NCBI RefSeq assembly: GCF_001660705.2
Contig: NZ_LYBV02000018.1
Coordinates: forward strand, 1 to 64,000
Reading direction: 5' to 3'
Origin: Saccharicrinis aurantiacus
GTDB taxonomy: Bacteria; Bacteroidota; Bacteroidia; Bacteroidales; Marinilabiliaceae
Length of the DNA stretch: 64,000 nucleotides
Shown: positions 1-64,000 of the stretch, piece by piece
How positions within the stretch are numbered: the stretch's first letter is position 1
How the letters are laid out: each line of letters starts with the position of its first letter
Translations under genes and position numbers: made by a program
The notes under the pieces: generated by a model
Database searches by the model: none
The model's input: the letters and a program-made list of their open reading frames with translations, nothing else
Told to the model about the DNA's origin: nothing

Positions 1-48
1 CTATAAAACTCTTGATACATGTGCCTTGATACTTGATACTATCCCTCT

Positions 49-1611
49 CTATTTAACACTTACTTTAAGCTTCTTCTTATTATCAAAGGCTAAAATGTAG
101 TTCCCTTTTTTCCAACCTTGTGTACTTATTTTTAGCTGTTGCTGATTGGGTTTTACCTTAACCTTAGTTTGCAGATTTCCATCCACGGCATAAACTTTTA
201 GCATATTCACGCCAGTTAGTCCATTAAATTTTACATTCAACACCCCTTTGTTTGGGTTCGGATATACGCTAGGTCCCTTGGCTTTCTTTATCTGCTTTGC
301 TGAAGAAGTGTTGCATTTAATACCATCCACATCAGGATACACTACCATTTTAGAGCCCAAATGCGTTCCACTAACATTAGCAGCGTCTGGTAGTTCAAGC
401 TGAATTGTATAACATCCTTGCTTGCTGCCATCACAACCATTATTGGCATCGGAATTGTTTCGCACAACCGTAAGGGAATAACCATTGGTACTCTCGCCAT
501 CTAGGTTATCGTATTTGTTTGCATAAAGCTCATTTTGTAAATCGCAGCTATACAAAGTAAAATCCTTTGTTTTAACCTGGGCTCCTTTTCCTCCACTCAC
601 CTCAGTTATGGCATCTACAATAGAGTTACTACTAAAAGTACCCAAGTTATCTACCCCACCTTTTTTATCGTAAAACCCTGCAGCTACTTGCACTGCATTT
701 GTTGAGTGGATGGCTTTAATGCCACTTACATCAATTACGCCCTGTTCTGCCCTATGTGGCGAGAGACACAAAGCAGCATCTCCCTTGCGCACCACAATAT
801 TACGACCAACTACCTGATCAATTGTAGCCTCTTTACTCTCTAGGGCACGGGTAAAACCCGATTCGATACGCAAAGTAATACCGCCCTCACCATCTAAATT
901 TTTGAACAGGATGCGCTTACCGGCTCTAATTTGAACTACGCCATATCCCACATGGTTTTTATACGACACCACATCTTTAATGAGGCCTTGAGCTGGTATA
1001 TCGCCTTCTACTCTACTTTGATCTTTACGCAGATTACACTCAATGTTAGAGTATACTGAGTAGCAATCAGAAAACGCAATACCCGATACCTTAAAATTAT
1101 AGGCAGAGAGTACATCCATAAATTTTACACGAGAACCTTTATCACCAGTAAATTCCACTTTAAAGAAACTTTGTGAATCTGTATTGTCTTCATCCATATT
1201 TGTAAAAGCCACATTCTCCACATTAGTATTTCCACCAAACTGAAACATTATAATGTTGCGCGGTGCATTACCCCCGTACCAAGGTCGGAAGGTAACCTCT
1301 GAATTCACTTTAATGTGTACATTACTCAATACCTGCACTCCCCTCACATAAATGTAAGGTGCATTTTGCGGTTTATTAATTTGCAGGTAACCACCGCCTT
1401 GTTCTGATAAATTGCGGATAGCAGCACTAATTAATTCAGAATCATTACCATCATCTAAGCCCGACAAATTATCGATGACCTGTGTGTTATTAGGTATTTT
1501 ATTCACATAGTAATCTGCCTCTTTATCGCTTAGGCGCTGCGCATGGGCTCCTATTATTCCGCTAATTATAAGCACTAGGCTTATGGTGATTGTTTTATAG
1601 ATATGTTTCAT
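49..1611 (-). CDS. Secreted beta-helix protein, GH82 (iota-carrageenase)-like, T9SS-sorted
   Basis: I chose the ATG at 1611, giving 520 aa, because a clean signal peptide (MKHIYKTITISLVLIISGIIGAHAQ) starts there; an upstream in-frame ATG would add 13 implausible residues. The body reads as a right-handed parallel beta-helix. Compared from memory with Alteromonas iota-carrageenase CgiA, it shares SNVHIKV, the NxxxGYGxxQ strand, the LFKNLDGEGGITLR strand and an SPH motif. The recalled CgiA residues Gln222, Glu245, Asp247 and His281 fall at Gln227, Glu250, Gly252 and His286, a constant offset of 5, so only the second acid is lost. The last ~75 residues (from SVYPNPNKG) look like a type A Por sorting domain, implying export by type IX secretion. 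It is the downstream partner of a close paralogue. GH82-like is well supported; the substrate is not known. Confidence 0.72.
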   Translation of the reverse strand: MKHIYKTITISLVLIISGIIGAHAQRLSDKEADYYVNKIPNNTQVIDNLSGLDDGNDSELISAAIRNLSEQGGGYLQINKPQNAPYIYVRGVQVLSNVHIKVNSEVTFRPWYGGNAPRNIIMFQFGGNTNVENVAFTNMDEDNTDSQSFFKVEFTGDKGSRVKFMDVLSAYNFKVSGIAFSDCYSVYSNIECNLRKDQSRVEGDIPAQGLIKDVVSYKNHVGYGVVQIRAGKRILFKNLDGEGGITLRIESGFTRALESKEATIDQVVGRNIVVRKGDAALCLSPHRAEQGVIDVSGIKAIHSTNAVQVAAGFYDKKGGVDNLGTFSSNSIVDAITEVSGGKGAQVKTKDFTLYSCDLQNELYANKYDNLDGESTNGYSLTVVRNNSDANNGCDGSKQGCYTIQLELPDAANVSGTHLGSKMVVYPDVDGIKCNTSSAKQIKKAKGPSVYPNPNKGVLNVKFNGLTGVNMLKVYAVDGNLQTKVKVKPNQQQLKISTQGWKKGNYILAFDNKKKLKVSVK

Positions 1612-1735
1612 ATTTTTTGAATTAGTATCAAGATTCAAGTATCCAGACACAAGATTTATTTACTTCTTACCTTAGGATGACGCAATAGCGTATTACCAAC
1701 TTTAATAATTATTCGCAACTAACAATTACCTAAGC

Positions 1736-1858
1736 ACCTCGTCATTGCGACAAAGGAAGCAATCTCAAGACAAGCTGTTAACCCCTTATACTTCTATCTT
1801 GATACATACTACCTACCATATAACTGCCTTGAGATCGCCGCGTGCCTCGCGATGACGC
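1736..1858. repeat. Inverted pair of REP-like units
   Basis: Between the two beta-helix genes, the unit CGTCATTGCGAC...GAAGCAATCTCAAG (about 1740-1768) is followed by an inverted relative, CTTGAGATCGCC...CTCGCGATGACG (about 1828-1857). A third copy of the same family lies at 53656-53692. This matches the general look of short extragenic palindromic repeats. It could fold in RNA, but there is no U-tract, so I do not call it a terminator. Confidence 0.6.
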
Positions 1859-1893
1859 AATATCGTTTTGGTACCTTGGAAAATCATCAACGA

Positions 1894-3453
1894 TTACTTA
1901 AGACTAAACTTCATTTTCTTTTCCTTAGTAAAAGCGATTATATAATTTCCCTTCTCCCAACTTACAGTGCTAATACGGACCTCTTGCTCATTTTCTTTAA
2001 GTTTATGTTTTGTTTCAAAGCTTCCGCTTAGGGAATAAATTCTTAGTATCTCCACATTCTTTAAGCCGTTCAATTTTATTTTCAGCATATTTTCTTCAGC
2101 GTTTACGATAATCTTGGGCTGCTTTTCTTTTTTTGCCTTATCTGCAGCTGAAGTTTCGCAAGTATACTTTTGTACATTACTATAGCTAATCGGATCACTA
2201 TGTAAGAAAGTACCACTGATTACTTCATCTTTGGGTAAATCTAATTGAATGGTATAACAGCCCATTGGTCTTTTACCTTCAGAAGAACAACCGTAATCGG
2301 GGTGCGATGAATATTCTACCACTGCCAACGATGTGGCATAAGAACTTTCTCCGTCAGGAGCTGTAGGAAAATTGTCCTTTAATTCTGTTTGCTGCTCACA
2401 TTCAAACTGAGTGAAATATTTACTCTTAACCTGTGCCGTTTTCCCTCCTTCTACTTTTTTAAAATCGCCCACATACGAATCGCTACTAAAGGTCCCAAGG
2501 TTGTCAACCCCGCCTTTATTATCGTAAAAGCCATTGCCAATTTCCACAGCTGCCATTGAGTTGTAAGCACTAATACCACGTATATCAACCCAACCTTGCT
2601 TAATTCGGTGCGGCGACATAGATAAGGCTGATTTACCATTACGGATAGTTATATTTCGCCCCACGCATGCATCAATACTAGCATCTGCACTCAATACCTT
2701 CCGTGCAAAGCCCGATTCCATGCGCAAGGTAATACCACCCTCGCCATCCAGGTTCTTGAATAGAATACGCTTCCCTGCTCTGATTTGTACAATACCATAT
2801 CCCACATGGTTGTTGTGCGATAATATATTTTTTATAATACCTTGAGTTGGTAAATCGCCTTCCTTAAGGCTTTGATCCCTGCGTAAATTACACTCTACAT
2901 TTGAGTATACCGTGTTGGAATCGAAAAACTCCATACCCGATACTTTAAAGTTGTATGCCGATACGATATCAATAAACTTAACTCTATTACTTTTCCCTCC
3001 AGTTAATTCAACTTTAAAAAAAGTTTCCGGATCATTACTATCTTCCTCAAGGTTAGTGATGGCTACATTGCTGATATTCATCTTGCCACCCAAGGAAAAC
3101 ATAATCTTATTTCGAGGAACCTTATCGCCACCATTCCATAAACGGAATATTACATCTGGTTCAACCTTAATGTGCACATTACTCTGAAGGTTTACCTCTC
3201 GCACGTAAATGTATTTACTCTGTTTGGGCTTTTTTATTAGTAAAACCCCTCCTCCAGCTTTTGATAGTTTAGCAATAGCTTGATTCAATAATTGAGAGTC
3301 ACCGCTATCCTCATTTCCCGATAGGTCATCGAGCACAATTACTTTATTGGGCATTTTATTAATATAGAAAGCAGCTTCCTTATCATTAACGTTTTTGGCA
3401 TCAATATCATTAAAGCTTAATAAAATTAAAAGTGTTAGTACAATATTTTTCAT
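1894..3453 (-). CDS. Secreted beta-helix protein, GH82 (iota-carrageenase)-like, paralogue
   Basis: This 519-aa protein begins with a signal peptide (MKNIVLTLLILLSFNDIDA) and is collinear with its neighbour over its whole length. The recalled GH82 active-site positions map to Gln223, Glu246 and His282; the second acidic position is Gly248, so the change is shared by both paralogues and is not a random defect. The C-terminal ~75 residues, ending in KKMKFSLK, resemble the neighbour's Por sorting domain but have lost the usual YPNP motif, so export by type IX secretion is less certain. The pair arose by tandem duplication. The two genes are 282 bp apart, separated by REP-like repeats, so they may be transcribed separately. 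It probably cleaves a sulfated galactan; a lyase or an oligosaccharide-specific role is possible. Confidence 0.72.
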   Translation of the reverse strand: MKNIVLTLLILLSFNDIDAKNVNDKEAAFYINKMPNKVIVLDDLSGNEDSGDSQLLNQAIAKLSKAGGGVLLIKKPKQSKYIYVREVNLQSNVHIKVEPDVIFRLWNGGDKVPRNKIMFSLGGKMNISNVAITNLEEDSNDPETFFKVELTGGKSNRVKFIDIVSAYNFKVSGMEFFDSNTVYSNVECNLRRDQSLKEGDLPTQGIIKNILSHNNHVGYGIVQIRAGKRILFKNLDGEGGITLRMESGFARKVLSADASIDACVGRNITIRNGKSALSMSPHRIKQGWVDIRGISAYNSMAAVEIGNGFYDNKGGVDNLGTFSSDSYVGDFKKVEGGKTAQVKSKYFTQFECEQQTELKDNFPTAPDGESSYATSLAVVEYSSHPDYGCSSEGKRPMGCYTIQLDLPKDEVISGTFLHSDPISYSNVQKYTCETSAADKAKKEKQPKIIVNAEENMLKIKLNGLKNVEILRIYSLSGSFETKHKLKENEQEVRISTVSWEKGNYIIAFTKEKKMKFSLK

Positions 3454-3687
3454 AAGTAGATTGTTTTTTATCTCTGTTAAGAGTCTTCAAAATTCTTATG
3501 TAAATATCTCATCTTAATCGGTAAGGCATGTTCTTAGGGGTAATAAATGCAGAAGCACATCCTTCTCTCTATATATTTACTACCAGCGAGTTGCATTCAT
3601 TGTTAATTAAAAGTAACAGCTAGGCATCTGCATTCTCAAAAGTACTTTTAAGCAGTTTATTGCTAATACGAGAAAAATTTAACGGGT

Positions 3688-3724
3688 ATAAAAAAGCCCT
3701 CCAGACATGATAATCTAGAGGGCT
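3688..3724 (-). terminator. Intrinsic terminator after the SGNH lipoprotein gene
   Basis: AGCCCTC (3695-3701) pairs with GAGGGCT (3718-3724), with an extra AGA/TCT pairing inside. On the minus strand the stem is followed by a run of U. It lies about 40 bp past the stop of the gene at 3761. The remainder of 3454-3687 shows nothing I recognise. Confidence 0.8.
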
Positions 3725-3760
3725 CTTAAGTTCAAAATGATCCAAAAAAAATGGTTTGTA

Positions 3761-5119
3761 TTATGGAAATACGATACCTGGCTGATTGTTTACATCGGCA
3801 CTAGGAATATTGGCATTGTATTTTGTGTTTATGGCTTTAATAAATTCGTTGGCAAATAAGGCAGCCCCTTTCATTGAGGGATGCAATCCATCAAGAGAAA
3901 ATACGTTACCGCTTACAAAAGTAGTTGTATATAAATTACCATCAACCAACAAACCGGTTTCAACAAGGCTATTGAACCATGTATTCATATCAGCTAAAGC
4001 CAAATTGCTAGCGGCAGTTTTAATAATTGCATTAAATGCTGTTGTAGCATCGGCAATACTTTTTAATTCAGAATCGGTTAACACTACCTCATCAGTTAAA
4101 GGAAGTACTTGTCCGGCTGGCCAAGAGGCTATTTCGCTTTGAGCCGATAATAACACTTTTTCTGTGGCATTCATTTGACGAATCTGTAATGGATAAGTAG
4201 CATCCTCAATAACAAAGGTATTAGGACCCTCAACAAAAGTAATGGTTGGCAAACCTAATAGTTCAGCATTGTTATTATAGTCCAATACCTGCTCATAATA
4301 ATCATTTAAACCTTGCGCTTGTTCCGATGTTAAAACCAATGCATTATATGGCACTGTGGTAAAAAATGGCATTTTACTGATATCAGGAATGTTTGCTACT
4401 ACTCCCATCGTATTATTGGCAGATAACATGGCAATGGCCCCATTTACTGACTCTGCAAAAGCATCTGTTGAAGTGATATCACCAGGCTCTAATCCTGACT
4501 CACTACCTACTCCACCATTACTCGCGTAATCTAGCACATCGTTAATACCAGCCCAATACACAAAAAAGCGGGGCTCGTTAACTAAAGCATCCTCCACGAC
4601 AGTTGATGTACCCGGCATAGAAGCATAGCGACTATAAAAAGGATTAAAGTTGCCTTCACCTAAAGTTGGATCTCCCAATAATGGCGATACCAAATGAATG
4701 GCTTTAGCGCCAGGGACAGATACATTTGCAAAAGGAACATCTGCATTAACCCATTTACTTTGGTCACTTAATAAGCTTACATCACCTTCAGTCGGGACTG
4801 GAGACAATTCACCATCAACAATCTGAAGTACATACTTTCCATTTTGCATTGAACCAATGGACTTACCTGCTTCAATTAATGGTAGTTTGTTTAAGGTATT
4901 TCCTACGGCGGATAATTGCTTACTCAATATACCTCCAATGCCATTTTCTTGTCCTTCGGCATATAGCGCATTATCCATATAACCCGCTAAATACGAATCA
5001 CCAACAACAACGGTTTTGGTAAAATCAGCACTTCCACTAGAAGCATTAAATTCTTTATCGGCTAACTCACAACTAAATAAACCTAAAGCAAGTAAACCTG
5101 TATATATTATATTCTTCAT
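3761..5119 (-). CDS. SGNH/GDSL-type hydrolase-like lipoprotein
   Basis: The 452-aa protein starts with a lipoprotein signal (LGLFSC, Cys17), so it is probably anchored in the outer membrane. A GDSY motif ([11 protein letters not shown], Ser42) and a late DGLHPSMKG block fit the Ser and Asp/His of the SGNH hydrolase fold, with AGINDVL as the likely Asn-containing block. This suggests an esterase or lipase. The next gene downstream, 39 bp away, encodes a FadL-type channel. The two probably form an operon in which an ester is cleaved at the surface and the freed hydrophobic product is taken up. The substrate is unknown. Confidence 0.7.
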
Positions 5120-5158
5120 ATATTTCTTTTCTATAAATTACTTATCAAACCACCGATA

Positions 5159-6415
5159 CTAAAAAGCATAGTTAACACCTATACCAGGGATGAAAGCCTG
5201 TGAATTATAGGTACCGTAAAAATTAGCTGGCTCGTATCCGCCCTCGCGTTCTAAACCTTTAATGTATAACATTGAAGCATCTATCGATAGCTTCTCGTTA
5301 GCTCTAAAGGTAAAACCACAGGATAAACCAACTTTGTTTGCCCCCGGAGTTTCAGGATTCAATAAATGATCTTCGATTGGGGTTTGATCGTAGTAGGCAC
5401 CTGCCATAATATCAAACTTTTCTGATAAAGCATATTCAGCACCCACACGGTATATCATCGTATTTTTATACTCACGCGGGTTCACTGATGTTGGAATCGT
5501 TTCTGAGGCAAATTCAAATACCAACTCTTCATAAGTGGACCAAAATACGTATTGGAAATCAGCCGCCAAAGTCAGCTTATCTCCAAGCTGATATCCTAAG
5601 CCCAATGTTAAGTTGGCCGGTAATGGCAACTCTGAATCGAAAGTAGTATTCGCAAATTGTCCCATTAAAGAATTTGGAATATTAGAGAAAGTAGCATCTC
5701 CTCCCTCCATTGTCATAGTAACTTCAGAACGATAGTTTAGACCTAGCGAGAACTTTTCACTGGCCTGATAAAATATACCTAAGTTATACCCAAAGGCAGT
5801 AGCTGTACCATTTAAGTTGGTACTTGCCTCTCCGTTTGCACCAGTAATTGGCAATGCTTTATTTAAATCAACACTACCTGCAACAATCATTGCACCTGCA
5901 CCAATACCCAATTTTTCGTTTATTTGATAAGATACCGTTGGTTGAATAAAAAAGCTGCGCAAAGTAATGTCTTGAATTAAATAACGTCCATCCCAATCTT
6001 TCTCCCATGACAATCCATTACCATATGGTGTTGTTACGCTAAGACCAACAGCCCAACTATCGTTTAATTTAGCTGCTCCATAAAAATAAAAGGGTGTTCC
6101 TACCGGACTATTGGTTTGAGCACTATAATTACTTCCAGCTTTATTAAAATTAACGGTTGACATTACGAAACTAGCTCCCGCTGAAAAGTCGTAACTATTC
6201 TCCATCATGCTTAAAGCACCGGGATTGAAATGTATGGCACTAGCTCCGTTAACCAAACCTGTTCCGGTGTGGCCCATCGCCGTATTCTTTTGTCCTTGTA
6301 AATTTACTTGATATCCCTCCGCTTTTGATGTTAACATTACAGATGAAACAACAATGAGAGATAAATAACGCATCATAAGTGTTTTGCTTATGAATCTTTT
6401 TAAGCTTTTAATCAT
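5159..6415 (-). CDS. FadL/OMPP1 (TodX) family outer-membrane transporter
   Basis: The 418-aa protein has an N-terminal signal region and the FadL-type hatch sequence (GQKNTAMGHTGTGLVNGAS with an NPGAL motif just after). The rest shows alternating amphipathic strands and ends in an aromatic residue (GVNYAF), as expected for a 14-strand beta-barrel. FadL-family proteins pass long-chain fatty acids or aromatic hydrocarbons across the outer membrane. The start could be the ATG used here or one of two Met codons about 14 residues in, closer to the hydrophobic core. It is the first gene of a two-gene unit with the SGNH lipoprotein. Confidence 0.85.
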   Translation of the reverse strand: MIKSLKRFISKTLMMRYLSLIVVSSVMLTSKAEGYQVNLQGQKNTAMGHTGTGLVNGASAIHFNPGALSMMENSYDFSAGASFVMSTVNFNKAGSNYSAQTNSPVGTPFYFYGAAKLNDSWAVGLSVTTPYGNGLSWEKDWDGRYLIQDITLRSFFIQPTVSYQINEKLGIGAGAMIVAGSVDLNKALPITGANGEASTNLNGTATAFGYNLGIFYQASEKFSLGLNYRSEVTMTMEGGDATFSNIPNSLMGQFANTTFDSELPLPANLTLGLGYQLGDKLTLAADFQYVFWSTYEELVFEFASETIPTSVNPREYKNTMIYRVGAEYALSEKFDIMAGAYYDQTPIEDHLLNPETPGANKVGLSCGFTFRANEKLSIDASMLYIKGLEREGGYEPANFYGTYNSQAFIPGIGVNYAF

Positions 6416-6619
6416 TCTTTATTCATTTTAGAATTCAGCTTGTTCAACGAATAAAGAAACGCTAGGTTCTGTTTTTGAGTGAATTATTGTTCATATCCTA
6501 TGAAGATATATTCACTTTAGAGCACCACACTACCGTTAGTTCTAACTAACAATTGATTATACTGTAGCTACAAGAATAAATACATAAAAGCTAAAAGTCG
6601 TTCTTAAGAGAGGCGAAAA

Positions 6620-6658
6620 CAAAAAAAAGCAGGAAACCCTTTAATAGGATTTCCTGCT
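6620..6658 (-). terminator. Intrinsic terminator of the thr operon
   Basis: AGCAGGAAA (6628-6636) and TTTCCTGCT (6650-6658) form a perfect 9-bp stem. On the minus strand it is followed by eight U. It lies about 65 bp after the thrC stop and closes the threonine operon. Confidence 0.88.
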
Positions 6659-6724
6659 TCATATATTTTTAGTATTAGCCTTTATTTCTATACTAGGCAA
6701 AACACAAGTAACTATTGCTAGATA

Positions 6725-8023
6725 CTATTTATTCATTAAGTACTTTTTCAATTCTTGCATATCCGCTTTCATGCTAATGTTTTTTGCTTCACCATTCATG
6801 AAAGCTTGTAAACGAGTTGGCACTTCAACTTTTCGACCAATAACTGGTTCTACAACTTCAGGGAATTTAGCCGGGTGCGCTGTTTCTAAAAATACACCTA
6901 CCTCAGTTTCCTCAAGATCATTTTCTAAAGCTTTAAAACCTGTAGCTCCGTGCGGATCAAGAATATATTTGTTATCAACATCTACGCGCTTAACCGTTTC
7001 TCTAATTTCTTCATCAGTAAAAGAATAACCCGTTAAGTTAGCTGTTACCTTTTTATGCTCGCTATCGTATAAATCCATTATACGAACAAAGTTACTTGGG
7101 TCTCCAACATCCATTGCATTAGCAATAGTTGCTTTCGACGGAGCCGGTTTATACTCTCCAGACTCTAAATATTGAGGAACTATATCGTTAATATTAGTGG
7201 CTGCAATAAAGCGTTTTACAGGCAAGCCCATGGTTTGCGCTACTAATCCGGCAGTTATATTTCCAAAGTTTCCGCTTGGCACACAAAAAACAAGGTCTTT
7301 AGTATTTCCTGCCTTTTTCATTTGTGCATAAGCATGATGGTAATAAATAGATTGCGGCAACAAACGTGCTAAATTAATTGAATTAGCAGAAGTTAGCGTT
7401 AAGGCTTCGTTGAGTTCTTTATCTAAGAAAGCCTGTTTAACCATGCGCTGGCAATCATCAAAAGTACCTTCTACTTCAATAGAAGTAATATTTTCTCCTA
7501 AAGTTGTAAACTGCTTTTCTTGCACCTCACTCACCAAGCCTTTAGGATACAATACAAATACCTTGATGCCTGGAACTTTGTAAAAACCATTTGCTACAGC
7601 ACTTCCTGTATCACCCGATGTTGCAACAAGAATATTAATCTCTTTATCTTGCCCCTTAACAAAATGAGAAAGAATACGAGCCATAAAACGACCACCTACA
7701 TCCTTAAATGCTAAAGTAGGTCCGTGCCATAACTCTAAAGAATAGATGTCGCCACAAACTTTAACCGTAGGCATTTCAAAACTTAAAGCATCTTCAACCA
7801 AAGCCTTAAAATCATCCTCTGGAATATCAGGACAAAAGAATGGTTTAAGAGCCATAAAGCCAATTTCGCTTAAGGTCATATTCTCAATATTGTCCATTGT
7901 TTCAGGATCAATTACAGGAATATACTCTGGCATATATAAACCATTATCGGCAGCTAAACCTTTTAATACAGCTTCCTTTAAGGATACTTTTACCGATGGC
8001 GAATTTGTACTATAGAATTTCAT
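6725..8023 (-). CDS. thrC: Threonine synthase
   Basis: The 432-aa protein converts O-phosphohomoserine to threonine with pyridoxal phosphate. The N-terminal MKFYSTNSPSVKVSLKEAV is typical of the family. The PLP lysine is in LWHGPTLAFKDVG, and TSGDTGSAVANGF is the phosphate-binding loop. Length is as usual for the bacterial long form. It is the last gene of the thrA - apgM-like - thrC operon, 82 bp after the preceding gene, so the enzymes that make and use phosphohomoserine are adjacent. Confidence 0.96.
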   Translation of the reverse strand: MKFYSTNSPSVKVSLKEAVLKGLAADNGLYMPEYIPVIDPETMDNIENMTLSEIGFMALKPFFCPDIPEDDFKALVEDALSFEMPTVKVCGDIYSLELWHGPTLAFKDVGGRFMARILSHFVKGQDKEINILVATSGDTGSAVANGFYKVPGIKVFVLYPKGLVSEVQEKQFTTLGENITSIEVEGTFDDCQRMVKQAFLDKELNEALTLTSANSINLARLLPQSIYYHHAYAQMKKAGNTKDLVFCVPSGNFGNITAGLVAQTMGLPVKRFIAATNINDIVPQYLESGEYKPAPSKATIANAMDVGDPSNFVRIMDLYDSEHKKVTANLTGYSFTDEEIRETVKRVDVDNKYILDPHGATGFKALENDLEETEVGVFLETAHPAKFPEVVEPVIGRKVEVPTRLQAFMNGEAKNISMKADMQELKKYLMNK

Positions 8024-8105
8024 CTTGTTGTTATTTGAGTTGTGCTAAAGTAGTCAATTTTCAAAGACTACTTTAGCACTATAAATTTTGTCTGTTATAA
8101 TTTAA

Positions 8106-9317
8106 TTATGCATCGCTCAAAAGCAATTGCATAAATTCGGGTCCGTATAAAGTACCAAAAGCTCCTTTTTTAGCAGCATCCTCGTTGTACTCATTTACAT
8201 CATCGGGCTTTTGACCCGGCTTTGAAATTAAGAATGGAACTGCATCACGCGTATGCGTTCTTAAAGCACAAGGTGTTGGATGATCGGGTAATAAAGCAAT
8301 CGTCACATCTTCGTCCATTTTCTCCACTTCCTCAAGCACATATTTTACAACACGCTGATCTAAAGACTCAATGGTTTGTGTCTTTAATTTCCAATCGCCT
8401 TCATGACCTGCTTCATCACTAGCCTCAATGTGTAAAAATACATATTGATTCTCTTTTAAAGCTTTTATTGCAGCCTCTGCTTTTCCTTCGTAGTTTGTAT
8501 CATACAATCCTGTTGAACCAGGAACATGCACGCCTTCTAATCCGGCATAAGCACCTAAACCATAAATTAAGTCTACTGCTGAAATTACCACACCCGACTC
8601 AACACCATAAAGCTCCTTAAGCGTTGGCATATCAGGCGTATTCCCAGCCGACCAAGGCCATATCATATCTGCTGCGGGTTTCCCTGCTGCTCTTCTTTTC
8701 ACATTAACTGGATGATCTTTTAGTAATTCCTTCGATTTAAGCATTAAATCAATTACGATATCCACTGTAGATTGCGCCGCCTCATTTTTAGCACTTGGCA
8801 ACACATCCTTAAATGGAGTTCCAGGAACATCGTGAGGAGGAACACAGTTAATTTGATCACTACCACCATCAATTACCATTAAGTGACGATAACTAACCCC
8901 TGCGTAAAAACGGTTTTTCTCATCACCCAATTTCTCATGGAGAAACTCCATAATCTCTTTGGCCTCTTCCGTTGAAATATGTCCTGCTGAGTGGTTCAGT
9001 ACTTTTTCATCCTCAATAGAAATCAAGTTACAACGAAATACTAAATCTGTTAATGAAGTCTTCACTCCCATTGAAGCCGCCTCAAGCACTCCTCTACCGC
9101 GATAGTATTTTTCGGCATCGTAACCCATTACCATCATATTAGCAACTTCACTTCCCGGATGTAAGCTTGCTGGCACTGTATCTAGTAAACCCGATACAGC
9201 ACTTTTTGCTAATTGATCAATATATGGAGTCTTAGCTGCCATTAACGGAGTTTTACCTCCTAACTCTTCCAAAGGCTCATCTGAAGCCCCATCTGATAAT
9301 ATTACTAGATATTTCAT
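8106..9317 (-). CDS. ApgM-like phosphoglycerate mutase family protein, probable homoserine kinase
   Basis: This 403-aa member of the alkaline phosphatase superfamily resembles archaeal-type cofactor-independent phosphoglycerate mutase. Metal-ligand motifs are visible at the start (LSDGASDEP), in HIEASDEAGHEGD and in LLPDHPTP. It sits between thrA and thrC, and no GHMP-type homoserine kinase gene (thrB) is present in the operon. From memory, ApgM homologues in thr operons of Bacteroides and some other bacteria supply homoserine kinase activity. I therefore infer that role; glycolytic mutase activity is the alternative. Confidence 0.85.
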   Translation of the reverse strand: MKYLVILSDGASDEPLEELGGKTPLMAAKTPYIDQLAKSAVSGLLDTVPASLHPGSEVANMMVMGYDAEKYYRGRGVLEAASMGVKTSLTDLVFRCNLISIEDEKVLNHSAGHISTEEAKEIMEFLHEKLGDEKNRFYAGVSYRHLMVIDGGSDQINCVPPHDVPGTPFKDVLPSAKNEAAQSTVDIVIDLMLKSKELLKDHPVNVKRRAAGKPAADMIWPWSAGNTPDMPTLKELYGVESGVVISAVDLIYGLGAYAGLEGVHVPGSTGLYDTNYEGKAEAAIKALKENQYVFLHIEASDEAGHEGDWKLKTQTIESLDQRVVKYVLEEVEKMDEDVTIALLPDHPTPCALRTHTRDAVPFLISKPGQKPDDVNEYNEDAAKKGAFGTLYGPEFMQLLLSDA

Positions 9318-9417
9318 AAATCTCTGTTTAAGTAATTCCTGACATTAGTCATATTCTATTGCTAAGAAACCACGATTTAAACACTTGGTTCTATCAGGAA
9401 TTGTTAAAAACTAATAA

Positions 9418-11850
9418 TTATTTATTAGCCACTTTAATGATATCGGCAAAAACACCTGCTGCAGTAACATCTGCACCTGCACCATAACCCTTAATTTGCA
9501 TTGGATGTTCTTTATAGTGCTCCGAGTTAATTAAGATAATGTTGTTACTTCCCTCTAAATCGTAGAATGGATGCGCTTGGTCAACTTCAATGAAACCAAC
9601 TTCAGCTTTACCATCTTCTAACTTAGCTCCGTAACGTAGTCTTTTTCCTTCGCTAACTAAACGCTTACGTTGTACTTCAAAACTGTCGTTTAGTTTCACA
9701 ACCTCTTTCATAAACACATCTAATGATGGTGCATCCATATACTCTTGAGGTACAAAAGGAGTCACTTTAATATCACTCTGCTCCATTGCATAACCTGCTT
9801 CACGCGCTAAGATTAGTATCTTACGAACCACATCAGTTCCACTTAAATCAATACGTGGATCAGGCTCACTAAACCCCTTATCTTTAGCCTCTTGAATAAC
9901 AGCAGATAATGGTTTATCCTCGCCTAATGTATTTACGATATAGTTTAAGGTACCCGATAATACAGCCTCTAGTTTTAATATTTTATCACCACTCATTACT
10001 AAATCACGTAATGGTGCAATAATTGGCAAACCAGCGCCCACATTTGTCTCAAACAAGAATTTAACACCTTTGCTTAAAGCAGTTGCTTTTAGTTTTTGGT
10101 ATAATGAATATTCTGAAGAGCTAGCAATTTTATTAGCCGTTACAACTGATACGTTGGCATTTAACACATCATAATACAACTCAGAAATAATTTGATTGGC
10201 TGTACAATCAACCATCACACTATTGGCCAAGTTATATTCTATCACTCGTTGCTTAAATACATCTAAATTAGCCTCTTCTCCACGCTCCATTAATTCCGAA
10301 GTAATTGATTTTGCATCAATACCCTGTTTATCAAAAAGCATTTTTCTACTATTGGTTATACCGGCAATTCGTATTTTAAGCTTGTTTTCTTTTAGTAATG
10401 TTTCTGATTGATTTTTTAACTTCTCAATCAACATATTACCCACTGTTCCTGTACCTACTAAAAATAGATTTAATACAGTATAGTGCGATAAGAAGAAAGC
10501 CTCATGTGCTACATTTAATCCTTTTTTAAGATCCTTCTCTTTAACAACAAAAGAAATATTTAACTCTGATGCTCCCTGTGCAATAGCGAAGATATTAATA
10601 CCATTGCGTCCCATGCTATTAAATAGTTTAGCTGAGATACCAGTGGTATGTTTCATGTTTTCGCCCACAATAGCGATAACAGACATATCCTTTTCTACAG
10701 AGATGTTGTTAATTTGATTTAAGGCAACTTCTGCTGCAAACTCTTCTTGTAATAACTCAACTGCTCTATTGGCAATGCTTGATTCAATTACCACGCTAAT
10801 AGAATTCTCTGAAGAAGCCTGAGAAATTAATATAACGTTGATATCATCCTTAGCTAAGGATTTAAACAAACGCATTGAAATACCAGTAACACCAATCATA
10901 CCAATACCTTGTACCGTTAATAACGACACATCGCTGATAGATGAGATACCTTTAATCTTTTTATCTTTTATAATTTCCTTTTCATCGTTAATTAAAGTAC
11001 CAACAGCCTCAGGGTTAAAGGTATTTTTAATACGAATTGGAATTTTCTTTTTAAATACGGGTAATATTGTTGGAGGGTAAATGACTTTAGCTCCAAAATG
11101 CGATAACTCCATAGCTTCAGAATAACTTAACTGATCAATACAGTAAGCTCTACTGATAATACGAGGATCAGCCGTCATAAAACCGTTCACATCAGTCCAA
11201 ATCTCAAGTACTGAAGCATCGTATGTTGCAGCTAAAATAGAGGCTGTATAATCTGAACCTCCTCTACCTAGAGTTGTTAATTCTTTATTTTTATTTGTTG
11301 CCACAAAACCAGGGAATACAGATACATCTCCTAATTTATCTTTAATGGTATTCAAATTTTCTGCTGTTAAATCATAGTCTACAGAATCTTTACCATACAC
11401 TTCGTTTGTTATAATATATTTTTGCGACTCAAATAAAGTAGCTCCAGAAATATACTCAGCAACAATAAATGATGATAAGCGCTCGCCAAAACTAGTAATT
11501 ATAGCTTCACTTTTACGTGTGATCTCCTTTAACATGTAAACACCTTTAATAATAGTGCTTACCTCATCAAATAATTGATCCACCTTATATTTAATTCCCT
11601 GAGCAATTTCAAGTGTAAATAAATCACTAATAATAGTATAGTGCTTTTCTTTTACATCACTTAAAATATCGAAACAAAAATTGTCTCCAATCTTAGCTAA
11701 GTTGGCAGCATTGATAAACTCATCTGTTACTCCACCTACAGCAGAAACAACAACTACAACTTGCTCACTCTGCGAATCTATAATACTCTTTACCTGCTTT
11801 ATACTATCAGATGATCCTACTGATGTACCGCCAAATTTTAATACCTTCAT
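9418..11850 (-). CDS. thrA: Bifunctional aspartokinase / homoserine dehydrogenase
   Basis: The 810-aa protein carries out the first and third steps from aspartate towards threonine and methionine. The aspartokinase domain starts with KVLKFGGTSVGSS and includes TTLGRGGSDYTA. Two ACT-like regulatory segments follow at about 310-450. The homoserine dehydrogenase domain begins near residue 460 with an NAD-binding LVGTGTVGN and contains the conserved FETNVGAGLPI. The length matches the E. coli ThrA/MetL class. It is the first gene of the operon, preceded by a long leader, and the next gene starts 100 bp downstream. Confidence 0.96.
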   Translation of the reverse strand: MKVLKFGGTSVGSSDSIKQVKSIIDSQSEQVVVVVSAVGGVTDEFINAANLAKIGDNFCFDILSDVKEKHYTIISDLFTLEIAQGIKYKVDQLFDEVSTIIKGVYMLKEITRKSEAIITSFGERLSSFIVAEYISGATLFESQKYIITNEVYGKDSVDYDLTAENLNTIKDKLGDVSVFPGFVATNKNKELTTLGRGGSDYTASILAATYDASVLEIWTDVNGFMTADPRIISRAYCIDQLSYSEAMELSHFGAKVIYPPTILPVFKKKIPIRIKNTFNPEAVGTLINDEKEIIKDKKIKGISSISDVSLLTVQGIGMIGVTGISMRLFKSLAKDDINVILISQASSENSISVVIESSIANRAVELLQEEFAAEVALNQINNISVEKDMSVIAIVGENMKHTTGISAKLFNSMGRNGINIFAIAQGASELNISFVVKEKDLKKGLNVAHEAFFLSHYTVLNLFLVGTGTVGNMLIEKLKNQSETLLKENKLKIRIAGITNSRKMLFDKQGIDAKSITSELMERGEEANLDVFKQRVIEYNLANSVMVDCTANQIISELYYDVLNANVSVVTANKIASSSEYSLYQKLKATALSKGVKFLFETNVGAGLPIIAPLRDLVMSGDKILKLEAVLSGTLNYIVNTLGEDKPLSAVIQEAKDKGFSEPDPRIDLSGTDVVRKILILAREAGYAMEQSDIKVTPFVPQEYMDAPSLDVFMKEVVKLNDSFEVQRKRLVSEGKRLRYGAKLEDGKAEVGFIEVDQAHPFYDLEGSNNIILINSEHYKEHPMQIKGYGAGADVTAAGVFADIIKVANK

Positions 11851-12155
11851 TTACATTTGATTTAGGTATGAGAATAGCTACAATTCTATATCTCATTATC
11901 ATTTTAACCTCAACTAAGAGATTGTATTTATTAATTTTTGAAAACTAAATAGTTAAAGAAATAACTACCTTAACCTTGTGCAAAATCTAACTTTGTTAAG
12001 TTTATACAACAAGGAGATAATTGATTACTTTCATCAATTATCTTTTTTTTGAGAGAATAATTAATAGCACCCCCAAGGGGTGATAAATGATTTAAGTATG
12101 ATATGGTAATAGTTATAAACCATAAGTAACAGTTGACATATTTCTATTAAATTAT
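11851..12155 (-). promoter_or_regulatory. Long thr operon leader with possible attenuation structures
   Basis: The promoter candidate at 12160-12189 implies a transcript leader of about 300 nt before thrA. Read on the minus strand it contains a short ORF of 20 codons at 12123-12061 that includes three Ile codons and a Thr codon. Its end overlaps a compact GC-rich hairpin (CACCCC/GGGGTG, 12068-12082) unlike the AT-rich surroundings. Further on is a perfect 10-bp inverted repeat, GATAATTGAT/ATCAATTATC (12016-12042). Curiously, the T-run next to that repeat is on the plus strand. Translation-coupled attenuation by Thr/Ile is a guess; the structures themselves are directly visible. Confidence 0.4.
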
Positions 12156-12159
12156 ATTG

Positions 12160-12189
12160 CAAAAATAGAGTTTTATTTTAATTCGCAAA
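12160..12189 (-). promoter_or_regulatory. Candidate Bacteroidota promoter for thrA
   Basis: On the minus strand, TTTG (12189-12186) is followed after 18 bp by TATTTTTG (12167-12160), matching the -33 TTTG / -7 TAnnTTTG consensus. It lies between the terminator of the upstream gene and thrA. Confidence 0.55.
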
Positions 12190-12277
12190 ATAGACATATG
12201 ATATTTCGCAGTTTTTATACATAAATTAAGAATTGAAATTACATTAATAAACAATTTGGTTTGCTGAAATGAGCCCA

Positions 12278-12312
12278 TAAAAAAATTGCACTTAACGCTT
12301 AAGTGCAATTTT
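12278..12312 (-). terminator. Intrinsic terminator after the Usp gene
   Basis: TTGCACTTAA (12286-12295) and TTAAGTGCAA (12299-12308) form a perfect 10-bp stem with flanking A/T extension. Seven U follow on the minus strand. It is about 25 bp past the stop of the gene at 12337. Confidence 0.88.
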
Positions 12313-12336
12313 AAAGATATTGTGTGACTTAAATAT

Positions 12337-13455
12337 TTATTTTGCGTGAAACACCAAAAGTGGTGTTGTTGAGTGAAATAACATCTTTTTTGCCACTGAT
12401 GGATTTAATAAACGAGTTATAAGGTTTCGTTTGTAAGTGGTAAATGACAGTACGTTGATTTTTTTCTCTTGAACGAAATCTTCAATACCCAACCAGAAAT
12501 CATCATTTTGAATCATCTCAAAATTAATTTCTCCCTCTAGTTTTTTCTTGGTGTAATTTTCAAGATGCTCCATTTTAATCCTATTCTTATCTAAATCGGA
12601 TTCCTTCGTCACGTGAGCACAAGTAATATTTGCGTTTAATGGATTTAATATTTTTAATAGCTTTTCTAATGCTAGATAATCGGGCTCTTCAAAAATTGCG
12701 AGATAAGCAAAACTTAATAATTGGTCTATCCCTTTATAATCAAACTTTTCAGGCACAGCTAATACTGGCACTTTGGCCATTTCAATTATTTCGGCTGTTA
12801 CACTACCTATTAAATCAACCACCTTTTTATCGGCCCCTCTGGTTCCCATCACAAGTATTGAGGGCTTATATTCATCGGCATAATTTAGAATTTCATATTC
12901 TGCTACACCTCTCTGAATGGAAGTTTTAACGCTTACACCCTTAATATCTTCCTTTTCAATCTTTTCTTCTAGGCGATTTTTGCACTTCTCCATCTTAGCT
13001 TCGCTCTCCACTCGTAAACTCATACTGAGCTCTTCGGCATTAACATCGTACATGTTTGTGTCGCCAAAGTTAAGTGCACTACCTAAAGGACTGAAATAAC
13101 AATTGAAAAGGGTAATCTCCCCTTTAATTTTACAAACCCAATCGAAGGCAATATCAATAGCCTTATTAGAATACTCAGAAAAGTCGATTGGTACTAGAAT
13201 CTTGAAGTCTGATTTATAATCAGGGATAGCATTATGCTTATCGGAATACTCTACCTCCCGTAGAGCATCAAAAATACCAATGGCCGTTTCAAAATCAGCT
13301 TCATTGATATTTATTTTTACACCTGTGGATATGGCTCCTTGAATTAAGTTAACATGCTCTAAAAAACAACTTACTCCATCATTATCTAATAATGATTTTA
13401 TTAATTGAGCCTTTTCGTAAGTAACCGTTGCTAAAGTTATTATTTTATCACTCAT
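12337..13455 (-). CDS. Tandem universal stress protein with N-terminal DUF2007-like domain
   Basis: The 372-aa cytoplasmic protein has three parts. Residues 1-70 resemble DUF2007, the putative signal-transducing domain of ferredoxin-like fold. Residues ~80-225 are a UspA domain (FKILVPIDFSEYSNKAIDIAF with VMGTRGADKK...GSVTAEII, the nucleotide-binding G-2x-G-9x-G style loop). Residues ~230-372 are a second, more divergent Usp domain ending HSTTPLLVFHAK. Usp proteins act in stress survival and often bind ATP. DUF2007 fused to a Usp pair is less common and suggests sensing. It is a single-gene unit with its own terminator. Confidence 0.85.
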   Translation of the reverse strand: MSDKIITLATVTYEKAQLIKSLLDNDGVSCFLEHVNLIQGAISTGVKININEADFETAIGIFDALREVEYSDKHNAIPDYKSDFKILVPIDFSEYSNKAIDIAFDWVCKIKGEITLFNCYFSPLGSALNFGDTNMYDVNAEELSMSLRVESEAKMEKCKNRLEEKIEKEDIKGVSVKTSIQRGVAEYEILNYADEYKPSILVMGTRGADKKVVDLIGSVTAEIIEMAKVPVLAVPEKFDYKGIDQLLSFAYLAIFEEPDYLALEKLLKILNPLNANITCAHVTKESDLDKNRIKMEHLENYTKKKLEGEINFEMIQNDDFWLGIEDFVQEKKINVLSFTTYKRNLITRLLNPSVAKKMLFHSTTPLLVFHAK

Positions 13456-13547
13456 CTCGTAAGGTTTTTATATTTATAAATTACAGCTTTAATTTACCAT
13501 AATTTTTACAGAAAAGCCATTTTGAGATGAGGATTTTAAGCTATTAA

Positions 13548-14636
13548 TTAATATTTAGAACCACTATAAAATTGATGTGATTTAATGGATGGGTTATATT
13601 GAAGTTGTTTTACAGATTTTAAACTTACCACTTTATCGCCTTGGGCATAGTTTACTTCATCTAAGAAGTATAATTCCCCAATCTTTTTGTATGAAGATTC
13701 CATAGTAAATGAAACCTCTTTTTTTGCTGCATCGGCAGAGGCCATAAAGGTATTACCAAACATTACAGACTTACCTTTTGTAACTGAAACTGTATTTTTT
13801 AAAATGGCATAATTTTCTTTTGATATAATTATAGTACCATTATATTTTTCTACATCCGTACAAGCTGTATTGGCAATAGTAGGTTTTAAGCAATTGTAAG
13901 TTATTACCCAAACTGAATCATTATTGTAAACAGATTCTTCTTTTATATTAATATCAAAATCATCAATAGTCTTTAATGATAGTACATTACCAGTTACCCT
14001 AACAACATCTCCTAATAATAGATACTCCATCCAATTAACCCCTTCTTTTAATATAGGGTGCGAATCCTTATCTTTCACTTCATCAAATTGATAAGATCGG
14101 CTCTTGTAACTTTCTGTATAGGAACGATTAGTATAAGCAAACTCATCATGCACAGCCACCTTACGAATAGATTTATTTTTATCATACAACCCTTCATTCG
14201 CAGAGTAATCATATTCTATTGCAAATGAATTTTGCGGATAATTTTCTGCAACCAAATTAGATGCTGTTCTAATTATTCCGTAGGCTATTTTTGATTTAGC
14301 TTTAATATCCACTTCTGAAATACCATAGTTTGTAGGAGCTAGTAACACCTTTAAATCTGTAGCCGATAACCACTCTCCTACTTTTACAGTTTTAGGCTTA
14401 AATCCAACCGCAGAAATTCGAATGGTATTATCAGATAAGTTTTCTGATAGCTCTAACATAAACTTTCCCTCAAAATCACTAGCTGCACCTAAATATGTTC
14501 CTTCAATACCAATGTTAGCAAACTCCACAGGAGTGTTTGTTTCAGCATTATATATTACACCTTTCACTTCAGTAGTTTGACTATTTGCCCATACTGACAA
14601 TAAGCAAAACGCAATTGTGGATAATATCTTTCTCAT
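13548..14636 (-). CDS. Secreted carboxypeptidase-regulatory-like domain protein
   Basis: The 362-aa protein starts with a signal peptide ending in WANSQ. Residues ~22-105 form a carboxypeptidase D regulatory-like (CarbopepD_reg_2) beta-sandwich (VKGVIYNAETNTPVEFANIGIEGTYLGAASDFEGKF). The remaining ~250 residues are an uncharacterised beta-rich region of the kind seen in Bacteroidota envelope proteins. There is no TonB plug or barrel after the regulatory domain, so it is not a TonB-dependent receptor. The function is unknown; a periplasmic or surface location is likely. It is transcribed divergently from the coiled-coil lipoprotein gene. Confidence 0.65.
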   Translation of the reverse strand: MRKILSTIAFCLLSVWANSQTTEVKGVIYNAETNTPVEFANIGIEGTYLGAASDFEGKFMLELSENLSDNTIRISAVGFKPKTVKVGEWLSATDLKVLLAPTNYGISEVDIKAKSKIAYGIIRTASNLVAENYPQNSFAIEYDYSANEGLYDKNKSIRKVAVHDEFAYTNRSYTESYKSRSYQFDEVKDKDSHPILKEGVNWMEYLLLGDVVRVTGNVLSLKTIDDFDINIKEESVYNNDSVWVITYNCLKPTIANTACTDVEKYNGTIIISKENYAILKNTVSVTKGKSVMFGNTFMASADAAKKEVSFTMESSYKKIGELYFLDEVNYAQGDKVVSLKSVKQLQYNPSIKSHQFYSGSKY

Positions 14637-14774
14637 GGTAAATCAATTTATATTAAAGTAGCAATTTTGCATTGTTACTATCTAATTAACTATTTAGTTC
14701 CGCTAAAGTAAATAATAAAAACATTTATTAAATAATAATTCCAAAATGTATTCAATGATACCTAAGAATTTTCT

Positions 14775-14782
14775 TACTTTTG
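14775..14782 (+). promoter_or_regulatory. Candidate -7 element before the coiled-coil lipoprotein gene
   Basis: TACTTTTG matches TAnnTTTG exactly. No good TTTG is seen ~19 bp upstream. Its position puts transcription start near 14789, which rules out the ATG at 14780 and supports the downstream start. Confidence 0.4.
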
Positions 14783-14806
14783 GTTCTCTTCTCAAAAATG
14801 AAAGTT

Positions 14807-15529
14807 ATGAATATTAAAAAATTATATGTTTTTATAGCCTTACCTTTTTTATTTCAAGGCTGCATTGTTTCTAAAAAGAAATACGACGAGGTTGTTCTTA
14901 AAAATACTAGCCTAAATAAAAAGCTTAAGGAGGCAAATGGCGAGAATAAGGATTTAAAGAGCAAGCTTAATATTAATATTACTGATTTTGAAGAAATGAA
15001 GACTGAGCTTCATTTAAGCAATGCTGTTATGAGTGATGAAATGAGTGACCTATTGATTAAGGTAACACAACTTTCTGACGATAATGATAAACTAAAATCA
15101 GATTTAGATAAAACCAAAGCGCTTTATAGCTCACAACAAAAAAGCTCACTTTCGGCTGAAGATCAGATAAAGAAACTACAAACAAACAACAATAAGTTAA
15201 AAAGAGATACTGCTAGTATTAAGTATGCCCTTAAATTAAGTAATGAACGTTTTGCCAAACTTGAAAGCGAACTTGCTGTTCAGAAAGACAAATACTATAC
15301 ATTAAGTACTCAAAAGAAAGAATCAGACAAAGATTTACTTGTGCAAAAACAAAAGTTAGCTTCATTTGAACAAGAACTAGTAAAAAATAAAGAAAAACTT
15401 GAAGTTATTTCAAAATCATTGGTTGATTTGCGCAAAGAAATGTTATCGGCAAAAGGTGATAATATAATCCTTGACCCAAATAAAAACAAGAATATAGATA
15501 AAATGGCGAAGGAATTAGGCCATTATTAA
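14807..15529 (+). CDS. Coiled-coil lipoprotein
   Basis: With the ATG at 14807 the 240-aa protein begins MNIKKLYVFIALPFLFQGC, a lipoprotein signal; ATGs at 14780 and 14798 are less likely because of the promoter position. After Cys comes IVSKKKYDEV, the same opening as many Bacteroidota OmpA-family lipoproteins, followed by ~190 residues of Lys/Glu/Leu-rich coiled coil. The C-terminal OmpA peptidoglycan-binding domain is missing; the protein ends with a short tail (ILDPNKNKNIDKMAKELGHY). It may be an envelope spacer or a reduced OmpA-like protein. It has its own terminator. Confidence 0.75.
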   Translation: MNIKKLYVFIALPFLFQGCIVSKKKYDEVVLKNTSLNKKLKEANGENKDLKSKLNINITDFEEMKTELHLSNAVMSDEMSDLLIKVTQLSDDNDKLKSDLDKTKALYSSQQKSSLSAEDQIKKLQTNNNKLKRDTASIKYALKLSNERFAKLESELAVQKDKYYTLSTQKKESDKDLLVQKQKLASFEQELVKNKEKLEVISKSLVDLRKEMLSAKGDNIILDPNKNKNIDKMAKELGHY

Positions 15530-15556
15530 AGAATAGTAAGAATATTACAAATTGTA

Positions 15557-15598
15557 AGCAGAATTTATTTCAGTATTGAAATGAATTCTGCTTTTTTT
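15557..15598 (+). terminator. Intrinsic terminator after the coiled-coil lipoprotein gene
   Basis: AGCAGAATT...ATTTCA pairs with TGAAAT...AATTCTGCT over 15557-15592, followed by seven T. Between here and asnB (15872) the sequence is AT-rich; I see no gene in it. Confidence 0.88.
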
Positions 15599-15871
15599 AT
15601 GCATTTTACAACGAACCCCTATTTTTTATACACACATTGCCCATTAAAAGTATTATTTATATTTAACACCCTATACTTTTTCGTTAGGCACCCCATATTT
15701 AGCAACTTACTTTCACCTCCCCCTAAATTACACCTCCTTTCAATTAGTAAGTACAACTGCCTTTTTTGTAATAAATCGTAAATATTTATTGCATTTATAA
15801 ATGAAATGTATACTTTTACACATGTTTTATTGACAAGTTAAAACCTAAACGAATTTAAATTCAGAAAATAT

Positions 15872-17458
15872 ATGTGCGGATTTGCAGTTTATACTGGTGA
15901 GGATAAGATGGACAAACTATTGTTTGCCAGTGAGTTTGAAAAGATAAGTTATAGAGGGCCAGACAACTCATTTATTAGAGACTTTGGAAATAATGGATTA
16001 ATGGGATTCCATCGCTTGAGCATTATGGATGTTTCAAGTAACGGTAACCAACCTTTAGTGCACAATGAAGTAAACCTAGTTTGTAATGGCGAGGTATATA
16101 ATCACATTCAATTAAGAAAACAATACGAGAAAACATACAACTTTCAATCGTCGAGCGACTGCGAAGTTATCATTCCTTTATTTATGGATAAAGGTATTGA
16201 AGAAACCGCAAAATCACTTGATGCTGAGTTTGTATTTGTAATATATGATTCTGTAGCTAAAAAGTATTTTGCTGCAAGAGATCCTATTGGTATTCGCCCG
16301 TTATTTTACGGCTATTCTAAAGCTGGCGAAATAATGTTTGCCAGTGAAGCAAAGGTGCTACACTCTTTCTGTGAAGATATCAAGCAGTTTCCTCCAGGGC
16401 ACTATTACGATGGTGAAGGATTTCATTGTTATAAAGACATCTCTAAAGTTGATGAAGTTATTGAGCACGAATTAGAAGAAATTTTTGCCAATATTAATGA
16501 GAAATTGACAAAAGGGATTGAAAAAAGACTTCAGGCAGATGTACCTGTTGGATTTCTTTGTTCTGGTGGTTTAGATTCAAGTTTAGTATGTGCAGTTGCA
16601 GCTAAAATGCTAAATAAGCCTATTAAAACTTTTGCTGTAGGTATTGAGGATGATCCTATTGATACTAAGTATGCTAAAATTGTAGCGGATTACTTAGGTA
16701 CCGATCATACAGAGATATTATTTACAAAACAAGATATTTTTGATTCATTAAGTACTCTTATTTATAACATTGAAACATGGGATATTACAACCGTTCGTGC
16801 TTCAATGGGTATGTACTTAATTTGTAAAGCAATTAGTGAAAATTCTGACGTTAAAGTATTAATGACAGGTGAAATTGCCGATGAGATTTTAGGATATAAA
16901 TATACTGATTTTGCTCCCACCCCTGAGGCATTCCAAGCGGAAGCCGAAAAGCGAATCAGAGAGATTCACCAGTACGACGTGCTTAGAGCTGATAGATGTA
17001 TTTCATCTTGTGGACTTGAGGCCCGCGTACCTTTTGGTGATCTTGAATTTGTTGATTACATCATGGCATTGAACCCTACCAAAAAGATGAACCATTCAGG
17101 TATTGGTAAATTCTTATTGCGTAAAGCTTTTGAAGGCGATTATCTTCCACAAGAGATTTTATACCGTCAGAAAGCAGCATTCTCGGATGCAGTAGGACAT
17201 AGTGTTGTTGATTATCTTAAAGAGTATGCTGAAGAGATGTATACAGATGAAGAATTTGAGACTAAAAAACAACAATATACTCATGGTACACCTATCTCTA
17301 AAGAATCGTTAATGTATAGAGAGATTTTTGAAAAGCACTTCCCTGGAAGAGGCGAATTAATTAAAGATTTCTGGATGCCTAACAAAGAGTGGGAAAACTG
17401 TGATGTAAACGACCCTAGTGCTCGTGTGTTACCAAACTATGGTGCAAGTGGCGAATAA
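15872..17458 (+). CDS. asnB: Glutamine-hydrolysing asparagine synthase B
   Basis: The 528-aa enzyme makes asparagine from aspartate, glutamine and ATP. The protein starts MCGF, so Cys2 becomes the N-terminal nucleophile of the glutaminase domain after Met removal. RGPDNS and GFHRLSIMD belong to that domain. The synthetase domain has the PPi loop SGGLDSSLV and a conserved C-terminal segment with MTGEIADEILGY. Length and order match AsnB of the E. coli class. It is a single-gene unit ending at a bidirectional terminator. Confidence 0.96.
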   Translation: MCGFAVYTGEDKMDKLLFASEFEKISYRGPDNSFIRDFGNNGLMGFHRLSIMDVSSNGNQPLVHNEVNLVCNGEVYNHIQLRKQYEKTYNFQSSSDCEVIIPLFMDKGIEETAKSLDAEFVFVIYDSVAKKYFAARDPIGIRPLFYGYSKAGEIMFASEAKVLHSFCEDIKQFPPGHYYDGEGFHCYKDISKVDEVIEHELEEIFANINEKLTKGIEKRLQADVPVGFLCSGGLDSSLVCAVAAKMLNKPIKTFAVGIEDDPIDTKYAKIVADYLGTDHTEILFTKQDIFDSLSTLIYNIETWDITTVRASMGMYLICKAISENSDVKVLMTGEIADEILGYKYTDFAPTPEAFQAEAEKRIREIHQYDVLRADRCISSCGLEARVPFGDLEFVDYIMALNPTKKMNHSGIGKFLLRKAFEGDYLPQEILYRQKAAFSDAVGHSVVDYLKEYAEEMYTDEEFETKKQQYTHGTPISKESLMYREIFEKHFPGRGELIKDFWMPNKEWENCDVNDPSARVLPNYGASGE

Positions 17459-17480
17459 TGCAATTAGATAACTATTAAAA

Positions 17481-17516
17481 AAGCAGAGCTGTACCATACA
17501 CGCTCTGCTTTTTTTA
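17481..17516. terminator. Bidirectional terminator between asnB and truA
   Basis: AAGCAGAGC (17481-17489) pairs with GCTCTGCTT (17502-17510), with T-rich sequence on the plus-strand side and A-rich sequence on the other. The two genes converge here, so one hairpin can serve both. Confidence 0.88.
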
Positions 17517-17532
17517 TTACGATAAAAATTTA

Positions 17533-18297
17533 TTACACTAAATGTTTTGACTTAAACAAGTTATCGGGATATTCTACATCAACCAAAAAGAGTGCATTGC
17601 CTGGGGCCGATGAACCTGCTTTACCCCTATCCTTTTGCTCAATAATACTAGCAAACTCTTTTAAACCAATTTTGCCTCTTCCTACTTCCAAAAGAGTACC
17701 CACAATAGCCCGTACCATATTACGCAAAAAACGATCGGCCTTAATCGAAAATATCCACTTATCTCCTACCTTATCCCATTGCGCTTGGTAAATTTTACAA
17801 TTATTTGTTTTAGCATCGGTATGTAATTTGCTAAAGCTTGTAAAATCTATATAATTAAATAAAAGTGCCGCAGCCTCATTCATTAAGTCATAATCTAATT
17901 TATAATAAGGTAAATAAGAAAACTCATGATTAAAGGGCGTTTTGTAATCGGCAATATGATACTCATACCTTCTGCTGGTAGCCGTAAATCTACTATGCGT
18001 TTCATTATCTACCTTAGTAATAGAATATACAGCAATATCCTTGGGTAGAATACGATTCATTTTATAACAAAAGTGCTGTTCATCAATCTCGTTTTTTTCG
18101 CTATCAAAATGAGCCACAAAATAAGAAGCATGCACTGCTGTATCCGTTCTGCCACATCCCACAATGCTTACGGCCTCCCTAAGTATCTTATTAAGGCAAT
18201 CATCCATTACTTCTTGCACAGTAATCGCATTAGGCTGCACCTGCCAACCGTGATAATTTTTGCCATTATAAGCCATTTCAATAAAAAACCTTGCCAT
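17533..18297 (-). CDS. truA: tRNA pseudouridine(38-40) synthase
   Basis: The 254-aa protein modifies uridines 38-40 in the tRNA anticodon arm. The catalytic aspartate lies in GCGRTDTAVHA. Other family marks are RFFIEMAYNGKNYHGWQVQPN at the N-terminus, SRRYEYHI, and DRFLRNMVRAIVGTLLEVGRG near the C-terminus. Length is normal for TruA. It is a single gene, convergent with asnB and divergent from the META-domain lipoprotein gene. Confidence 0.95.
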   Translation of the reverse strand: MARFFIEMAYNGKNYHGWQVQPNAITVQEVMDDCLNKILREAVSIVGCGRTDTAVHASYFVAHFDSEKNEIDEQHFCYKMNRILPKDIAVYSITKVDNETHSRFTATSRRYEYHIADYKTPFNHEFSYLPYYKLDYDLMNEAAALLFNYIDFTSFSKLHTDAKTNNCKIYQAQWDKVGDKWIFSIKADRFLRNMVRAIVGTLLEVGRGKIGLKEFASIIEQKDRGKAGSSAPGNALFLVDVEYPDNLFKSKHLV

Positions 18298-18433
18298 TAC
18301 GAAAATCTATTAATAAATTATATCTGCAAAGAAAGCACATGAATGTCACATTTAATAGTACAATTTGTAATTTTTGGCATAGTTTTTTCTTGTACATAAA
18401 AAACATAAACTAGATTATTAAAACTACACACAA

Positions 18434-18838
18434 ATGAAGAAATTATTATTTATTGCAGCACTTTTCTCTACTCTTTTAGTAGCATGTAATACCGGAGCTC
18501 CTTTAAAAAACAACTGGAAAATGGTTGAGTTTCTAGGTTCTCCTATTGATAATGAAGTTTTTAATGTAAAAACCCCTGCTTTTAACCTTAATCCTGACGA
18601 GGGTACATTCGGTGGAAACAACGGTTGTAATCAGGTTAACGGAAAATTAGAAGTTGACGGAAACAAAATTTCGATGGAAGTGCTAATGGGAACACGCATG
18701 TTTTGCAATGGCGTACCTGAACAAGAAGTTGATGCTAAAATCTCAGAAGTAGATTCATACAAAATTAAAGGAGATAAGTTATTTCTGTTTAATGGAGATA
18801 TGACTCTTTTTGTTTTTGAATTAGTGGAAGAAGAGTAA
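18434..18838 (+). CDS. META (HslJ-like) domain lipoprotein
   Basis: The 134-aa protein has a lipoprotein signal (ATLFSTLLVAC type, LLVAC) and then one META/DUF306 domain. The typical signature is seen in GGNNGCNQVNGKLEVDGNKI and MGTRMFC. E. coli HslJ, of the same family, is an outer-membrane-associated heat-inducible protein linked to novobiocin resistance. The role here is unknown. It is a single-gene unit with a terminator just after it. Confidence 0.85.
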   Translation: MKKLLFIAALFSTLLVACNTGAPLKNNWKMVEFLGSPIDNEVFNVKTPAFNLNPDEGTFGGNNGCNQVNGKLEVDGNKISMEVLMGTRMFCNGVPEQEVDAKISEVDSYKIKGDKLFLFNGDMTLFVFELVEEE

Positions 18839-18860
18839 ACGACTACTTACCAAATAAATA

Positions 18861-18896
18861 AACCCGACGAGCTTCATTGTTTGTCGGGTTTTATTT
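18861..18896 (+). terminator. Intrinsic terminator after the META lipoprotein gene
   Basis: AACCCGAC (18861-18868) pairs with GTCGGGTT (18883-18890), followed by TTATTTT. Confidence 0.85.
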
Positions 18897-18941
18897 TATG
18901 TGGTATTATAAGTTGCTTATGGCACTAGCTGAAATAATATA

Positions 18942-18975
18942 AGAAGCCTTGTAATGTTAATGTTACAAGGCTTCT
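18942..18975. repeat. Strong 13-bp hairpin
   Basis: AGAAGCCTTGTAA (18942-18954) and TTACAAGGCTTCT (18963-18975) are perfectly complementary around an 8-nt loop. There is no T-run after it on either side, and a good terminator already lies 50 bp upstream. It could be an RNA-processing hairpin or an extragenic palindrome. Confidence 0.6.
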
Positions 18976-19008
18976 GTTGTTAAATCCCCAAGGAAATTAG
19001 CGTAATTA

Positions 19009-19052
19009 AAGTTGAATAAGTCTTTATTCACGAGCTAAAAGCGGGTGCTACA
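19009..19052. repeat. Dispersed intergenic repeat, copy 1
   Basis: AAGTTGAATAAGTCT...TCACGAGCTAAAAGC is found again, slightly changed, at 25865-25911. The second copy has a CGAGC/GCTCG hairpin that is decayed here. Both copies lie in gene-poor DNA. The stretch from here to ~19300 contains no gene I can support. Confidence 0.55.
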
Positions 19053-19349
19053 GGGGCATTATTAAAGTACGCATTGGGGCGCCATATCCTGCTATGCGTT
19101 TTAGCCTTTATGTTTTAGCTTAAGTCAGCCTAAAGCGTGCGTGTGCTTCCTGCGGTCGCATCCGCCACTTAAAGCTGCCTAAATCCAAACCACAAAGGGC
19201 TGCCACTCCTATCAGGGCCGCACATTGGCATAAAGTCAGTAAGTTGGTGGCATAACATTAGCAAAAGCCATCTAGCAAAGTTTAGCCATTCCATAGAAAG
19301 TTGCGAGCAATAATCAATACAAAAGCAAACAGCCATTTTTTATTAAAAC

Positions 19350-19559
19350 CCAGTGTTTATAAGGCGAGCGCCAATACAAAACACACACCATCCAATGTAA
19401 ACTGAGGGCAATCCAGTGTAAACTAAGCAACATCTAATACAAAATACACACCAGCGCGTGTGATTTACGCGTAAGCAAGGTAGCATTAAAAGCCATCCCA
19501 TATAAATTACCGACAAGCTGATGCAAACTACCGGCAGGCAAATATAAATTACGCACAAT
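19350..19559. repeat. Degenerate 21-bp tandem array, ten units in strict phase
   Basis: Ten consecutive 21-bp units can be laid out without any gap, starting at 19350, 19371, 19392, 19413, 19434, 19455, 19476, 19497, 19518 and 19539. Several begin CCA and have a central xTxxAAAxTA core, for example CCAATGTAAACTGAGGGCAAT and CCCATATAAATTACCGACAAG. Two or three units (19455-19496) are strongly diverged. Because 21 is a multiple of 3, a 71-codon minus-strand open frame runs through it, with heptad-like repeats rich in Cys, Val and Ile; I do not regard it as a gene. It is not CRISPR: there is no constant repeat/spacer division. Confidence 0.65.
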
Positions 19560-19805
19560 CCATCCCTAAAAATAGAAGATCTAATACTTAATTTAGCCCA
19601 TCAGGCGAGATGACACAAAAAAACAATTACACAAGGTTTAAACCCTCGCATAACAGCTTTTATAGCATTTACGGCCGCTCCTTAAGAGCAACCTTTATAA
19701 TTTATCAAGAACTAGTCTATAATCACTTCTAGATACATCGGCAAAGTAATTATTTCATCACCTTCACCATAAGTAGCAAATGAGACTTGCCAAATTTGTT
19801 CTTAT

Positions 19806-19997
19806 TCAAGATCTAGCATATGGTGCGATTTGATTATTGTAGCGTAAATCAAAGTACAGATAACCTTCCTCGATGAGCATAGTAACTAAACAATGTAAAT
19901 CGTTCGGCGTATGCCTCTGGCTACGTCGTTGCACAAGGTCTCTGGCCTGTAAATAAAACAACAAAGCCTCATTTTTTAAGTGCGGATTTAGTTTCAT
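19806..19997 (-). CDS. Small ORF inside a dispersed repeat
   Basis: This open frame of 63 codons begins MKLNPHLKNEALLFYLQARDL and has a balanced composition. Its DNA (about 19877-19995) is repeated at 26745-26860, where the same frame is interrupted by a stop after the LLFYL segment. It may be a small conserved protein of which one copy has decayed, or just a non-coding repeat that happens to stay open. I do not recognise a family, and no clear ribosome binding site is seen. Confidence 0.3.
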   Translation of the reverse strand: MKLNPHLKNEALLFYLQARDLVQRRSQRHTPNDLHCLVTMLIEEGYLYFDLRYNNQIAPYARS

Positions 19998-20311
19998 AAG
20001 GCAGTTTGCAAGTTGCTTATAGCGTAGCGTTATTTTTAAGTTTAATATTTAAAAAATCCATCAACCACAGAAAGGATTTATCCTTTATCTTCTGCTTCTA
20101 TCCTCATACAATGATAATAGTAATATGATTTACGTTCCTGCTAAAACCACAAATATTAGTTTATATTGGTACTACCCCTCATTACATGTATAGCCTTAAA
20201 CTGATTAACAAGTCTAATAGTTATCTTGAAATAGATAGCTTTTTTTATTTAATAGAAACTACTGTGTACTGTTTAATTACTTATATTCAAGCACTAAAAA
20301 CTCGTCTAATA

Positions 20312-23300
20312 ATGAAAATAGTAATAAGCCTGATCATCATACTTCTATCATCTCTAACAAGTTCACTTAGTCAGAATTCAAACAATAAAGATTGTACTGC
20401 TATTAAAGCCGAGGAACAAGTTTATATTAAAACTGATTTACCCTTTTATAAACCTGGTGAAACAATCTGGTTTAGTGCATGGGTCGTTGATAGAAACATT
20501 GCGAATTTAAGTAAGACAAGTGATTTTTTAAATGTAGAATTAATTGCTCCTGATGGAAATACTCTAAAGAAGCTGAAAGTTTTAACTATTGGTGGGCGAG
20601 GTAAAGGAGAATTTATGCTTGACACACGGCAACCTGGAGGTATTTATAAAATAAAAGCTTATACCCAATGGATGAAAAACTGCACCTCTCCTAATTATTT
20701 TGAAAAGGATTTATTTGTACAAAACACTAATTTCACAACTCATCTACTAAACCTCGAGTTTAATAATAAAGGTTATGGAGCAGGCGAAATGGTAACCGCT
20801 AACCTATCTCTTAAAGATCCTTATAATAACATAGTACAAACTAAAGATCCTATACAGTATACCATATCTATAGCAGGAAAAGATATATTGAGCGACTCTT
20901 GTATTGCTAATAATGGTAGCGCACAAATTACCTTTAAACTCCCTAAGGAGTTAAACACTAATGATGCTGTATTAAACGTCCGTATTAATAACGAAGGCAA
21001 AACTGAATCCATATCGAGAACAGTACCTATCAACATAGAACAAATTGACCTATCTTTTTATCCTGAAGGAGGTCATTGGCTTGCAAATACAAATAGCACC
21101 ATCGCTTTTAAGGCATTGGATAAGCATAATAAGCCTAGTGATATTGAAGGGGTAATATTAGATGATGACGGAACTACAATTTGCGATTTTAAGAGCTTTC
21201 ATAATGGGATGGGTGCCTTTGATATTATAGGCAATAAAAACAAAAGATACACTGCAATAATTACAAAACCAACAGGAATTACAACAAGCTATACCCTGCC
21301 TGAGTTTTCAGATTCCTACTATGCACTTAAATTAGAACCAACCCAAAATACGATAAAAGCAGATATATTCTCAACCAAAAGCAAATCGACCATTACCCTA
21401 AAAGGATATGTTAAAAACATATGCTACTTCAAAAAAGATTACAGTATTGAAAGGGGCAACAATTCCATTATTATTCCTACAAGTGATATGCCTGCCGGAA
21501 TACTGCGCTTAAGTTTATATGAAGGCAAAACAGGCTATTGCGAAAGATTAATATATATCAACAACAACAAAACAACGAAGATTATTATAAGCCCAAATAA
21601 ACAAAGTTACAACCCACATGATGAAGTTACACTTGATATTGTAACTACCGATGAGAATGGCGTTGGTATTAAAACAGACTTGGCATTGGCTGTGGCAGAT
21701 AACAAAACAATAGCATTTGCTAATGATAAACAAGGTGATATAATCGCTAATTTATTATTGAAGTCGGAGGTTAATGGAGAAATAGAAGATCCTGCATTTT
21801 ACTTTGACGACTCAGAAGAGAAAGCAAACAAGGCCCTAAATTATCTGCTGTTAACTCAGGGGTGGAGAAAGTTTATTATACCCGATGGCAAAACTAAGTA
21901 TCCAATAGAAAAAGCTTATATAAAAGGCACATTGTACGACTACGATGCTCGCCCATTGCCAAATCATAAAATTTGGATAAAGGGTAAAAACGATACTATT
22001 ACAACAAATAAAAACGGCGAGTTTATATTTACTGATATAGTGATAAATGACTTCTTAGTTTTAGAAACAAAGAACAACCAAAACAAAATAATTTCAAAGC
22101 ATGTATATAGCTACTCTAAGCATAACTTACCTAACAATATTGATGAAGTTCCAATCACCAGGCAGCTTTCAGTTGATGAAGAAAGCTTAATTGATAGGGC
22201 AATTATAGCTGATGAGGTTCTTAATACTGATGAAATAATAGAAACCGGAATAGACGATGATCTGGAATTGGATCAAAATATAATTGAAATTGAAGATACC
22301 GAAGTAGAAGTAGACTCTGATTTAGAAATTGAATTTGACAGCACTCTCGAAGAAAATGAAGAAGATGAAAATCCTGTATTTTTTATCGTTGAAGAGATGC
22401 CTGAATATCCAGGTGGAGATAATGAACTCAGAAAATACATTACTGAAAATACCATTTACCCAAGAGGCGCCTACAAACTTGGTATTCAAGGCCGGGTATA
22501 CATACAATTTGTTGTTGATGAAAGTGGAGCTATCACTCAGGTTAAAATCGCAAGAGGAATACATCCTGCATTAGATTCTGAAGCCGTAAGGGTGGTGAGC
22601 CAAATGCCTAAGTGGAAACCTGGTAAACAAAGAGGGAAACCTGTAAAGGTATCTTACACGGTACCTATAAATTTTGTTTTAGATAATACCAAGCTAGATA
22701 CTGATGATAGACCACATGATTATCATTTGTATTTTCAATTATTAAAATCAGGGGACTATTATGAATCACGAGAGTTTTATTCGCATCAATATGGTTCTTA
22801 CAATATAGGTAACAAGCGTAATAATTTAAAATCAACCATATACTGGAATCCTCAAATTATAACAAACGATAATGGCAAAGCTCAAGTAAAGTTTTATACT
22901 ACAGATAATATTGGAGGTTTTGAAATAAGTGCAGAAGGTATTTCTAGTAATAATTACATAGGTAGCGGAATTACACACATTAATACACAACTACCTATGA
23001 GCATTGAGGCTAAAGTACCAACTTTCATGCGTGTTAACGATAAAGGTGAATTGCCTTTTACCATTACCAACACTACTAACGAAAATAATAAGACTCATTT
23101 ATCTATCTTGTGTAAAAGATATAACCGAAATGATAATGCAAATGACTATTTAAAAATTACGACTGATTCTATAATAGAAATTAATGCACATTCAACAAAA
23201 ACTATTTGGTTTAAGTACGAAGCTTTAAAAGCGATTAAGCATTTAAACATAGTTGCTACAATCAATGATGTGAAGAATAGATTCAATGATAGGGTTTCAA

Positions 23301-24901
23301 TAAATACATGTATTTTTGAGAATGGATTTCCTCAACAGTTAAATTTCTCATCTAATAATCCTGATACTACTTTCGTTTTTGATCTGGAAGAACATATTCC
23401 ATCTACCTTAAATGCTAGCTTTAAAGCCTACCCTTCTCAAATCTCTGCACTATTTGATGGCTTAGAGTCTATAATTAGAGAGCCGCATGGTTGTTTTGAA
23501 CAAACCTCGGCCAAAGCCTATCCCAATTTATTGGTTCTCGATTATCTTAAGAGTACAAACTCAAGCAATGTAAAGGCTCAAAATAGGGCACTAAACTTAA
23601 CTCGCAAGGCATATAAAAAGTTAGTAAACTACGAAACTTCTGAAAATGGCTTTGAGTGGTTCGGTAAAGCCCCTGCACATAAGGGTTTAACAGCTTATGC
23701 ACTTTTAGAATTTACCGATATGAAGAAGGTATATAATGGTGTTGATCCAGAACTAATAGATAGAACTGCTAATTGGTTACTAAATTTACGTGATGGAAAA
23801 GGAGGTTTCTATTCTCGCAAACACGACAGGCAGTTTTCGCGTGCAACTGAGCAAGTTCAGAATACTTACATTTTATATGCTCTATCAGAGGCCAATTACC
23901 ACCATATTAATAAAGAATTTAAGTTTGCATACAAAAATGCCTTAAAACTTAACGATACATATATATTAGCTCTAAGCCTTAATACTGCCATTAATTTGAA
24001 TAAACTTGAAGAAGCCAACATTTTGGCAGATATACTTGACAAACAGATTAGAAACCATGGTTTCGGAAAATTACCTGCTAAAGAATCTATTACACGCTCA
24101 CGTGGGCATTCGTTGCAAGTAGAAACAGCATCGCTCTATTTACTCGCGCAACTTAAACTTAATAAAACATCTGGCGTAAATTCTCAGCTTTGTATCAATT
24201 ATATTGCCCAATCGAGAAAAAATGGTGGGTTCGGCTCATCGCAAGCTACCATTATGGCATTAAAAGCGCTCTGTAGCTACGCTAAGCTTGTTGATAAAGA
24301 AACTAGAAGTAATTCATTACTTATGAAACTGAATAATAAGCTATATGAAATGGATTATTCGAGTAATACCTCGGTACCAATTGAGTTTACAAACTTACAA
24401 AGCACATTAAATATAGGGTCTAACCAATGTAAAGTATCGTTTAAGGATACCAACTATACTACACCCTACAATCTAATTGTAAACTATAGAAAAGAAACAC
24501 CTGCCAACTCAGAAAATTGCATACTGAGTTTAAAAACACGGATGAATGCTGACAAATATAATTTAGGCGACTTGGCAAGAATGACTGTGAGCTTAAAGAA
24601 TAAAAGCGATGAAGTTACTCCAATGGCTATTGCAAAAATTGGTATTCCAAGCGGTTTAAGCTTACAATCCTATCAGCTTAAAGAACTTGTAGAGAAAGAG
24701 AAAATAGATTATTACGAAGTTCGCAACAACTATTTGGTATTGTATTTTTCTAGTCTATCACTAATGCAGGAAATTAATATTCCCCTATATCTTAAAACTG
24801 AATACAAAGGAATATTTAAGGCTTCGGCTAGCTCTGCATATCTGTATTATACCAACGAACACAAACAATGGTTGCAAGGAGAACAAATTTATATTTACTA
24901 A
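20312..24901 (+). CDS. Alpha-2-macroglobulin-like protein with an inserted TonB C-terminal domain
   Basis: The ATG at 20312 gives 1529 aa and starts a signal peptide (MKIVISLIIILLSSLTSSLSQ); an earlier ATG at 20186 adds a non-signal extension. Near the N-terminus, YIKTDLPFYKPGETIWFSAWV is the MG2/A2M_N opening. An acidic linker at ~620-690 leads to a complete TonB-C domain at ~690-790 (MPEYPGGDNELRKYI ... YPRGAYKLGIQGRVYIQFVVDESGAI). The A2M core then resumes (VKFYTTDNIGGFEISAEG), followed by the thioester motif GCFEQ (Cys1061) and an alpha-alpha toroid. Such proteins trap proteases in the periplasm; a TonB-C domain could bind a partner at the outer membrane. The gene is followed after 43 bp by a small membrane-protein gene. 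Confidence 0.88.
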   Translation: MKIVISLIIILLSSLTSSLSQNSNNKDCTAIKAEEQVYIKTDLPFYKPGETIWFSAWVVDRNIANLSKTSDFLNVELIAPDGNTLKKLKVLTIGGRGKGEFMLDTRQPGGIYKIKAYTQWMKNCTSPNYFEKDLFVQNTNFTTHLLNLEFNNKGYGAGEMVTANLSLKDPYNNIVQTKDPIQYTISIAGKDILSDSCIANNGSAQITFKLPKELNTNDAVLNVRINNEGKTESISRTVPINIEQIDLSFYPEGGHWLANTNSTIAFKALDKHNKPSDIEGVILDDDGTTICDFKSFHNGMGAFDIIGNKNKRYTAIITKPTGITTSYTLPEFSDSYYALKLEPTQNTIKADIFSTKSKSTITLKGYVKNICYFKKDYSIERGNNSIIIPTSDMPAGILRLSLYEGKTGYCERLIYINNNKTTKIIISPNKQSYNPHDEVTLDIVTTDENGVGIKTDLALAVADNKTIAFANDKQGDIIANLLLKSEVNGEIEDPAFYFDDSEEKANKALNYLLLTQGWRKFIIPDGKTKYPIEKAYIKGTLYDYDARPLPNHKIWIKGKNDTITTNKNGEFIFTDIVINDFLVLETKNNQNKIISKHVYSYSKHNLPNNIDEVPITRQLSVDEESLIDRAIIADEVLNTDEIIETGIDDDLELDQNIIEIEDTEVEVDSDLEIEFDSTLEENEEDENPVFFIVEEMPEYPGGDNELRKYITENTIYPRGAYKLGIQGRVYIQFVVDESGAITQVKIARGIHPALDSEAVRVVSQMPKWKPGKQRGKPVKVSYTVPINFVLDNTKLDTDDRPHDYHLYFQLLKSGDYYESREFYSHQYGSYNIGNKRNNLKSTIYWNPQIITNDNGKAQVKFYTTDNIGGFEISAEGISSNNYIGSGITHINTQLPMSIEAKVPTFMRVNDKGELPFTITNTTNENNKTHLSILCKRYNRNDNANDYLKITTDSIIEINAHSTKTIWFKYEALKAIKHLNIVATINDVKNRFNDRVSINTCIFENGFPQQLNFSSNNPDTTFVFDLEEHIPSTLNASFKAYPSQISALFDGLESIIREPHGCFEQTSAKAYPNLLVLDYLKSTNSSNVKAQNRALNLTRKAYKKLVNYETSENGFEWFGKAPAHKGLTAYALLEFTDMKKVYNGVDPELIDRTANWLLNLRDGKGGFYSRKHDRQFSRATEQVQNTYILYALSEANYHHINKEFKFAYKNALKLNDTYILALSLNTAINLNKLEEANILADILDKQIRNHGFGKLPAKESITRSRGHSLQVETASLYLLAQLKLNKTSGVNSQLCINYIAQSRKNGGFGSSQATIMALKALCSYAKLVDKETRSNSLLMKLNNKLYEMDYSSNTSVPIEFTNLQSTLNIGSNQCKVSFKDTNYTTPYNLIVNYRKETPANSENCILSLKTRMNADKYNLGDLARMTVSLKNKSDEVTPMAIAKIGIPSGLSLQSYQLKELVEKEKIDYYEVRNNYLVLYFSSLSLMQEINIPLYLKTEYKGIFKASASSAYLYYTNEHKQWLQGEQIYIY

Positions 24902-24944
24902 GTAATAATTTATTGAGATACTATTAAACAATAGATATACAAAT

Positions 24945-25334
24945 ATGGAAACCAAACTAAAAAAGGAAGAACAATATTTTAAATTTGGAATAATTTTCTT
25001 AATTAGCGGTATATTACTTGCATTTGTTTTAGCTACAGAGGAAACCAATGGTGTATTTAATGAGTTTCCTCCTTTAAAAATGAATGAATCAATAAACGTT
25101 ATAATTGATCATTATAAAGATTATAAAGGAACAACACTTATTTTCTATTATTCTAATGAAGTTAGGTTAAAAAAAAGTCTGAGGTCATTTAGCTTAGATC
25201 AGAATGCATATTCTCTTTATAGGTTTTTAGAAAAAGGAGATTCAATTTCGAGAAAACCTTATTCAGATAATCTTTTTTTATATAAAAAGAAAGAAGGAAC
25301 AGTGATTGAATTTGAGGTACAGTGTTTAGAATAA
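24945..25334 (+). CDS. Small single-span membrane protein
   Basis: The 129-aa protein has a short charged N-terminus (METKLKKEEQYF), one transmembrane helix at ~11-30 (FGIIFLISGILLAFVLA) and a soluble domain of ~95 residues with short beta-strands. I do not recognise the family. It starts 43 bp after the A2M-like gene, so the two are probably co-transcribed and it may be exported with, or work beside, that protein. Confidence 0.6.
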   Translation: METKLKKEEQYFKFGIIFLISGILLAFVLATEETNGVFNEFPPLKMNESINVIIDHYKDYKGTTLIFYYSNEVRLKKSLRSFSLDQNAYSLYRFLEKGDSISRKPYSDNLFLYKKKEGTVIEFEVQCLE

Positions 25335-25979
25335 AGATAATAAATAGCCTCACTGCCATGAGGTTATAACTAGAATCCGCAGGTCAAAATTTTCATATGG
25401 ATTCTAGGCATAATCGTCCGGATGCTGAGTTTTTTACTTTGCGGATGCAAACTTCCTACAGAGTTGCAATGGCTTTGCATCAAAGTAGCTAGGACGGCTC
25501 ATAACTCAACAATAAACACTCCTTATCGACTTCTGTTAATGCGGTTCAATGTCATTTGGTTAATCATATTTTCAGCGCGTTGGTATGCGGTTCATAGATA
25601 CTGTTTTTGATTAAGAGATCGCCACATTGCATTCGCGATAACGAGGCGCTAAGATTCTCTTAACTTAATAACATAGGCTGCAAGTTTGTAACTCGTGCTT
25701 CTATTAAACACATAGGTCTGTGTAGTATCTCAGACATATAGGTTTTGTACTATCTTAGCAAAAAATAATATACATAATAACCCTGTATTATTAAGATAAT
25801 TAAAAGAACCTGAATATTGGAAATATAGTAGTGTTACAAAGATGCCAACTAACTTAACTTTTCAAAGTTGGATAAGTCTGTAGTCACGAGCTAAAAGCTC
25901 GCGCTAGTAGGAGGAAATGACGCTGTATATGATAGAAATGAAGAAAGAAAGAAATTAACGAATTAAAAAACGCTAAATA
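25335..25979. other. Gene-poor region with repeats
   Basis: No gene is supported here; a 62-codon open frame at 25422-25610 lacks coding character. TAGAATCC (25371-25378) and GGATTCTA (about 25398-25405) form an inverted repeat. At 25865-25911 is the second copy of the repeat seen at 19009-19052, with a CGAGC-TAAAA-GCTCG hairpin. A promoter for the lipoprotein at 25980 should lie at the right end, but no clear consensus is seen. Confidence 0.5.
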
Positions 25980-26690
25980 ATGAAATATAGCTATTGGCAA
26001 CTAGTGCTATTATTAATGGTACTTCAAACAAGTTGCAAAACCACCAAGCATACTACTAACAGCGCAAAAAAGTTAGATGCACAACCGCAAACAAGTACAA
26101 ACACAGTAGCTACGACTATTGAAAATGATGAAGAAGTTATTATAAACTCAGAAGTCAACTTAAAATTTGGTAGTAATGAGCTACCAAGCGATTTATTAGA
26201 AATACTAACTGAAGGACTAGAGGCAGATGGAAACGGTTATTACAGTAATGAATATGGAATATTCTTTTTTAATCGAATTAATAAACTGCCACCTATTATA
26301 ACAGAACTATTTCCTACTACCATCTTTTTTTATTCAGGCGTTATAGCATCCACTTATAGCAAAGGTGATTTAGGGGCATATCAAAACGGAGAGATTAGAG
26401 CACCCATTTACGAATTTAACATATTGTTAGATAAGCAAAAAGGAGAAACTACAATAACAAGTAAAATAGAAGCTTTACTATATTTTAAGGAAGGTTTTGA
26501 CGTGGAAATTAATAATATTAAACAAGTAGTAGGTGAAAACAACCCTAACGAAAATAGATGTATTCATATACAATATAATGTTGATAATATTAGCAAGGGT
26601 ATTAATATATATTTAGATGGCGATACTTTTTTATATTATCAATGTACCAACTGCTATAATACGGTTGCTAAAGTGCATTTCCGACATTAA
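25980..26690 (+). CDS. Lipoprotein of unknown function
   Basis: The 236-aa protein starts with a lipoprotein signal (LMVLQTSC). A low-complexity Thr/Asn/Lys-rich linker to about residue 45 leads to a ~185-residue beta-rich domain. I do not recognise the family. Two Cys in a CTNC motif near the C-terminus could form a disulfide in the periplasm. It stands between repeat-rich regions and has no obvious operon partner. Confidence 0.6.
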   Translation: MKYSYWQLVLLLMVLQTSCKTTKHTTNSAKKLDAQPQTSTNTVATTIENDEEVIINSEVNLKFGSNELPSDLLEILTEGLEADGNGYYSNEYGIFFFNRINKLPPIITELFPTTIFFYSGVIASTYSKGDLGAYQNGEIRAPIYEFNILLDKQKGETTITSKIEALLYFKEGFDVEINNIKQVVGENNPNENRCIHIQYNVDNISKGINIYLDGDTFLYYQCTNCYNTVAKVHFRH

Positions 26691-26744
26691 ATTAATTAAT
26701 CTCAAAACCATTGCTTAATGAAGTTGTTTAAAGTTATCACCCCC

Positions 26745-26866
26745 TCAGCATAGTAACCAAACCATGCAAATCGTTCGGCGTATGCCTCTAGCTATGTAAT
26801 AACACATAAGGCCTCTGGCCTATAAATAAAACAACAAAGCCGCATTTCAAAAGTGCGGCTTTGTTG
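26745..26866. repeat. Dispersed repeat, copy 2, including a 13-bp hairpin
   Basis: AGCATAGTAACCAAACC...AAATCGTTCGGCGTATGCCTCT matches 19877-19995 over about 110 bp. At its right end CAACAAAGCCGCA (26832-26844) and TGCGGCTTTGTTG (26854-26866) form a perfect 13-bp stem; the other copy has a weaker version. On the minus strand the stem is followed by TTTTATTT. Confidence 0.6.
26822..26866 (-). terminator. Terminator of the GH16-GH117 operon
   Basis: The 13-bp stem at 26832-26866, followed on the minus strand by a U-rich tract, lies 22 bp past the stop of the last GH117 gene. The operon appears to use the hairpin of a dispersed repeat as its terminator. Confidence 0.7.
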
Positions 26867-26887
26867 ATATTATGCTACAGTAGAATT

Positions 26888-28174
26888 CTATTTATCCTTC
26901 TTATAGCGCCCTTCAGGGTGATTATAAAGCGATTCCATACTTTGTTCGAAGTAAACTTCTGGTCGGTGCCATACACCAGTCTTTTTGAAGCCAGGCTCGT
27001 TACTATCTAAACTTAAATCGCAATCGAAGCGAGCCATGATCGAATAACACTTTTCAGGGGTACCTGCATTTACAAAATGGCTTAATCCCCAAGTAAAACC
27101 ACGATTACCACCTTCTTTCTCAAATAAGTTTGGTATATATGGCGCTGCTGCTGTTGGTGCAAACGAAATACAACAAGCAATATTAAAATTTGCGCCATCC
27201 TCTGAAAACTGAATAGTTTCGCGCTCATTACCATCTTTAATAACAATGGTAGCTACCCCATCCCGAAAAGGAAAATAAGTAGTTTCGTGCCCAGATTGCA
27301 TTACCGGGTTTAAAGGATGCTTTTCGAAAGGACCAAGCGGATTATCAGAGGTAACTAAACCATGACCAACTGCATATTTATCGCGCTTATCGGGCCACTT
27401 ATTATAGGCCGCCTTGTAGTAAATATGAATTTTACCATTGAAAATAATAGGATGCGGATCATGTGTTGCATTCTGATCCCATTCGCCCTCTTTACCAAAC
27501 GGAATTACGGCATCTCCCCCATGTGTCCATGGTCCATCGGGAGAATTGGCATAAGAAACTGAAACCGGACAAAGGTCGCCACGCAAACCACTTGGCTCAT
27601 CAAAGGCCTGGTAATATAAATAGTATTTTCCTTGCCACACTAAGATATCAGGCGTAGCCAACGAACGCCATCCCGATTTTGGTTTTGCAGGGCGCGTAAC
27701 CGCTGGCCCTATCTCATTCCAGGTAGTACCATCGGCACTTGTGGCGTACCAAATATCGGCCAAATCCCAATCGGTAGATGGTATTTCATCGGTGGCTTCC
27801 TTAGCTCTATCCCAGCCCACTGGGGGAACAATGGTGTGCCTTTTGGTATACCATATATAATATTTACCATCCACTAAAATAGGTCGTGACGGATCTCGAC
27901 GCGAAACAGTTCCATCACCTCCATTATAATCAAAGCCCTGAAGACGAGTATATTTAAATTGCGAAAACAGTTCGTTATCCTGTACGCGTTTTGTTTCGTA
28001 CTCAAACATCCGTTCAGATGATGCGCTTAATGGGATATTTGGTTTTTCATCAGGCATCGCAAAGGGGAATACCCCGTTCGAGACTTCCTTTTGCTCATGC
28101 TTCTGCTGTGCACAGGATGCCATTAAGCCGAGGGCTAATATTGCATACGATGCTTTACTTATTAGTTTTATCAT
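26888..28174 (-). CDS. GH117 lipoprotein, alpha-1,3-(3,6-anhydro)-L-galactosidase family
   Basis: The 428-aa protein has a lipoprotein signal (LGLMASC) and one five-bladed beta-propeller of GH117 type. Family marks are GGDGTVSRRDPSRPI (Asp94 in RRDPS, likely the catalytic base region), DEIPSTDWDLADIWYATS, the strand YYLYYQAFDEPSGLRGD, and a late SGHETTYFP with the candidate acid His. GH117 enzymes release 3,6-anhydro-L-galactose from the non-reducing end of agar-type oligosaccharides. It is the last gene of the operon. The other GH117 copies differ mainly in loops, suggesting different linkages or sulfation patterns. Specificity for the D-sugar of carrageenan cannot be excluded. Confidence 0.88.
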   Translation of the reverse strand: MIKLISKASYAILALGLMASCAQQKHEQKEVSNGVFPFAMPDEKPNIPLSASSERMFEYETKRVQDNELFSQFKYTRLQGFDYNGGDGTVSRRDPSRPILVDGKYYIWYTKRHTIVPPVGWDRAKEATDEIPSTDWDLADIWYATSADGTTWNEIGPAVTRPAKPKSGWRSLATPDILVWQGKYYLYYQAFDEPSGLRGDLCPVSVSYANSPDGPWTHGGDAVIPFGKEGEWDQNATHDPHPIIFNGKIHIYYKAAYNKWPDKRDKYAVGHGLVTSDNPLGPFEKHPLNPVMQSGHETTYFPFRDGVATIVIKDGNERETIQFSEDGANFNIACCISFAPTAAAPYIPNLFEKEGGNRGFTWGLSHFVNAGTPEKCYSIMARFDCDLSLDSNEPGFKKTGVWHRPEVYFEQSMESLYNHPEGRYKKDK

Positions 28175-28261
28175 GATAATTTCTTTTTATATCGTAAATC
28201 GCTATTGATATAATTAGTATTACGTATTGGCCTTCAGCCTTCAGGCTTATACCTAAAGAGC

Positions 28262-29539
28262 CTACTTAACCATTGTAGCTGCTTTTATACTTTTCTTCTT
28301 TCCGCCTAATCCTTGCTTAAAGTATACATCGCTTTTATGAAATACATTAGATCCTTTAAAAAACTTATCTGGTTCATCCGTACTTAAATCACAATCGAAG
28401 CGTGCAATAATTGAATAACCTTTTCCTCGTTGGCCTTGATTGGTAAAATGTGAAACACCCCATTTTATACCACTTGCATTGTCTGAATTGGTAAAAGCAT
28501 CGGGTGTATATGGTCCGCCAGCAATGGGTGGTAAAGAAATAGCTGATTGTACCTTAAAGTTTACACCATCCTCGGCATACTGAACCGTTTCGCGCTCGTT
28601 TCCATCGCGGGTAACTATTGTTGCTACGCCACTTTTATAAGGGAAAAAGCAAGTTTCGTGCCCAGAGTTTAACACAGGATTGAGGGTGTTTTTTTCAAAT
28701 GGCCCAAGCGGATCTTCGGCTATTGCTAAACCTACTGCCACTGCATATTTATCTCTTTTGTCTTCCCATTTATTGTAGGTTCCTTTGTAATACAAGTATA
28801 TTTTACCATTAAATACTATTGGAAAAGGATCGTGAATTACATCCTGATCCCACTCTCCTTTGGCACCATTAGGTATTACATTGGCTTTGCCCAACTCAAA
28901 TGGTCCTTCAGGAGAATCGGACACAGATACGGATACCGGACACCAATCGCCACGCAATCCACTTGGCTCGCTAAAGGCCTGATAATACAAATAGTATTTA
29001 CCTTTCCATATTAAAATGTCGGGTGTAGCTACCGAACGCCATCCCTGAGTTGGTTTTTGGGGGCGTTTTACGGCAACTCCCTGTTCCTCCCATGAAAAAC
29101 CATCTTTACTTGTAGCATACCAGATATCGCACAAATCCCAATCGGTAGATGGTATTTCATCCGTAGCCTCGACTGCTCTGCGCGAACCAATAGGAGGCAC
29201 TATAGTGTGGCGTTTGGTATAATAGATATAATACTTCCCGTTTACGAGTATTGGTCGTGAGGGATCGCGACGAGAGATGGTACCATCTCCTCCATTATAA
29301 TCAAAGCCATCTATCTCAGAGTATTTAAACAGCGTATACAATGGGTTATCTTGTACGCGCGGCGCAGGATAATCAAACATCCTATCCATGGCTGCACTCA
29401 ATGGAATGTTGGGTTTAATTTCTGGCATTGCATGCGGAAAAACACCGGATGCTTTCTCTTCTTCCTTCTTCTCATTAGTGGTACACGAGAATCCCATTGT
29501 GGCTATTAAGCCGATGGATAATAACTTAGTCAAATTCAT
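28262..29539 (-). CDS. GH117 lipoprotein, second copy
   Basis: The 425-aa protein has a lipoprotein signal (TMGFSC) and the same propeller as its neighbours. Visible marks are GGDGTISRRDPSRPI, TDWDLCDIWYATSKDG, QAFSEPSGLRGDWCPV, and SGHETCFFPYKSG. The C-terminus (GLGGKKKSIKAATMVK) is short and basic. It lies 87 bp after the preceding gene's end and 101 bp before the next, all on the minus strand. Surface-anchored exo-acting anhydrogalactosidase is the likely role. Confidence 0.87.
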   Translation of the reverse strand: MNLTKLLSIGLIATMGFSCTTNEKKEEEKASGVFPHAMPEIKPNIPLSAAMDRMFDYPAPRVQDNPLYTLFKYSEIDGFDYNGGDGTISRRDPSRPILVNGKYYIYYTKRHTIVPPIGSRRAVEATDEIPSTDWDLCDIWYATSKDGFSWEEQGVAVKRPQKPTQGWRSVATPDILIWKGKYYLYYQAFSEPSGLRGDWCPVSVSVSDSPEGPFELGKANVIPNGAKGEWDQDVIHDPFPIVFNGKIYLYYKGTYNKWEDKRDKYAVAVGLAIAEDPLGPFEKNTLNPVLNSGHETCFFPYKSGVATIVTRDGNERETVQYAEDGVNFKVQSAISLPPIAGGPYTPDAFTNSDNASGIKWGVSHFTNQGQRGKGYSIIARFDCDLSTDEPDKFFKGSNVFHKSDVYFKQGLGGKKKSIKAATMVK

Positions 29540-29640
29540 ATATTCTTAATTTTTATTGGCACCGCCAAAAGGTTTAATACCTCGGGGCTTGTCTTATAAA
29601 TACTGTATTTAATACCTCTCTGGTCTTGCCCAGAGGCAGT

Positions 29641-31956
29641 TTATTTATTTATTTTTTGATTGTCTTCCTGAATTCTTTTGCGTTGCTTTTCGCTTAATCC
29701 ATATTTAAAATACTCATCCGGACTACGCAAAAAGTTATGGTGTTTCATTTCCTCATCGTGCATATCTCTGCTCAAATCGCAATCGAAACGGTACAGCTCA
29801 GAATGCCATCTTTTAGAATTCTTTCCTCTAAAATTGATAAAGTGACCAATACCCCAAGTAATTCCTCTTCCATCTTTAGAGTCAGTAAATGCATCAGGGA
29901 TGTAAGCATTTGGCCCTGTTGGCATCATTTCGGTAATGGCCATTACTTCAAAATTCACCCAATCCTCGGCATACTGAATAGTAAAATGCTCGCTACCATC
30001 GCGAATGGTTAATGATGCTACTCCTTCTTTCCAAGGGAAGAAACAAATCTCATGACCTGAATTCTGAACCGGATTCAAGGCATGCTTTTTAAATGGGCCA
30101 AGCGGATTATCAGCAATAGCTAACCCAATACCGCTCCAAACCGTTTGCGGGCGGTTAAATGCTGCCTTATAGTACACGTATATTTTGCCATCTTTTACCA
30201 ATGGCGTTGGCGCCTGAATGGCGAATTGATCCCACTCTCCTTTGGCTCCGGTAGGAATCACCACATCGTTCACATGCGTCCACGGCCCATTGATGTTATC
30301 GGCGTAAGCCACACCAACCGGACAATAATCGCCACGCACACCGCTTGGCTCTGTAAATGCCTGATAGTAGATATAGTACTTGCCTTTAAACTTTAAGATA
30401 TCAGGTGTTGCCACGGCTCTCCATCCCGGAATTGGATACTCAGGACGCGTAACGGCTACACCTTGCTCTTCCCAATGGAAACCATCTTTGCTGGTGGCAT
30501 ACCAAACCTCAGCCAAATCCCAATCGGTTGTAGGGATAGTATCATTCCAAGTTCCATCGGTCTTCATCACAGAATAATCTTGTGAAAAGCGACCTACCGG
30601 AGCAATTGGAGTCTCTCTCTTGGTATACCACACGTAATATTTGCCATTTTCAAAAAGCACCTTCGAAGGGTCGCGACGTGTTATGGTTGCATCCCCATCG
30701 TTATAATCAAAGCCCGTAAGCTTGGTATATTTAAACTGCGTGTAAAGTTCGTTTTCAGCATTTACATGCGATGGATACTGATTAAAACTGCGATCTAAAG
30801 CTGAACTCAATTCGTAATCTTTTGAATACTCAGTAACCTGATATGGAAAAGCCTCAGTTTTTGGCTTCGGCGTTTTTAAAGGAATCACCAAGGAATACGA
30901 AATTTCACTCCCTTTTGGCAAGATGGCAATAATCAAAGCCTTAGGCATACCATTCTCCATATAGAATTTTGGCATATCTGCTGTTCTTTCCGTTTTGGTT
31001 ACTGTGCCATCCGTCCATTTAATTTCACCTGCTTTAATTACCAAAAAGTTCTTTGCAGGCTTCCAATCAAAGCCCATATCACTGCCTTCAAATAACATGG
31101 TAGATCCATCGGGGTAATCGCTCCAAACGCCTCGCGAGTCTTTAGCCAAGCAATAATAATTACCGTTATAAATCCACTCTACATGATCATCAATGGCAAA
31201 TGAAGCTTTGGGTTTCTCAATAAAAGGCTCACCCGTATCAGTAAATGGTCCGAGAGGTGAACGAGATGTTGCGGTTACATGAACCACTTTACCATTTTTA
31301 AACTTTGGGTGCGGCTCAACATATTTATAGGCCATTAAAAACACACCATCGTTACGGCGTGTTACTGTTGGCGTTGAAGTCATCATTCTATCGCCTGTAA
31401 CATCAATCAAAGGCTTATCGAAACGTTTCCACTCACCGTTTAAATCATCGGCCACAGCCAAACCAATACGCTGATTGTTGCGATTTATCCACCACTCTTG
31501 GTCATTCTTAATTGAAGGCATTCTGTCATCAGGAGTTTTATCCCAATAACCACTTCCTCGGTTACCCATATGGTATAGGTAATATTTGCCTTTATACTCT
31601 ATCACATGAGGATTATGGGTACAATCACCATCCCAATATTGATTGCCTCTTGGTGGCAAAACTAAATTTTTGAACTTGTATGGTCCAGTAAGATGATCAG
31701 AAACCGCATGTGCAATTTCGGAATGTGTAACCCAACCATGGTGGCCTCTACTTTTTAACCACCTTGAATATATGGCATGGTATTTACCATCCTTTCCTTT
31801 TAAAATGTTGGTTCCCCACACATTGTAATCCTCTTCCTGAATAATATTTGCTTTATCAAACTTTTCAGGAAGTAATTCTGCAAAATTAAAATCTTCTTGT
31901 GCATGAACACTGATGACTACGATAATGCATAATAATGTAACTACTATTTGTTTCAT
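29641..31956 (-). CDS. Bimodular protein: GH43-like propeller fused to GH117
   Basis: The 771-aa protein has a Sec signal peptide (MKQIVVTLLCIIVVISVHAQ) and no lipobox, unlike the other three. Residues ~30-370 form a first five-bladed propeller (VWGTNILKGKDGKYHAIYSRW, CTHNPHVIEYKGKYYLYHMGN) of the GH43/GH117-like type whose family I cannot name. Residues ~385-755 form a full GH117 module (DGDATITRRDPSKV, TTDWDLAEVWYATSKDG, SGHEICFFP). A single polypeptide with two propellers suggests sequential attack on neighbouring linkages, or a binding-only first module. It is in the middle of the operon. Confidence 0.85.
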   Translation of the reverse strand: MKQIVVTLLCIIVVISVHAQEDFNFAELLPEKFDKANIIQEEDYNVWGTNILKGKDGKYHAIYSRWLKSRGHHGWVTHSEIAHAVSDHLTGPYKFKNLVLPPRGNQYWDGDCTHNPHVIEYKGKYYLYHMGNRGSGYWDKTPDDRMPSIKNDQEWWINRNNQRIGLAVADDLNGEWKRFDKPLIDVTGDRMMTSTPTVTRRNDGVFLMAYKYVEPHPKFKNGKVVHVTATSRSPLGPFTDTGEPFIEKPKASFAIDDHVEWIYNGNYYCLAKDSRGVWSDYPDGSTMLFEGSDMGFDWKPAKNFLVIKAGEIKWTDGTVTKTERTADMPKFYMENGMPKALIIAILPKGSEISYSLVIPLKTPKPKTEAFPYQVTEYSKDYELSSALDRSFNQYPSHVNAENELYTQFKYTKLTGFDYNDGDATITRRDPSKVLFENGKYYVWYTKRETPIAPVGRFSQDYSVMKTDGTWNDTIPTTDWDLAEVWYATSKDGFHWEEQGVAVTRPEYPIPGWRAVATPDILKFKGKYYIYYQAFTEPSGVRGDYCPVGVAYADNINGPWTHVNDVVIPTGAKGEWDQFAIQAPTPLVKDGKIYVYYKAAFNRPQTVWSGIGLAIADNPLGPFKKHALNPVQNSGHEICFFPWKEGVASLTIRDGSEHFTIQYAEDWVNFEVMAITEMMPTGPNAYIPDAFTDSKDGRGITWGIGHFINFRGKNSKRWHSELYRFDCDLSRDMHDEEMKHHNFLRSPDEYFKYGLSEKQRKRIQEDNQKINK

Positions 31957-31992
31957 AAATCAAGTATTTATTATAGCATATAATTTTTACAA

Positions 31993-33285
31993 CTATTGCT
32001 GCGTTAATTGCTTTGCAGCTTCTTCTCGTTTCTTTCTTAAACCACCCAAACCTTGTTTAAAATAAACTTCAGGACGGTGCCAAACTCCGGTTGATTTCAT
32101 CCATTTTTCATCTACATCTAAACTTAAATCACAGTCGACACGGGCAATGATAGAGTGTTTTCTATCGCGCGATGTTGCTGCATTAATAAAGTGACAGACA
32201 CCCCAGGTTACACCTCGGCCATACTCAGTATTTGTAAATGCATCTGGCGTATAAAATCCGCAAGCAGTTGGCGTTAACTCAACGGTTGCTGCAATCTCAA
32301 AATTTACACCATCGGCGGCGTATTGTATGGTTTGTGCTTCGTTGCCATCCTTAATTGCAATGGCAGCAATACCCTCTTTAAAGGGAAAATAAGTAGTCTC
32401 GTGTCCTGAGTTTAGTACAGGGTTTAGTGGGTGCTTCTCAAAAGGTCCGAATGGGTTATCAGCTATTACCAGACCGTGGGCAACTGCATATTTATCTCTC
32501 TTATCGGGCCATTTATTATAGGCTGCTTTGTAGTAAAGGTAGATCTTACCATCACGTACAATAAGATGCGGGTCTTGTGTCTGATCCTGATCCCACTCTC
32601 CTTTTTTACCTCTTGGTACTAACTCTTTCCCTGTGTGTGTCCAGGGGCCATCTGGTGAATCAGCATAGGCCATTGATATAGGGCACCAATCGCCGCGTGT
32701 TCCGCTTGGTTCGTTAAATGCCTGAAAATATAGGTAGTACTTTCCTTCCCAAATTAAAATGTCAGGCGTAGCCACAGAACGCCAACCTAAAGCAGGTTTC
32801 TTTGGTCGAGCCACAGCAACGCCTTGTTCTTCCCACTTAAAACCATCTTGGCTAGTAGCATACCATAAATCGCATAAATCCCAATCGGTAGATGGAATTT
32901 CGTCGGTAGCCTGATCTGCTTCTCCCCAGCCAAGAGGTGGCACTTTTGTATGGCGTTTGGTATACCATATATAGTATTTACCATTAATTAAAACAGGTCG
33001 CGATGGATCACGACGCGTGATGGTTCCATCTCCGCCATTGTAATCAAAACCTTCTAAACGTGTGTATTTAAATTGCGAAAACAATTCATTATCCTGTACG
33101 CGTGGTGCCGGATAATCAAACATACGCTCTGCCGCTGCACTTAGCGCGAAATCAGGTTTTGACTCAGGCATTGCGTGGGGAAATACCTTGTTTTCTTTGA
33201 TAACTATCTCTTTATTTTCACTCGTTGTACACGATATCCCTAATAAGGTGATAACACCAAGTATTAATAACTTTGTAGTTTTCAT
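31993..33285 (-). CDS. GH117 lipoprotein, third single-domain copy
   Basis: The 430-aa protein has a lipoprotein signal (LLGISC) and a GH117 propeller with GGDGTITRRDPSRPV, TDWDLCDLWYATSQDG, and SGHETTYFPFKEG. The C-terminus (GGLRKKREEAAKQLTQQ) is charged. It is closest in appearance to the copy at 26888. It is 66 bp downstream of the GH3 gene and 36 bp upstream of the fusion gene, which supports one transcript. Confidence 0.88.
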   Translation of the reverse strand: MKTTKLLILGVITLLGISCTTSENKEIVIKENKVFPHAMPESKPDFALSAAAERMFDYPAPRVQDNELFSQFKYTRLEGFDYNGGDGTITRRDPSRPVLINGKYYIWYTKRHTKVPPLGWGEADQATDEIPSTDWDLCDLWYATSQDGFKWEEQGVAVARPKKPALGWRSVATPDILIWEGKYYLYFQAFNEPSGTRGDWCPISMAYADSPDGPWTHTGKELVPRGKKGEWDQDQTQDPHLIVRDGKIYLYYKAAYNKWPDKRDKYAVAHGLVIADNPFGPFEKHPLNPVLNSGHETTYFPFKEGIAAIAIKDGNEAQTIQYAADGVNFEIAATVELTPTACGFYTPDAFTNTEYGRGVTWGVCHFINAATSRDRKHSIIARVDCDLSLDVDEKWMKSTGVWHRPEVYFKQGLGGLRKKREEAAKQLTQQ

Positions 33286-33351
33286 ATTTTCAATCCTTTA
33301 AATTCTTATTGATTTAAACCGAATTAACTATTTTTCATTTTGCCTTGAATA

Positions 33352-35556
33352 TTATCTCAAAATAATTGTACTCTCCTTTGCAAAGCTTGCTCCTAAGCGC
33401 TTACTTAATTCGCCTGGAGAAGCATTACCCAAAACTACTTTATACTCGCCCTTGTGCCAAACTCTTTCTCCTTCCTTGTTTACAACCTTAAGATCATCGG
33501 CTTTAACCGTAAAATTTATAGTCTGCTTCTCTCCCTTTTTTAGAGATACTCGTTCAAAGGCTTTTAAGCTTTTTAGTGGAATACCACCTGAAGAATTTAC
33601 TGGGTTTATATACAATTGAACCACATCGCCCATATCAAAATCTCCTGCATTACTTACTTCAAGCTGAATGTTTAAGTCCTTGCCTTTTTTAAGTTTGCTT
33701 GCCTCAATAATTAAATCGCTGAAAGTTGTTTTAGAGTAAGTTAATCCGTAACCAAAGGGATACATAGGCTCCTTAGTCATATATTTATAGGTACGCCCTT
33801 GCATAGAGTACTGATCGTATGGTGGTAATTGTGCTACGTTTTTAGGGAAAGTAATTGGTAGTTTACCCGATGGAGATACCTTTCCGAAAAGGATATCAGC
33901 TACTGCATTTCCGCCTTGCTCGCCAGGATACCACATTTGAAGAATGGCATCGCAATGCTCTTCAATTCCCTCTAAGGAAACAGGACCTCCACTTGCAATT
34001 ACCAATACCAATGGCTTATCGCCTTTCTTTTCTATAATCTGCTTCACGTAGTTTATCTGATTTTCTGGTAAGGTCAGAAATTCTTTATCCCCATGCCATG
34101 TAGAAGCAATGGCATCAACAGATTCGCCTTCGAGATAACGCGTTGTTCCCACTACACAGATTGTAACGTCAGCCTCTTTGGCAACCATAGGCCCCCAATT
34201 TTTAGGGTTTGGATTAGTTTGAAATGGTAATGCACCAGTACGGTAATTTAAAGAAGTTCCCTTAGAAACGGCGCCTGCAACTCCTTCCATAACCGATACC
34301 AAACCTGTACTTACGCCATAATAACTACCCATTAATACATCGTTAGAATTGGCAAATGGTCCTGTTATATATGGGATCTTAATTTTGGGTGAAAGCGGTA
34401 GAGTGTTATCCTTATTCTTTAATAATACAATTGATTTCTGAGCCACTTCTCTGGCTAAATCAATATGTGCCTGACTATGTATCTCATCAGGACTAATATT
34501 ATTGTATGGATGATTTTTGTCGTTATCAAATAATCCCAATCGGAAACGCGTTTTGAATAACTGCGATACTCTTTCGTGGACTAACTCTTCGCTCACCATG
34601 CCGTTTGCTACAGCATCTTTTAGGCTTTTTTGGTAGGTTCCACCGCAATTTAAATCAACGCCAGCTTTTAAAGCCAATGCCGCGGCATCCATTGGAGTAT
34701 CGGCATAGCCTTGTTTACCCGCTGCACCTGCAATGGCACCACAATCGGAAGTTACATAACCATCAAAACCCCATTCTTCGCGTAAGGTTTCTTTTACTAA
34801 AAATTCGCTGGTACACGATGGCTTTCCATAAACCATATTATAAGCCGTCATTACACCTTCTACCTTAGCATCTTTCACTAAAGCCTCAAAAGCAGGGAAG
34901 TAAGTTTCATATAAATCTTGTTTTGGCGCTTGCACATCAAACTCTAGTTTGCCGTGCTCAGGTCCCGAGTGCATTATAAAATGCTTGGCACAGGCTGCCG
35001 TTTTCAATATCTTCGGATCTTCACCTTGTAAACCTTTAACGAAGGCAACACCAATTTGCGACATCAACAATGGATCTTCACCATAACACTCTTGTCCACG
35101 ACCATAACGAGGATCTCTGAAAAGATTTACCGTTGGCGACCAAAATGTTAAACCTGCATATTTGCTATGGTTACCCATTTCTTGTGCAATTGTAAACTTA
35201 GCTCTGGCCTCTGTGGAAATAGCATCTGCCATTTTTTGAATTAAAGCAGGATCAAATGTAGCACCCATACCAATTGCCTGTGGAAAAATAGTTGCCTCTC
35301 CGTTACGCGCTACACCATGAAGCGCTTCACTCCACCAATGGTAATCAGGCACGTTTAAACGAGGAATGGCTTTGGAAGCACTCCCCATTTGACTAATTTT
35401 CTCTTCTAAAGTCATCTGGGATACTAGTATCTCTACACGCTCTTCAAGAGGCAAGTTTGTGTCATAGTATGATTGATTGATTTCTTGCGATAACATTGGT
35501 ACTGACAATACCAAAGTTATAAATGCTAGTAGTAATTTTTTATTTTTTCTCAACAT
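33352..35556 (-). CDS. GH3 family beta-glycosidase
   Basis: The 734-aa protein has a signal peptide (LLLAFITLVLSVPMLSQ) and three parts: the N-terminal TIM barrel, the alpha/beta sandwich, and a C-terminal fibronectin III-like domain (VSNAGDFDMGDVVQLYINP). The candidate nucleophile is the Asp in YVTSDCGAI. Members of this group are annotated as beta-glucosidases or xylosidases. In this operon a beta-galactosidase acting on the oligosaccharides left by GH16 and GH117 is more plausible (inference). It is 9 bp downstream of the sulfatase gene end. Confidence 0.9.
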   Translation of the reverse strand: MLRKNKKLLLAFITLVLSVPMLSQEINQSYYDTNLPLEERVEILVSQMTLEEKISQMGSASKAIPRLNVPDYHWWSEALHGVARNGEATIFPQAIGMGATFDPALIQKMADAISTEARAKFTIAQEMGNHSKYAGLTFWSPTVNLFRDPRYGRGQECYGEDPLLMSQIGVAFVKGLQGEDPKILKTAACAKHFIMHSGPEHGKLEFDVQAPKQDLYETYFPAFEALVKDAKVEGVMTAYNMVYGKPSCTSEFLVKETLREEWGFDGYVTSDCGAIAGAAGKQGYADTPMDAAALALKAGVDLNCGGTYQKSLKDAVANGMVSEELVHERVSQLFKTRFRLGLFDNDKNHPYNNISPDEIHSQAHIDLAREVAQKSIVLLKNKDNTLPLSPKIKIPYITGPFANSNDVLMGSYYGVSTGLVSVMEGVAGAVSKGTSLNYRTGALPFQTNPNPKNWGPMVAKEADVTICVVGTTRYLEGESVDAIASTWHGDKEFLTLPENQINYVKQIIEKKGDKPLVLVIASGGPVSLEGIEEHCDAILQMWYPGEQGGNAVADILFGKVSPSGKLPITFPKNVAQLPPYDQYSMQGRTYKYMTKEPMYPFGYGLTYSKTTFSDLIIEASKLKKGKDLNIQLEVSNAGDFDMGDVVQLYINPVNSSGGIPLKSLKAFERVSLKKGEKQTINFTVKADDLKVVNKEGERVWHKGEYKVVLGNASPGELSKRLGASFAKESTIILR

Positions 35557-35565
35557 GATTATGTT

Positions 35566-37347
35566 TTATAAATTGTTGCTGCCTAGATATTTTATGTAAG
35601 TATAGTATACGCCATAGTTCTGTTTCCCTTCAATGAAATCATTAACTAAAAGCGTTTTTCCTTTTTCAAGATCCACTGTAAAAGTTACGGCCTCATCCTT
35701 TTCTGTTATTGCTTTTTCAAGGATTTTATTAGCGACTCTGATTCTTACTTTTTCAGGATGAATGGTTTGGTAGGTATACATCCCTTTGGGATTTTCTGAT
35801 GGAATACCCCACACTGGCCCTGAGCATTCTTTGGGCCAACGGCAACATTCTATCTGATACTTACCGTCGCGTTCCACTTTAATGGCGTGGGTGTTGTTCT
35901 TATTCCTTTTACCAGCGCATACTTGTTCTGCTTTCCAAATTCCACCGTCTTCGCCAATGGCGTGCTGTATGCTTAGGGTAACTTCCTCTTGTGCAGGGTA
36001 GCCTATTAAGTTGCAAGTAAACTCATTGTACTCGGTGTTTTCTTTTGCTTTTGCTAAGAATTCCTGATTTGCATTCAGCATTTGCATCACCAATTCTCTT
36101 TGCTCATTGGCAACATTATTCTTTTGCTTTCTATCGTCTTTTATATTGTACAACTGCTTTCCGTTTAGCAAACGCCAATCATCCTGCATAATGCAAGTTT
36201 GCTCAATATCCATTGGCGGGCGCCAATCTTGACGGTGGTGTACATATACATTTCTTGGCTGTAGATTTTCACTCTCCTTACGTAACAGAGGTGAGAAATC
36301 AAGACCATCTAATTCCATAGTCTTAGGAACCTTCAGCTTACACAATCCTGCTAAAGTAGGAATCAAATCAACATGAGCGGTTAGTTCACGGATATCTTTA
36401 CCGCCTTTTATTTTGCCATCTTTCCAACGAATAAAAAAGGGGACACGATGACCGCCATCGAGCTTACTGCCTTTTTTACCACTAAAGCCCATGTTGTAAC
36501 CAATCTTTCCATCTTTACTGACTCCATTTCCGGAACCGTTGTCTGTGGTGAAAATCAGGATGGTATTATCTGCCAAATCCATTTCCTTAAGAAACTCCTC
36601 AAGCTTGCCGAAATTTTCATCTATGTTGGTAATCATTCCGTAAAACTCAGCGCTGTATATGTTTTTCCCTACTTCTGATCGGTAAGGTGCTGCATATTTC
36701 TCATCCACAATCAATGGACTATGGGGTGCATTGGTAGGCAAGTAAATAAAGAAAGGCTTGTTCTTATTCTCCTTTATAAACTTGATAGTTTCGTTAAACC
36801 AAACATCGGTACAATAACCCTCGAACTGTTGCGGCTTATTGTTTACGTAGTAGGTATCATCAAAATAGCTATTGCCCCAATAATCAGAAAGCTCTCCTAC
36901 TCCACCTGCTTTGTGAAATACGGCATGATCGAATCCGCAATCAGTAGCACGCACCGGGTAATTATCGCCCAAATGCCATTTACCAAACATAGCGGTTGTG
37001 TAGCCGTTTTGCTTAAACATATCAGCCATGGTTGGTGCGCCATCAAATAAAGCATCTCGACCTTTATAGGTAGCCCAAACCCCATTATTTATAGGGTAAC
37101 GCCCCGTCATAATTGCGCCACGCGTTGGCGCACAAAGCGGACTCACATGAAAGTCGGTCATTCGAACCGATTGCTTGTAAAAAGCATCGAGATTTGGTGT
37201 TTGTATATAGGCATTTCCATGACAGCCAATGTCTCCTATTCCCTGATCATCGGTAAGAATGAGTATCACATTGGGCTTATCTCCCTTTTGAGAAAAAGTA
37301 GAACCAAAAAACCCAAGGAAAATCATTAGATATAAGACCCTTTTCAT
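35566..37347 (-). CDS. S1-family (formylglycine) sulfatase
   Basis: I use the ATG at 37347 (593 aa), which starts a signal peptide (MKRVLYLMIFLGFFGSTFS) and lies 4 bp after the upstream gene; an earlier start would overlap it. The C-X-P-X-R motif is CAPTRGAIMTGR, with Cys72 to be oxidised to formylglycine. ILTDDQG gives the calcium-binding aspartates and TDNGSGNG is the late metal motif. The C-terminal ~120 residues are an extra beta-sandwich. Its place between GH16 and GH3 suggests desulfation of a sulfated galactan such as porphyran or carrageenan. No maturase (anSME) gene is in the window. Confidence 0.9.
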   Translation of the reverse strand: MKRVLYLMIFLGFFGSTFSQKGDKPNVILILTDDQGIGDIGCHGNAYIQTPNLDAFYKQSVRMTDFHVSPLCAPTRGAIMTGRYPINNGVWATYKGRDALFDGAPTMADMFKQNGYTTAMFGKWHLGDNYPVRATDCGFDHAVFHKAGGVGELSDYWGNSYFDDTYYVNNKPQQFEGYCTDVWFNETIKFIKENKNKPFFIYLPTNAPHSPLIVDEKYAAPYRSEVGKNIYSAEFYGMITNIDENFGKLEEFLKEMDLADNTILIFTTDNGSGNGVSKDGKIGYNMGFSGKKGSKLDGGHRVPFFIRWKDGKIKGGKDIRELTAHVDLIPTLAGLCKLKVPKTMELDGLDFSPLLRKESENLQPRNVYVHHRQDWRPPMDIEQTCIMQDDWRLLNGKQLYNIKDDRKQKNNVANEQRELVMQMLNANQEFLAKAKENTEYNEFTCNLIGYPAQEEVTLSIQHAIGEDGGIWKAEQVCAGKRNKNNTHAIKVERDGKYQIECCRWPKECSGPVWGIPSENPKGMYTYQTIHPEKVRIRVANKILEKAITEKDEAVTFTVDLEKGKTLLVNDFIEGKQNYGVYYTYIKYLGSNNL

Positions 37348-37351
37348 AGTA

Positions 37352-38599
37352 TTATTTCTTTTGATAATAGCGTACATAATCCACCTTCATGCTAGTTCCG
37401 TCAATGGCATCAGTCACTGGGCCTGACCATTTAATGATGGCCAAACTTAACCATATGGGTGATTCGCTAAAACAGAAATCGTTTTTCTCTCTGCGTACCT
37501 CTTGCCCATCGAAATAAAAAACTATGTTTTCTTCGTCCCACAATAAGCCATAAGTATGAAACTCTTCTCCAAAATTGTAATCCTCAGATACATCTAACAC
37601 AGAAATATCGTTCCATTTTCCATTATAGAAATATTGAACCTTATAATCAGAAAGCAGGTTGTGCCAATTCTTATGCTTATCTCTCCATCCATTTAAAAAT
37701 TGAATACAACCAATGGTGATTTCGTTATCCCATTCAAACTCAATCCACTTGTTTCCTTTTTCTTGTGTGCTCCAGCTTGTATTCCATTTACCATCAATCA
37801 AATTCTTTTCTGAATTATTGTTTTTGTACGAACCACTTGAGCTAATTTTCACATCCTTGGCTGTGGCCAGATTCATTAAACCCGCAATATCAGTATCTGC
37901 TGTAGGCGACATTACATCAGGATAATTTCCGTTGTTGATGCCGTAAACCCTGAACTCACCAATATTAAAACGTGCGTTATTATTTGATTGTAATCGTACT
38001 TTTTGCGCTTTCACCGGAATTTCTAATTGAATGGAATATCCAGGTTTAGCACCAAATGGGAAAGCTTTATGATATGAATAATGCTTTTTCTTACCATTTT
38101 CATCATAAGTAAAATCGCTCCATTGATGGATGTTGGTATTCATTTCGTTAGGATAGTGCCCTTCGTTAATATCTATTTCAAAACGCTTACCTTCTTTCGG
38201 GTCAGCACCTCTAGTCATTAACCAAAACGAGTTATTGGTAGCCTCAACTGCTGCATACTTATATCTGCACTCGAAGTATCCGTACTTGAATCGCTTTTTA
38301 GTCCATATACTACCTGAAGTCCACTCCTGACCTCCTTTATTTTCTTTTCTATTTTCTAAATGCAGCAAACCATCCTTTACTACGGCATTCTCGCGCCAGC
38401 GACTGCACAGAATATGATGATTCGATCCGTTTTGCGAATCCCAACTATCATCTAATTTACTATCGGGATAATTAAACTCATCGTTCCACGATAGGTACCA
38501 ATTTTTGGTGGTATCAATTTCGGCGGGTAGTTGAGCATATATTAATGTAAACGATGTGCTTAAAAATAGCGCAATAACTAAAGAAAATGCCTTTTGCAT
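37352..38599 (-). CDS. GH16 endo-galactanase with a nested F5/8C (CBM32-like) domain
   Basis: The 415-aa protein has a signal peptide ending in IYAQ. The GH16 fold begins LSWNDEF and has the beta-bulge active site EIDINE (Glu141, Asp143, Glu146), the type shared by agarases, porphyranases and kappa-carrageenases. After NTNIHQW (~158) the catalytic domain stops. About 165 residues (~175-340) of a discoidin-like domain follow (GEFRVYG, NLIDGKWNTSW, KWIEFEW, YKVQYFYNGKW). The GH16 domain resumes with EEFHTYGLLWDEENIVFYFDG to the end. It is thus an insertion, not a C-terminal addition. There is no sorting domain. Confidence 0.86.
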   Translation of the reverse strand: MQKAFSLVIALFLSTSFTLIYAQLPAEIDTTKNWYLSWNDEFNYPDSKLDDSWDSQNGSNHHILCSRWRENAVVKDGLLHLENRKENKGGQEWTSGSIWTKKRFKYGYFECRYKYAAVEATNNSFWLMTRGADPKEGKRFEIDINEGHYPNEMNTNIHQWSDFTYDENGKKKHYSYHKAFPFGAKPGYSIQLEIPVKAQKVRLQSNNNARFNIGEFRVYGINNGNYPDVMSPTADTDIAGLMNLATAKDVKISSSGSYKNNNSEKNLIDGKWNTSWSTQEKGNKWIEFEWDNEITIGCIQFLNGWRDKHKNWHNLLSDYKVQYFYNGKWNDISVLDVSEDYNFGEEFHTYGLLWDEENIVFYFDGQEVRREKNDFCFSESPIWLSLAIIKWSGPVTDAIDGTSMKVDYVRYYQKK

Positions 38600-38616
38600 A
38601 ATTATAGATTTATTTT

Positions 38617-40143
38617 CTAGTTCTTAATGAATGTTCCTGACTTTGATCCGTGCTGTGATTCAATTAAATAGCAATACATACCCTGCGGCAGACTTGCAAT
38701 ATTGATGGTTGATTCATTTACTTGATCGTGATGAATTAACCTATTGCCCGTTGCATCAAAAATTGAAAGCGAATCATTAGGTGATATTCCTTTAAAGCTA
38801 ATTTGATTACTGGCAGGATTTGGAAACACCTCCACTTTATTGCCTGCGGTGGTCCCTACACTTGTATTTTCGTTATATTGGTAATAACGCACATAATCCA
38901 CTTTCATACTGGTACCATCAATGGCATCGGTAACAGCTCCTGCTAAGCCATCGGATAATAAAGCCAAGCTTAAATATATTTTGGTTTCGGCAGTTACAAA
39001 ATCGTGCGGAAAGGTTCTGATTAATTCACCATCAAAATAGTATTTAATTACATCCTCTGTCCATAACATCCCTACGGTATGAAACTCCTCTGAAAAATCT
39101 GCACCATAAGCAATGTTAAAGTCGGCAATTTCTACCCACTCGTGTCCGTTATGATATTCTATTTTATAATTGTCAATCAAGTTTTTCCATGTAGATCCGC
39201 TTAACCAACCGTTGGTAAACTGAATACATCCAACTTCTTTCGATTCTGAAAAAGAAATCTCTAACCACTTTTCACCCTCTTTTTGTGTAATCCAGCTTGC
39301 CGCAGAACCCAAATTGACGCCATCGGCTACATTTTCGGGACTAGTGTTTCTACCATCAATAACATAATTTCCACTGGCAGAAAAAGTAGTTCCTGTGGCT
39401 CTTGAATGATTTACCAAACCATCTACTTCGTTATCTGCACCATTAGCAGTGGCATCTTTCGGATAACCATTTGCATTGGGTGCATATACTCTGAACTCGC
39501 CAATATGAAAATGAGAACCATGATTTGATGAAAACCTGATTTTATTGGTGTTTATTGGCGTGCTAAGTTTGTGCGTATAGGCAACTTCCTTTTCAATGCC
39601 GCCCATCTCGAAGTATTCTGGCCATATATCATGACTTCCATCTTCATGCTTATCTGTCCAATTATGAATATTGGTATTTACTTTATTCGGATAATGTCCT
39701 TCATTAGGATCTAATTCAACCGCCTTCTCTCCTTCAGGAATATCGTAGCCAGTCCACATCCAAAACGAATTATTAGTACCCGTTGCGCCTGCATATTTAT
39801 ACTTGCACTCGTAATAACCATAATGAAACTTCTCCTTTGTCCAGATACTAGCTGCAGTCCATTCCTGTCCACCACGGTTTTCTTTTTTAGCCTGAAGCTC
39901 TAAAATTCCATTAGCCACAACAGCATTCTCTCGCCATCGACTACAAATAACCATTCCTCCCGATGGTCCATTTTGTGAAATCCAATTATTATCGAGCTGG
40001 CTGTCTTCATAATCAAACTCATCGTTCCAAGATAGGTACCAACCATTATCGAGATCAATTTCAGAGGGTAGTTGAGCAAAGGAATTTAACGAAAGCCCCA
40101 AAGTGAAAAATAGGAGTATGTGAGCGTGTGTGATTTTTTTCAT
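38617..40143 (-). CDS. GH16 endo-galactanase with nested F5/8C domain and T9SS sorting domain
   Basis: The 508-aa protein is collinear with the next gene. It has a signal peptide (LGLSLNSFAQ), an active site ELDPNE (Glu143, Asp145, Glu148), an inserted discoidin-like domain at ~180-349 (GEFRVYAPN, ENVADGVN, KWLEISF), then the GH16 remainder from EEFHTVGMLW. The last ~75 residues (EVFPNPASNQISFKGI) are a type A Por sorting domain, so this copy is exported to the surface or medium while its paralogue is not. It is the first gene of the eight-gene operon and has a good promoter just upstream. Confidence 0.87.
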   Translation of the reverse strand: MKKITHAHILLFFTLGLSLNSFAQLPSEIDLDNGWYLSWNDEFDYEDSQLDNNWISQNGPSGGMVICSRWRENAVVANGILELQAKKENRGGQEWTAASIWTKEKFHYGYYECKYKYAGATGTNNSFWMWTGYDIPEGEKAVELDPNEGHYPNKVNTNIHNWTDKHEDGSHDIWPEYFEMGGIEKEVAYTHKLSTPINTNKIRFSSNHGSHFHIGEFRVYAPNANGYPKDATANGADNEVDGLVNHSRATGTTFSASGNYVIDGRNTSPENVADGVNLGSAASWITQKEGEKWLEISFSESKEVGCIQFTNGWLSGSTWKNLIDNYKIEYHNGHEWVEIADFNIAYGADFSEEFHTVGMLWTEDVIKYYFDGELIRTFPHDFVTAETKIYLSLALLSDGLAGAVTDAIDGTSMKVDYVRYYQYNENTSVGTTAGNKVEVFPNPASNQISFKGISPNDSLSIFDATGNRLIHHDQVNESTINIASLPQGMYCYLIESQHGSKSGTFIKN

Positions 40144-40176
40144 AGATTAATTTTTTTCTGATTTAAAATTGTTATC

Positions 40177-40207
40177 CAAAGTTATCTTAGTGAGGCTATT
40201 TGAGCAA
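40177..40207 (-). promoter_or_regulatory. Candidate promoter of the GH16-GH117 operon
   Basis: On the minus strand TTGC (40207-40204) is followed after 19 bp by TAACTTTG (40184-40177), which matches TAnnTTTG. It lies 34 bp before the first GH16 start codon. Confidence 0.55.
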
Positions 40208-40237
40208 TCAGTAGGGCTAGCATATAACTTGACTGCA

Positions 40238-40268
40238 CTTGCAAACCACTATAATATAACTATATTTG
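40238..40268 (+). promoter_or_regulatory. Candidate promoter of the TPR/HTH regulator gene
   Basis: CTTG (40238-40241) is followed after 19 bp by TATATTTG (40261-40268). It is divergent from the operon promoter, with the two -33 boxes about 30 bp apart, room for one regulator site between. Confidence 0.6.
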
Positions 40269-40301
40269 AAGCCATCGACACAATAACAACAATCTTACAA
40301 C

Positions 40302-41774
40302 ATGCTCTATTGTAATATATTAAAGAAAATACCCCTCATCGTACTAATCATTTATCCCCTGTGGAATTTAAAGGCAAATTCAAATGAGGATACGCAAGGC
40401 AATAGCTCTAATTCTATCCTTAATATTATTGAATTGGCCAATGATGATTTGTTAACCGGACGTTTCAATAGCTCCTTTGAACGACTTAGTAATATATTGC
40501 CCGAAGCTATACAGACGAAGGATACTGTGGCTCAAATTTTAATTTATCGCAAGTTTGGCGTTTTGTATGGTAAGTTCGGACAAAACAAGCTTTCGCTTGA
40601 GCACATGAAGAAAGGCTTAACTTTAGCTAAAAAGCAGAAGAATACAAAGCTCACCATTTCTTGTTTACACGCCTTAGCATCGCAGTATTCTGAGATTGGT
40701 GAATACCATACATCTTTGCAATATCTCGACTCGTGTTTGTTGCGTAGCACTAAGCAATTTATTCCTCATTATATAAAATCGCTGTATGCCCGTAATTTCT
40801 TAAGAATGGGTGAATATGGGAAGGCTACCGAATACTTTAATGATATTTTACCCGAATTAAAATATACCAATTACAATCATCAGGTGGCTATTATTAATAA
40901 TGTAGCTGAGTTAAAATTAGCCATCAATCAAACGGATAGCGCTCAGTATTACTTTGAAAAAGCTTTAGATATAGTAAATAAACAGCAAATTCACCCTATG
41001 ATTAAACCCTCGTTGTTAAACAACCTGGCACAGTTGTATTATAAAAAGGGGAACAAAAATAAGGCCTACCAATACATGAGTGAAGCTAACACTTGTTCTG
41101 ATAGTATTTTTAATATACTTGGCGAAAACAACAAAGAACTGTTTAAACTAAAAAGTAAATACAGCGACGACATACTTAAGAAGGAACAAACCATAAAGGA
41201 ACAAAACCTACATATTGAAGCTATTAACAAAGCGAGTTTCCGCTTAAAACTGTTGATTGCCATTTTATTGGTTCTTGCAATAATTGCTTTTTATACGGTA
41301 AAAATGCGATTTAAAATGCGCAGTATGGCTCAAACACAAGAGCATACTAAAAAGAAGAATGAAGCTGTGCTAGAAACAAAAAATAAAGAATTGGCCGTTA
41401 ATGCCTTACAACTGATAGAAAAAGAACATACCATAGAGGAGTTACTAGACTTTGTAAAAGAAAATGATAAAGATAAACACAAAAGCCTTGCGCATAAATA
41501 CGAGCAAAACAGCAAAAAATTATGGAACGATTTTCATGATAGGTTTACGCAAATAAACAATCAGTTTTACGAGCGTTTGCTAGAGATTGCTCCGGGCCTA
41601 ACCCCTACTGAGCTTAAACATTGTGCGCTTATTAAACTTAACTTTGATAGTAAAGAGATGGCTCAGATTTTGGGTATATCGCAGAATAGTGTGCACATGA
41701 GCCGATCGAGAATACGTAAAAAGCTGAATTTAAATAGAGAGGATAGTTTGAGCAATTATATTGCGGGGATTTAG
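40302..41774 (+). CDS. TPR sensor with membrane span and LuxR-type HTH
   Basis: The 490-aa protein has a signal/anchor helix at the N-terminus, tetratricopeptide repeats over ~30-290, a transmembrane helix at ~312-332 (LLIAILLVLAIIAFYTV), a coiled coil at ~340-400, and a C-terminal helix-turn-helix of LuxR/sigma-4 kind (ELKHCALIKLNFDSKEMAQILGIS). The TPR part is expected in the periplasm and the HTH in the cytoplasm. Proteins of this form are frequent regulators in Bacteroidota. Its divergent position makes it the likely regulator of the galactan operon. It lacks the kinase and receiver domains of hybrid two-component regulators and the usual SusR form. Confidence 0.82.
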   Translation: MLYCNILKKIPLIVLIIYPLWNLKANSNEDTQGNSSNSILNIIELANDDLLTGRFNSSFERLSNILPEAIQTKDTVAQILIYRKFGVLYGKFGQNKLSLEHMKKGLTLAKKQKNTKLTISCLHALASQYSEIGEYHTSLQYLDSCLLRSTKQFIPHYIKSLYARNFLRMGEYGKATEYFNDILPELKYTNYNHQVAIINNVAELKLAINQTDSAQYYFEKALDIVNKQQIHPMIKPSLLNNLAQLYYKKGNKNKAYQYMSEANTCSDSIFNILGENNKELFKLKSKYSDDILKKEQTIKEQNLHIEAINKASFRLKLLIAILLVLAIIAFYTVKMRFKMRSMAQTQEHTKKKNEAVLETKNKELAVNALQLIEKEHTIEELLDFVKENDKDKHKSLAHKYEQNSKKLWNDFHDRFTQINNQFYERLLEIAPGLTPTELKHCALIKLNFDSKEMAQILGISQNSVHMSRSRIRKKLNLNREDSLSNYIAGI

Positions 41775-41845
41775 CTGTATTGCTTTGGTTTAAAGTTGAT
41801 TTGCCATGACAGAGCTTCATTGTATATAGAATGTAGGACTGTTCT

Positions 41846-42424
41846 TTATCGAAATGTTATATACCTATTTACTTTATTTTTATAGTTCAAATAATGCTCA
41901 CCATGCACAGATTCTAAATATATTTCCTCTTCTAAAATCATTTTATGAAAAGTTACTCCGAGCAAAAACCAAAGTATAAATAGTATTAATGAAGGAAAAA
42001 TCAATAAATAGCCACATATAAGAACACTATATGAAAAGAAATATGGATTGCGACTAAATCTGTAAATCCCTGAACTAACTAATTCAGTTTTTTGGTCATA
42101 CTTAATTCCAACTCTCCAAGAATTACGCATAGCAATCAGTGCTAAAATACCCAGTGCAAAACCAATTGTTACTAATCCAATACCAATATACTTTAAATTA
42201 CTTATTGTAGAATTCTCTATTTCAAGAATCCAAGAAGGTTGAAGAATTACAAGTCGAAGAAAAATAAAAATATAAATAAAGGTCGAGATGAATATCGAAA
42301 TTGATAGTTTCAAAGACTTTCCTTTTATAGATTCTTTCGTGTCAAAATAAGTTTTTAGATTCCGAACAGCAAAAGCTAGTACAAAAAATATCAAAACTAA
42401 CCCTAAATAGATTTTCTCAATCAT
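41846..42424 (-). CDS. Isoprenylcysteine carboxyl methyltransferase (ICMT/PEMT) family membrane protein
   Basis: The 192-aa protein has about five hydrophobic helices and the C-terminal signature of the family: GIYRFSRNPYFFSYSVLI followed by a helix and EEEIYLESVHGEHYLNYKNKVNRYI. These bind S-adenosylmethionine in ICMT/PEMT-type membrane methyltransferases. The substrate in bacteria is usually not known. It is followed upstream by an unusually long intergenic region that resembles the one beyond the next gene. Confidence 0.78.
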   Translation of the reverse strand: MIEKIYLGLVLIFFVLAFAVRNLKTYFDTKESIKGKSLKLSISIFISTFIYIFIFLRLVILQPSWILEIENSTISNLKYIGIGLVTIGFALGILALIAMRNSWRVGIKYDQKTELVSSGIYRFSRNPYFFSYSVLICGYLLIFPSLILFILWFLLGVTFHKMILEEEIYLESVHGEHYLNYKNKVNRYITFR

Positions 42425-42806
42425 CTCTTAAAATTTATTTTTCTATGCACCCATGAGCATGCGTAACAACGTTGAATTGTATGAATAGTAACCAATTTTC
42501 GCCAGCATTATTGTCCACCGTCATCTTAGCCAAAGCTATTGTTTTGGTTGCAACTTAATATTTTTTTGCTAGTCGAAACAAAATTTTGGCGGTGTTCCCA
42601 AAGCGACCTAGCACACGAACACAGACTGATTCGGCCATTATATATACAAAGTATTGAACTAAAACCTTCACGGATTAGAAAAATGAATTCCAATATCTAA
42701 TAAAGAACTTTAAAACCCGATTAAAATACTTGGGTGGTATCAAAAACGCGTTATAGTTCAACCGCGAATAATCGCTGGGTCTTGCTGAACCAGCGATTAT
42801 TCCTAT
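42425..42806. other. Intergenic repeat region A with a 12-bp hairpin
   Basis: No gene is seen. GCGTAACAACGTTGAATTGTATGAA (from about 42460) and CAAAATTTTGGCGG (about 42580) reappear in changed form in the region at 43344-43582. AATAATCGCTGG and CCAGCGATTATT (about 42763-42801) form a perfect 12-bp stem with an 11-nt loop, right at the 3' end of the next gene, and may be its terminator although the U-tract is weak. Confidence 0.45.
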
Positions 42807-43343
42807 TTATTGTAAAGCGTACTTTTTTTCGAAATAATCTTTTATGGTATTTATATAGTTTCTCCTTGCTAACTGTCGAAAGGGAGAAATCATATCCCCT
42901 TTTCCAAACGATATTACATTCACTAAAATACCCTCCTTATTGAAAATGATATTTAATTGTGTTTTTATTCCTTCTGGAGCGATAATGTAAGAGTCCTTAT
43001 TTTTTTGATGCAAAGTCCAACTATTTTGATATATAATTTCTAACACATCCTCCTTATTTTCTGTTACACATAGCCCTTTTACAAATGTTAACTTTGAAGA
43101 CTTATTAATCCCAATGATAATATGAATTGAAAGCCAAATTGATAGAATTATTCCAATTATGTGCCCCCAAAAGTCTTCTTTAAAACTATCCGCATATACA
43201 AAAGGTCCTGATATCGCAATGATCGGAAAAATAACAATCATTGAAACATATGCAATCCAGTCAAAAACCGTTTCAAGAATATTCCGTTTCAATACAAGTC
43301 TATTTTTTGTAATAGTCTTTTCTATATCTATGCTATAAATCAT
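42807..43343 (-). CDS. Membrane protein of unknown function
   Basis: The 178-aa protein has two transmembrane helices (~28-50 and ~62-80) in its N-terminal half and a soluble C-terminal domain of ~95 residues ending in KKYALQ. I do not recognise a family. It lies in a run of small accessory genes on the minus strand, each separated by long repeat-bearing spacers. Confidence 0.6.
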   Translation of the reverse strand: MIYSIDIEKTITKNRLVLKRNILETVFDWIAYVSMIVIFPIIAISGPFVYADSFKEDFWGHIIGIILSIWLSIHIIIGINKSSKLTFVKGLCVTENKEDVLEIIYQNSWTLHQKNKDSYIIAPEGIKTQLNIIFNKEGILVNVISFGKGDMISPFRQLARRNYINTIKDYFEKKYALQ

Positions 43344-43582
43344 TTACTAGGCTATATTTCAATTAAGTTTGAGGCGTATGCTTTACAACGTTGATTGGAT
43401 GAAGCTGTAATCAATTTGAAAAGCTAAACCAACCAAAACACAACCGAGCCAATTTTTTTTTTTTAAACTTAATGCTTACCTAATACAAATAAAAATTTTG
43501 GCGAACAGCAAAGGATAAGCAAAACTTCCAAATCACAACTGACGCTTATTATTTATGCCAGATTGTTACCAATTGGGCTGTT
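43344..43582. other. Intergenic repeat region B
   Basis: TACAACGTTGATTGGATGAA (about 43391-43411) and AAAAATTTTGGCG (about 43492) match region A in order and spacing, though at low identity. No gene is seen. The repeat between successive small genes recalls cassette arrays. Confidence 0.4.
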
Positions 43583-44878
43583 TCATTTTTTAATTATTTT
43601 CTCTACATAGGATACATCATCATTTTCAAATTTCAATAAATAAATACCTGGAACAAACCAACTTGTTTGAATAGTTGTTCTTCCATTAATATTAGCTTTG
43701 TAAATTATCATTCCTCTAGAATTAATAATCTCAAAATTAAACTCCTGATTTTTTCCCTTTATTTCAATTCTTAAAATATCTGTAACAGGATTGGGTGAAA
43801 TAACAAATTTAGACTTATTATTAAGTGTACTTTCTAATACAAAATTCGCGACTAGTTCTCTGTTTTTTTTCACTGAGAAACTATAATGTGAATATACTGA
43901 TACTATTTCACCATTATCTGTCCAATTAAGGAACACATAATCATCAGTTGCTTCTGCTGTAATAGTCGCATTTTGATTGAAATCATAAACAGATTCTCCA
44001 TACACAATTCCACCGTTAGAAGGGTTCATTTTTGTATTTATCTTAAATTGAAATTTGAGTACATTAAAACCATATATACCCCAACTATAATTGTCAGAGA
44101 TTTCTCTCCAATAATACCAATGAATTTTTTTATCCCAAGTATCATAAATCGCGTATGTTTTATCTTTTTTATCGTACCCAATACCTGTTACGAAATGGTC
44201 TGTATTTCCATCTCCATCAGAATCAACAAGTAACACTACGGGTCTATTATTATCTATTTCCGTAGTAAACACTCCCCAACTAGTTGAATCCGAGAAGTAT
44301 TCATAAACTCCAAATACCCTATAGCTACTATTCTTCATATTTATATACTCAATAAAAGAGCTTTCAACCATTTTACTCCATGACCATCCCCAATAATTTA
44401 ATTTCTTACTCTGGGATGTTTCCATAAAATCTGCTATTGAATTTGCTTTATGAGCACCTCCTAATTCTGATTTATCATTTTTTAAATTTGGGAAAGTATC
44501 TATTGGTAGAGAATAATTATTATAGTGTTCAGTACTAGCAATAGCTTCATTAATATCGTTACTCTGAAATGAGCCATCACCATCGAATAGATCGGATAAT
44601 CCATGTGTGTCATAATAACCTATTAGCATTCCTAAAGCCGTTGGTCCACAACCACGATGCCACAGGTAAATAGGAACTCCATCTATTACGACAGTGCTAC
44701 TATCTCCACTTTTAAGCCTATTCTTTTCAAGCCCAATACTAACTCCATATGGTCTTGTAGAGCTTGTCATGCTTTGCTGAGAATAAAGTGTTATTGATGA
44801 AATAGTATTTAATAAGATTAAGAATATAGCATTCCTAACATTTTCACATCCTACTCTAATATTAAATCTATTATTCAT
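43583..44878 (-). CDS. Secreted C39-like peptidase with InlB-like repeat and T9SS sorting domain
   Basis: The 431-aa protein has an N-terminal signal segment (AIFLILLNTISSITLYSQ). Residues ~70-270 look like a papain-fold peptidase of the C39-like group: Cys in RGCGPTALGMLIGYYD, His in DHFVTGIGYD, and Asp in IYDTWD. Residues ~285-345 resemble a divergent InlB B-repeat (GGIVYGESVYDFNQNATITAEATDD). The end (FVISPNPVTDILRIEIKG ... EKIIKK) is a type A Por sorting domain. It is probably a surface or secreted protease. The wide spacing of genes and AT-rich codon use suggest an accessory gene. Confidence 0.75.
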   Translation of the reverse strand: MNNRFNIRVGCENVRNAIFLILLNTISSITLYSQQSMTSSTRPYGVSIGLEKNRLKSGDSSTVVIDGVPIYLWHRGCGPTALGMLIGYYDTHGLSDLFDGDGSFQSNDINEAIASTEHYNNYSLPIDTFPNLKNDKSELGGAHKANSIADFMETSQSKKLNYWGWSWSKMVESSFIEYINMKNSSYRVFGVYEYFSDSTSWGVFTTEIDNNRPVVLLVDSDGDGNTDHFVTGIGYDKKDKTYAIYDTWDKKIHWYYWREISDNYSWGIYGFNVLKFQFKINTKMNPSNGGIVYGESVYDFNQNATITAEATDDYVFLNWTDNGEIVSVYSHYSFSVKKNRELVANFVLESTLNNKSKFVISPNPVTDILRIEIKGKNQEFNFEIINSRGMIIYKANINGRTTIQTSWFVPGIYLLKFENDDVSYVEKIIKK

Positions 44879-45279
44879 ATTGGGTTCTTGCTCTACTGCC
44901 TTATTGGTAACTCATTTACATTCTCACCGCAAAAGCCGATATACGTATCAGTAAGAATATCTTATTGGATGGTAAAAGTAGATAATTTTATTTTATGTTC
45001 AGCTACATATGTTAATTTAGGAATGAGCATACACTAGCAAAAGTAAAATTGATGTGCCTGTATATCGTAAAGGGTGAATCTCGCTAGCGAGATCTCCAGC
45101 CCATAAGGGCTCATAATCATTTACTAATGTGCATTTACAAATTTAACACCTTAAATTATTGATTTACTCGCTCTAATAAATGCTTATAATATACCATTTT
45201 GGCCCTTGAGTTAGCTTAAGCTAATTCGCATTTAGCCCGTGTATAAATGCAGCTATTTATTAAATCTAAAAATCTAATA
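44879..45279. promoter_or_regulatory. Upstream region with palindromes
   Basis: A perfect 16-bp palindrome, ATCTCGCTAGCGAGAT, lies at 45078-45093, followed by AGCCC-ATAA-GGGCT nearby. A second perfect palindrome, TTAGCTTAAGCTAA, lies at 45211-45224, some 55 bp before the start of the beta-helix gene. The second is well placed for an operator of that gene. I see no gene here and no clear promoter consensus. Confidence 0.4.
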
Positions 45280-47832
45280 ATGAAATTACTTTACCACTTA
45301 AGTTTAATCATCTTCTTATTATCTGGTGTTACGGCTTTTGCCACAGAATACCATGTTAATCAAAGCAATTCTTCCTCGGGAGATGGAACCGAAGGCAATC
45401 CATTTCAAACCATAAAGCAAGCGGCCGATATTATGGTGGCTGGCGATGTTTGTTATATTCATAAAGGAACCTATAGGGAGACTTTAAAGCCTGCTAATTC
45501 AGGAACAGCGGCAAACCCTATACGCTTTACTTCTTTTGAAGACGATATTGTTATTATCTCTGCCACTAGCACAATAGGCACATGGCAATTGCATAGCGGA
45601 AATATTTACAAAGCCAATGTTTCCATGAATCAAGGCTTGAATAATAACATCTATCTTGATTATGAAAAAATGCAATTGGCACGTTGGCCAAACAATGAGG
45701 ATAATGATGAATATTCGTTAGATGCAAAGTTTATTAATACCAGCGAAGGAACATTTTCAATGTCGTATATCAGCAACAATGAAATTCCTGATTTCGATTG
45801 GACTGGAGGTACCATACATTATTTAGGGGCGCACAGTGGTTGTAGCTGGCAACGCAGCATTACCAATTACGAAAGTTCTTCGCATCAAATTCATTTTGAA
45901 GAATTGCCTACTAAATGGCCCTTTGGTACGCATAGTCCACCACGATACGAGAACGGTCACCGCGGTATTTTTTACCTAATGGACAAGCTAGAAGCCTTGG
46001 ATTATCCACGTGAGTGGTATTACGATGGAAGTACTACTACCCTATATTTTTATGCTCCTGATGGTAATAAGCCCGAGGATGATAAAGTAGAGTACGTAGT
46101 TCGTGGCTACTCAGCCGAGTTAGACAGAAACTATATTGAGGTAGATCATCTGAACTTCTTTGGAGGAACGGTACGAATAAGAGGCGATTATAACCAGTTT
46201 ACGCAATGCATGGTAAAGCACGCTTCCAATCGTTTAATTACTAATAATGGTTCTGCCACCAGAAGTAATCCTGCCATTTTTGTGAACGGAGGCGACTTTA
46301 ATGTAATTGAGAAATGTGTACTTGAAAACGGTACCACAGACGGTATCATTTTAGATGGACAATCGGATGACAATAGAGTTGAAAATTGTATTGTGCAATA
46401 TTTTAACACGGTTGGTTTACACGCCTGCCTGGTTCGTAGTCACGGACTTAGAAATAAAATATTGAAGAATTCGATGTATGGTTCGGCGCGCGATGGCTCT
46501 AGAGTTACAGGTGAAGATAGTGAGTTTGCTTATAATCATGTACAAAAATGTTTGATCTCGGGTGCTGATGGTGGCTTATTTTATGTTACAGGAAATAGCG
46601 TACCTAAAAATATAGAGTTACACCACAACTGGTTTAACGATGCCTATTCGGATGATGAACATGCTGGCCATAAAGCAACAGGTATTTACCTTGATAATGA
46701 TGCTGCGGGTTTCATAGTACACCATAATGTGGTTTGGGATGTTGAGTGGGGCGGATTGCACTTTAACTGGGATGCCCTAGAAAATGAAATTTACAACAAT
46801 ACCTTTTGGGCTGTGGGTGCCGAAGGACAATCGGTTATAGATAGTTGGGTTCCCGAAAGAAATGGCGTGAGAACCAATGTGCGAGACAATACCTTATATA
46901 ATAACTTTTCGGATGTTCGCCCTTGGTGGCATTCAGGTGCTGGTGATTTTAGAGTAGATGAAAAAGAATGGAGCGGCCCCGAAGCGGATAATGAATGGGC
47001 AAGTAATGAGCAATTTGAGGCCATGCCATTTATTTCTATGAAGGGTAAAAACTTTATGCCAACAGATAACTCTCCTTTAATTGATGCCGCACAAGAAATA
47101 AGTGGTATTACTGATGGGTATAATGGTGATGCCCCAGATTTAGGAGCCTACGAATATGGTTCGGAATATTGGGTGGCAGGTGCCGATTGGATACCACAAG
47201 GTTTTGCATGGACTCCAGGAACCGATTATTTAGCCATTGATGGAGAATATGTTCCTTCTGTTAGCATTGGCGATATGGCAAAACGTATTACACCAGAAGA
47301 CTTAAGCATCAATGTAAATTATACCTATACATCTACCGCTAATGGAACTGTACAATTAGAATTACTAGATGAAAATAATATCGTTTTAGCAGAAACAACC
47401 AATAATGTAAGGTTTGGTCAGTTTGGTGAAATTCGAAAATTAACTTTAGACAGTGCTTTAGAATTAGGGAGCACCTATAAAATTGTAGCTACACTAAGCC
47501 CGGAGGATGGAGAATATACAGCAGTAACAGATGCATTAAACGTAATGGTGTACGATCAAGATTCTTCGGTTGGGAATATCCATAACAATGCCATTAAAGT
47601 ATACCCAAATCCTGCTAATAAAAATATTTCAATTGTATTTACCAATGGCTTTGCGGATGTTAAAGCCGTTGAAGTTATTGGAGTAGCCGGTATAGTTCAT
47701 ACTTTTAAACCACAAATTTCAGGAGAAGGTAGATTAACTGCTGATATTTCGTCCTTAGAGAATGGCGTTTACCTTATTCGTATTCTGACTAACGATTATG
47801 TATTAAAAAGCAAGTTTATAAAAAGCAACTAG
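45280..47832 (+). CDS. Secreted right-handed beta-helix protein, probable polysaccharide-active enzyme
   Basis: I use the ATG at 45280 (850 aa), the start of a signal peptide (MKLLYHLSLIIFLLSGVTAFA); the ATG at 45247 adds 11 residues. EYHVNQSNSSSGDGTEGNPF and the following DUF1565-like turn open a parallel beta-helix that continues to ~650 with Asn/His-rich rungs (HHNVVWDVEWGGLHFNWDA). A beta-sandwich of ~110 residues follows. The last ~75 residues (VYPNPANKNISIVF) are a type A Por sorting domain. Helices of this shape occur in PL6 lyases and in several GH families (GH120, GH141); I cannot choose. It probably acts on an algal polysaccharide. Confidence 0.75.
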   Translation: MKLLYHLSLIIFLLSGVTAFATEYHVNQSNSSSGDGTEGNPFQTIKQAADIMVAGDVCYIHKGTYRETLKPANSGTAANPIRFTSFEDDIVIISATSTIGTWQLHSGNIYKANVSMNQGLNNNIYLDYEKMQLARWPNNEDNDEYSLDAKFINTSEGTFSMSYISNNEIPDFDWTGGTIHYLGAHSGCSWQRSITNYESSSHQIHFEELPTKWPFGTHSPPRYENGHRGIFYLMDKLEALDYPREWYYDGSTTTLYFYAPDGNKPEDDKVEYVVRGYSAELDRNYIEVDHLNFFGGTVRIRGDYNQFTQCMVKHASNRLITNNGSATRSNPAIFVNGGDFNVIEKCVLENGTTDGIILDGQSDDNRVENCIVQYFNTVGLHACLVRSHGLRNKILKNSMYGSARDGSRVTGEDSEFAYNHVQKCLISGADGGLFYVTGNSVPKNIELHHNWFNDAYSDDEHAGHKATGIYLDNDAAGFIVHHNVVWDVEWGGLHFNWDALENEIYNNTFWAVGAEGQSVIDSWVPERNGVRTNVRDNTLYNNFSDVRPWWHSGAGDFRVDEKEWSGPEADNEWASNEQFEAMPFISMKGKNFMPTDNSPLIDAAQEISGITDGYNGDAPDLGAYEYGSEYWVAGADWIPQGFAWTPGTDYLAIDGEYVPSVSIGDMAKRITPEDLSINVNYTYTSTANGTVQLELLDENNIVLAETTNNVRFGQFGEIRKLTLDSALELGSTYKIVATLSPEDGEYTAVTDALNVMVYDQDSSVGNIHNNAIKVYPNPANKNISIVFTNGFADVKAVEVIGVAGIVHTFKPQISGEGRLTADISSLENGVYLIRILTNDYVLKSKFIKSN

Positions 47833-47940
47833 AGCACATGTATAATTAATAATGGGTTGTTAGTTTGAGGGCTGAAGTCAGTAGTTGCTTTAATAAAGCG
47901 TTACAAGTAAATAGTTTATTATTGGAATGTATTATATGAT

Positions 47941-48084
47941 AGTATTTAAGCGCCTCGTCAGGCTGGCCTCTTTACAAAAGGCTTTTGTTTTAGCTGAAGC
48001 TATAGTAAGTTTGGGAAGTTGAGAGCTTTGCTCGAAAATCACCCAAACGCACTTAAGCTTTAGATAAATAAGAACCTATTTGTA
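47941..48084. repeat. Palindromic MITE-like repeat, copy 1
   Basis: This 144-bp segment is the reverse complement of 53333-53476 with roughly 80% identity by eye. Its central stem is GTTTGGG (48009-48015) with CCCAAAC (48042-48048). The rest of 47833-48323 has a hairpin with TTGGGTT-GAAA-ACCCAA near 48215 and TGCCCA-AAG-TGGGCA near 48287, but no gene. Confidence 0.7.
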
Positions 48085-48323
48085 AAGCAGCCTTGAACTT
48101 CTTTGCGTTTAGCGAATACAATATCAAGTTCACTTGAATATTGTTGAGTGTAGCAAAAATCATAAAGTAATTTCTTTGCCCTGCCTTTGCCGGCAGGCAG
48201 GTTTGGGTTGAAAACCCAATACATAATATTATTTAGGACAACATTGATACTACAACTAAAATACTTTAGTAGCTAGTGCTGCTTGCCCAAAGTGGGCATA
48301 GCATATTTGAAACAAAATACAAT

Positions 48324-48967
48324 ATGATTACACAAGCAAATACAACAAGTGGCTATATATACCGAGAATCAATAAATTTTAATGCACTACCGAATGATAG
48401 ATTTATCAGATACTAAGCAATGAGAAAATAGAGCTTGATAGAAGTGAAGTGGACAGTGCCCGCGATGCTGATTTTGTATACATACGAACCATGCTGCAGG
48501 CCAATGCCATTAGCCGTGATGAAGCCATTAGCACGGCAGCAAAGAGCCTACTAACAGTATTCAGTAGTTTTAATATTAATTTAGATTCATTGGCTTTGGA
48601 TAGCCAAACCGAAGAACTGGATAGGGTTATGGCGGTATGGACTCGCGATGAAAATAAACCGCACTTTGAAACGCTTGCCTTAACAGCAGATTTGGATAAA
48701 CTAATAGCCTCGATTAAGAGCTACAAAGATTTTAACCAAACCAGAGGGAATAATACCAACAAACAAACGCCCAAGGTAAGAGAAATACGACGCTATCTAC
48801 AAAAGCAACTGGTAATGTGGCTCGATATACTTGAAGGCATGGCTAACTTAAACGATGATGCCGCTTGCCTCCAATGCCTTACCGAGGCCAATGTTTTTAT
48901 TAATACACAAAGCGCTTACCTAAAAACTAAGGCTACCCGAAAAGCAGACACTGAAGTTGATGCTTAG
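48324..48967 (+). pseudogene. Frameshifted or deleted DUF6261-like gene
   Basis: A short frame from the ATG at 48324 encodes 30 residues ending NALPNDRFIRY, which resembles the usual N-terminal LNALRNxEFIRY of DUF6261-type proteins, and stops at 48414. A second frame, open from 48401 and usable only from a GTG at 48449, gives 172 residues (DSARDADFVYIRTMLQAN...) resembling the rest of that family. The two are in different frames, and roughly 20 residues too few lie between them. This looks like a decayed gene, though the longer part might still be expressed. The family call is from memory. Confidence 0.5.
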
Positions 48968-49026
48968 CTTATACCAAAAACATCAATCAGATATTACATT
49001 TGGTATTATTTGATTGATGAAAATGT

Positions 49027-49056
49027 AAAAGGGTGATTGTTGAATCACCCTTTTTT
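49027..49056. terminator. Intrinsic terminator
   Basis: AAAAGGGTGATT and AATCACCCTTTTTT form a stem of about 12 bp around 49027-49056. It suits the plus-strand DUF6261-like gene and, with A-rich sequence on the left, could also stop minus-strand transcription from the RloB gene. Confidence 0.8.
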
Positions 49057-49194
49057 ATTGGATTAAAGAGTGTTATGCGTTTTGATATTATAGTGGCTAA
49101 TACACGATGTATAGCTTTTTTATTGATTTTGCGGCTCGAATATGCGTAGTGTAGGCTATTATTTATTACACATTATTCTGCCTTCGTGCTTTCT

Positions 49195-49857
49195 TTAGTT
49201 GATTAATTTCTCTATCAATTTATGAACCTTTGTACCAAGATATTGGGGATAATCTTCTTCTTCAGAATTAATTTCTTCGGCTCTTAATATTGCATCATTT
49301 AGTTTTGGTAAGAAAACCTGTGGATTAGGTCGTTTATTGTAGCCTCTTCCTAATAAATCTCCTAAAACATTGTCTATGTGATTCTTTTTAGCAGATTCTT
49401 TTTTGTTCACAAATATTTTATCTTTCTCATCTTGAGTAAAGTCATCCAAATCTTTTAAATGCATAATTAACCAAATCTCAAAACAAGGATTACTCATAGC
49501 AAGGAAAAAGTTCTCCTCCTTTTTACAATCTAAAACAAGGTTGTCAAAGTTTATATTATGAATTGTTTCCCAATGATCTCTGTCGATTATTAACCAAAAC
49601 TCATCAGTTTTTTTGAAATTAAATTCTGTTTTAGCCTCTTTTAGCAATTTCTTAACATCAATTGGATTGGTGCCTCTTTTTGACGGTCTTTTTAATGGTA
49701 TTGTTTCAATTAAACCACTATTGTTAAAATATTCTGACTTCCTTAAATCCTCAAAATATTTAGGCTCACTTTTCTCACCTTCAAAGGATAAAATAAAGAA
49801 TTTTTCAGCATTTAAATGGCCTCCTTTTCTTACTGGTTCCGAGCGTTCTCTTGGCAT
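49195..49857 (-). CDS. RloB-family protein (AbiLii-like)
   Basis: The 220-aa protein shows the RloB pattern: a Toprim-like start (ILSFEGEKSEPKYFEDL), the acidic strand WLIIDRDHW, and MSNPCFEIWLIMH in the middle. RloB proteins accompany an AAA ATPase in phage-defence loci such as RloAB and the lactococcal AbiL system; a nuclease role through the Toprim-like acids is inferred. It starts 10 bp after the stop of the ATPase gene and must be translated from the same transcript. Confidence 0.82.
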   Translation of the reverse strand: MPRERSEPVRKGGHLNAEKFFILSFEGEKSEPKYFEDLRKSEYFNNSGLIETIPLKRPSKRGTNPIDVKKLLKEAKTEFNFKKTDEFWLIIDRDHWETIHNINFDNLVLDCKKEENFFLAMSNPCFEIWLIMHLKDLDDFTQDEKDKIFVNKKESAKKNHIDNVLGDLLGRGYNKRPNPQVFLPKLNDAILRAEEINSEEEDYPQYLGTKVHKLIEKLIN

Positions 49858-49867
49858 ATTGTCTTAA

Positions 49868-51238
49868 TTATGAAGGTAAAACAGTAAGATTGCCTCTATT
49901 CCCAATACTTGGTACTCCCTTATACCGACCTAATAGGTAATCCTTTCTAATTTGTTTATCAAATCGAATGTTATAATCCTCTAGAGAATGCAAGTGACTA
50001 GCACCGTCATTTTTAACAACAAACCATATCTCATCTTTTCGCAATAGCTTTTGTGTTAAAAGAGTGGATTCATGACTAGCAACTATAAGTTGACTATTAA
50101 TCCCTTCACTCTTTGATAGAAACAAATCAAAAATTTCATATATCAAATTAGGATGAAGACTTCTTTCCATTTCATCAATGATAAAAACATTATCTCCTTT
50201 TAACAAATCAAGTATTAATGGAATAAAATCAATTATTCTATTTGTTCCATCGGATTCATCACTGGTATCGAACAATTCTTGTCTTTCTTGTCCTTTCACA
50301 TTGTGTTTAGTCATGAATTTTTCAACAATTAACTTACCTTCTTTTCTAGAGAAGAAATACGTCAGACCTTTTGGTGAAACTAGCATAATTCTATTTGTTT
50401 CTGTGTCTTCGCTCTTTTCTAATTCAGAGGAAATATCTTCTAGGATTTCATTTGGTATATCTAGATTGCTAATTTTTATTTCGTTTAGGCAAATACCATC
50501 TATACCTGTTCCAAAGTAATTTAGTAGCTCTTCAAATATTTGTTGAATTTTAGAGTCACTTTTCAATTCTGATTTTATTCCTGCTTTATACTTGTCATTC
50601 GGAAATATAACTTTTAATGCATTTTGAAACCAATCAAGAACATTTAACAAGTCGTTTATATCAGATACATTCTCTTTTACTCTTCTCGTCTTAATTTCTG
50701 TCAAAAAAAGTTGATTTTCAGGCGTTCCCTTTGCTGTAAATGCTAAAAATTGCTGTTCTTCTGAATTCTTGTTTCGTTTTAACAAGGGGTCTAAGTTAAA
50801 ATGGTCTTTATTCTTTATGTTCCTTTCAAAAATCATTGATTCTGACTTTTTTCCAAATTCATAAAGCCATTCTTCAACAATTTCATTTGAATTAAACACA
50901 AAACCATAGGCATAGTTTTTGCCTTTATGTTGTATTTCGTACTCAATTCGAGAATTGGACTCTTTTACAGCTACATCCAAGCGATGCGCCTTGTATTTAA
51001 TAGAATCATCAGACCTTACACCTTTTAATACGAGTCTTCTTCCAAAGTCAATTGCCTTAATTAAATTTGATTTCCCAGAGGCATTTGCTCCATAAACAAT
51101 AGAAGATTTAAGTGTTTTAATTCCTTTAATTGCAGAATTTTTATGACTAGATTTTAGAGTTCCCTTACCTGGTATTAAGGTGAGTGTTTCTCTATCCTTA
51201 AATGACATAAAATTCTCAACTGAATATCTTATTAGCAT
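49868..51238 (-). CDS. RloA-type AAA ATPase (AbiLi-like, OLD/SMC-related)
   Basis: The 456-aa protein starts LIRYSVENFMSFKDRETLTL, the usual first strand of the family. Walker A is GANASGKS (50-57), the signature-like SDGTNRIIDF comes later, Walker B is VFIIDEMERSLHP, and the switch His is in IVASHEST. This is an ABC-type ATPase domain with an inserted coiled region, as in RloA, AbiLi and OLD-type proteins, but without a C-terminal Toprim of its own; the partner RloB supplies that. Such pairs are thought to detect infection and cause abortive shutdown. Confidence 0.87.
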   Translation of the reverse strand: MLIRYSVENFMSFKDRETLTLIPGKGTLKSSHKNSAIKGIKTLKSSIVYGANASGKSNLIKAIDFGRRLVLKGVRSDDSIKYKAHRLDVAVKESNSRIEYEIQHKGKNYAYGFVFNSNEIVEEWLYEFGKKSESMIFERNIKNKDHFNLDPLLKRNKNSEEQQFLAFTAKGTPENQLFLTEIKTRRVKENVSDINDLLNVLDWFQNALKVIFPNDKYKAGIKSELKSDSKIQQIFEELLNYFGTGIDGICLNEIKISNLDIPNEILEDISSELEKSEDTETNRIMLVSPKGLTYFFSRKEGKLIVEKFMTKHNVKGQERQELFDTSDESDGTNRIIDFIPLILDLLKGDNVFIIDEMERSLHPNLIYEIFDLFLSKSEGINSQLIVASHESTLLTQKLLRKDEIWFVVKNDGASHLHSLEDYNIRFDKQIRKDYLLGRYKGVPSIGNRGNLTVLPS

Positions 51239-51258
51239 TTTAATTCTGTATTTTTGTT

Positions 51259-51291
51259 CAAATATAGTGAAAATATCACATTTAAGCCAAA
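51259..51291 (-). promoter_or_regulatory. Candidate promoter of the RloA-RloB operon
   Basis: On the minus strand TTTG (51291-51288) is followed after 21 bp by TATATTTG (51266-51259). Both copies are part of identical TATATTTG words. The leader would be about 15 nt. Confidence 0.5.
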
Positions 51292-51659
51292 TATACTACT
51301 TCGTATAATTAGGAGATAGGTTTATGGCATTTTAACTTACATGAGGCACAACTAACTCATATATACGTATATCATTCTAACGTATGTTATATATACTCAC
51401 CTAAGGTGTTAATATAAGCTGTTTATTTAGCTCAGTGAAACTAGCAAAAATTCTAATCTATTTTGTTTATTCAACTCAATTTGTACTCAATTAAATAAGC
51501 TCGCTTTTTGGTTTAAAACTTTATTGTTTCAGGAGCTTTCAAAATAGTAGTGATCCTTATCGTTGAGGTATAGTGTTGTAGCTAGTATTTAGCTTTCGGT
51601 TAGTTTTTATTGCGTCTTAAAAAAAAGTACATCTCACTCAGATATTCGCAAAGAAAAAA

Positions 51660-51712
51660 CGCAAATAACGCAAAGGCTCAATAGTAGCAAAGAATACTTA
51701 GCGTTATTTGCG
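51660..51712. repeat. Perfect 12-bp inverted repeat
   Basis: CGCAAATAACGC (51660-51671) and GCGTTATTTGCG (51701-51712) are separated by 29 bp. On the minus strand it lies 66 bp past the stop of the TIM-barrel gene but has no U-tract. Between 51300 and 51650 I see only AT-rich DNA and no gene. Confidence 0.5.
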
Positions 51713-51777
51713 CAAAACTGTAGTTTTATACAGCCCCTTAATGCCTTCTCACTTCAGCCTATGGGCTAAAAACAATA

Positions 51778-53232
51778 TTAGATATAGAAATCAGACAATA
51801 TATCGCGTCCGTTTTTATCGTAATCCCATAGGTATTCGCCTGTGGCATCCACACACTTCTGACTCACATGGTGCGGCAGCAACGAAACCAAAGGATAACC
51901 TTTCTTATTTTTATACATGGCCATATGCTCTAACCACATGGCCTCGGTAATACCAGCAGTATCGTTACCCCCAATATGATCGAGATTAATACCTCTGCCA
52001 GGCGATGATTTTAAGGATACCTCGTAGTGCATTTTGGTGCGCGATTGCCAATCGTATTTATCGTTAATCCAAATATCGTTGGTACGAATTACATCGGCAT
52101 GCTTGGTAAAGAAAATATCAGGCACATGAAACTCCATTTCTATATTTTTATCAATGCACTTGGCTGCCCTATAGAGTTCTTTATGGATGGGTAACATATC
52201 GGCTTTGGTATTGTACGACATATCAATTTTAAACTTCATCACCCCCATTTTATAATAACAATGAATCACCTCCGAGGCATACTCAAAGATATCGGCTTGC
52301 GGATTTAACCAACGCTCTGCTTTGGGCGATGATGGTTTGGTTGAACGCCAATCGCCCAACATATCAGGATAACGCTGTGCATAGGTACTGGCATGGTGTA
52401 TTTTTGGGAAAGCAATCCATAAACCCGGTGTAAACCCCTTGTTATTGATCATGTCCATTGTTTTCTGAAAGTCGGGAAACGTTTTTGTATCAGGCACCCA
52501 CGATCCAAAACCCGATTCTATAGTCCCATCCGGAAACAAACCCCAACCATGGTCTAGGGTCATCTTCCCCTTGGGATAACCATAGGCTATAATTTTATCC
52601 AAGTAATCTTTAACAAACTCGTGCGTTAGCAATTTAAAATGCCCCTTACGTACTTTCGATTGTTGCTTTTGCTCCACCCAAGTGCAATATTCCACATCGC
52701 CCCAAAACTTAGGGTTACTTTTATAGGGCTGAAAATTAAGGCGTGTCATCATTTTGGTATTGTAATCTTTCCAAGCTGCATCTCCTTTGCCGCTCTCATC
52801 AATATAAAGCTCCTGCCCTTCGGGCACTTGTATGCTTAGTGTTTCAACACCATCAAAACTAAAGGTAGAATTCTGATAGGCATAACTTGTCATAAACCCC
52901 ACAAACTTGCCATCGGTATCCATTATAATGGGTGAACCCGATATACCCCCGCAATTAATGGTAAACGGATTGTGATTAAAGGCCTCGCTACGAAAGAAAT
53001 TATAACCTGTGCCCTTTTCTTCTGGGGTACTCTGGCTATTGTAGGGCACCAATAAAGGGGCTTTAACTTTTATGCGTACCGTTTCTATTTTACGCGTTCC
53101 CTTTACTGTGGATCCCGAAGCATAACCATCTTCTGATTGTTCTATTTTTGATTTTGGTGCTGTGGTACATGCTACTGCACCTGCTGCAAGACCTAGGCCT
53201 GCTGTTTTTAAAAAATTTCGTCTGTTGCTCAT
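51778..53232 (-). CDS. GH36/GH31-like TIM-barrel lipoprotein, possible alpha-galactosidase
   Basis: The 484-aa protein begins MSNRRNFLKTAGLGLAAGAVAC: a twin-arginine motif plus lipobox, so it is likely a Tat-exported lipoprotein. The N-terminal ~180 residues are beta-rich. The TIM barrel that follows has DHGWGLFPDG, FTPGLWIAFPKIHH and MGVMKFKIDMSYN; the KID aspartate fits the nucleophile of clan GH-D, and INLDHIGGND may hold the acid. The gene is next to the SusC/SusD operon but separated by a 547-bp spacer with a terminator. Alpha-galactosidase is a guess from clan features. Confidence 0.65.
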   Translation of the reverse strand: MSNRRNFLKTAGLGLAAGAVACTTAPKSKIEQSEDGYASGSTVKGTRKIETVRIKVKAPLLVPYNSQSTPEEKGTGYNFFRSEAFNHNPFTINCGGISGSPIIMDTDGKFVGFMTSYAYQNSTFSFDGVETLSIQVPEGQELYIDESGKGDAAWKDYNTKMMTRLNFQPYKSNPKFWGDVEYCTWVEQKQQSKVRKGHFKLLTHEFVKDYLDKIIAYGYPKGKMTLDHGWGLFPDGTIESGFGSWVPDTKTFPDFQKTMDMINNKGFTPGLWIAFPKIHHASTYAQRYPDMLGDWRSTKPSSPKAERWLNPQADIFEYASEVIHCYYKMGVMKFKIDMSYNTKADMLPIHKELYRAAKCIDKNIEMEFHVPDIFFTKHADVIRTNDIWINDKYDWQSRTKMHYEVSLKSSPGRGINLDHIGGNDTAGITEAMWLEHMAMYKNKKGYPLVSLLPHHVSQKCVDATGEYLWDYDKNGRDILSDFYI

Positions 53233-53332
53233 ATTGTAAAGTTTTGTCGTTCACTATTGGGCATTCTGCCCAAACCCTGACTTACTTTTTGTTCTTGATG
53301 ACAAAAACTAAGGAAAAAACATCAAGGCTGCT

Positions 53333-53476
53333 TTCCAAATAGGTTTCTTATTTATATAAAGCTTAAGTGCGGCTGGCGGATCTTCGAGTAAACTCTCAGA
53401 TAGCCAGTCTTACTATAGCTTTATATAAAACAAAATCTATTTGTAAAGAGGCCGCCTACCAAGGCGCTTAAGATTA
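53333..53476. repeat. Palindromic MITE-like repeat, copy 2
   Basis: The element folds on itself: CAAATAG (53336-53342) with CTATTTG (53437-53443), TTATATAAAGCT (53352-53363) with AGCTTTATATAA (53417-53428), GGCTGGC (53371-53377) with GCCAGTC (53403-53409), and GAG with CTC around a TAAA loop. It is the inverted counterpart of 47941-48084. Confidence 0.72.
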
Positions 53477-53569
53477 ATCGCACTCAAAATTGCAGTAATT
53501 ATTCATTACTGATAAGCTGTGAGTTTTCAATTTGTACTCTAGCGTAATAATCAAGTTTATTGAATCAAA

Positions 53570-53599
53570 AAGCCCTCCCAATATAAAAATCAGGAGGGC
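53570..53599 (-). terminator. Terminator of the SusC/SusD operon
   Basis: GCCCTCC (53572-53578) pairs with GGAGGGC (53593-53599). On the minus strand the stem is followed by TTTTTGA. It lies about 180 bp after the last lipoprotein gene. Confidence 0.75.
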
Positions 53600-53655
53600 C
53601 ATATCAATTAAGGGTAACTATTCTTACCTTATTTTAGATTTACAATTTACTTGGC

Positions 53656-53692
53656 ACCTTGAGATTGCTTCCTGCGTCGCAATGACGAGGCG
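53656..53692. repeat. REP-like unit, third copy
   Basis: CACCTTGAGATTGCTTCCTGCGTCGCAATGACGAGGCG is the same family as the inverted pair at 1736-1858. It sits between the terminator and the end of the SusC/SusD operon. I write only its ends as key: CTTGAGAT at the left and CAATGACGAG at the right. Confidence 0.6.
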
Positions 53693-53779
53693 GCTACTAA
53701 TTATAAGTGTTAAATGATAAACGAGAAGCAAAACGTTTATCATTTATAACTTAACACTTATAACTAATTAAGAGATTTA

Positions 53780-54271
53780 TTACTTAGTAAAAGAAGTAAT
53801 TATTAAAGTCCATTCCTTTATAGTTTTATCATCGGCAGCGGTAACTTTGTACTGCATATCGCTACCCGAAAAATTTTGCATGCTACCCAAATTAGGAGCT
53901 GAACCAATGGGAGCAATTTTAGCAGCTGCTGATAAATCGGCATAGCCCACAAGCTCTTCTATGCTTACCATATCCCTAATTTCAGTTGGGAAATCATCCG
54001 TAGGCTCATCGCCTGTATCCGAGGCATCGGGCACGGTAATATCGCAACTAATTGTATACGCAATGGTATCAATTGTATAGGCTGTATTCAGTTTCTGAAC
54101 AAATAAACGGTCGTTACCATTGTTATCGCCCATCCATCTATACTCAAAATTGAAGGCGGTTATATCTGCCTCATCAAAATACTCTATATCATCCAGTCCC
54201 AATTTTAGGCATGATGAAAATAGAATAAGCAAGAGTGCGGCACTTATATATTTTAAAGTTTTCATTTGCAT
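53780..54271 (-). CDS. SusC/SusD-associated lipoprotein
   Basis: The 163-aa protein has a lipoprotein signal (LLLILFSSC). The rest resembles the DUF5018-like and surface glycan-binding lipoproteins found after SusD genes: a single beta-sandwich with an acidic stretch, ending in DDKTIKEWTLIITSF. It lies 29 bp after the SusD gene and is probably displayed at the cell surface to bind the glycan. No catalytic motif is seen. Confidence 0.7.
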   Translation of the reverse strand: MQMKTLKYISAALLLILFSSCLKLGLDDIEYFDEADITAFNFEYRWMGDNNGNDRLFVQKLNTAYTIDTIAYTISCDITVPDASDTGDEPTDDFPTEIRDMVSIEELVGYADLSAAAKIAPIGSAPNLGSMQNFSGSDMQYKVTAADDKTIKEWTLIITSFTK

Positions 54272-54300
54272 TAAATTTTATTGTTTGTAACTATCAATTA

Positions 54301-56100
54301 TTACCAAAGAGGATTCTGATCGTATTTATCATTTAATATACGCTCACCTTCGGGCACAGGGAACAAATAACGGCGCTCAGAGAATCGTTTTTTATGTACG
54401 TTGGCATTAATAAACACCGGTTTAATTTCGTAGTTAGTACCATCTTCGTTAATCTCAAAGAACTTATACTCTTTATCGTTTAGCTCTGAAATTACGCTTT
54501 CACCTTCGAATTTACCCCAACGTAGTAAAGACCAATATCTGTCGTTCTCAAAAAACAACTCTACCCTACGTTCTCTTTTATAAGCTTCCCAAATTTCAGT
54601 TTCGTCGCTTGATACTAATGGAGGTAGTTTACCGTGCTCTACACGCGTTTTATTAATATATTCTACCGCAGTAGAAAAATCCTTTTTCAACAACATCGCT
54701 TCAGCATAATTCAGGTACGATCGTCCTAAACGGGCAATATTTTGATGGTAATCGGTATAAACTTTCGCCTTGAATCCTTCAACATCATAAATCCCTTTAC
54801 GAACAAAATATCCGGTACGAGTAGATAAGTTGGTTCCCTTTTGACTTGAGCTTGGGTGCATATTACCCTCTAAACGCATTGTAATTGTATTGGAAAATAA
54901 TTGGGTAGAATCGCGAACAACTGAAGCTTCAAAACGAGCATCGCGTGGCACATTATAAATGGCTTCAGAAAGGAATCCACCATTGGTTTCCCAATTTTGA
55001 TAATACGAAGTTTCGTTCCATTTTTTTGCCATTCCATCCGCATCAACTACTAAGTAATCTTCAACTAAATCGTGCGTAGGCCAGCATTTTGTCCATCCTA
55101 AAAAGGATTCCTTTAACTTTGGCTCACCGGTTGTTTTAGCCACTTCCATGTTAGGTACTAATCCTTGCATAGGCGTTAAAACACAGTAGGTAGCATCAAT
55201 ATGACGAAAACGTGTTAGTATTAATTCTGATGAATTTTGAGCTACCTCATAATCATTAAATATTCCTGCGTAATCCGCATCCAATGCATAGCTTAAGGCA
55301 AACAAACTCTCACTTGCCGCTTTTGATATATCAATATACTCCTCTTTACCACTTTCAACATAAGCAGCTCCTTGTAAGGCAATTTCGGCAAGCATTGCAT
55401 AAGCAGCTCCCTGTGTTAAATCTCCCTTAGCGGCGTTGGCAGCAATGGGTAGGTCGGGTGCAGCTTCCTGAAGATCCTTTATAATAAAATCGTAGGTTTC
55501 TTTAATGGTAGCTGAGCGAGACATTTTTAAATCGTCTTCCTCGGTTAAAACTCTATCAACTATAACATACTTACCAAACATACGTGCCTTGGTGTAATAT
55601 ATTAAAGCGCGTAACATTTTACCCTGAGCAATTAACTTAGGCTTACTTACGGCTTCAATCCCCTCAGAGGCTGCCACGTTTTCAATCACTAAGTTACAAT
55701 CGCGTATTACTTCGAATGAGTTTTCTTTAATTGGATTTTTTAAGGATAAGGGTGCTCCTCCATACCAATAGTATGAATTATTGGTTGCCCATCCGGCATC
55801 GTAAAACTTATCGATATTATCCAAAGCTACATTATGTGCCTTTTGAGTTAATACATTATCTGAAAAATCCTCGTTACCAACACCCGCCATTTTTTCATCA
55901 GGATCAGAGGTGTTTACCAACAGTTCAGGAATAACCGATTGATAAATATTATATACAAAACCTTGAGCTAAGTTAGCGTCATTCCATATATCATCCTCTG
56001 TGTATTTATCCAGAGGCTTTGTGTTTAATAAATCATCGCTACATGAGAATGTAAAAATCCCGATGGCAACAATCATTATATTTAAAAGTATTTTCTTCAT
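54301..56100 (-). CDS. SusD/RagB family glycan-binding lipoprotein
   Basis: The 599-aa protein has a lipoprotein signal (IGIFTFSC) and the typical SusD opening (LLNTKPLDKYTEDDIWNDANLAQGFVYNIYQ). The TPR-like helices include ARLGRSYLNYAEAML, and the C-terminal part has RRVELFFENDRYWSLLRWG and a final YLFPVPEGE...DQNPLW. SusD lids bind oligosaccharides and close over the SusC barrel. It is 11 bp downstream of susC. The ligand is unknown; the neighbourhood suggests a galactan. Confidence 0.95.
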   Translation of the reverse strand: MKKILLNIMIVAIGIFTFSCSDDLLNTKPLDKYTEDDIWNDANLAQGFVYNIYQSVIPELLVNTSDPDEKMAGVGNEDFSDNVLTQKAHNVALDNIDKFYDAGWATNNSYYWYGGAPLSLKNPIKENSFEVIRDCNLVIENVAASEGIEAVSKPKLIAQGKMLRALIYYTKARMFGKYVIVDRVLTEEDDLKMSRSATIKETYDFIIKDLQEAAPDLPIAANAAKGDLTQGAAYAMLAEIALQGAAYVESGKEEYIDISKAASESLFALSYALDADYAGIFNDYEVAQNSSELILTRFRHIDATYCVLTPMQGLVPNMEVAKTTGEPKLKESFLGWTKCWPTHDLVEDYLVVDADGMAKKWNETSYYQNWETNGGFLSEAIYNVPRDARFEASVVRDSTQLFSNTITMRLEGNMHPSSSQKGTNLSTRTGYFVRKGIYDVEGFKAKVYTDYHQNIARLGRSYLNYAEAMLLKKDFSTAVEYINKTRVEHGKLPPLVSSDETEIWEAYKRERRVELFFENDRYWSLLRWGKFEGESVISELNDKEYKFFEINEDGTNYEIKPVFINANVHKKRFSERRYLFPVPEGERILNDKYDQNPLW

Positions 56101-56111
56101 TTCTCTTTGTT

Positions 56112-59100
56112 TTAGAATCCTACATTAATACCAACTGAGTAAGTGCGTTGCACGGGATAACCGTAACTTTGTGTTCCTGTGTTTTCAGACAAACTTTGCT
56201 CCGGGTCGAAATACTCTTTAACAGGAGACCAAGTAAGCAAGTTGGTACCATTTACAAATACTCGGCATGAAGCCAACCAATTTACATTAGTTAATACTGT
56301 TTTTTTAAGATCGTATCCGATTTGCAGATTTTTAAGACGGAAGTATTTCGCATTCTTTAAATAAAAATCTGATGGGTTTTCGCCAACGGTATTATTTCCG
56401 CCATTGGGATTATTGGTTTGCGATACACGAGGGAATAATGCATTTGGGTTATCTGGAGTCCAATAATCTAACTGATATTCGTAAGTACGACGCTTGGCTT
56501 CAACAATCATAAAATTATCAAAGGCTACGTATCTATCGCCAGCACCTTGGAATAATCCGTTCATAAACCACCCTTTATACCCTAAATTAAAGTCGATACC
56601 ATAATTAGAACGCGGCATACTTGGTGAGCCAATTAATCGTTTATCTTGCTCATCAATTTTACCATCGCCATTGGTGTCTTCGTAAATCATATCTCCACCT
56701 TGTGTTGACGTAGATCCTAGTAAACGAGGATTGTTTAAAATGTCATCCGACGTTTGCGTTAAACCATTGGTTTGATATACGGCTTCGTCGCCCCAATAAT
56801 CGGTTCTGTTAACCTCAGTTAAATAAGGATTCATTGCGGTAGCCTCATCCTCATCATCTTTTTGCTCCCATAACTGATTAAAATAAGCATAATTAACACC
56901 TAGCTCGTATTTAAAAGCGCCGGCATTTCCTTTATATCGTAAGGATAATTCAAACCCTGCTCTACGCTGTGCTGAATTCGACTTAATTTGTGGCAACTCT
57001 TTACCTAAAGGTTGGGTATATACGTTTTTAGGACTTTGCAAGAAACCTGTAGTTCGGTAATAAAAATATTCGGCAGTACCACTTAACTTATTACCCAATG
57101 TTGAGAAATCTAAACCATAGTTTAACGATGTTCTTTCGTACCAAGTTAGTTCAGCAGGATTCACCAAATTACCTTCAGAGTAGCCGTTAACTAATGTGTT
57201 ATCGATATTATAAGCGCTTGATTCTAGATTATAAACCGGAATGTACCCAAAACGATTTACCCCTTCGGTTACTCCTGTTACACCATACGAAGCACGTAAC
57301 TTTAAAGAGTTGATGATATTCTTGTCATCCAGGTTATCCATCCAACCTTCTTCTGAAATATTCCAAGCTACAGAAGCTGCCGGGAAAAAGCCCCATCGTT
57401 GGTCTTCGGCAAAATTATCGTTCCCATCGTAACGTCCACTGAACTCAGCAATATACTTGTAGTTATAATCGTATTTAGCTCTAATTACATAACCCGCATT
57501 GGCTCCTTCAGTTTCATTACCTGTATTATCTCGTCCATCTAAAGGACCTGCGAATAGCTGATCGACAGCGCTCGATAAATAATTTCTTCGTGAAGCTTCC
57601 ATTGTTTCACCACCACTGGTGGTTTGGTTGTATACAAAAGTTCCTTCGATACCATGCTTACCAAAAGTGCGAGAGTAGTTTACGCTAGACTCAACATACA
57701 TACGCTTTTTGTAATAAGCACTTTGTGCCAACTCGGGCGGAGGTTGTACCATTAATGATCCATCAGGCATATATAATGGTGTGTTTACTGACCATTTTTT
57801 CTCCCAACCATCACCATCTCTATAATTACCCATAACGCCAACTTTTAAACCTTTAACCCACGGTAAAGACCAATTGGCAAATGCCTGAACATTTATGAAT
57901 TTATCGCGCGTTCTGTTGTAACCAGACTCAGGACTAATAATGGCTAAAGGATGATCGCCATTACCTCCACCGGCAAGCGTTCCATCAAGGTTATAAGCCC
58001 TATACATTGGGTTGGTGTTCTGATTTATGGCACGCCAAATAGAATACATTCCGGCCGATGGCTCTTCGTAGTTTTCAATGCTAGCGTTGATATTTACACC
58101 AACCTCTAAACCTATTTCATCAAAGTTGGTAGTCATGTTACTACGCACATTAAAACGATCGTAGTTTACCACATCCTCTTTTAAAATACCTCCTTGATCA
58201 ATGTATCCTAACGAAACGAAGTAATTGGTTCTTTTATCACCTCCTGTTAAAGATAAATTATGGCGTTGCTGAGGCGCAAAATTCTTAAGCGTCATTTCTG
58301 GCCAATTATTATCGGGATAAGTATCTAAATCTTTATGATTTTTAATAATATCCAATTCTTCCTCGGTATAAACCGCATTGGCACCATCGCCATCGTAATA
58401 AGCTGCTTGGTTTTGCAACATGGCATACTTATACGAATTCATCATATCAGGTAATATGGTAGGCTCGCTCCATTGGTGGTTGTACGAATAATTTACATTG
58501 ATTTTTCCTTCTTCACCTCTTTTAGTAGTTACCAAAACAATACCGTTACCTGCACGAGATCCGAATACGGCTGTTGCCGATGCATCTTTCAAGAAAGAGA
58601 TACTTTCGATATCATCAGAGTTGATGGCATTAAAATCTTGCTCCTCGGTAATTACTCCATCAATAACATATAAGGGTTTTCCGCCACCACGTATAGAGAT
58701 TGAAGGTGTACTACCTGGTCCTCCTCCATTGTTCTGCACTACTAAACCGGGCACTTGTCCCTGTAAAGACTCACCCGCATTCATAAAAGGTGTATTTTCT
58801 AACTGCTCAGCTTTCATGGTTGAAATAGCACCTACCGCTTTACGCTTAGTAGTAGTACCATAACCAATAGCAACAACCTCATCTAACCCAATGGCATCAC
58901 TTTTTAAGGTGATATTCATGGTAGTCTCGTTACCCACTGCCGCTTCTTGTGTTGCCATTCCAACAAAAGAAAATACCAATACATCAGATGACTTTACATT
59001 GGATAAGGTATAAACGCCATCCATATTAGTAATAGTACCAGTAGTTGTTCCTTTTATAGCAACAGAAGCACCAGGCACTGTCATCCCTGTTTCATCAACA

Positions 59101-59498
59101 ATTTTACCAGTAATGGTTTTTGTTTCTTCCTGGATGTTTTGGCTAAAAATTAAAACATTTTTGTCTTCGATACGGTAATTCACCTGCTCTCCCTCCAATG
59201 CCTTATTAAGCACTTCATCAACAGTGGCGTCCTCCATTTTAATGGTATGGCGCTTGTTTGTATTTAAATCGTCGGTTTTAAAAAAGAAACCAAAATCACT
59301 AGAGTTTTCAATTTCTCTGAATACCTGAATAATAGACGCATCCTCAACATCGATATTGAGTCGAGCATTCTGACTGTAAGAACTTGCTGAAGCCATTACA
59401 GTAAATGTTATCATCAGAAACAAGGATAGTTTCATAACACGAATAGTTTTTTTAGACAAGAGTTGCAACATACCCTTGCCATGTAAGTTTTGTTTCAT
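56112..59498 (-). CDS. SusC/RagA TonB-dependent transporter with STN domain
   Basis: The 1128-aa protein has a late signal helix (MKLSLFLMITFTVMASASSYSQ). An STN domain at ~45-115 (ARLNIDVEDASIIQVFREIE), a carboxypeptidase-like domain at ~125-205 (TGKIVDETGMTVPGASVAIKGT), the plug (YGTTTKRKAVGAISTMKAEQL) and the barrel ending SVGINVGF follow. The STN domain shows that it signals through the FecR-type anti-sigma factor next door. It imports oligosaccharides with SusD. I took the start at 59498; the Met at residue 22 of that frame is an alternative. Confidence 0.95.
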   Translation of the reverse strand: MKQNLHGKGMLQLLSKKTIRVMKLSLFLMITFTVMASASSYSQNARLNIDVEDASIIQVFREIENSSDFGFFFKTDDLNTNKRHTIKMEDATVDEVLNKALEGEQVNYRIEDKNVLIFSQNIQEETKTITGKIVDETGMTVPGASVAIKGTTTGTITNMDGVYTLSNVKSSDVLVFSFVGMATQEAAVGNETTMNITLKSDAIGLDEVVAIGYGTTTKRKAVGAISTMKAEQLENTPFMNAGESLQGQVPGLVVQNNGGGPGSTPSISIRGGGKPLYVIDGVITEEQDFNAINSDDIESISFLKDASATAVFGSRAGNGIVLVTTKRGEEGKINVNYSYNHQWSEPTILPDMMNSYKYAMLQNQAAYYDGDGANAVYTEEELDIIKNHKDLDTYPDNNWPEMTLKNFAPQQRHNLSLTGGDKRTNYFVSLGYIDQGGILKEDVVNYDRFNVRSNMTTNFDEIGLEVGVNINASIENYEEPSAGMYSIWRAINQNTNPMYRAYNLDGTLAGGGNGDHPLAIISPESGYNRTRDKFINVQAFANWSLPWVKGLKVGVMGNYRDGDGWEKKWSVNTPLYMPDGSLMVQPPPELAQSAYYKKRMYVESSVNYSRTFGKHGIEGTFVYNQTTSGGETMEASRRNYLSSAVDQLFAGPLDGRDNTGNETEGANAGYVIRAKYDYNYKYIAEFSGRYDGNDNFAEDQRWGFFPAASVAWNISEEGWMDNLDDKNIINSLKLRASYGVTGVTEGVNRFGYIPVYNLESSAYNIDNTLVNGYSEGNLVNPAELTWYERTSLNYGLDFSTLGNKLSGTAEYFYYRTTGFLQSPKNVYTQPLGKELPQIKSNSAQRRAGFELSLRYKGNAGAFKYELGVNYAYFNQLWEQKDDEDEATAMNPYLTEVNRTDYWGDEAVYQTNGLTQTSDDILNNPRLLGSTSTQGGDMIYEDTNGDGKIDEQDKRLIGSPSMPRSNYGIDFNLGYKGWFMNGLFQGAGDRYVAFDNFMIVEAKRRTYEYQLDYWTPDNPNALFPRVSQTNNPNGGNNTVGENPSDFYLKNAKYFRLKNLQIGYDLKKTVLTNVNWLASCRVFVNGTNLLTWSPVKEYFDPEQSLSENTGTQSYGYPVQRTYSVGINVGF

Positions 59499-59529
59499 AA
59501 ATTTGTGATGTAAACGTTAAACAATAGAC

Positions 59530-59600
59530 TCCGGCTGCCACCGGATTCAAAAATTTTTCTTTACAAAGTGCGCTGCTCCAACGGTGCACTTTTTGTTTAA
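59530..59600 (-). promoter_or_regulatory. Hairpins between FecR and SusC genes
   Basis: Reading on the minus strand, AAAGTGC/GCACTTT (about 59565-59592) form a stem. Then comes TCCGG-TGGCAG-CCGGA (about 59530-59546), a GC-rich stem in AT-rich DNA. They could stabilise or reduce readthrough so that susC is expressed at a different level from fecR. No clear TAnnTTTG promoter is seen. Confidence 0.35.
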
Positions 59601-59634
59601 AACAGGCTTAAATTTCAATCACCTCCAAGTGATA

Positions 59635-60612
59635 TTAATTACCTATAGCCATAATAATTACTTCTTCTTTTCCTTCTGCCGTAGTTTCTATTTTAAAATT
59701 AATATTTGATGTTTTCTTAAATATTTCTAGTACTTGCTTTACTGTGGTAGGTCGTTTTAGCATACAGCTATATTTGGTTTTTGCCAAAGCTTTATCGGCA
59801 ATATGTATATCTACATCGTACCACTTTTCTAACTCGCTACAAATAGTACCCAAGGTTTTATCGATGAAAGCAAACTTGCCCTCCTTCCAAGCAGTAACGG
59901 CATCAATGTCTGCCTCTTTTATCCACATTTTATTTTTCGCTTTGTGGTAAAAAGCAATTTGTCCGGGTACAATTGCTTTCATAGCTTGTCCATTCACATC
60001 AAATAAATCAATACTTCCTTCAAGCAATGTAGTTTTAACTAAACTATTCACGCCATAAGCCGATACGTTAAACTGAGTACCTAAATCTTCGATAGTGACA
60101 CCACCAGCATTCACTATAAATGCTCTATCAGGATTGTGTATTACATTAAAAAAAGCTTCACCATCGAGATTGGCTGTTACTTCTTTGTTGCTTTCATATA
60201 CTTCTATTTTAGAATCGGAGTTTAACCAAATACTAGTGCCATCCGCCAAAGTAAATTCTGTTACACCGCCTTTTTGAGATTGATAAGTATAATTAGGTGC
60301 CTTATTAAAAAGCCCAATGGAATATTGAAAGAGAATACTTATACCAATGGCCAAAACAAAAACTGCAGCATATTTTACAAAGGCTTGTAAACTAAGTTTA
60401 GTTGCACCATGTGTAGCAGACCAGAACTTATTAAATGCTTCTTGCTTATGCTTTTTACTAGCCTGCTTTGTTTGAATATTGCTTAAAGTCCATAATGCTT
60501 GTGCATCAATAAACTCTTCTTTGGCCTCTTCATTATTTTGCAATTCAGTAAAAAACGCTTTACGCTCTTCATCGTTTGCCTTGCGGGATAATATTTTAAA
60601 ATAATCTTTCAA
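59635..60612 (-). CDS. FecR-family anti-sigma factor
   Basis: The 325-aa protein starts at a TTG codon (60612-60610) preceded by GGAAA; there is no in-frame ATG before a stop. It has a cytoplasmic N-terminal helix region (~1-75), a transmembrane helix at ~82-100 (AVFVLAIGISILFQYSIG), and the FecR beta-domain (TEFTLADGTSIWLNSDSKIEVY), ending with a DUF4974 region (FAFIDKTLGTICSELEKWYDVDI). It transmits the STN signal of SusC to an ECF sigma factor. No such sigma gene is adjacent, which is unusual. Confidence 0.93.
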   Translation of the reverse strand: MKDYFKILSRKANDEERKAFFTELQNNEEAKEEFIDAQALWTLSNIQTKQASKKHKQEAFNKFWSATHGATKLSLQAFVKYAAVFVLAIGISILFQYSIGLFNKAPNYTYQSQKGGVTEFTLADGTSIWLNSDSKIEVYESNKEVTANLDGEAFFNVIHNPDRAFIVNAGGVTIEDLGTQFNVSAYGVNSLVKTTLLEGSIDLFDVNGQAMKAIVPGQIAFYHKAKNKMWIKEADIDAVTAWKEGKFAFIDKTLGTICSELEKWYDVDIHIADKALAKTKYSCMLKRPTTVKQVLEIFKKTSNINFKIETTAEGKEEVIIMAIGN

Positions 60613-61049
60613 TTCACTTTCCTTTTGTGGTTACCTATACTAAACACGCAAGTATGTGAATACCCTATAAAAAAAAGCAATAAATGTTAATTTTACATTG
60701 CAACAATCACATAAGATACATCTAAACAACTACTTATAACTAATATTTATAAATGAAAAAGTATTAGGCATACTCCTTTAAGCAATACATATCTTTTTTT
60801 TTATTGAAATATACATGCAAGGCTTACGTAAGAGGATAGAATGTGCTTGAAGTAAATAATGTAATTGGTTCAATATCTAGGTCTAATACCAAAAACATCA
60901 TCAAATGATTGGTATAATAAGCATTTTAGAGATAATTAATTGGCCATTTTATATTTTGGCTCGATAAGGAAACTGGTGCAAAACTCACAAAGCTTTAAGT
61001 AAACAAGTTTAGCCACTTATAAAAATCGAACAAAAGAGTTTCCCTTTAA
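60613..61049. other. Spacer without an ECF sigma gene
   Basis: The 437 bp between FecR and the HAD gene are AT-rich and hold no gene or sigma-factor remnant that I can see. ATACCA...TGGTAT (about 60890-60917) is a weak hairpin; a similar sequence (ATACCAAAAACATCA) occurs at about 48971. Confidence 0.55.
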
Positions 61050-61757
61050 TTAACCCGATATACCTAAATACGTAAAAAGATCAGTGATAGTTTCTAACTC
61101 AGTATACTTATTACTTAAACCACCTAAGTCATCAACATGCTCATGAATCCATGTTGTATGAAAAGGAATATGAATGGCATCACAGCCTAATTCTAAGGGT
61201 GGTATTATATCCGATTTTAAAGAGTTCCCAATCATTAAAAATTCATTGGCCTCAATGTCTAAATGGGCAAGTAACTTACGGTAATTGACTAGGCCTTTAT
61301 CACTCATCACTTCAACATGATGAAAATATTCTTCGAGCCCTGAACGCATTAACTTACGTTCCTGATCGAGTAAATCACCTTTGGTAGCAACTATCAACTT
61401 ATATCCGTTAGCACTTAGTTTCTGTAAAACTTGCTCAACATTGGGCAATAACTCAACGGGCTTATCTAAGAACTCCTTACCCAAAGTTAGCATATTTTCA
61501 AGGTGAACGCCTTTTAATTTTCCATTACTTATTATATGTGCTGTTTCTATCATAGAAAGCATAAAACCCTTAATGCCATAGCCGTATAAATTTAGGTTGG
61601 CAATTTCTATTTCAAATAAACGGTTTATTGCTTGCTCATCGGGTAGATATTCTGCCATTAACTTGGCAAAATCTGCCTCTATCTCACGAAAGTAAGTTTC
61701 GTTAATCCATAAGGTATCGTCAGCATCAAAACCTATAACTTTATATTGCTTTTTCAT
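61050..61757 (-). CDS. HAD-family hydrolase
   Basis: The 235-aa cytoplasmic protein has motif I as GFDADDTLWINE (nucleophile Asp in DADDT), motif II near VATKGD, and motif IV as MIGNSLKSDI. A helical cap lies between I and II. Phosphoglycolate or sugar-phosphate phosphatase activity is possible. The gene is 42 bp after galM and may be co-transcribed, so a role in handling a sugar phosphate is plausible. Confidence 0.88.
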   Translation of the reverse strand: MKKQYKVIGFDADDTLWINETYFREIEADFAKLMAEYLPDEQAINRLFEIEIANLNLYGYGIKGFMLSMIETAHIISNGKLKGVHLENMLTLGKEFLDKPVELLPNVEQVLQKLSANGYKLIVATKGDLLDQERKLMRSGLEEYFHHVEVMSDKGLVNYRKLLAHLDIEANEFLMIGNSLKSDIIPPLELGCDAIHIPFHTTWIHEHVDDLGGLSNKYTELETITDLFTYLGISG

Positions 61758-61798
61758 TTATTTAAATAGCTTCATATTAAAAAAACCTAAGCACAATA

Positions 61799-62920
61799 TT
61801 AATGCTTAGCTACACTAAATCTGTAAATAGTTTTTGAGTTAAAGTTTTCGCCTGGTTGCAAAATTGTATTCGGAAACTGAGGCTGATTAGGACTATCAGC
61901 ATAATGCTGTGTTTCTAAACAAACTCCCTCTCGCTTATTGAGTGGCTTGCCAAACTTACCCATATCAGAACCATTCATAAAATTACCAGTATATAGCTGA
62001 ATGCCTGGTTCTGTTGTATAAACATCCATTACTCTGCCTGAAGTAGGATCGTATAAAATAGCTGCGTGCGATAATAATTCCTCATCTTTATTTAGCACAA
62101 AGTTTATATCATAACCATTACCCAGTTTTAACTGTTCAAAATCATCGTTTATGCGAGCACCAAGAGGCAATGATGATTTAAAATTGTAAGGTGTACCTTC
62201 AACATTATCCAATTCTCCTGTAGGTATCTGTGTACTATCGAGAGGAGTATAATAATCGGCATTAACATACAAGTGATGATCAAGTATGGTTCCACTAGCC
62301 TCACCTCCTAGGTTAAAGAAGGCATGATTGGATAAGTTAATTGGCGTAGCTTTATCGGTACTTGCTTTATAGACTATAATTAATTCATTATCGTCACTAA
62401 GACTGAAGGATACATAAAGCTGCAAGTTTCCAGGATAACCTTGTTCACCATCAACCGATAAGTATGAAAATACCACTTCTGTAGTGCTTACTTTGGCAAC
62501 ATCCCAAACTTGCTTAAACAAACCTTCACTCCCACCATGTATGCTATTTACACCGTTATTTATGGGTAATTGGTATTGTACTGAGTCTAATATAAACTGA
62601 CCTTTGGCAATTCTATTGGCATAACGTCCTACTGTATTCCCATAATAAGGGCCATTTGCCTCTAAATAAGCATCACCAGTTGCAAAACCAGTATTTACAT
62701 CATCAAACTTACCATTCTTATCGGGCATCCAAATTGAAACAATACGTGCTCCAAAATTAGTAAGCTGTATGGTGCTGCCTTTAGAGTTTTTAAGAGTGAA
62801 TAGCTCTATACTTTTTCCATCCAACTCAGTTTTAAAATCAGCCTCTCTAAGAATTTCATAGCTACCATTTTCACATCCTAATAAGGCAATAAGCGCAGCT
62901 AATACTAAAATTATTTTCAT
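61799..62920 (-). CDS. galM: Aldose 1-epimerase (galactose mutarotase), lipoprotein
   Basis: The 373-aa protein begins with a lipoprotein signal (IALLGC, Cys16), so it acts in the periplasm or on a membrane surface. Family motifs are TNFGARIVSIWMPD near the start, NLSNHAFFNLGG with the catalytic His, and CLETQHYADSPNQPQFPNT with the catalytic Glu. It interconverts alpha- and beta-galactose, which fits the galactan-degrading setting. Operon partner: the HAD hydrolase. Confidence 0.93.
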   Translation of the reverse strand: MKIILVLAALIALLGCENGSYEILREADFKTELDGKSIELFTLKNSKGSTIQLTNFGARIVSIWMPDKNGKFDDVNTGFATGDAYLEANGPYYGNTVGRYANRIAKGQFILDSVQYQLPINNGVNSIHGGSEGLFKQVWDVAKVSTTEVVFSYLSVDGEQGYPGNLQLYVSFSLSDDNELIIVYKASTDKATPINLSNHAFFNLGGEASGTILDHHLYVNADYYTPLDSTQIPTGELDNVEGTPYNFKSSLPLGARINDDFEQLKLGNGYDINFVLNKDEELLSHAAILYDPTSGRVMDVYTTEPGIQLYTGNFMNGSDMGKFGKPLNKREGVCLETQHYADSPNQPQFPNTILQPGENFNSKTIYRFSVAKH

Positions 62921-63116
62921 TTCAATACTTATTTTATGATAAATTAAAATTTACGTAACAATAAAAAACACAACATCAAATACTAATATTAAGTTGATAA
63001 GTAAACCTCTACTATCTCTTTAATTAAATTAGATATTATTTACAATTAAAAATCAGATAACAATATTACTGCTTTTTTTTCTGTGATAAAACCTAACATA
63101 ATTATTAGGATAATAT

Positions 63117-63147
63117 ATTGTGGAAATATAAAATAGTATTATGTTTG
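63117..63147 (+). promoter_or_regulatory. Candidate promoter of the PAS sensor gene
   Basis: ATTG (63117-63120) is followed after 19 bp by TATGTTTG (63140-63147). The leader would be about 145 nt. No other gene is seen between 62921 and 63297. Confidence 0.5.
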
Positions 63148-63297
63148 CAAACCTTTCTGTAAGCTATTGGTTTTAATATGGTAAGATTTGTAGCCCCCAA
63201 AACCAATAAAGCTAATGGGGATGAAAAATACTTTGAACGTAAAAAATTAAGATAACAGAGCGTACTTGATTGATTCATTAATAATAAATTGATTGAA

Positions 63298-64000
63298 ATG
63301 ACTATTGAGAAACCAGAAAATCAACATATAATTGACTTACTTGATAATGGGTATGTTTGTTTTTCAATAGTTAACAAAGATCCTATTAACCTTAGAATTA
63401 AGCAACTTAATCAATTTGCAATTAAGATTTTAGGGCTTTCTGAAAAGGATATTTATAATATTTCCTTTAAAGATTTGGCTCCTGAGTGTTATGAGTCTAT
63501 CCATTATAATTTTAATATATTACTACAATCAAAAACAACAATTCGATTTATCACAACGGTTTTTAGCAAAAATATAACACTCTCAATAAAAGCCACATAT
63601 ACAAACCGCAACGAAATTACTTGTATATTTTATGATATAAGTGAGCAGCTAAATTATGAACAACGCCTTCAGGAACAAAATGAAGAAATTCAAACTCAAA
63701 ACGAAGAATTAGCTGCTACTAATGAGGAGTTAATACAAAGCTCTGAAAACTTATTTGAGACCAATAATATATTAGCAAAAAATGAACAAGAGTTAAAACA
63801 AATAAACGGAATGATTCAGTCGGTATTAAACCATATACCTGCTGCGGTGTTCTGGAAGAACACTGAATCTATTTATTTAGGTTGTAATATAGTATTTGCA
63901 AGAGATGCGGGTTATAACGATCCTTCTGATATTATTGGTAAAACAGATGCTGATTTTTTTTCTAAGTCTGATGTAGAACTCTATTATGCAGATGATAAAG
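63298..64000 (+). CDS. PAS-domain sensor protein, truncated by the window edge
   Basis: From the ATG at 63298 the frame stays open to the end (234 codons visible). It opens with a PAS-like domain (DLLDNGYVCFSIVNKD ... IRFITTVFSKNITLSIKA ... ITCIFYDIS), then a coiled coil of Glu/Gln/Asn repeats (QEQNEEIQTQNEELAATNEEL), and begins a second PAS domain (MIQSVLNHIPAAVFWKN). This is the usual front of a PAS sensor histidine kinase, but the kinase part is outside the window. No signal peptide is seen, so sensing is probably cytoplasmic. Confidence 0.8.
   Translation, partial: MTIEKPENQHIIDLLDNGYVCFSIVNKDPINLRIKQLNQFAIKILGLSEKDIYNISFKDLAPECYESIHYNFNILLQSKTTIRFITTVFSKNITLSIKATYTNRNEITCIFYDISEQLNYEQRLQEQNEEIQTQNEELAATNEELIQSSENLFETNNILAKNEQELKQINGMIQSVLNHIPAAVFWKNTESIYLGCNIVFARDAGYNDPSDIIGKTDADFFSKSDVELYYADDK

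Follow-up and report, generated by a model that had tools for sequence, protein, structure and literature searches.

The window (the whole 64,000-nucleotide stretch of DNA analysed here) contains two adjacent GH16 paralogues, P1 and P2; coordinates are on the minus strand unless stated. Both open reading frames lie where the first-pass annotation had placed them, between 37352 and 40143: P1 (37352..38599) encodes 415 residues and P2 (38617..40143) encodes 508, and in a pairwise alignment the two proteins are 49% identical. In each, the match to PF00722 (Glyco_hydro_16) is split into two stretches, scoring 62 bits for P1 and 55.5 bits for P2 against a cut-off of 22. The catalytic motifs reported earlier, EIDINE in P1 (residues 141–146; 38162..38179) and ELDPNE in P2 (residues 143–148; 39700..39717), are present in the sequences and in the family alignment. 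P2 ends in a C-terminal sorting domain of the type IX secretion system (residues 439–502; 38638..38829; PF18962, 38.9 bits; TIGR04183, 39.9 bits), and the N-terminus of P1 reads like a signal peptide, suggesting that both proteins may be secreted.

A segment of about 160 residues interrupts the GH16 part of both proteins, at residues 183–342 of P1 (37574..38053; from the family alignment, hhalign and an insert profile) and residues 187–349 of P2 (39097..39585; insert profile, E 2.9e-68); the insert profile includes P1 and P2 as rows, so its matches to them are not independent. Its length agrees with the earlier estimate of about 165 residues. The interruption itself also stands, but not its position ‘shortly after’ the active site: the GH16 part continues for some 36 residues past that site, and the insert lies directly before the FHT strand. 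Among control loci—20 of the 59 listed matches to other GH16s in the window's class—the shortest ExDx(x)E-to-FHxY spacing is 32–46 residues in 15, and the other five have no match to the ExDx(x)E and FHxY motifs in any of their ORFs. The same spacing is 200 residues in one family member (L011), which, set against the controls, argues that the insert is not a matter of chance.

Structure prediction, which the annotation had proposed as a check, was run with AlphaFold on the whole proteins, using alignments of 73 (P1) and 46 (P2) sequences. Both models are confident (pLDDT 92.7 and pTM 0.79 for P1; pLDDT 89.1 and pTM 0.74 for P2), both contain the beta jelly-roll fold of GH16 together with the insert, and the order of elements in the insert is alike between them. 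With Foldseek, the best 50 of 1417 matches to P1 are all described as GH16-type, with Bacple_01703 (8EP4) first. VIA-align against GH16 structures gives Z scores up to 26.7 for P1 (rmsd 2.4, 223 aligned, model 23–415) and up to 27.2 for P2 (rmsd 2.1, 208 aligned, model 36–423). The PDB matches to the GH16 fold span both flanks of the insert in both models; the catalytic fold, as modelled, is undisturbed by it.

P2 and P1 head a same-strand run of eight genes. A sulfatase gene (35566..37377) shares 26 bases with the end of P1; among solved structures its product is closest to carrageenan sulfatases. It is followed by a GH3 gene (33352..35556) and four genes for GH117-type enzymes. The products of 31993..33285 and 28262..29539 are 64% and 63% identical, respectively, to that of 26888..28174, which in the PDB comparison matches 3p2n (1.6e-53) and 4u6b (1.5e-214). 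The remaining gene (29641..31956) encodes a GH117-type part, from about residue 366, preceded by a second domain some 360 residues long; from residue 366 it matches 4ak5 (3.2e-52) and 4u6d (4.2e-144), and the second domain is weakly similar to GH117/GH43 propeller structures and has no Pfam match. The two products compared with the PDB thus closely match solved anhydro-alpha-L-galactosidases, as well as 4u6b and 4u6d, which we take to be Zg3615 and Zg3597; all these chains presumably carry the family number GH117. Zga_4663, Zga_3615 and Zga_3597 are called GH117 in a passage of PMC6950322. A divergent gene on the plus strand (40302..41774) reads from its sequence like a TPR and LuxR-type regulator.

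Identity and strand order of the insert

A Pfam search, also proposed beforehand, finds GH16 in both proteins and an F5/8C (discoidin) domain above cut-off in P1, where residues 252–334 match PF00754 (F5_F8_type_C) with 29.8 bits against 28.2. The P2 insert matches the related PF22633 below its cut-off (21.8 bits against 27.8); P2 alone matches no F5/8C Pfam model above its cut-off and is not listed for PF00754, so the identity of its insert rests on the alignment to P1 and on the model. Among solved structures, 4a42, a chain of 149 residues from a protein of the alpha-N-acetylglucosaminidase family which we take to be a CBM32, is matched at family-profile positions 244–343 (E 5.7e-6). The F5/8C-like kind first assigned to the insert is thereby upheld; the plain order implied for it is not, since its halves are swapped.

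The C-terminal strands of the F5/8C domain come first in the insert and the N-terminal half second, as in a circular permutation. In P1, the first part (residues 183–224; 37928..38053) resembles the canonical C-terminal strands by hhalign with the family profile, a linker (residues 225–242; 37874..37927) delimited by the rotation scan joins what were the C- and N-termini of the canonical domain, and the second part (residues 243–342; 37574..37873) corresponds to the N-terminal half in Pfam and hhalign. The family profile of the first part aligns to columns 108–144 of the 154 canonical columns (E 1.4e-4), which rules out a hairpin unrelated to discoidin domains, and scores 24.4 compared with 15.1 at most in 100 column shuffles.

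Exchanging the two halves improves the match to PF00754 in all five inserts compared, by 8.9–13.3 bits. In native order the P1 insert scores 33.0 bits and its match ends at profile position 82 of 127; with halves swapped it scores 41.9 bits and reaches position 114. The four others rise from 37.1 to 50.4, from 26.8 to 37.2, from 33.3 to 43.3 and from 19.7 to 30.3 bits. When the moved part is shuffled, the five (P1 first) score 29.6, 38.2, 27.6, 31.9 and 20.2 bits, and when it is reversed, 30.9, 43.4, 31.4, 35.0 and 22.2 bits. A comparable result is given by hhalign when 29 canonical domains, drawn from genomes in the window's taxonomic family, serve as the target: the family profile scores 58.8 over columns 1–96 of 154 in native order and 80.7 over columns 1–144 when swapped, as against 64.2 at most in 20 column-shuffled controls and 61.3 at most when 24 GH16-core stretches replace the moved part. 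Of 12 rotations, the one with its cut behind residue 230 scores highest (81.5, over columns 1–154), and the best-scoring cuts fall after residues 219–250 (79.7–81.5).

Taken singly against the profile of 29 canonical domains, 66 of 73 inserts score higher swapped than native. The swapped score beats all 100 shuffles in 35 of the 73; it is equalled by at most five in 55, P2 (equalled by five) included, and by more than five in 18, and the single-sequence backing for the permutation is weak in some lineages. An ordinary, non-permuted F5/8C domain within the GH16 fold is nonetheless very improbable. It would account for a native Pfam match that runs forward over the N-terminal two thirds only, and for the seven of 73 inserts that score no higher when swapped, but the P1 match stops at 82 of 127 with the missing C-terminal strands lying upstream, and with the halves swapped the alignment covers almost all of the domain and outscores the controls; on those scores and the hhalign controls a non-permuted insertion was rejected. 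Still less credible is an extended GH16 loop unrelated to discoidin domains, which would suit the lack of an above-cut-off F5/8C match in P2 alone but is contradicted by the P1 score above the PF00754 cut-off, by the match to 4a42 and by the rotated family profile, which aligns to the whole canonical domain (hhalign, E 2.4e-13).

These F5/8C profile matches rule out a plain loop extension and, with the confident models and the GH16 matches around the insert, bear out the original view of a domain nested in the catalytic fold. The canonical N-to-C strand order is not found; judged from the profiles, the insert is a circularly permuted relative of F5/8C domains and not a canonical member. The permuted and nested order means that a standard domain scan shows a truncated or sub-threshold F5/8C match only.

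Distribution and descent of the family

From 302 relatives reported by a genome scan, 79 loci were taken in. The family alignment of 73 rows comprises 71 of these loci with P1 and P2; it omits L016, L041, L081, L082, L084, L086, L087 and L089, which are short, broken or merged, and rows longer than 480 aa were trimmed to 480. Among L006–L009, three are identical to L053, L021 and L061, and L007 is not included. All 73 sequences have 174–198 residues between the NIH and EEFHT columns and carry ExDxxE, with E141, D143 and E146 (P1 numbering) invariant; in the insert, R202 and W329 are likewise invariant.

The tree spans six phyla (Bacteroidota 39, Verrucomicrobiota 12, Lentisphaerota 10, Planctomycetota 5, Pseudomonadota 4 and Armatimonadota 1), with P1 and P2 as two unlabelled tips beside them. 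P1 falls beside Flavobacteriaceae (100/96), P2 beside Labilibacter (100/100), and these separate placements mark the two copies as old paralogues. One genome belonging to the same genus as the window (L007, outside the tree) encodes a protein 73% identical to P1, so that any gain of P1 from a flavobacterium was not necessarily recent. Distances in the core and in the insert correlate (Mantel r 0.75, 0 of 999 permutations): the two share a history. The annotation had argued that the architecture is old and functional since both copies have it. Its age is supported by the insert in 73 of 73 sequences and six phyla, but the argument from both copies is weak, because the two copies are homologues that would both have inherited the insert; it is the wider family that makes the case.

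The family is present in five of 71 genomes of the window's taxonomic family. In the window's class it is clearly set apart: the family profile has matches in 54 of 395 genomes, with 652.5 bits for P1, 578.4 bits for P2 and 73.8 bits for the best match outside the window genome, where the matches listed are confined to the profile's N-terminal portion. The insert profile scores at least 168.8 bits inside this GH16 family and at most 37.5 bits elsewhere in the 71 genomes, and in the 395 class genomes it finds the window's own two, the next match scoring 30.2 bits. A permuted domain outside GH16 was sought in nine of the 18 weaker insert-profile matches and rejected for eight, which start at column 32 or later and so miss the bulk of the insert's first part; the ninth (L152) lies at the junction of two F5/8C-type domains.

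Proposed cleft position and substrate

On balance, the evidence inclines towards a discrete GH16 family in which the nested permuted discoidin domain of P1 and P2 serves as a fixed cleft extension on galactan. Both proteins would be retaining endo-hydrolases, a chemistry which follows from their family. The CBM32-like beta-sandwich, nested in the jelly-roll loop just ahead of the FHxY strand, would be anchored by two strands with its ligand-loop end towards the GH16 cleft, and would seat the polysaccharide chain as a fixed extension and not as a swinging, tethered module. The permutation would open the discoidin fold at the loop between canonical strands six and seven, and the strand 6–7 end of that fold presumably carries the ligand loops. 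That this end points towards the cleft is the least certain step, drawn as it is from the general topology of the fold, and the pTM values of 0.74–0.79 mean that the models do not fix the orientation of the nested domain, which counts against this explanation. In AgaB (GH16_16), according to a passage of PMC6827312, the loop His215–Phe222 contacts subsite −2 via Arg219. The insert occupies the place of this loop, as matched by spacing and not by superposition, and because it replaces the subsite −2 loop a position near the cleft is plausible.

A bolder version of this account, which is tentative, is that the ligand end faces the cleft as one substrate channel and reads galactan substitution, and that the architecture arose once before spreading between phyla. 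In both versions the likely origin of the nested domain is a tandem pair of canonical F5/8C domains trimmed, in one step, to a C-terminal half followed by an N-terminal half. The GH29-like protein L152 supports this tandem-duplication route: it has two F5/8C-type domains in tandem, and the permuted profile is matched where they meet.

A nested permuted domain could also be real without binding sugar, acting as a structural or stabilising element or in protein contacts such as a dimer interface or partner docking; this is the less likely reading. The insert is conserved less than the core (mean identity 0.37 versus 0.58), which also counts against the cleft extension, and its most conserved residues (R202, W329, D269, W276 and E215) coincide with what we take to be structural positions of canonical discoidin domains. 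A purely structural role sits less well with an insert found in all 73 aligned sequences at near-fixed length (174–198 residues between flanking columns), and discoidin domains of secreted carbohydrate enzymes commonly bind sugars.

With the fixed cleft extension as the preferred reading, P1 and P2 would make endo-cuts in galactan, and the GH117s would degrade the products together with the sulfatase and further exo-enzymes. The neighbours of other family members were compared by tblastn (E 1e-10), with GH117 proper separated from the second domain of the 29641 gene. Of the 79 family loci, 33 have GH117 proper no farther than about 8 kb away (31 of the 61 loci of at least 15 kb), 33 have the GH117-like second domain (27 of 61), and 48 have one or the other (41 of 61); each is found in none of the 20 loci of other GH16s. 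At E 1e-3 the GH117 queries match 48 loci. The difference between 33 of 79 and none of 20 has a Fisher p of 1.2e-4, a guide only as the loci are related, and eight of the 20 control loci have GH3, so that many controls may be glucan loci. This difference makes an agar-type, perhaps sulfated, red-algal galactan the likely substrate of many members.

The signals at the locus are mixed, the sulfatase pointing to carrageenan and GH117 to agar, and alternatives to an agar-type galactan have to be weighed, such as beta-glucan, carrageenan or some polysaccharide of non-marine origin. The best PDB sequence matches are SCLam (6xof, a beta-1,3(4)-glucanase) and kappa-carrageenase (5ocr), and the sulfatase is closest to carrageenan sulfatases. 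GH117 proper is absent near 46 of the 79 loci, among them L043 and L052 from bins titled pond, and both it and the GH117-like domain near 31 (E 1e-10; some contigs are short). Among the 80 nearest neighbours in the 20 loci of at least 15 kb with neither, there are at least six GH29 and at least two GH106 enzymes (25 of 88 families listed), and up to five GH2-type domains by one model, suggesting that some members may act on a different substrate. As a general account a substrate other than agar-type galactan seems doubtful, given the GH117 counts in family and control loci and relatives that include Aquimarina agarivorans, Marinimicrobium agarilyticum and Agaribacter.

Relation to known systems

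P1 and P2 have the jelly-roll fold and ExDxxE in common with GH16_11 to GH16_17, the subfamilies acting on marine galactans (BpGH16C 8EP4, kappa-carrageenase 5OCR, AgaB 4ATF), and the family profile matches GH16 galactan hydrolases weakly (5ocr, 3.4e-22; 8ep4, 1.2e-14; 9ijc, 1.1e-8). Among laminarinase-type GH16s, 6XOF is the best solved sequence match (1.5e-23), and 6XOF and 4CRQ reach Z scores of 25.8 and 26.6; unlike P1 and P2, both are without the insert. The comparison with CAZy, GH16_13 and GH16_14 included, was made through solved GH16 representatives, none of which matches better than 1.5e-23, and in the class sample the score drops from 578.4 to 73.8 bits. The architecture is real and conserved and, judging by the literature searched, apparently undescribed.

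Carbohydrate enzymes usually carry their binding modules on linkers. Canonical F5/8C or CBM32 domains (PF00754; 4A42) align over their whole length to the rotated insert; they are attached at one end, whereas the domain of P1 and P2 is nested in the enzyme domain with its strand order permuted. GH16_8, ‘linked to CBM32’ in a passage of PMC6827312, combines GH16 with a galactose-binding module much as P1 and P2 combine GH16 with a discoidin domain, and that passage mentions neither nesting nor permutation. An insert of this kind is not mentioned in the passages of this GH16 subfamily paper that were covered, and its main text nowhere uses ‘insertion’, ‘inserted’ or ‘discoidin’. Excerpts of PMC6950322 present Zlam_2677 as a ‘new putative GH16 subfamily’, and those of PMC5698469 deal with Zobellia PorC and PorD. 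No description of a nested permuted GH16 architecture was found in the open-licence literature searched, which included parts of PMC12316285.

In the portions of the literature covered, circular permutation in connection with discoidin domains and glycoside hydrolases is a matter of engineering. In 1AJO it is the GH16 domain itself that is permuted, by engineering, while in P1 and P2 the inserted domain is permuted and the case is natural. The man-made lichenase–xylanase insertion GluXyn-1 reportedly indicates that the GH16 fold tolerates insertion. A domain both nested and circularly permuted, in six phyla, is a natural case of these two kinds of domain surgery together, and P1 and P2 offer a test of whether a fixed binding domain alters the choice of cutting site by an endo-galactanase.

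The GH117-type neighbour and loci without it

The first 360 residues of the GH117-type protein in the P1/P2 run (29641-31956, minus strand) form a second domain (30877-31956), for which a Pfam scan gave no match at E 1 and to which GH117 and GH43 structures are weakly similar (best 5.7e-5). Relatives of this domain lie at 33 of the 79 loci of the GH16 family that shares the insert of P1 and P2, as against none of the 20 control loci around other GH16s of the class; it is therefore a frequent neighbour of this family. Neither GH117 nor the GH117-like domain is found near L034, L043, L046, L067, L073, L076, L078 and other relatives. In the 20 long loci (15 kb or more) devoid of both, the matches listed for neighbouring genes include GH29, GH2 and GH106, so part of the family may act on a second substrate.

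Neighbouring genes in the window

P1 (37352-38599, minus strand) shares its last 26 bases (37352-37377) with the start of the sulfatase ORF as called. An alternative ATG ten codons downstream already lies beyond the P1 stop, so the overlap may be a matter of annotation only. Elsewhere, a 1571-residue alpha-2-macroglobulin-like protein (20186-24901) contains, mid-protein, a match to the TonB C-terminal domain (residues 757-832; 72.6 bits), an odd pairing.

Descent of the paralogues and of the permuted domain

In the family tree P1 falls inside Flavobacteriaceae and its adjacent paralogue P2 (38617-40143, minus strand) groups with Labilibacter, placements which suggest a flavobacterial donor for P1. 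Another genome of the genus from which the window comes (L007) carries a copy 73% identical to P1. Two Opitutales proteins (L085 and L088) sit on a very long branch (1.78); their inserts are of the same length as in other members, and the single-sequence test, comparing native with swapped order, gave no sign of permutation in either. Lastly, the GH29-like protein L152, its domains named from a reading of its sequence and the profile match, appears to carry two F5/8C-type domains in tandem. The permuted profile of the family insert matches across their junction, and L152 could serve as a model for the precursor of the permuted domain.
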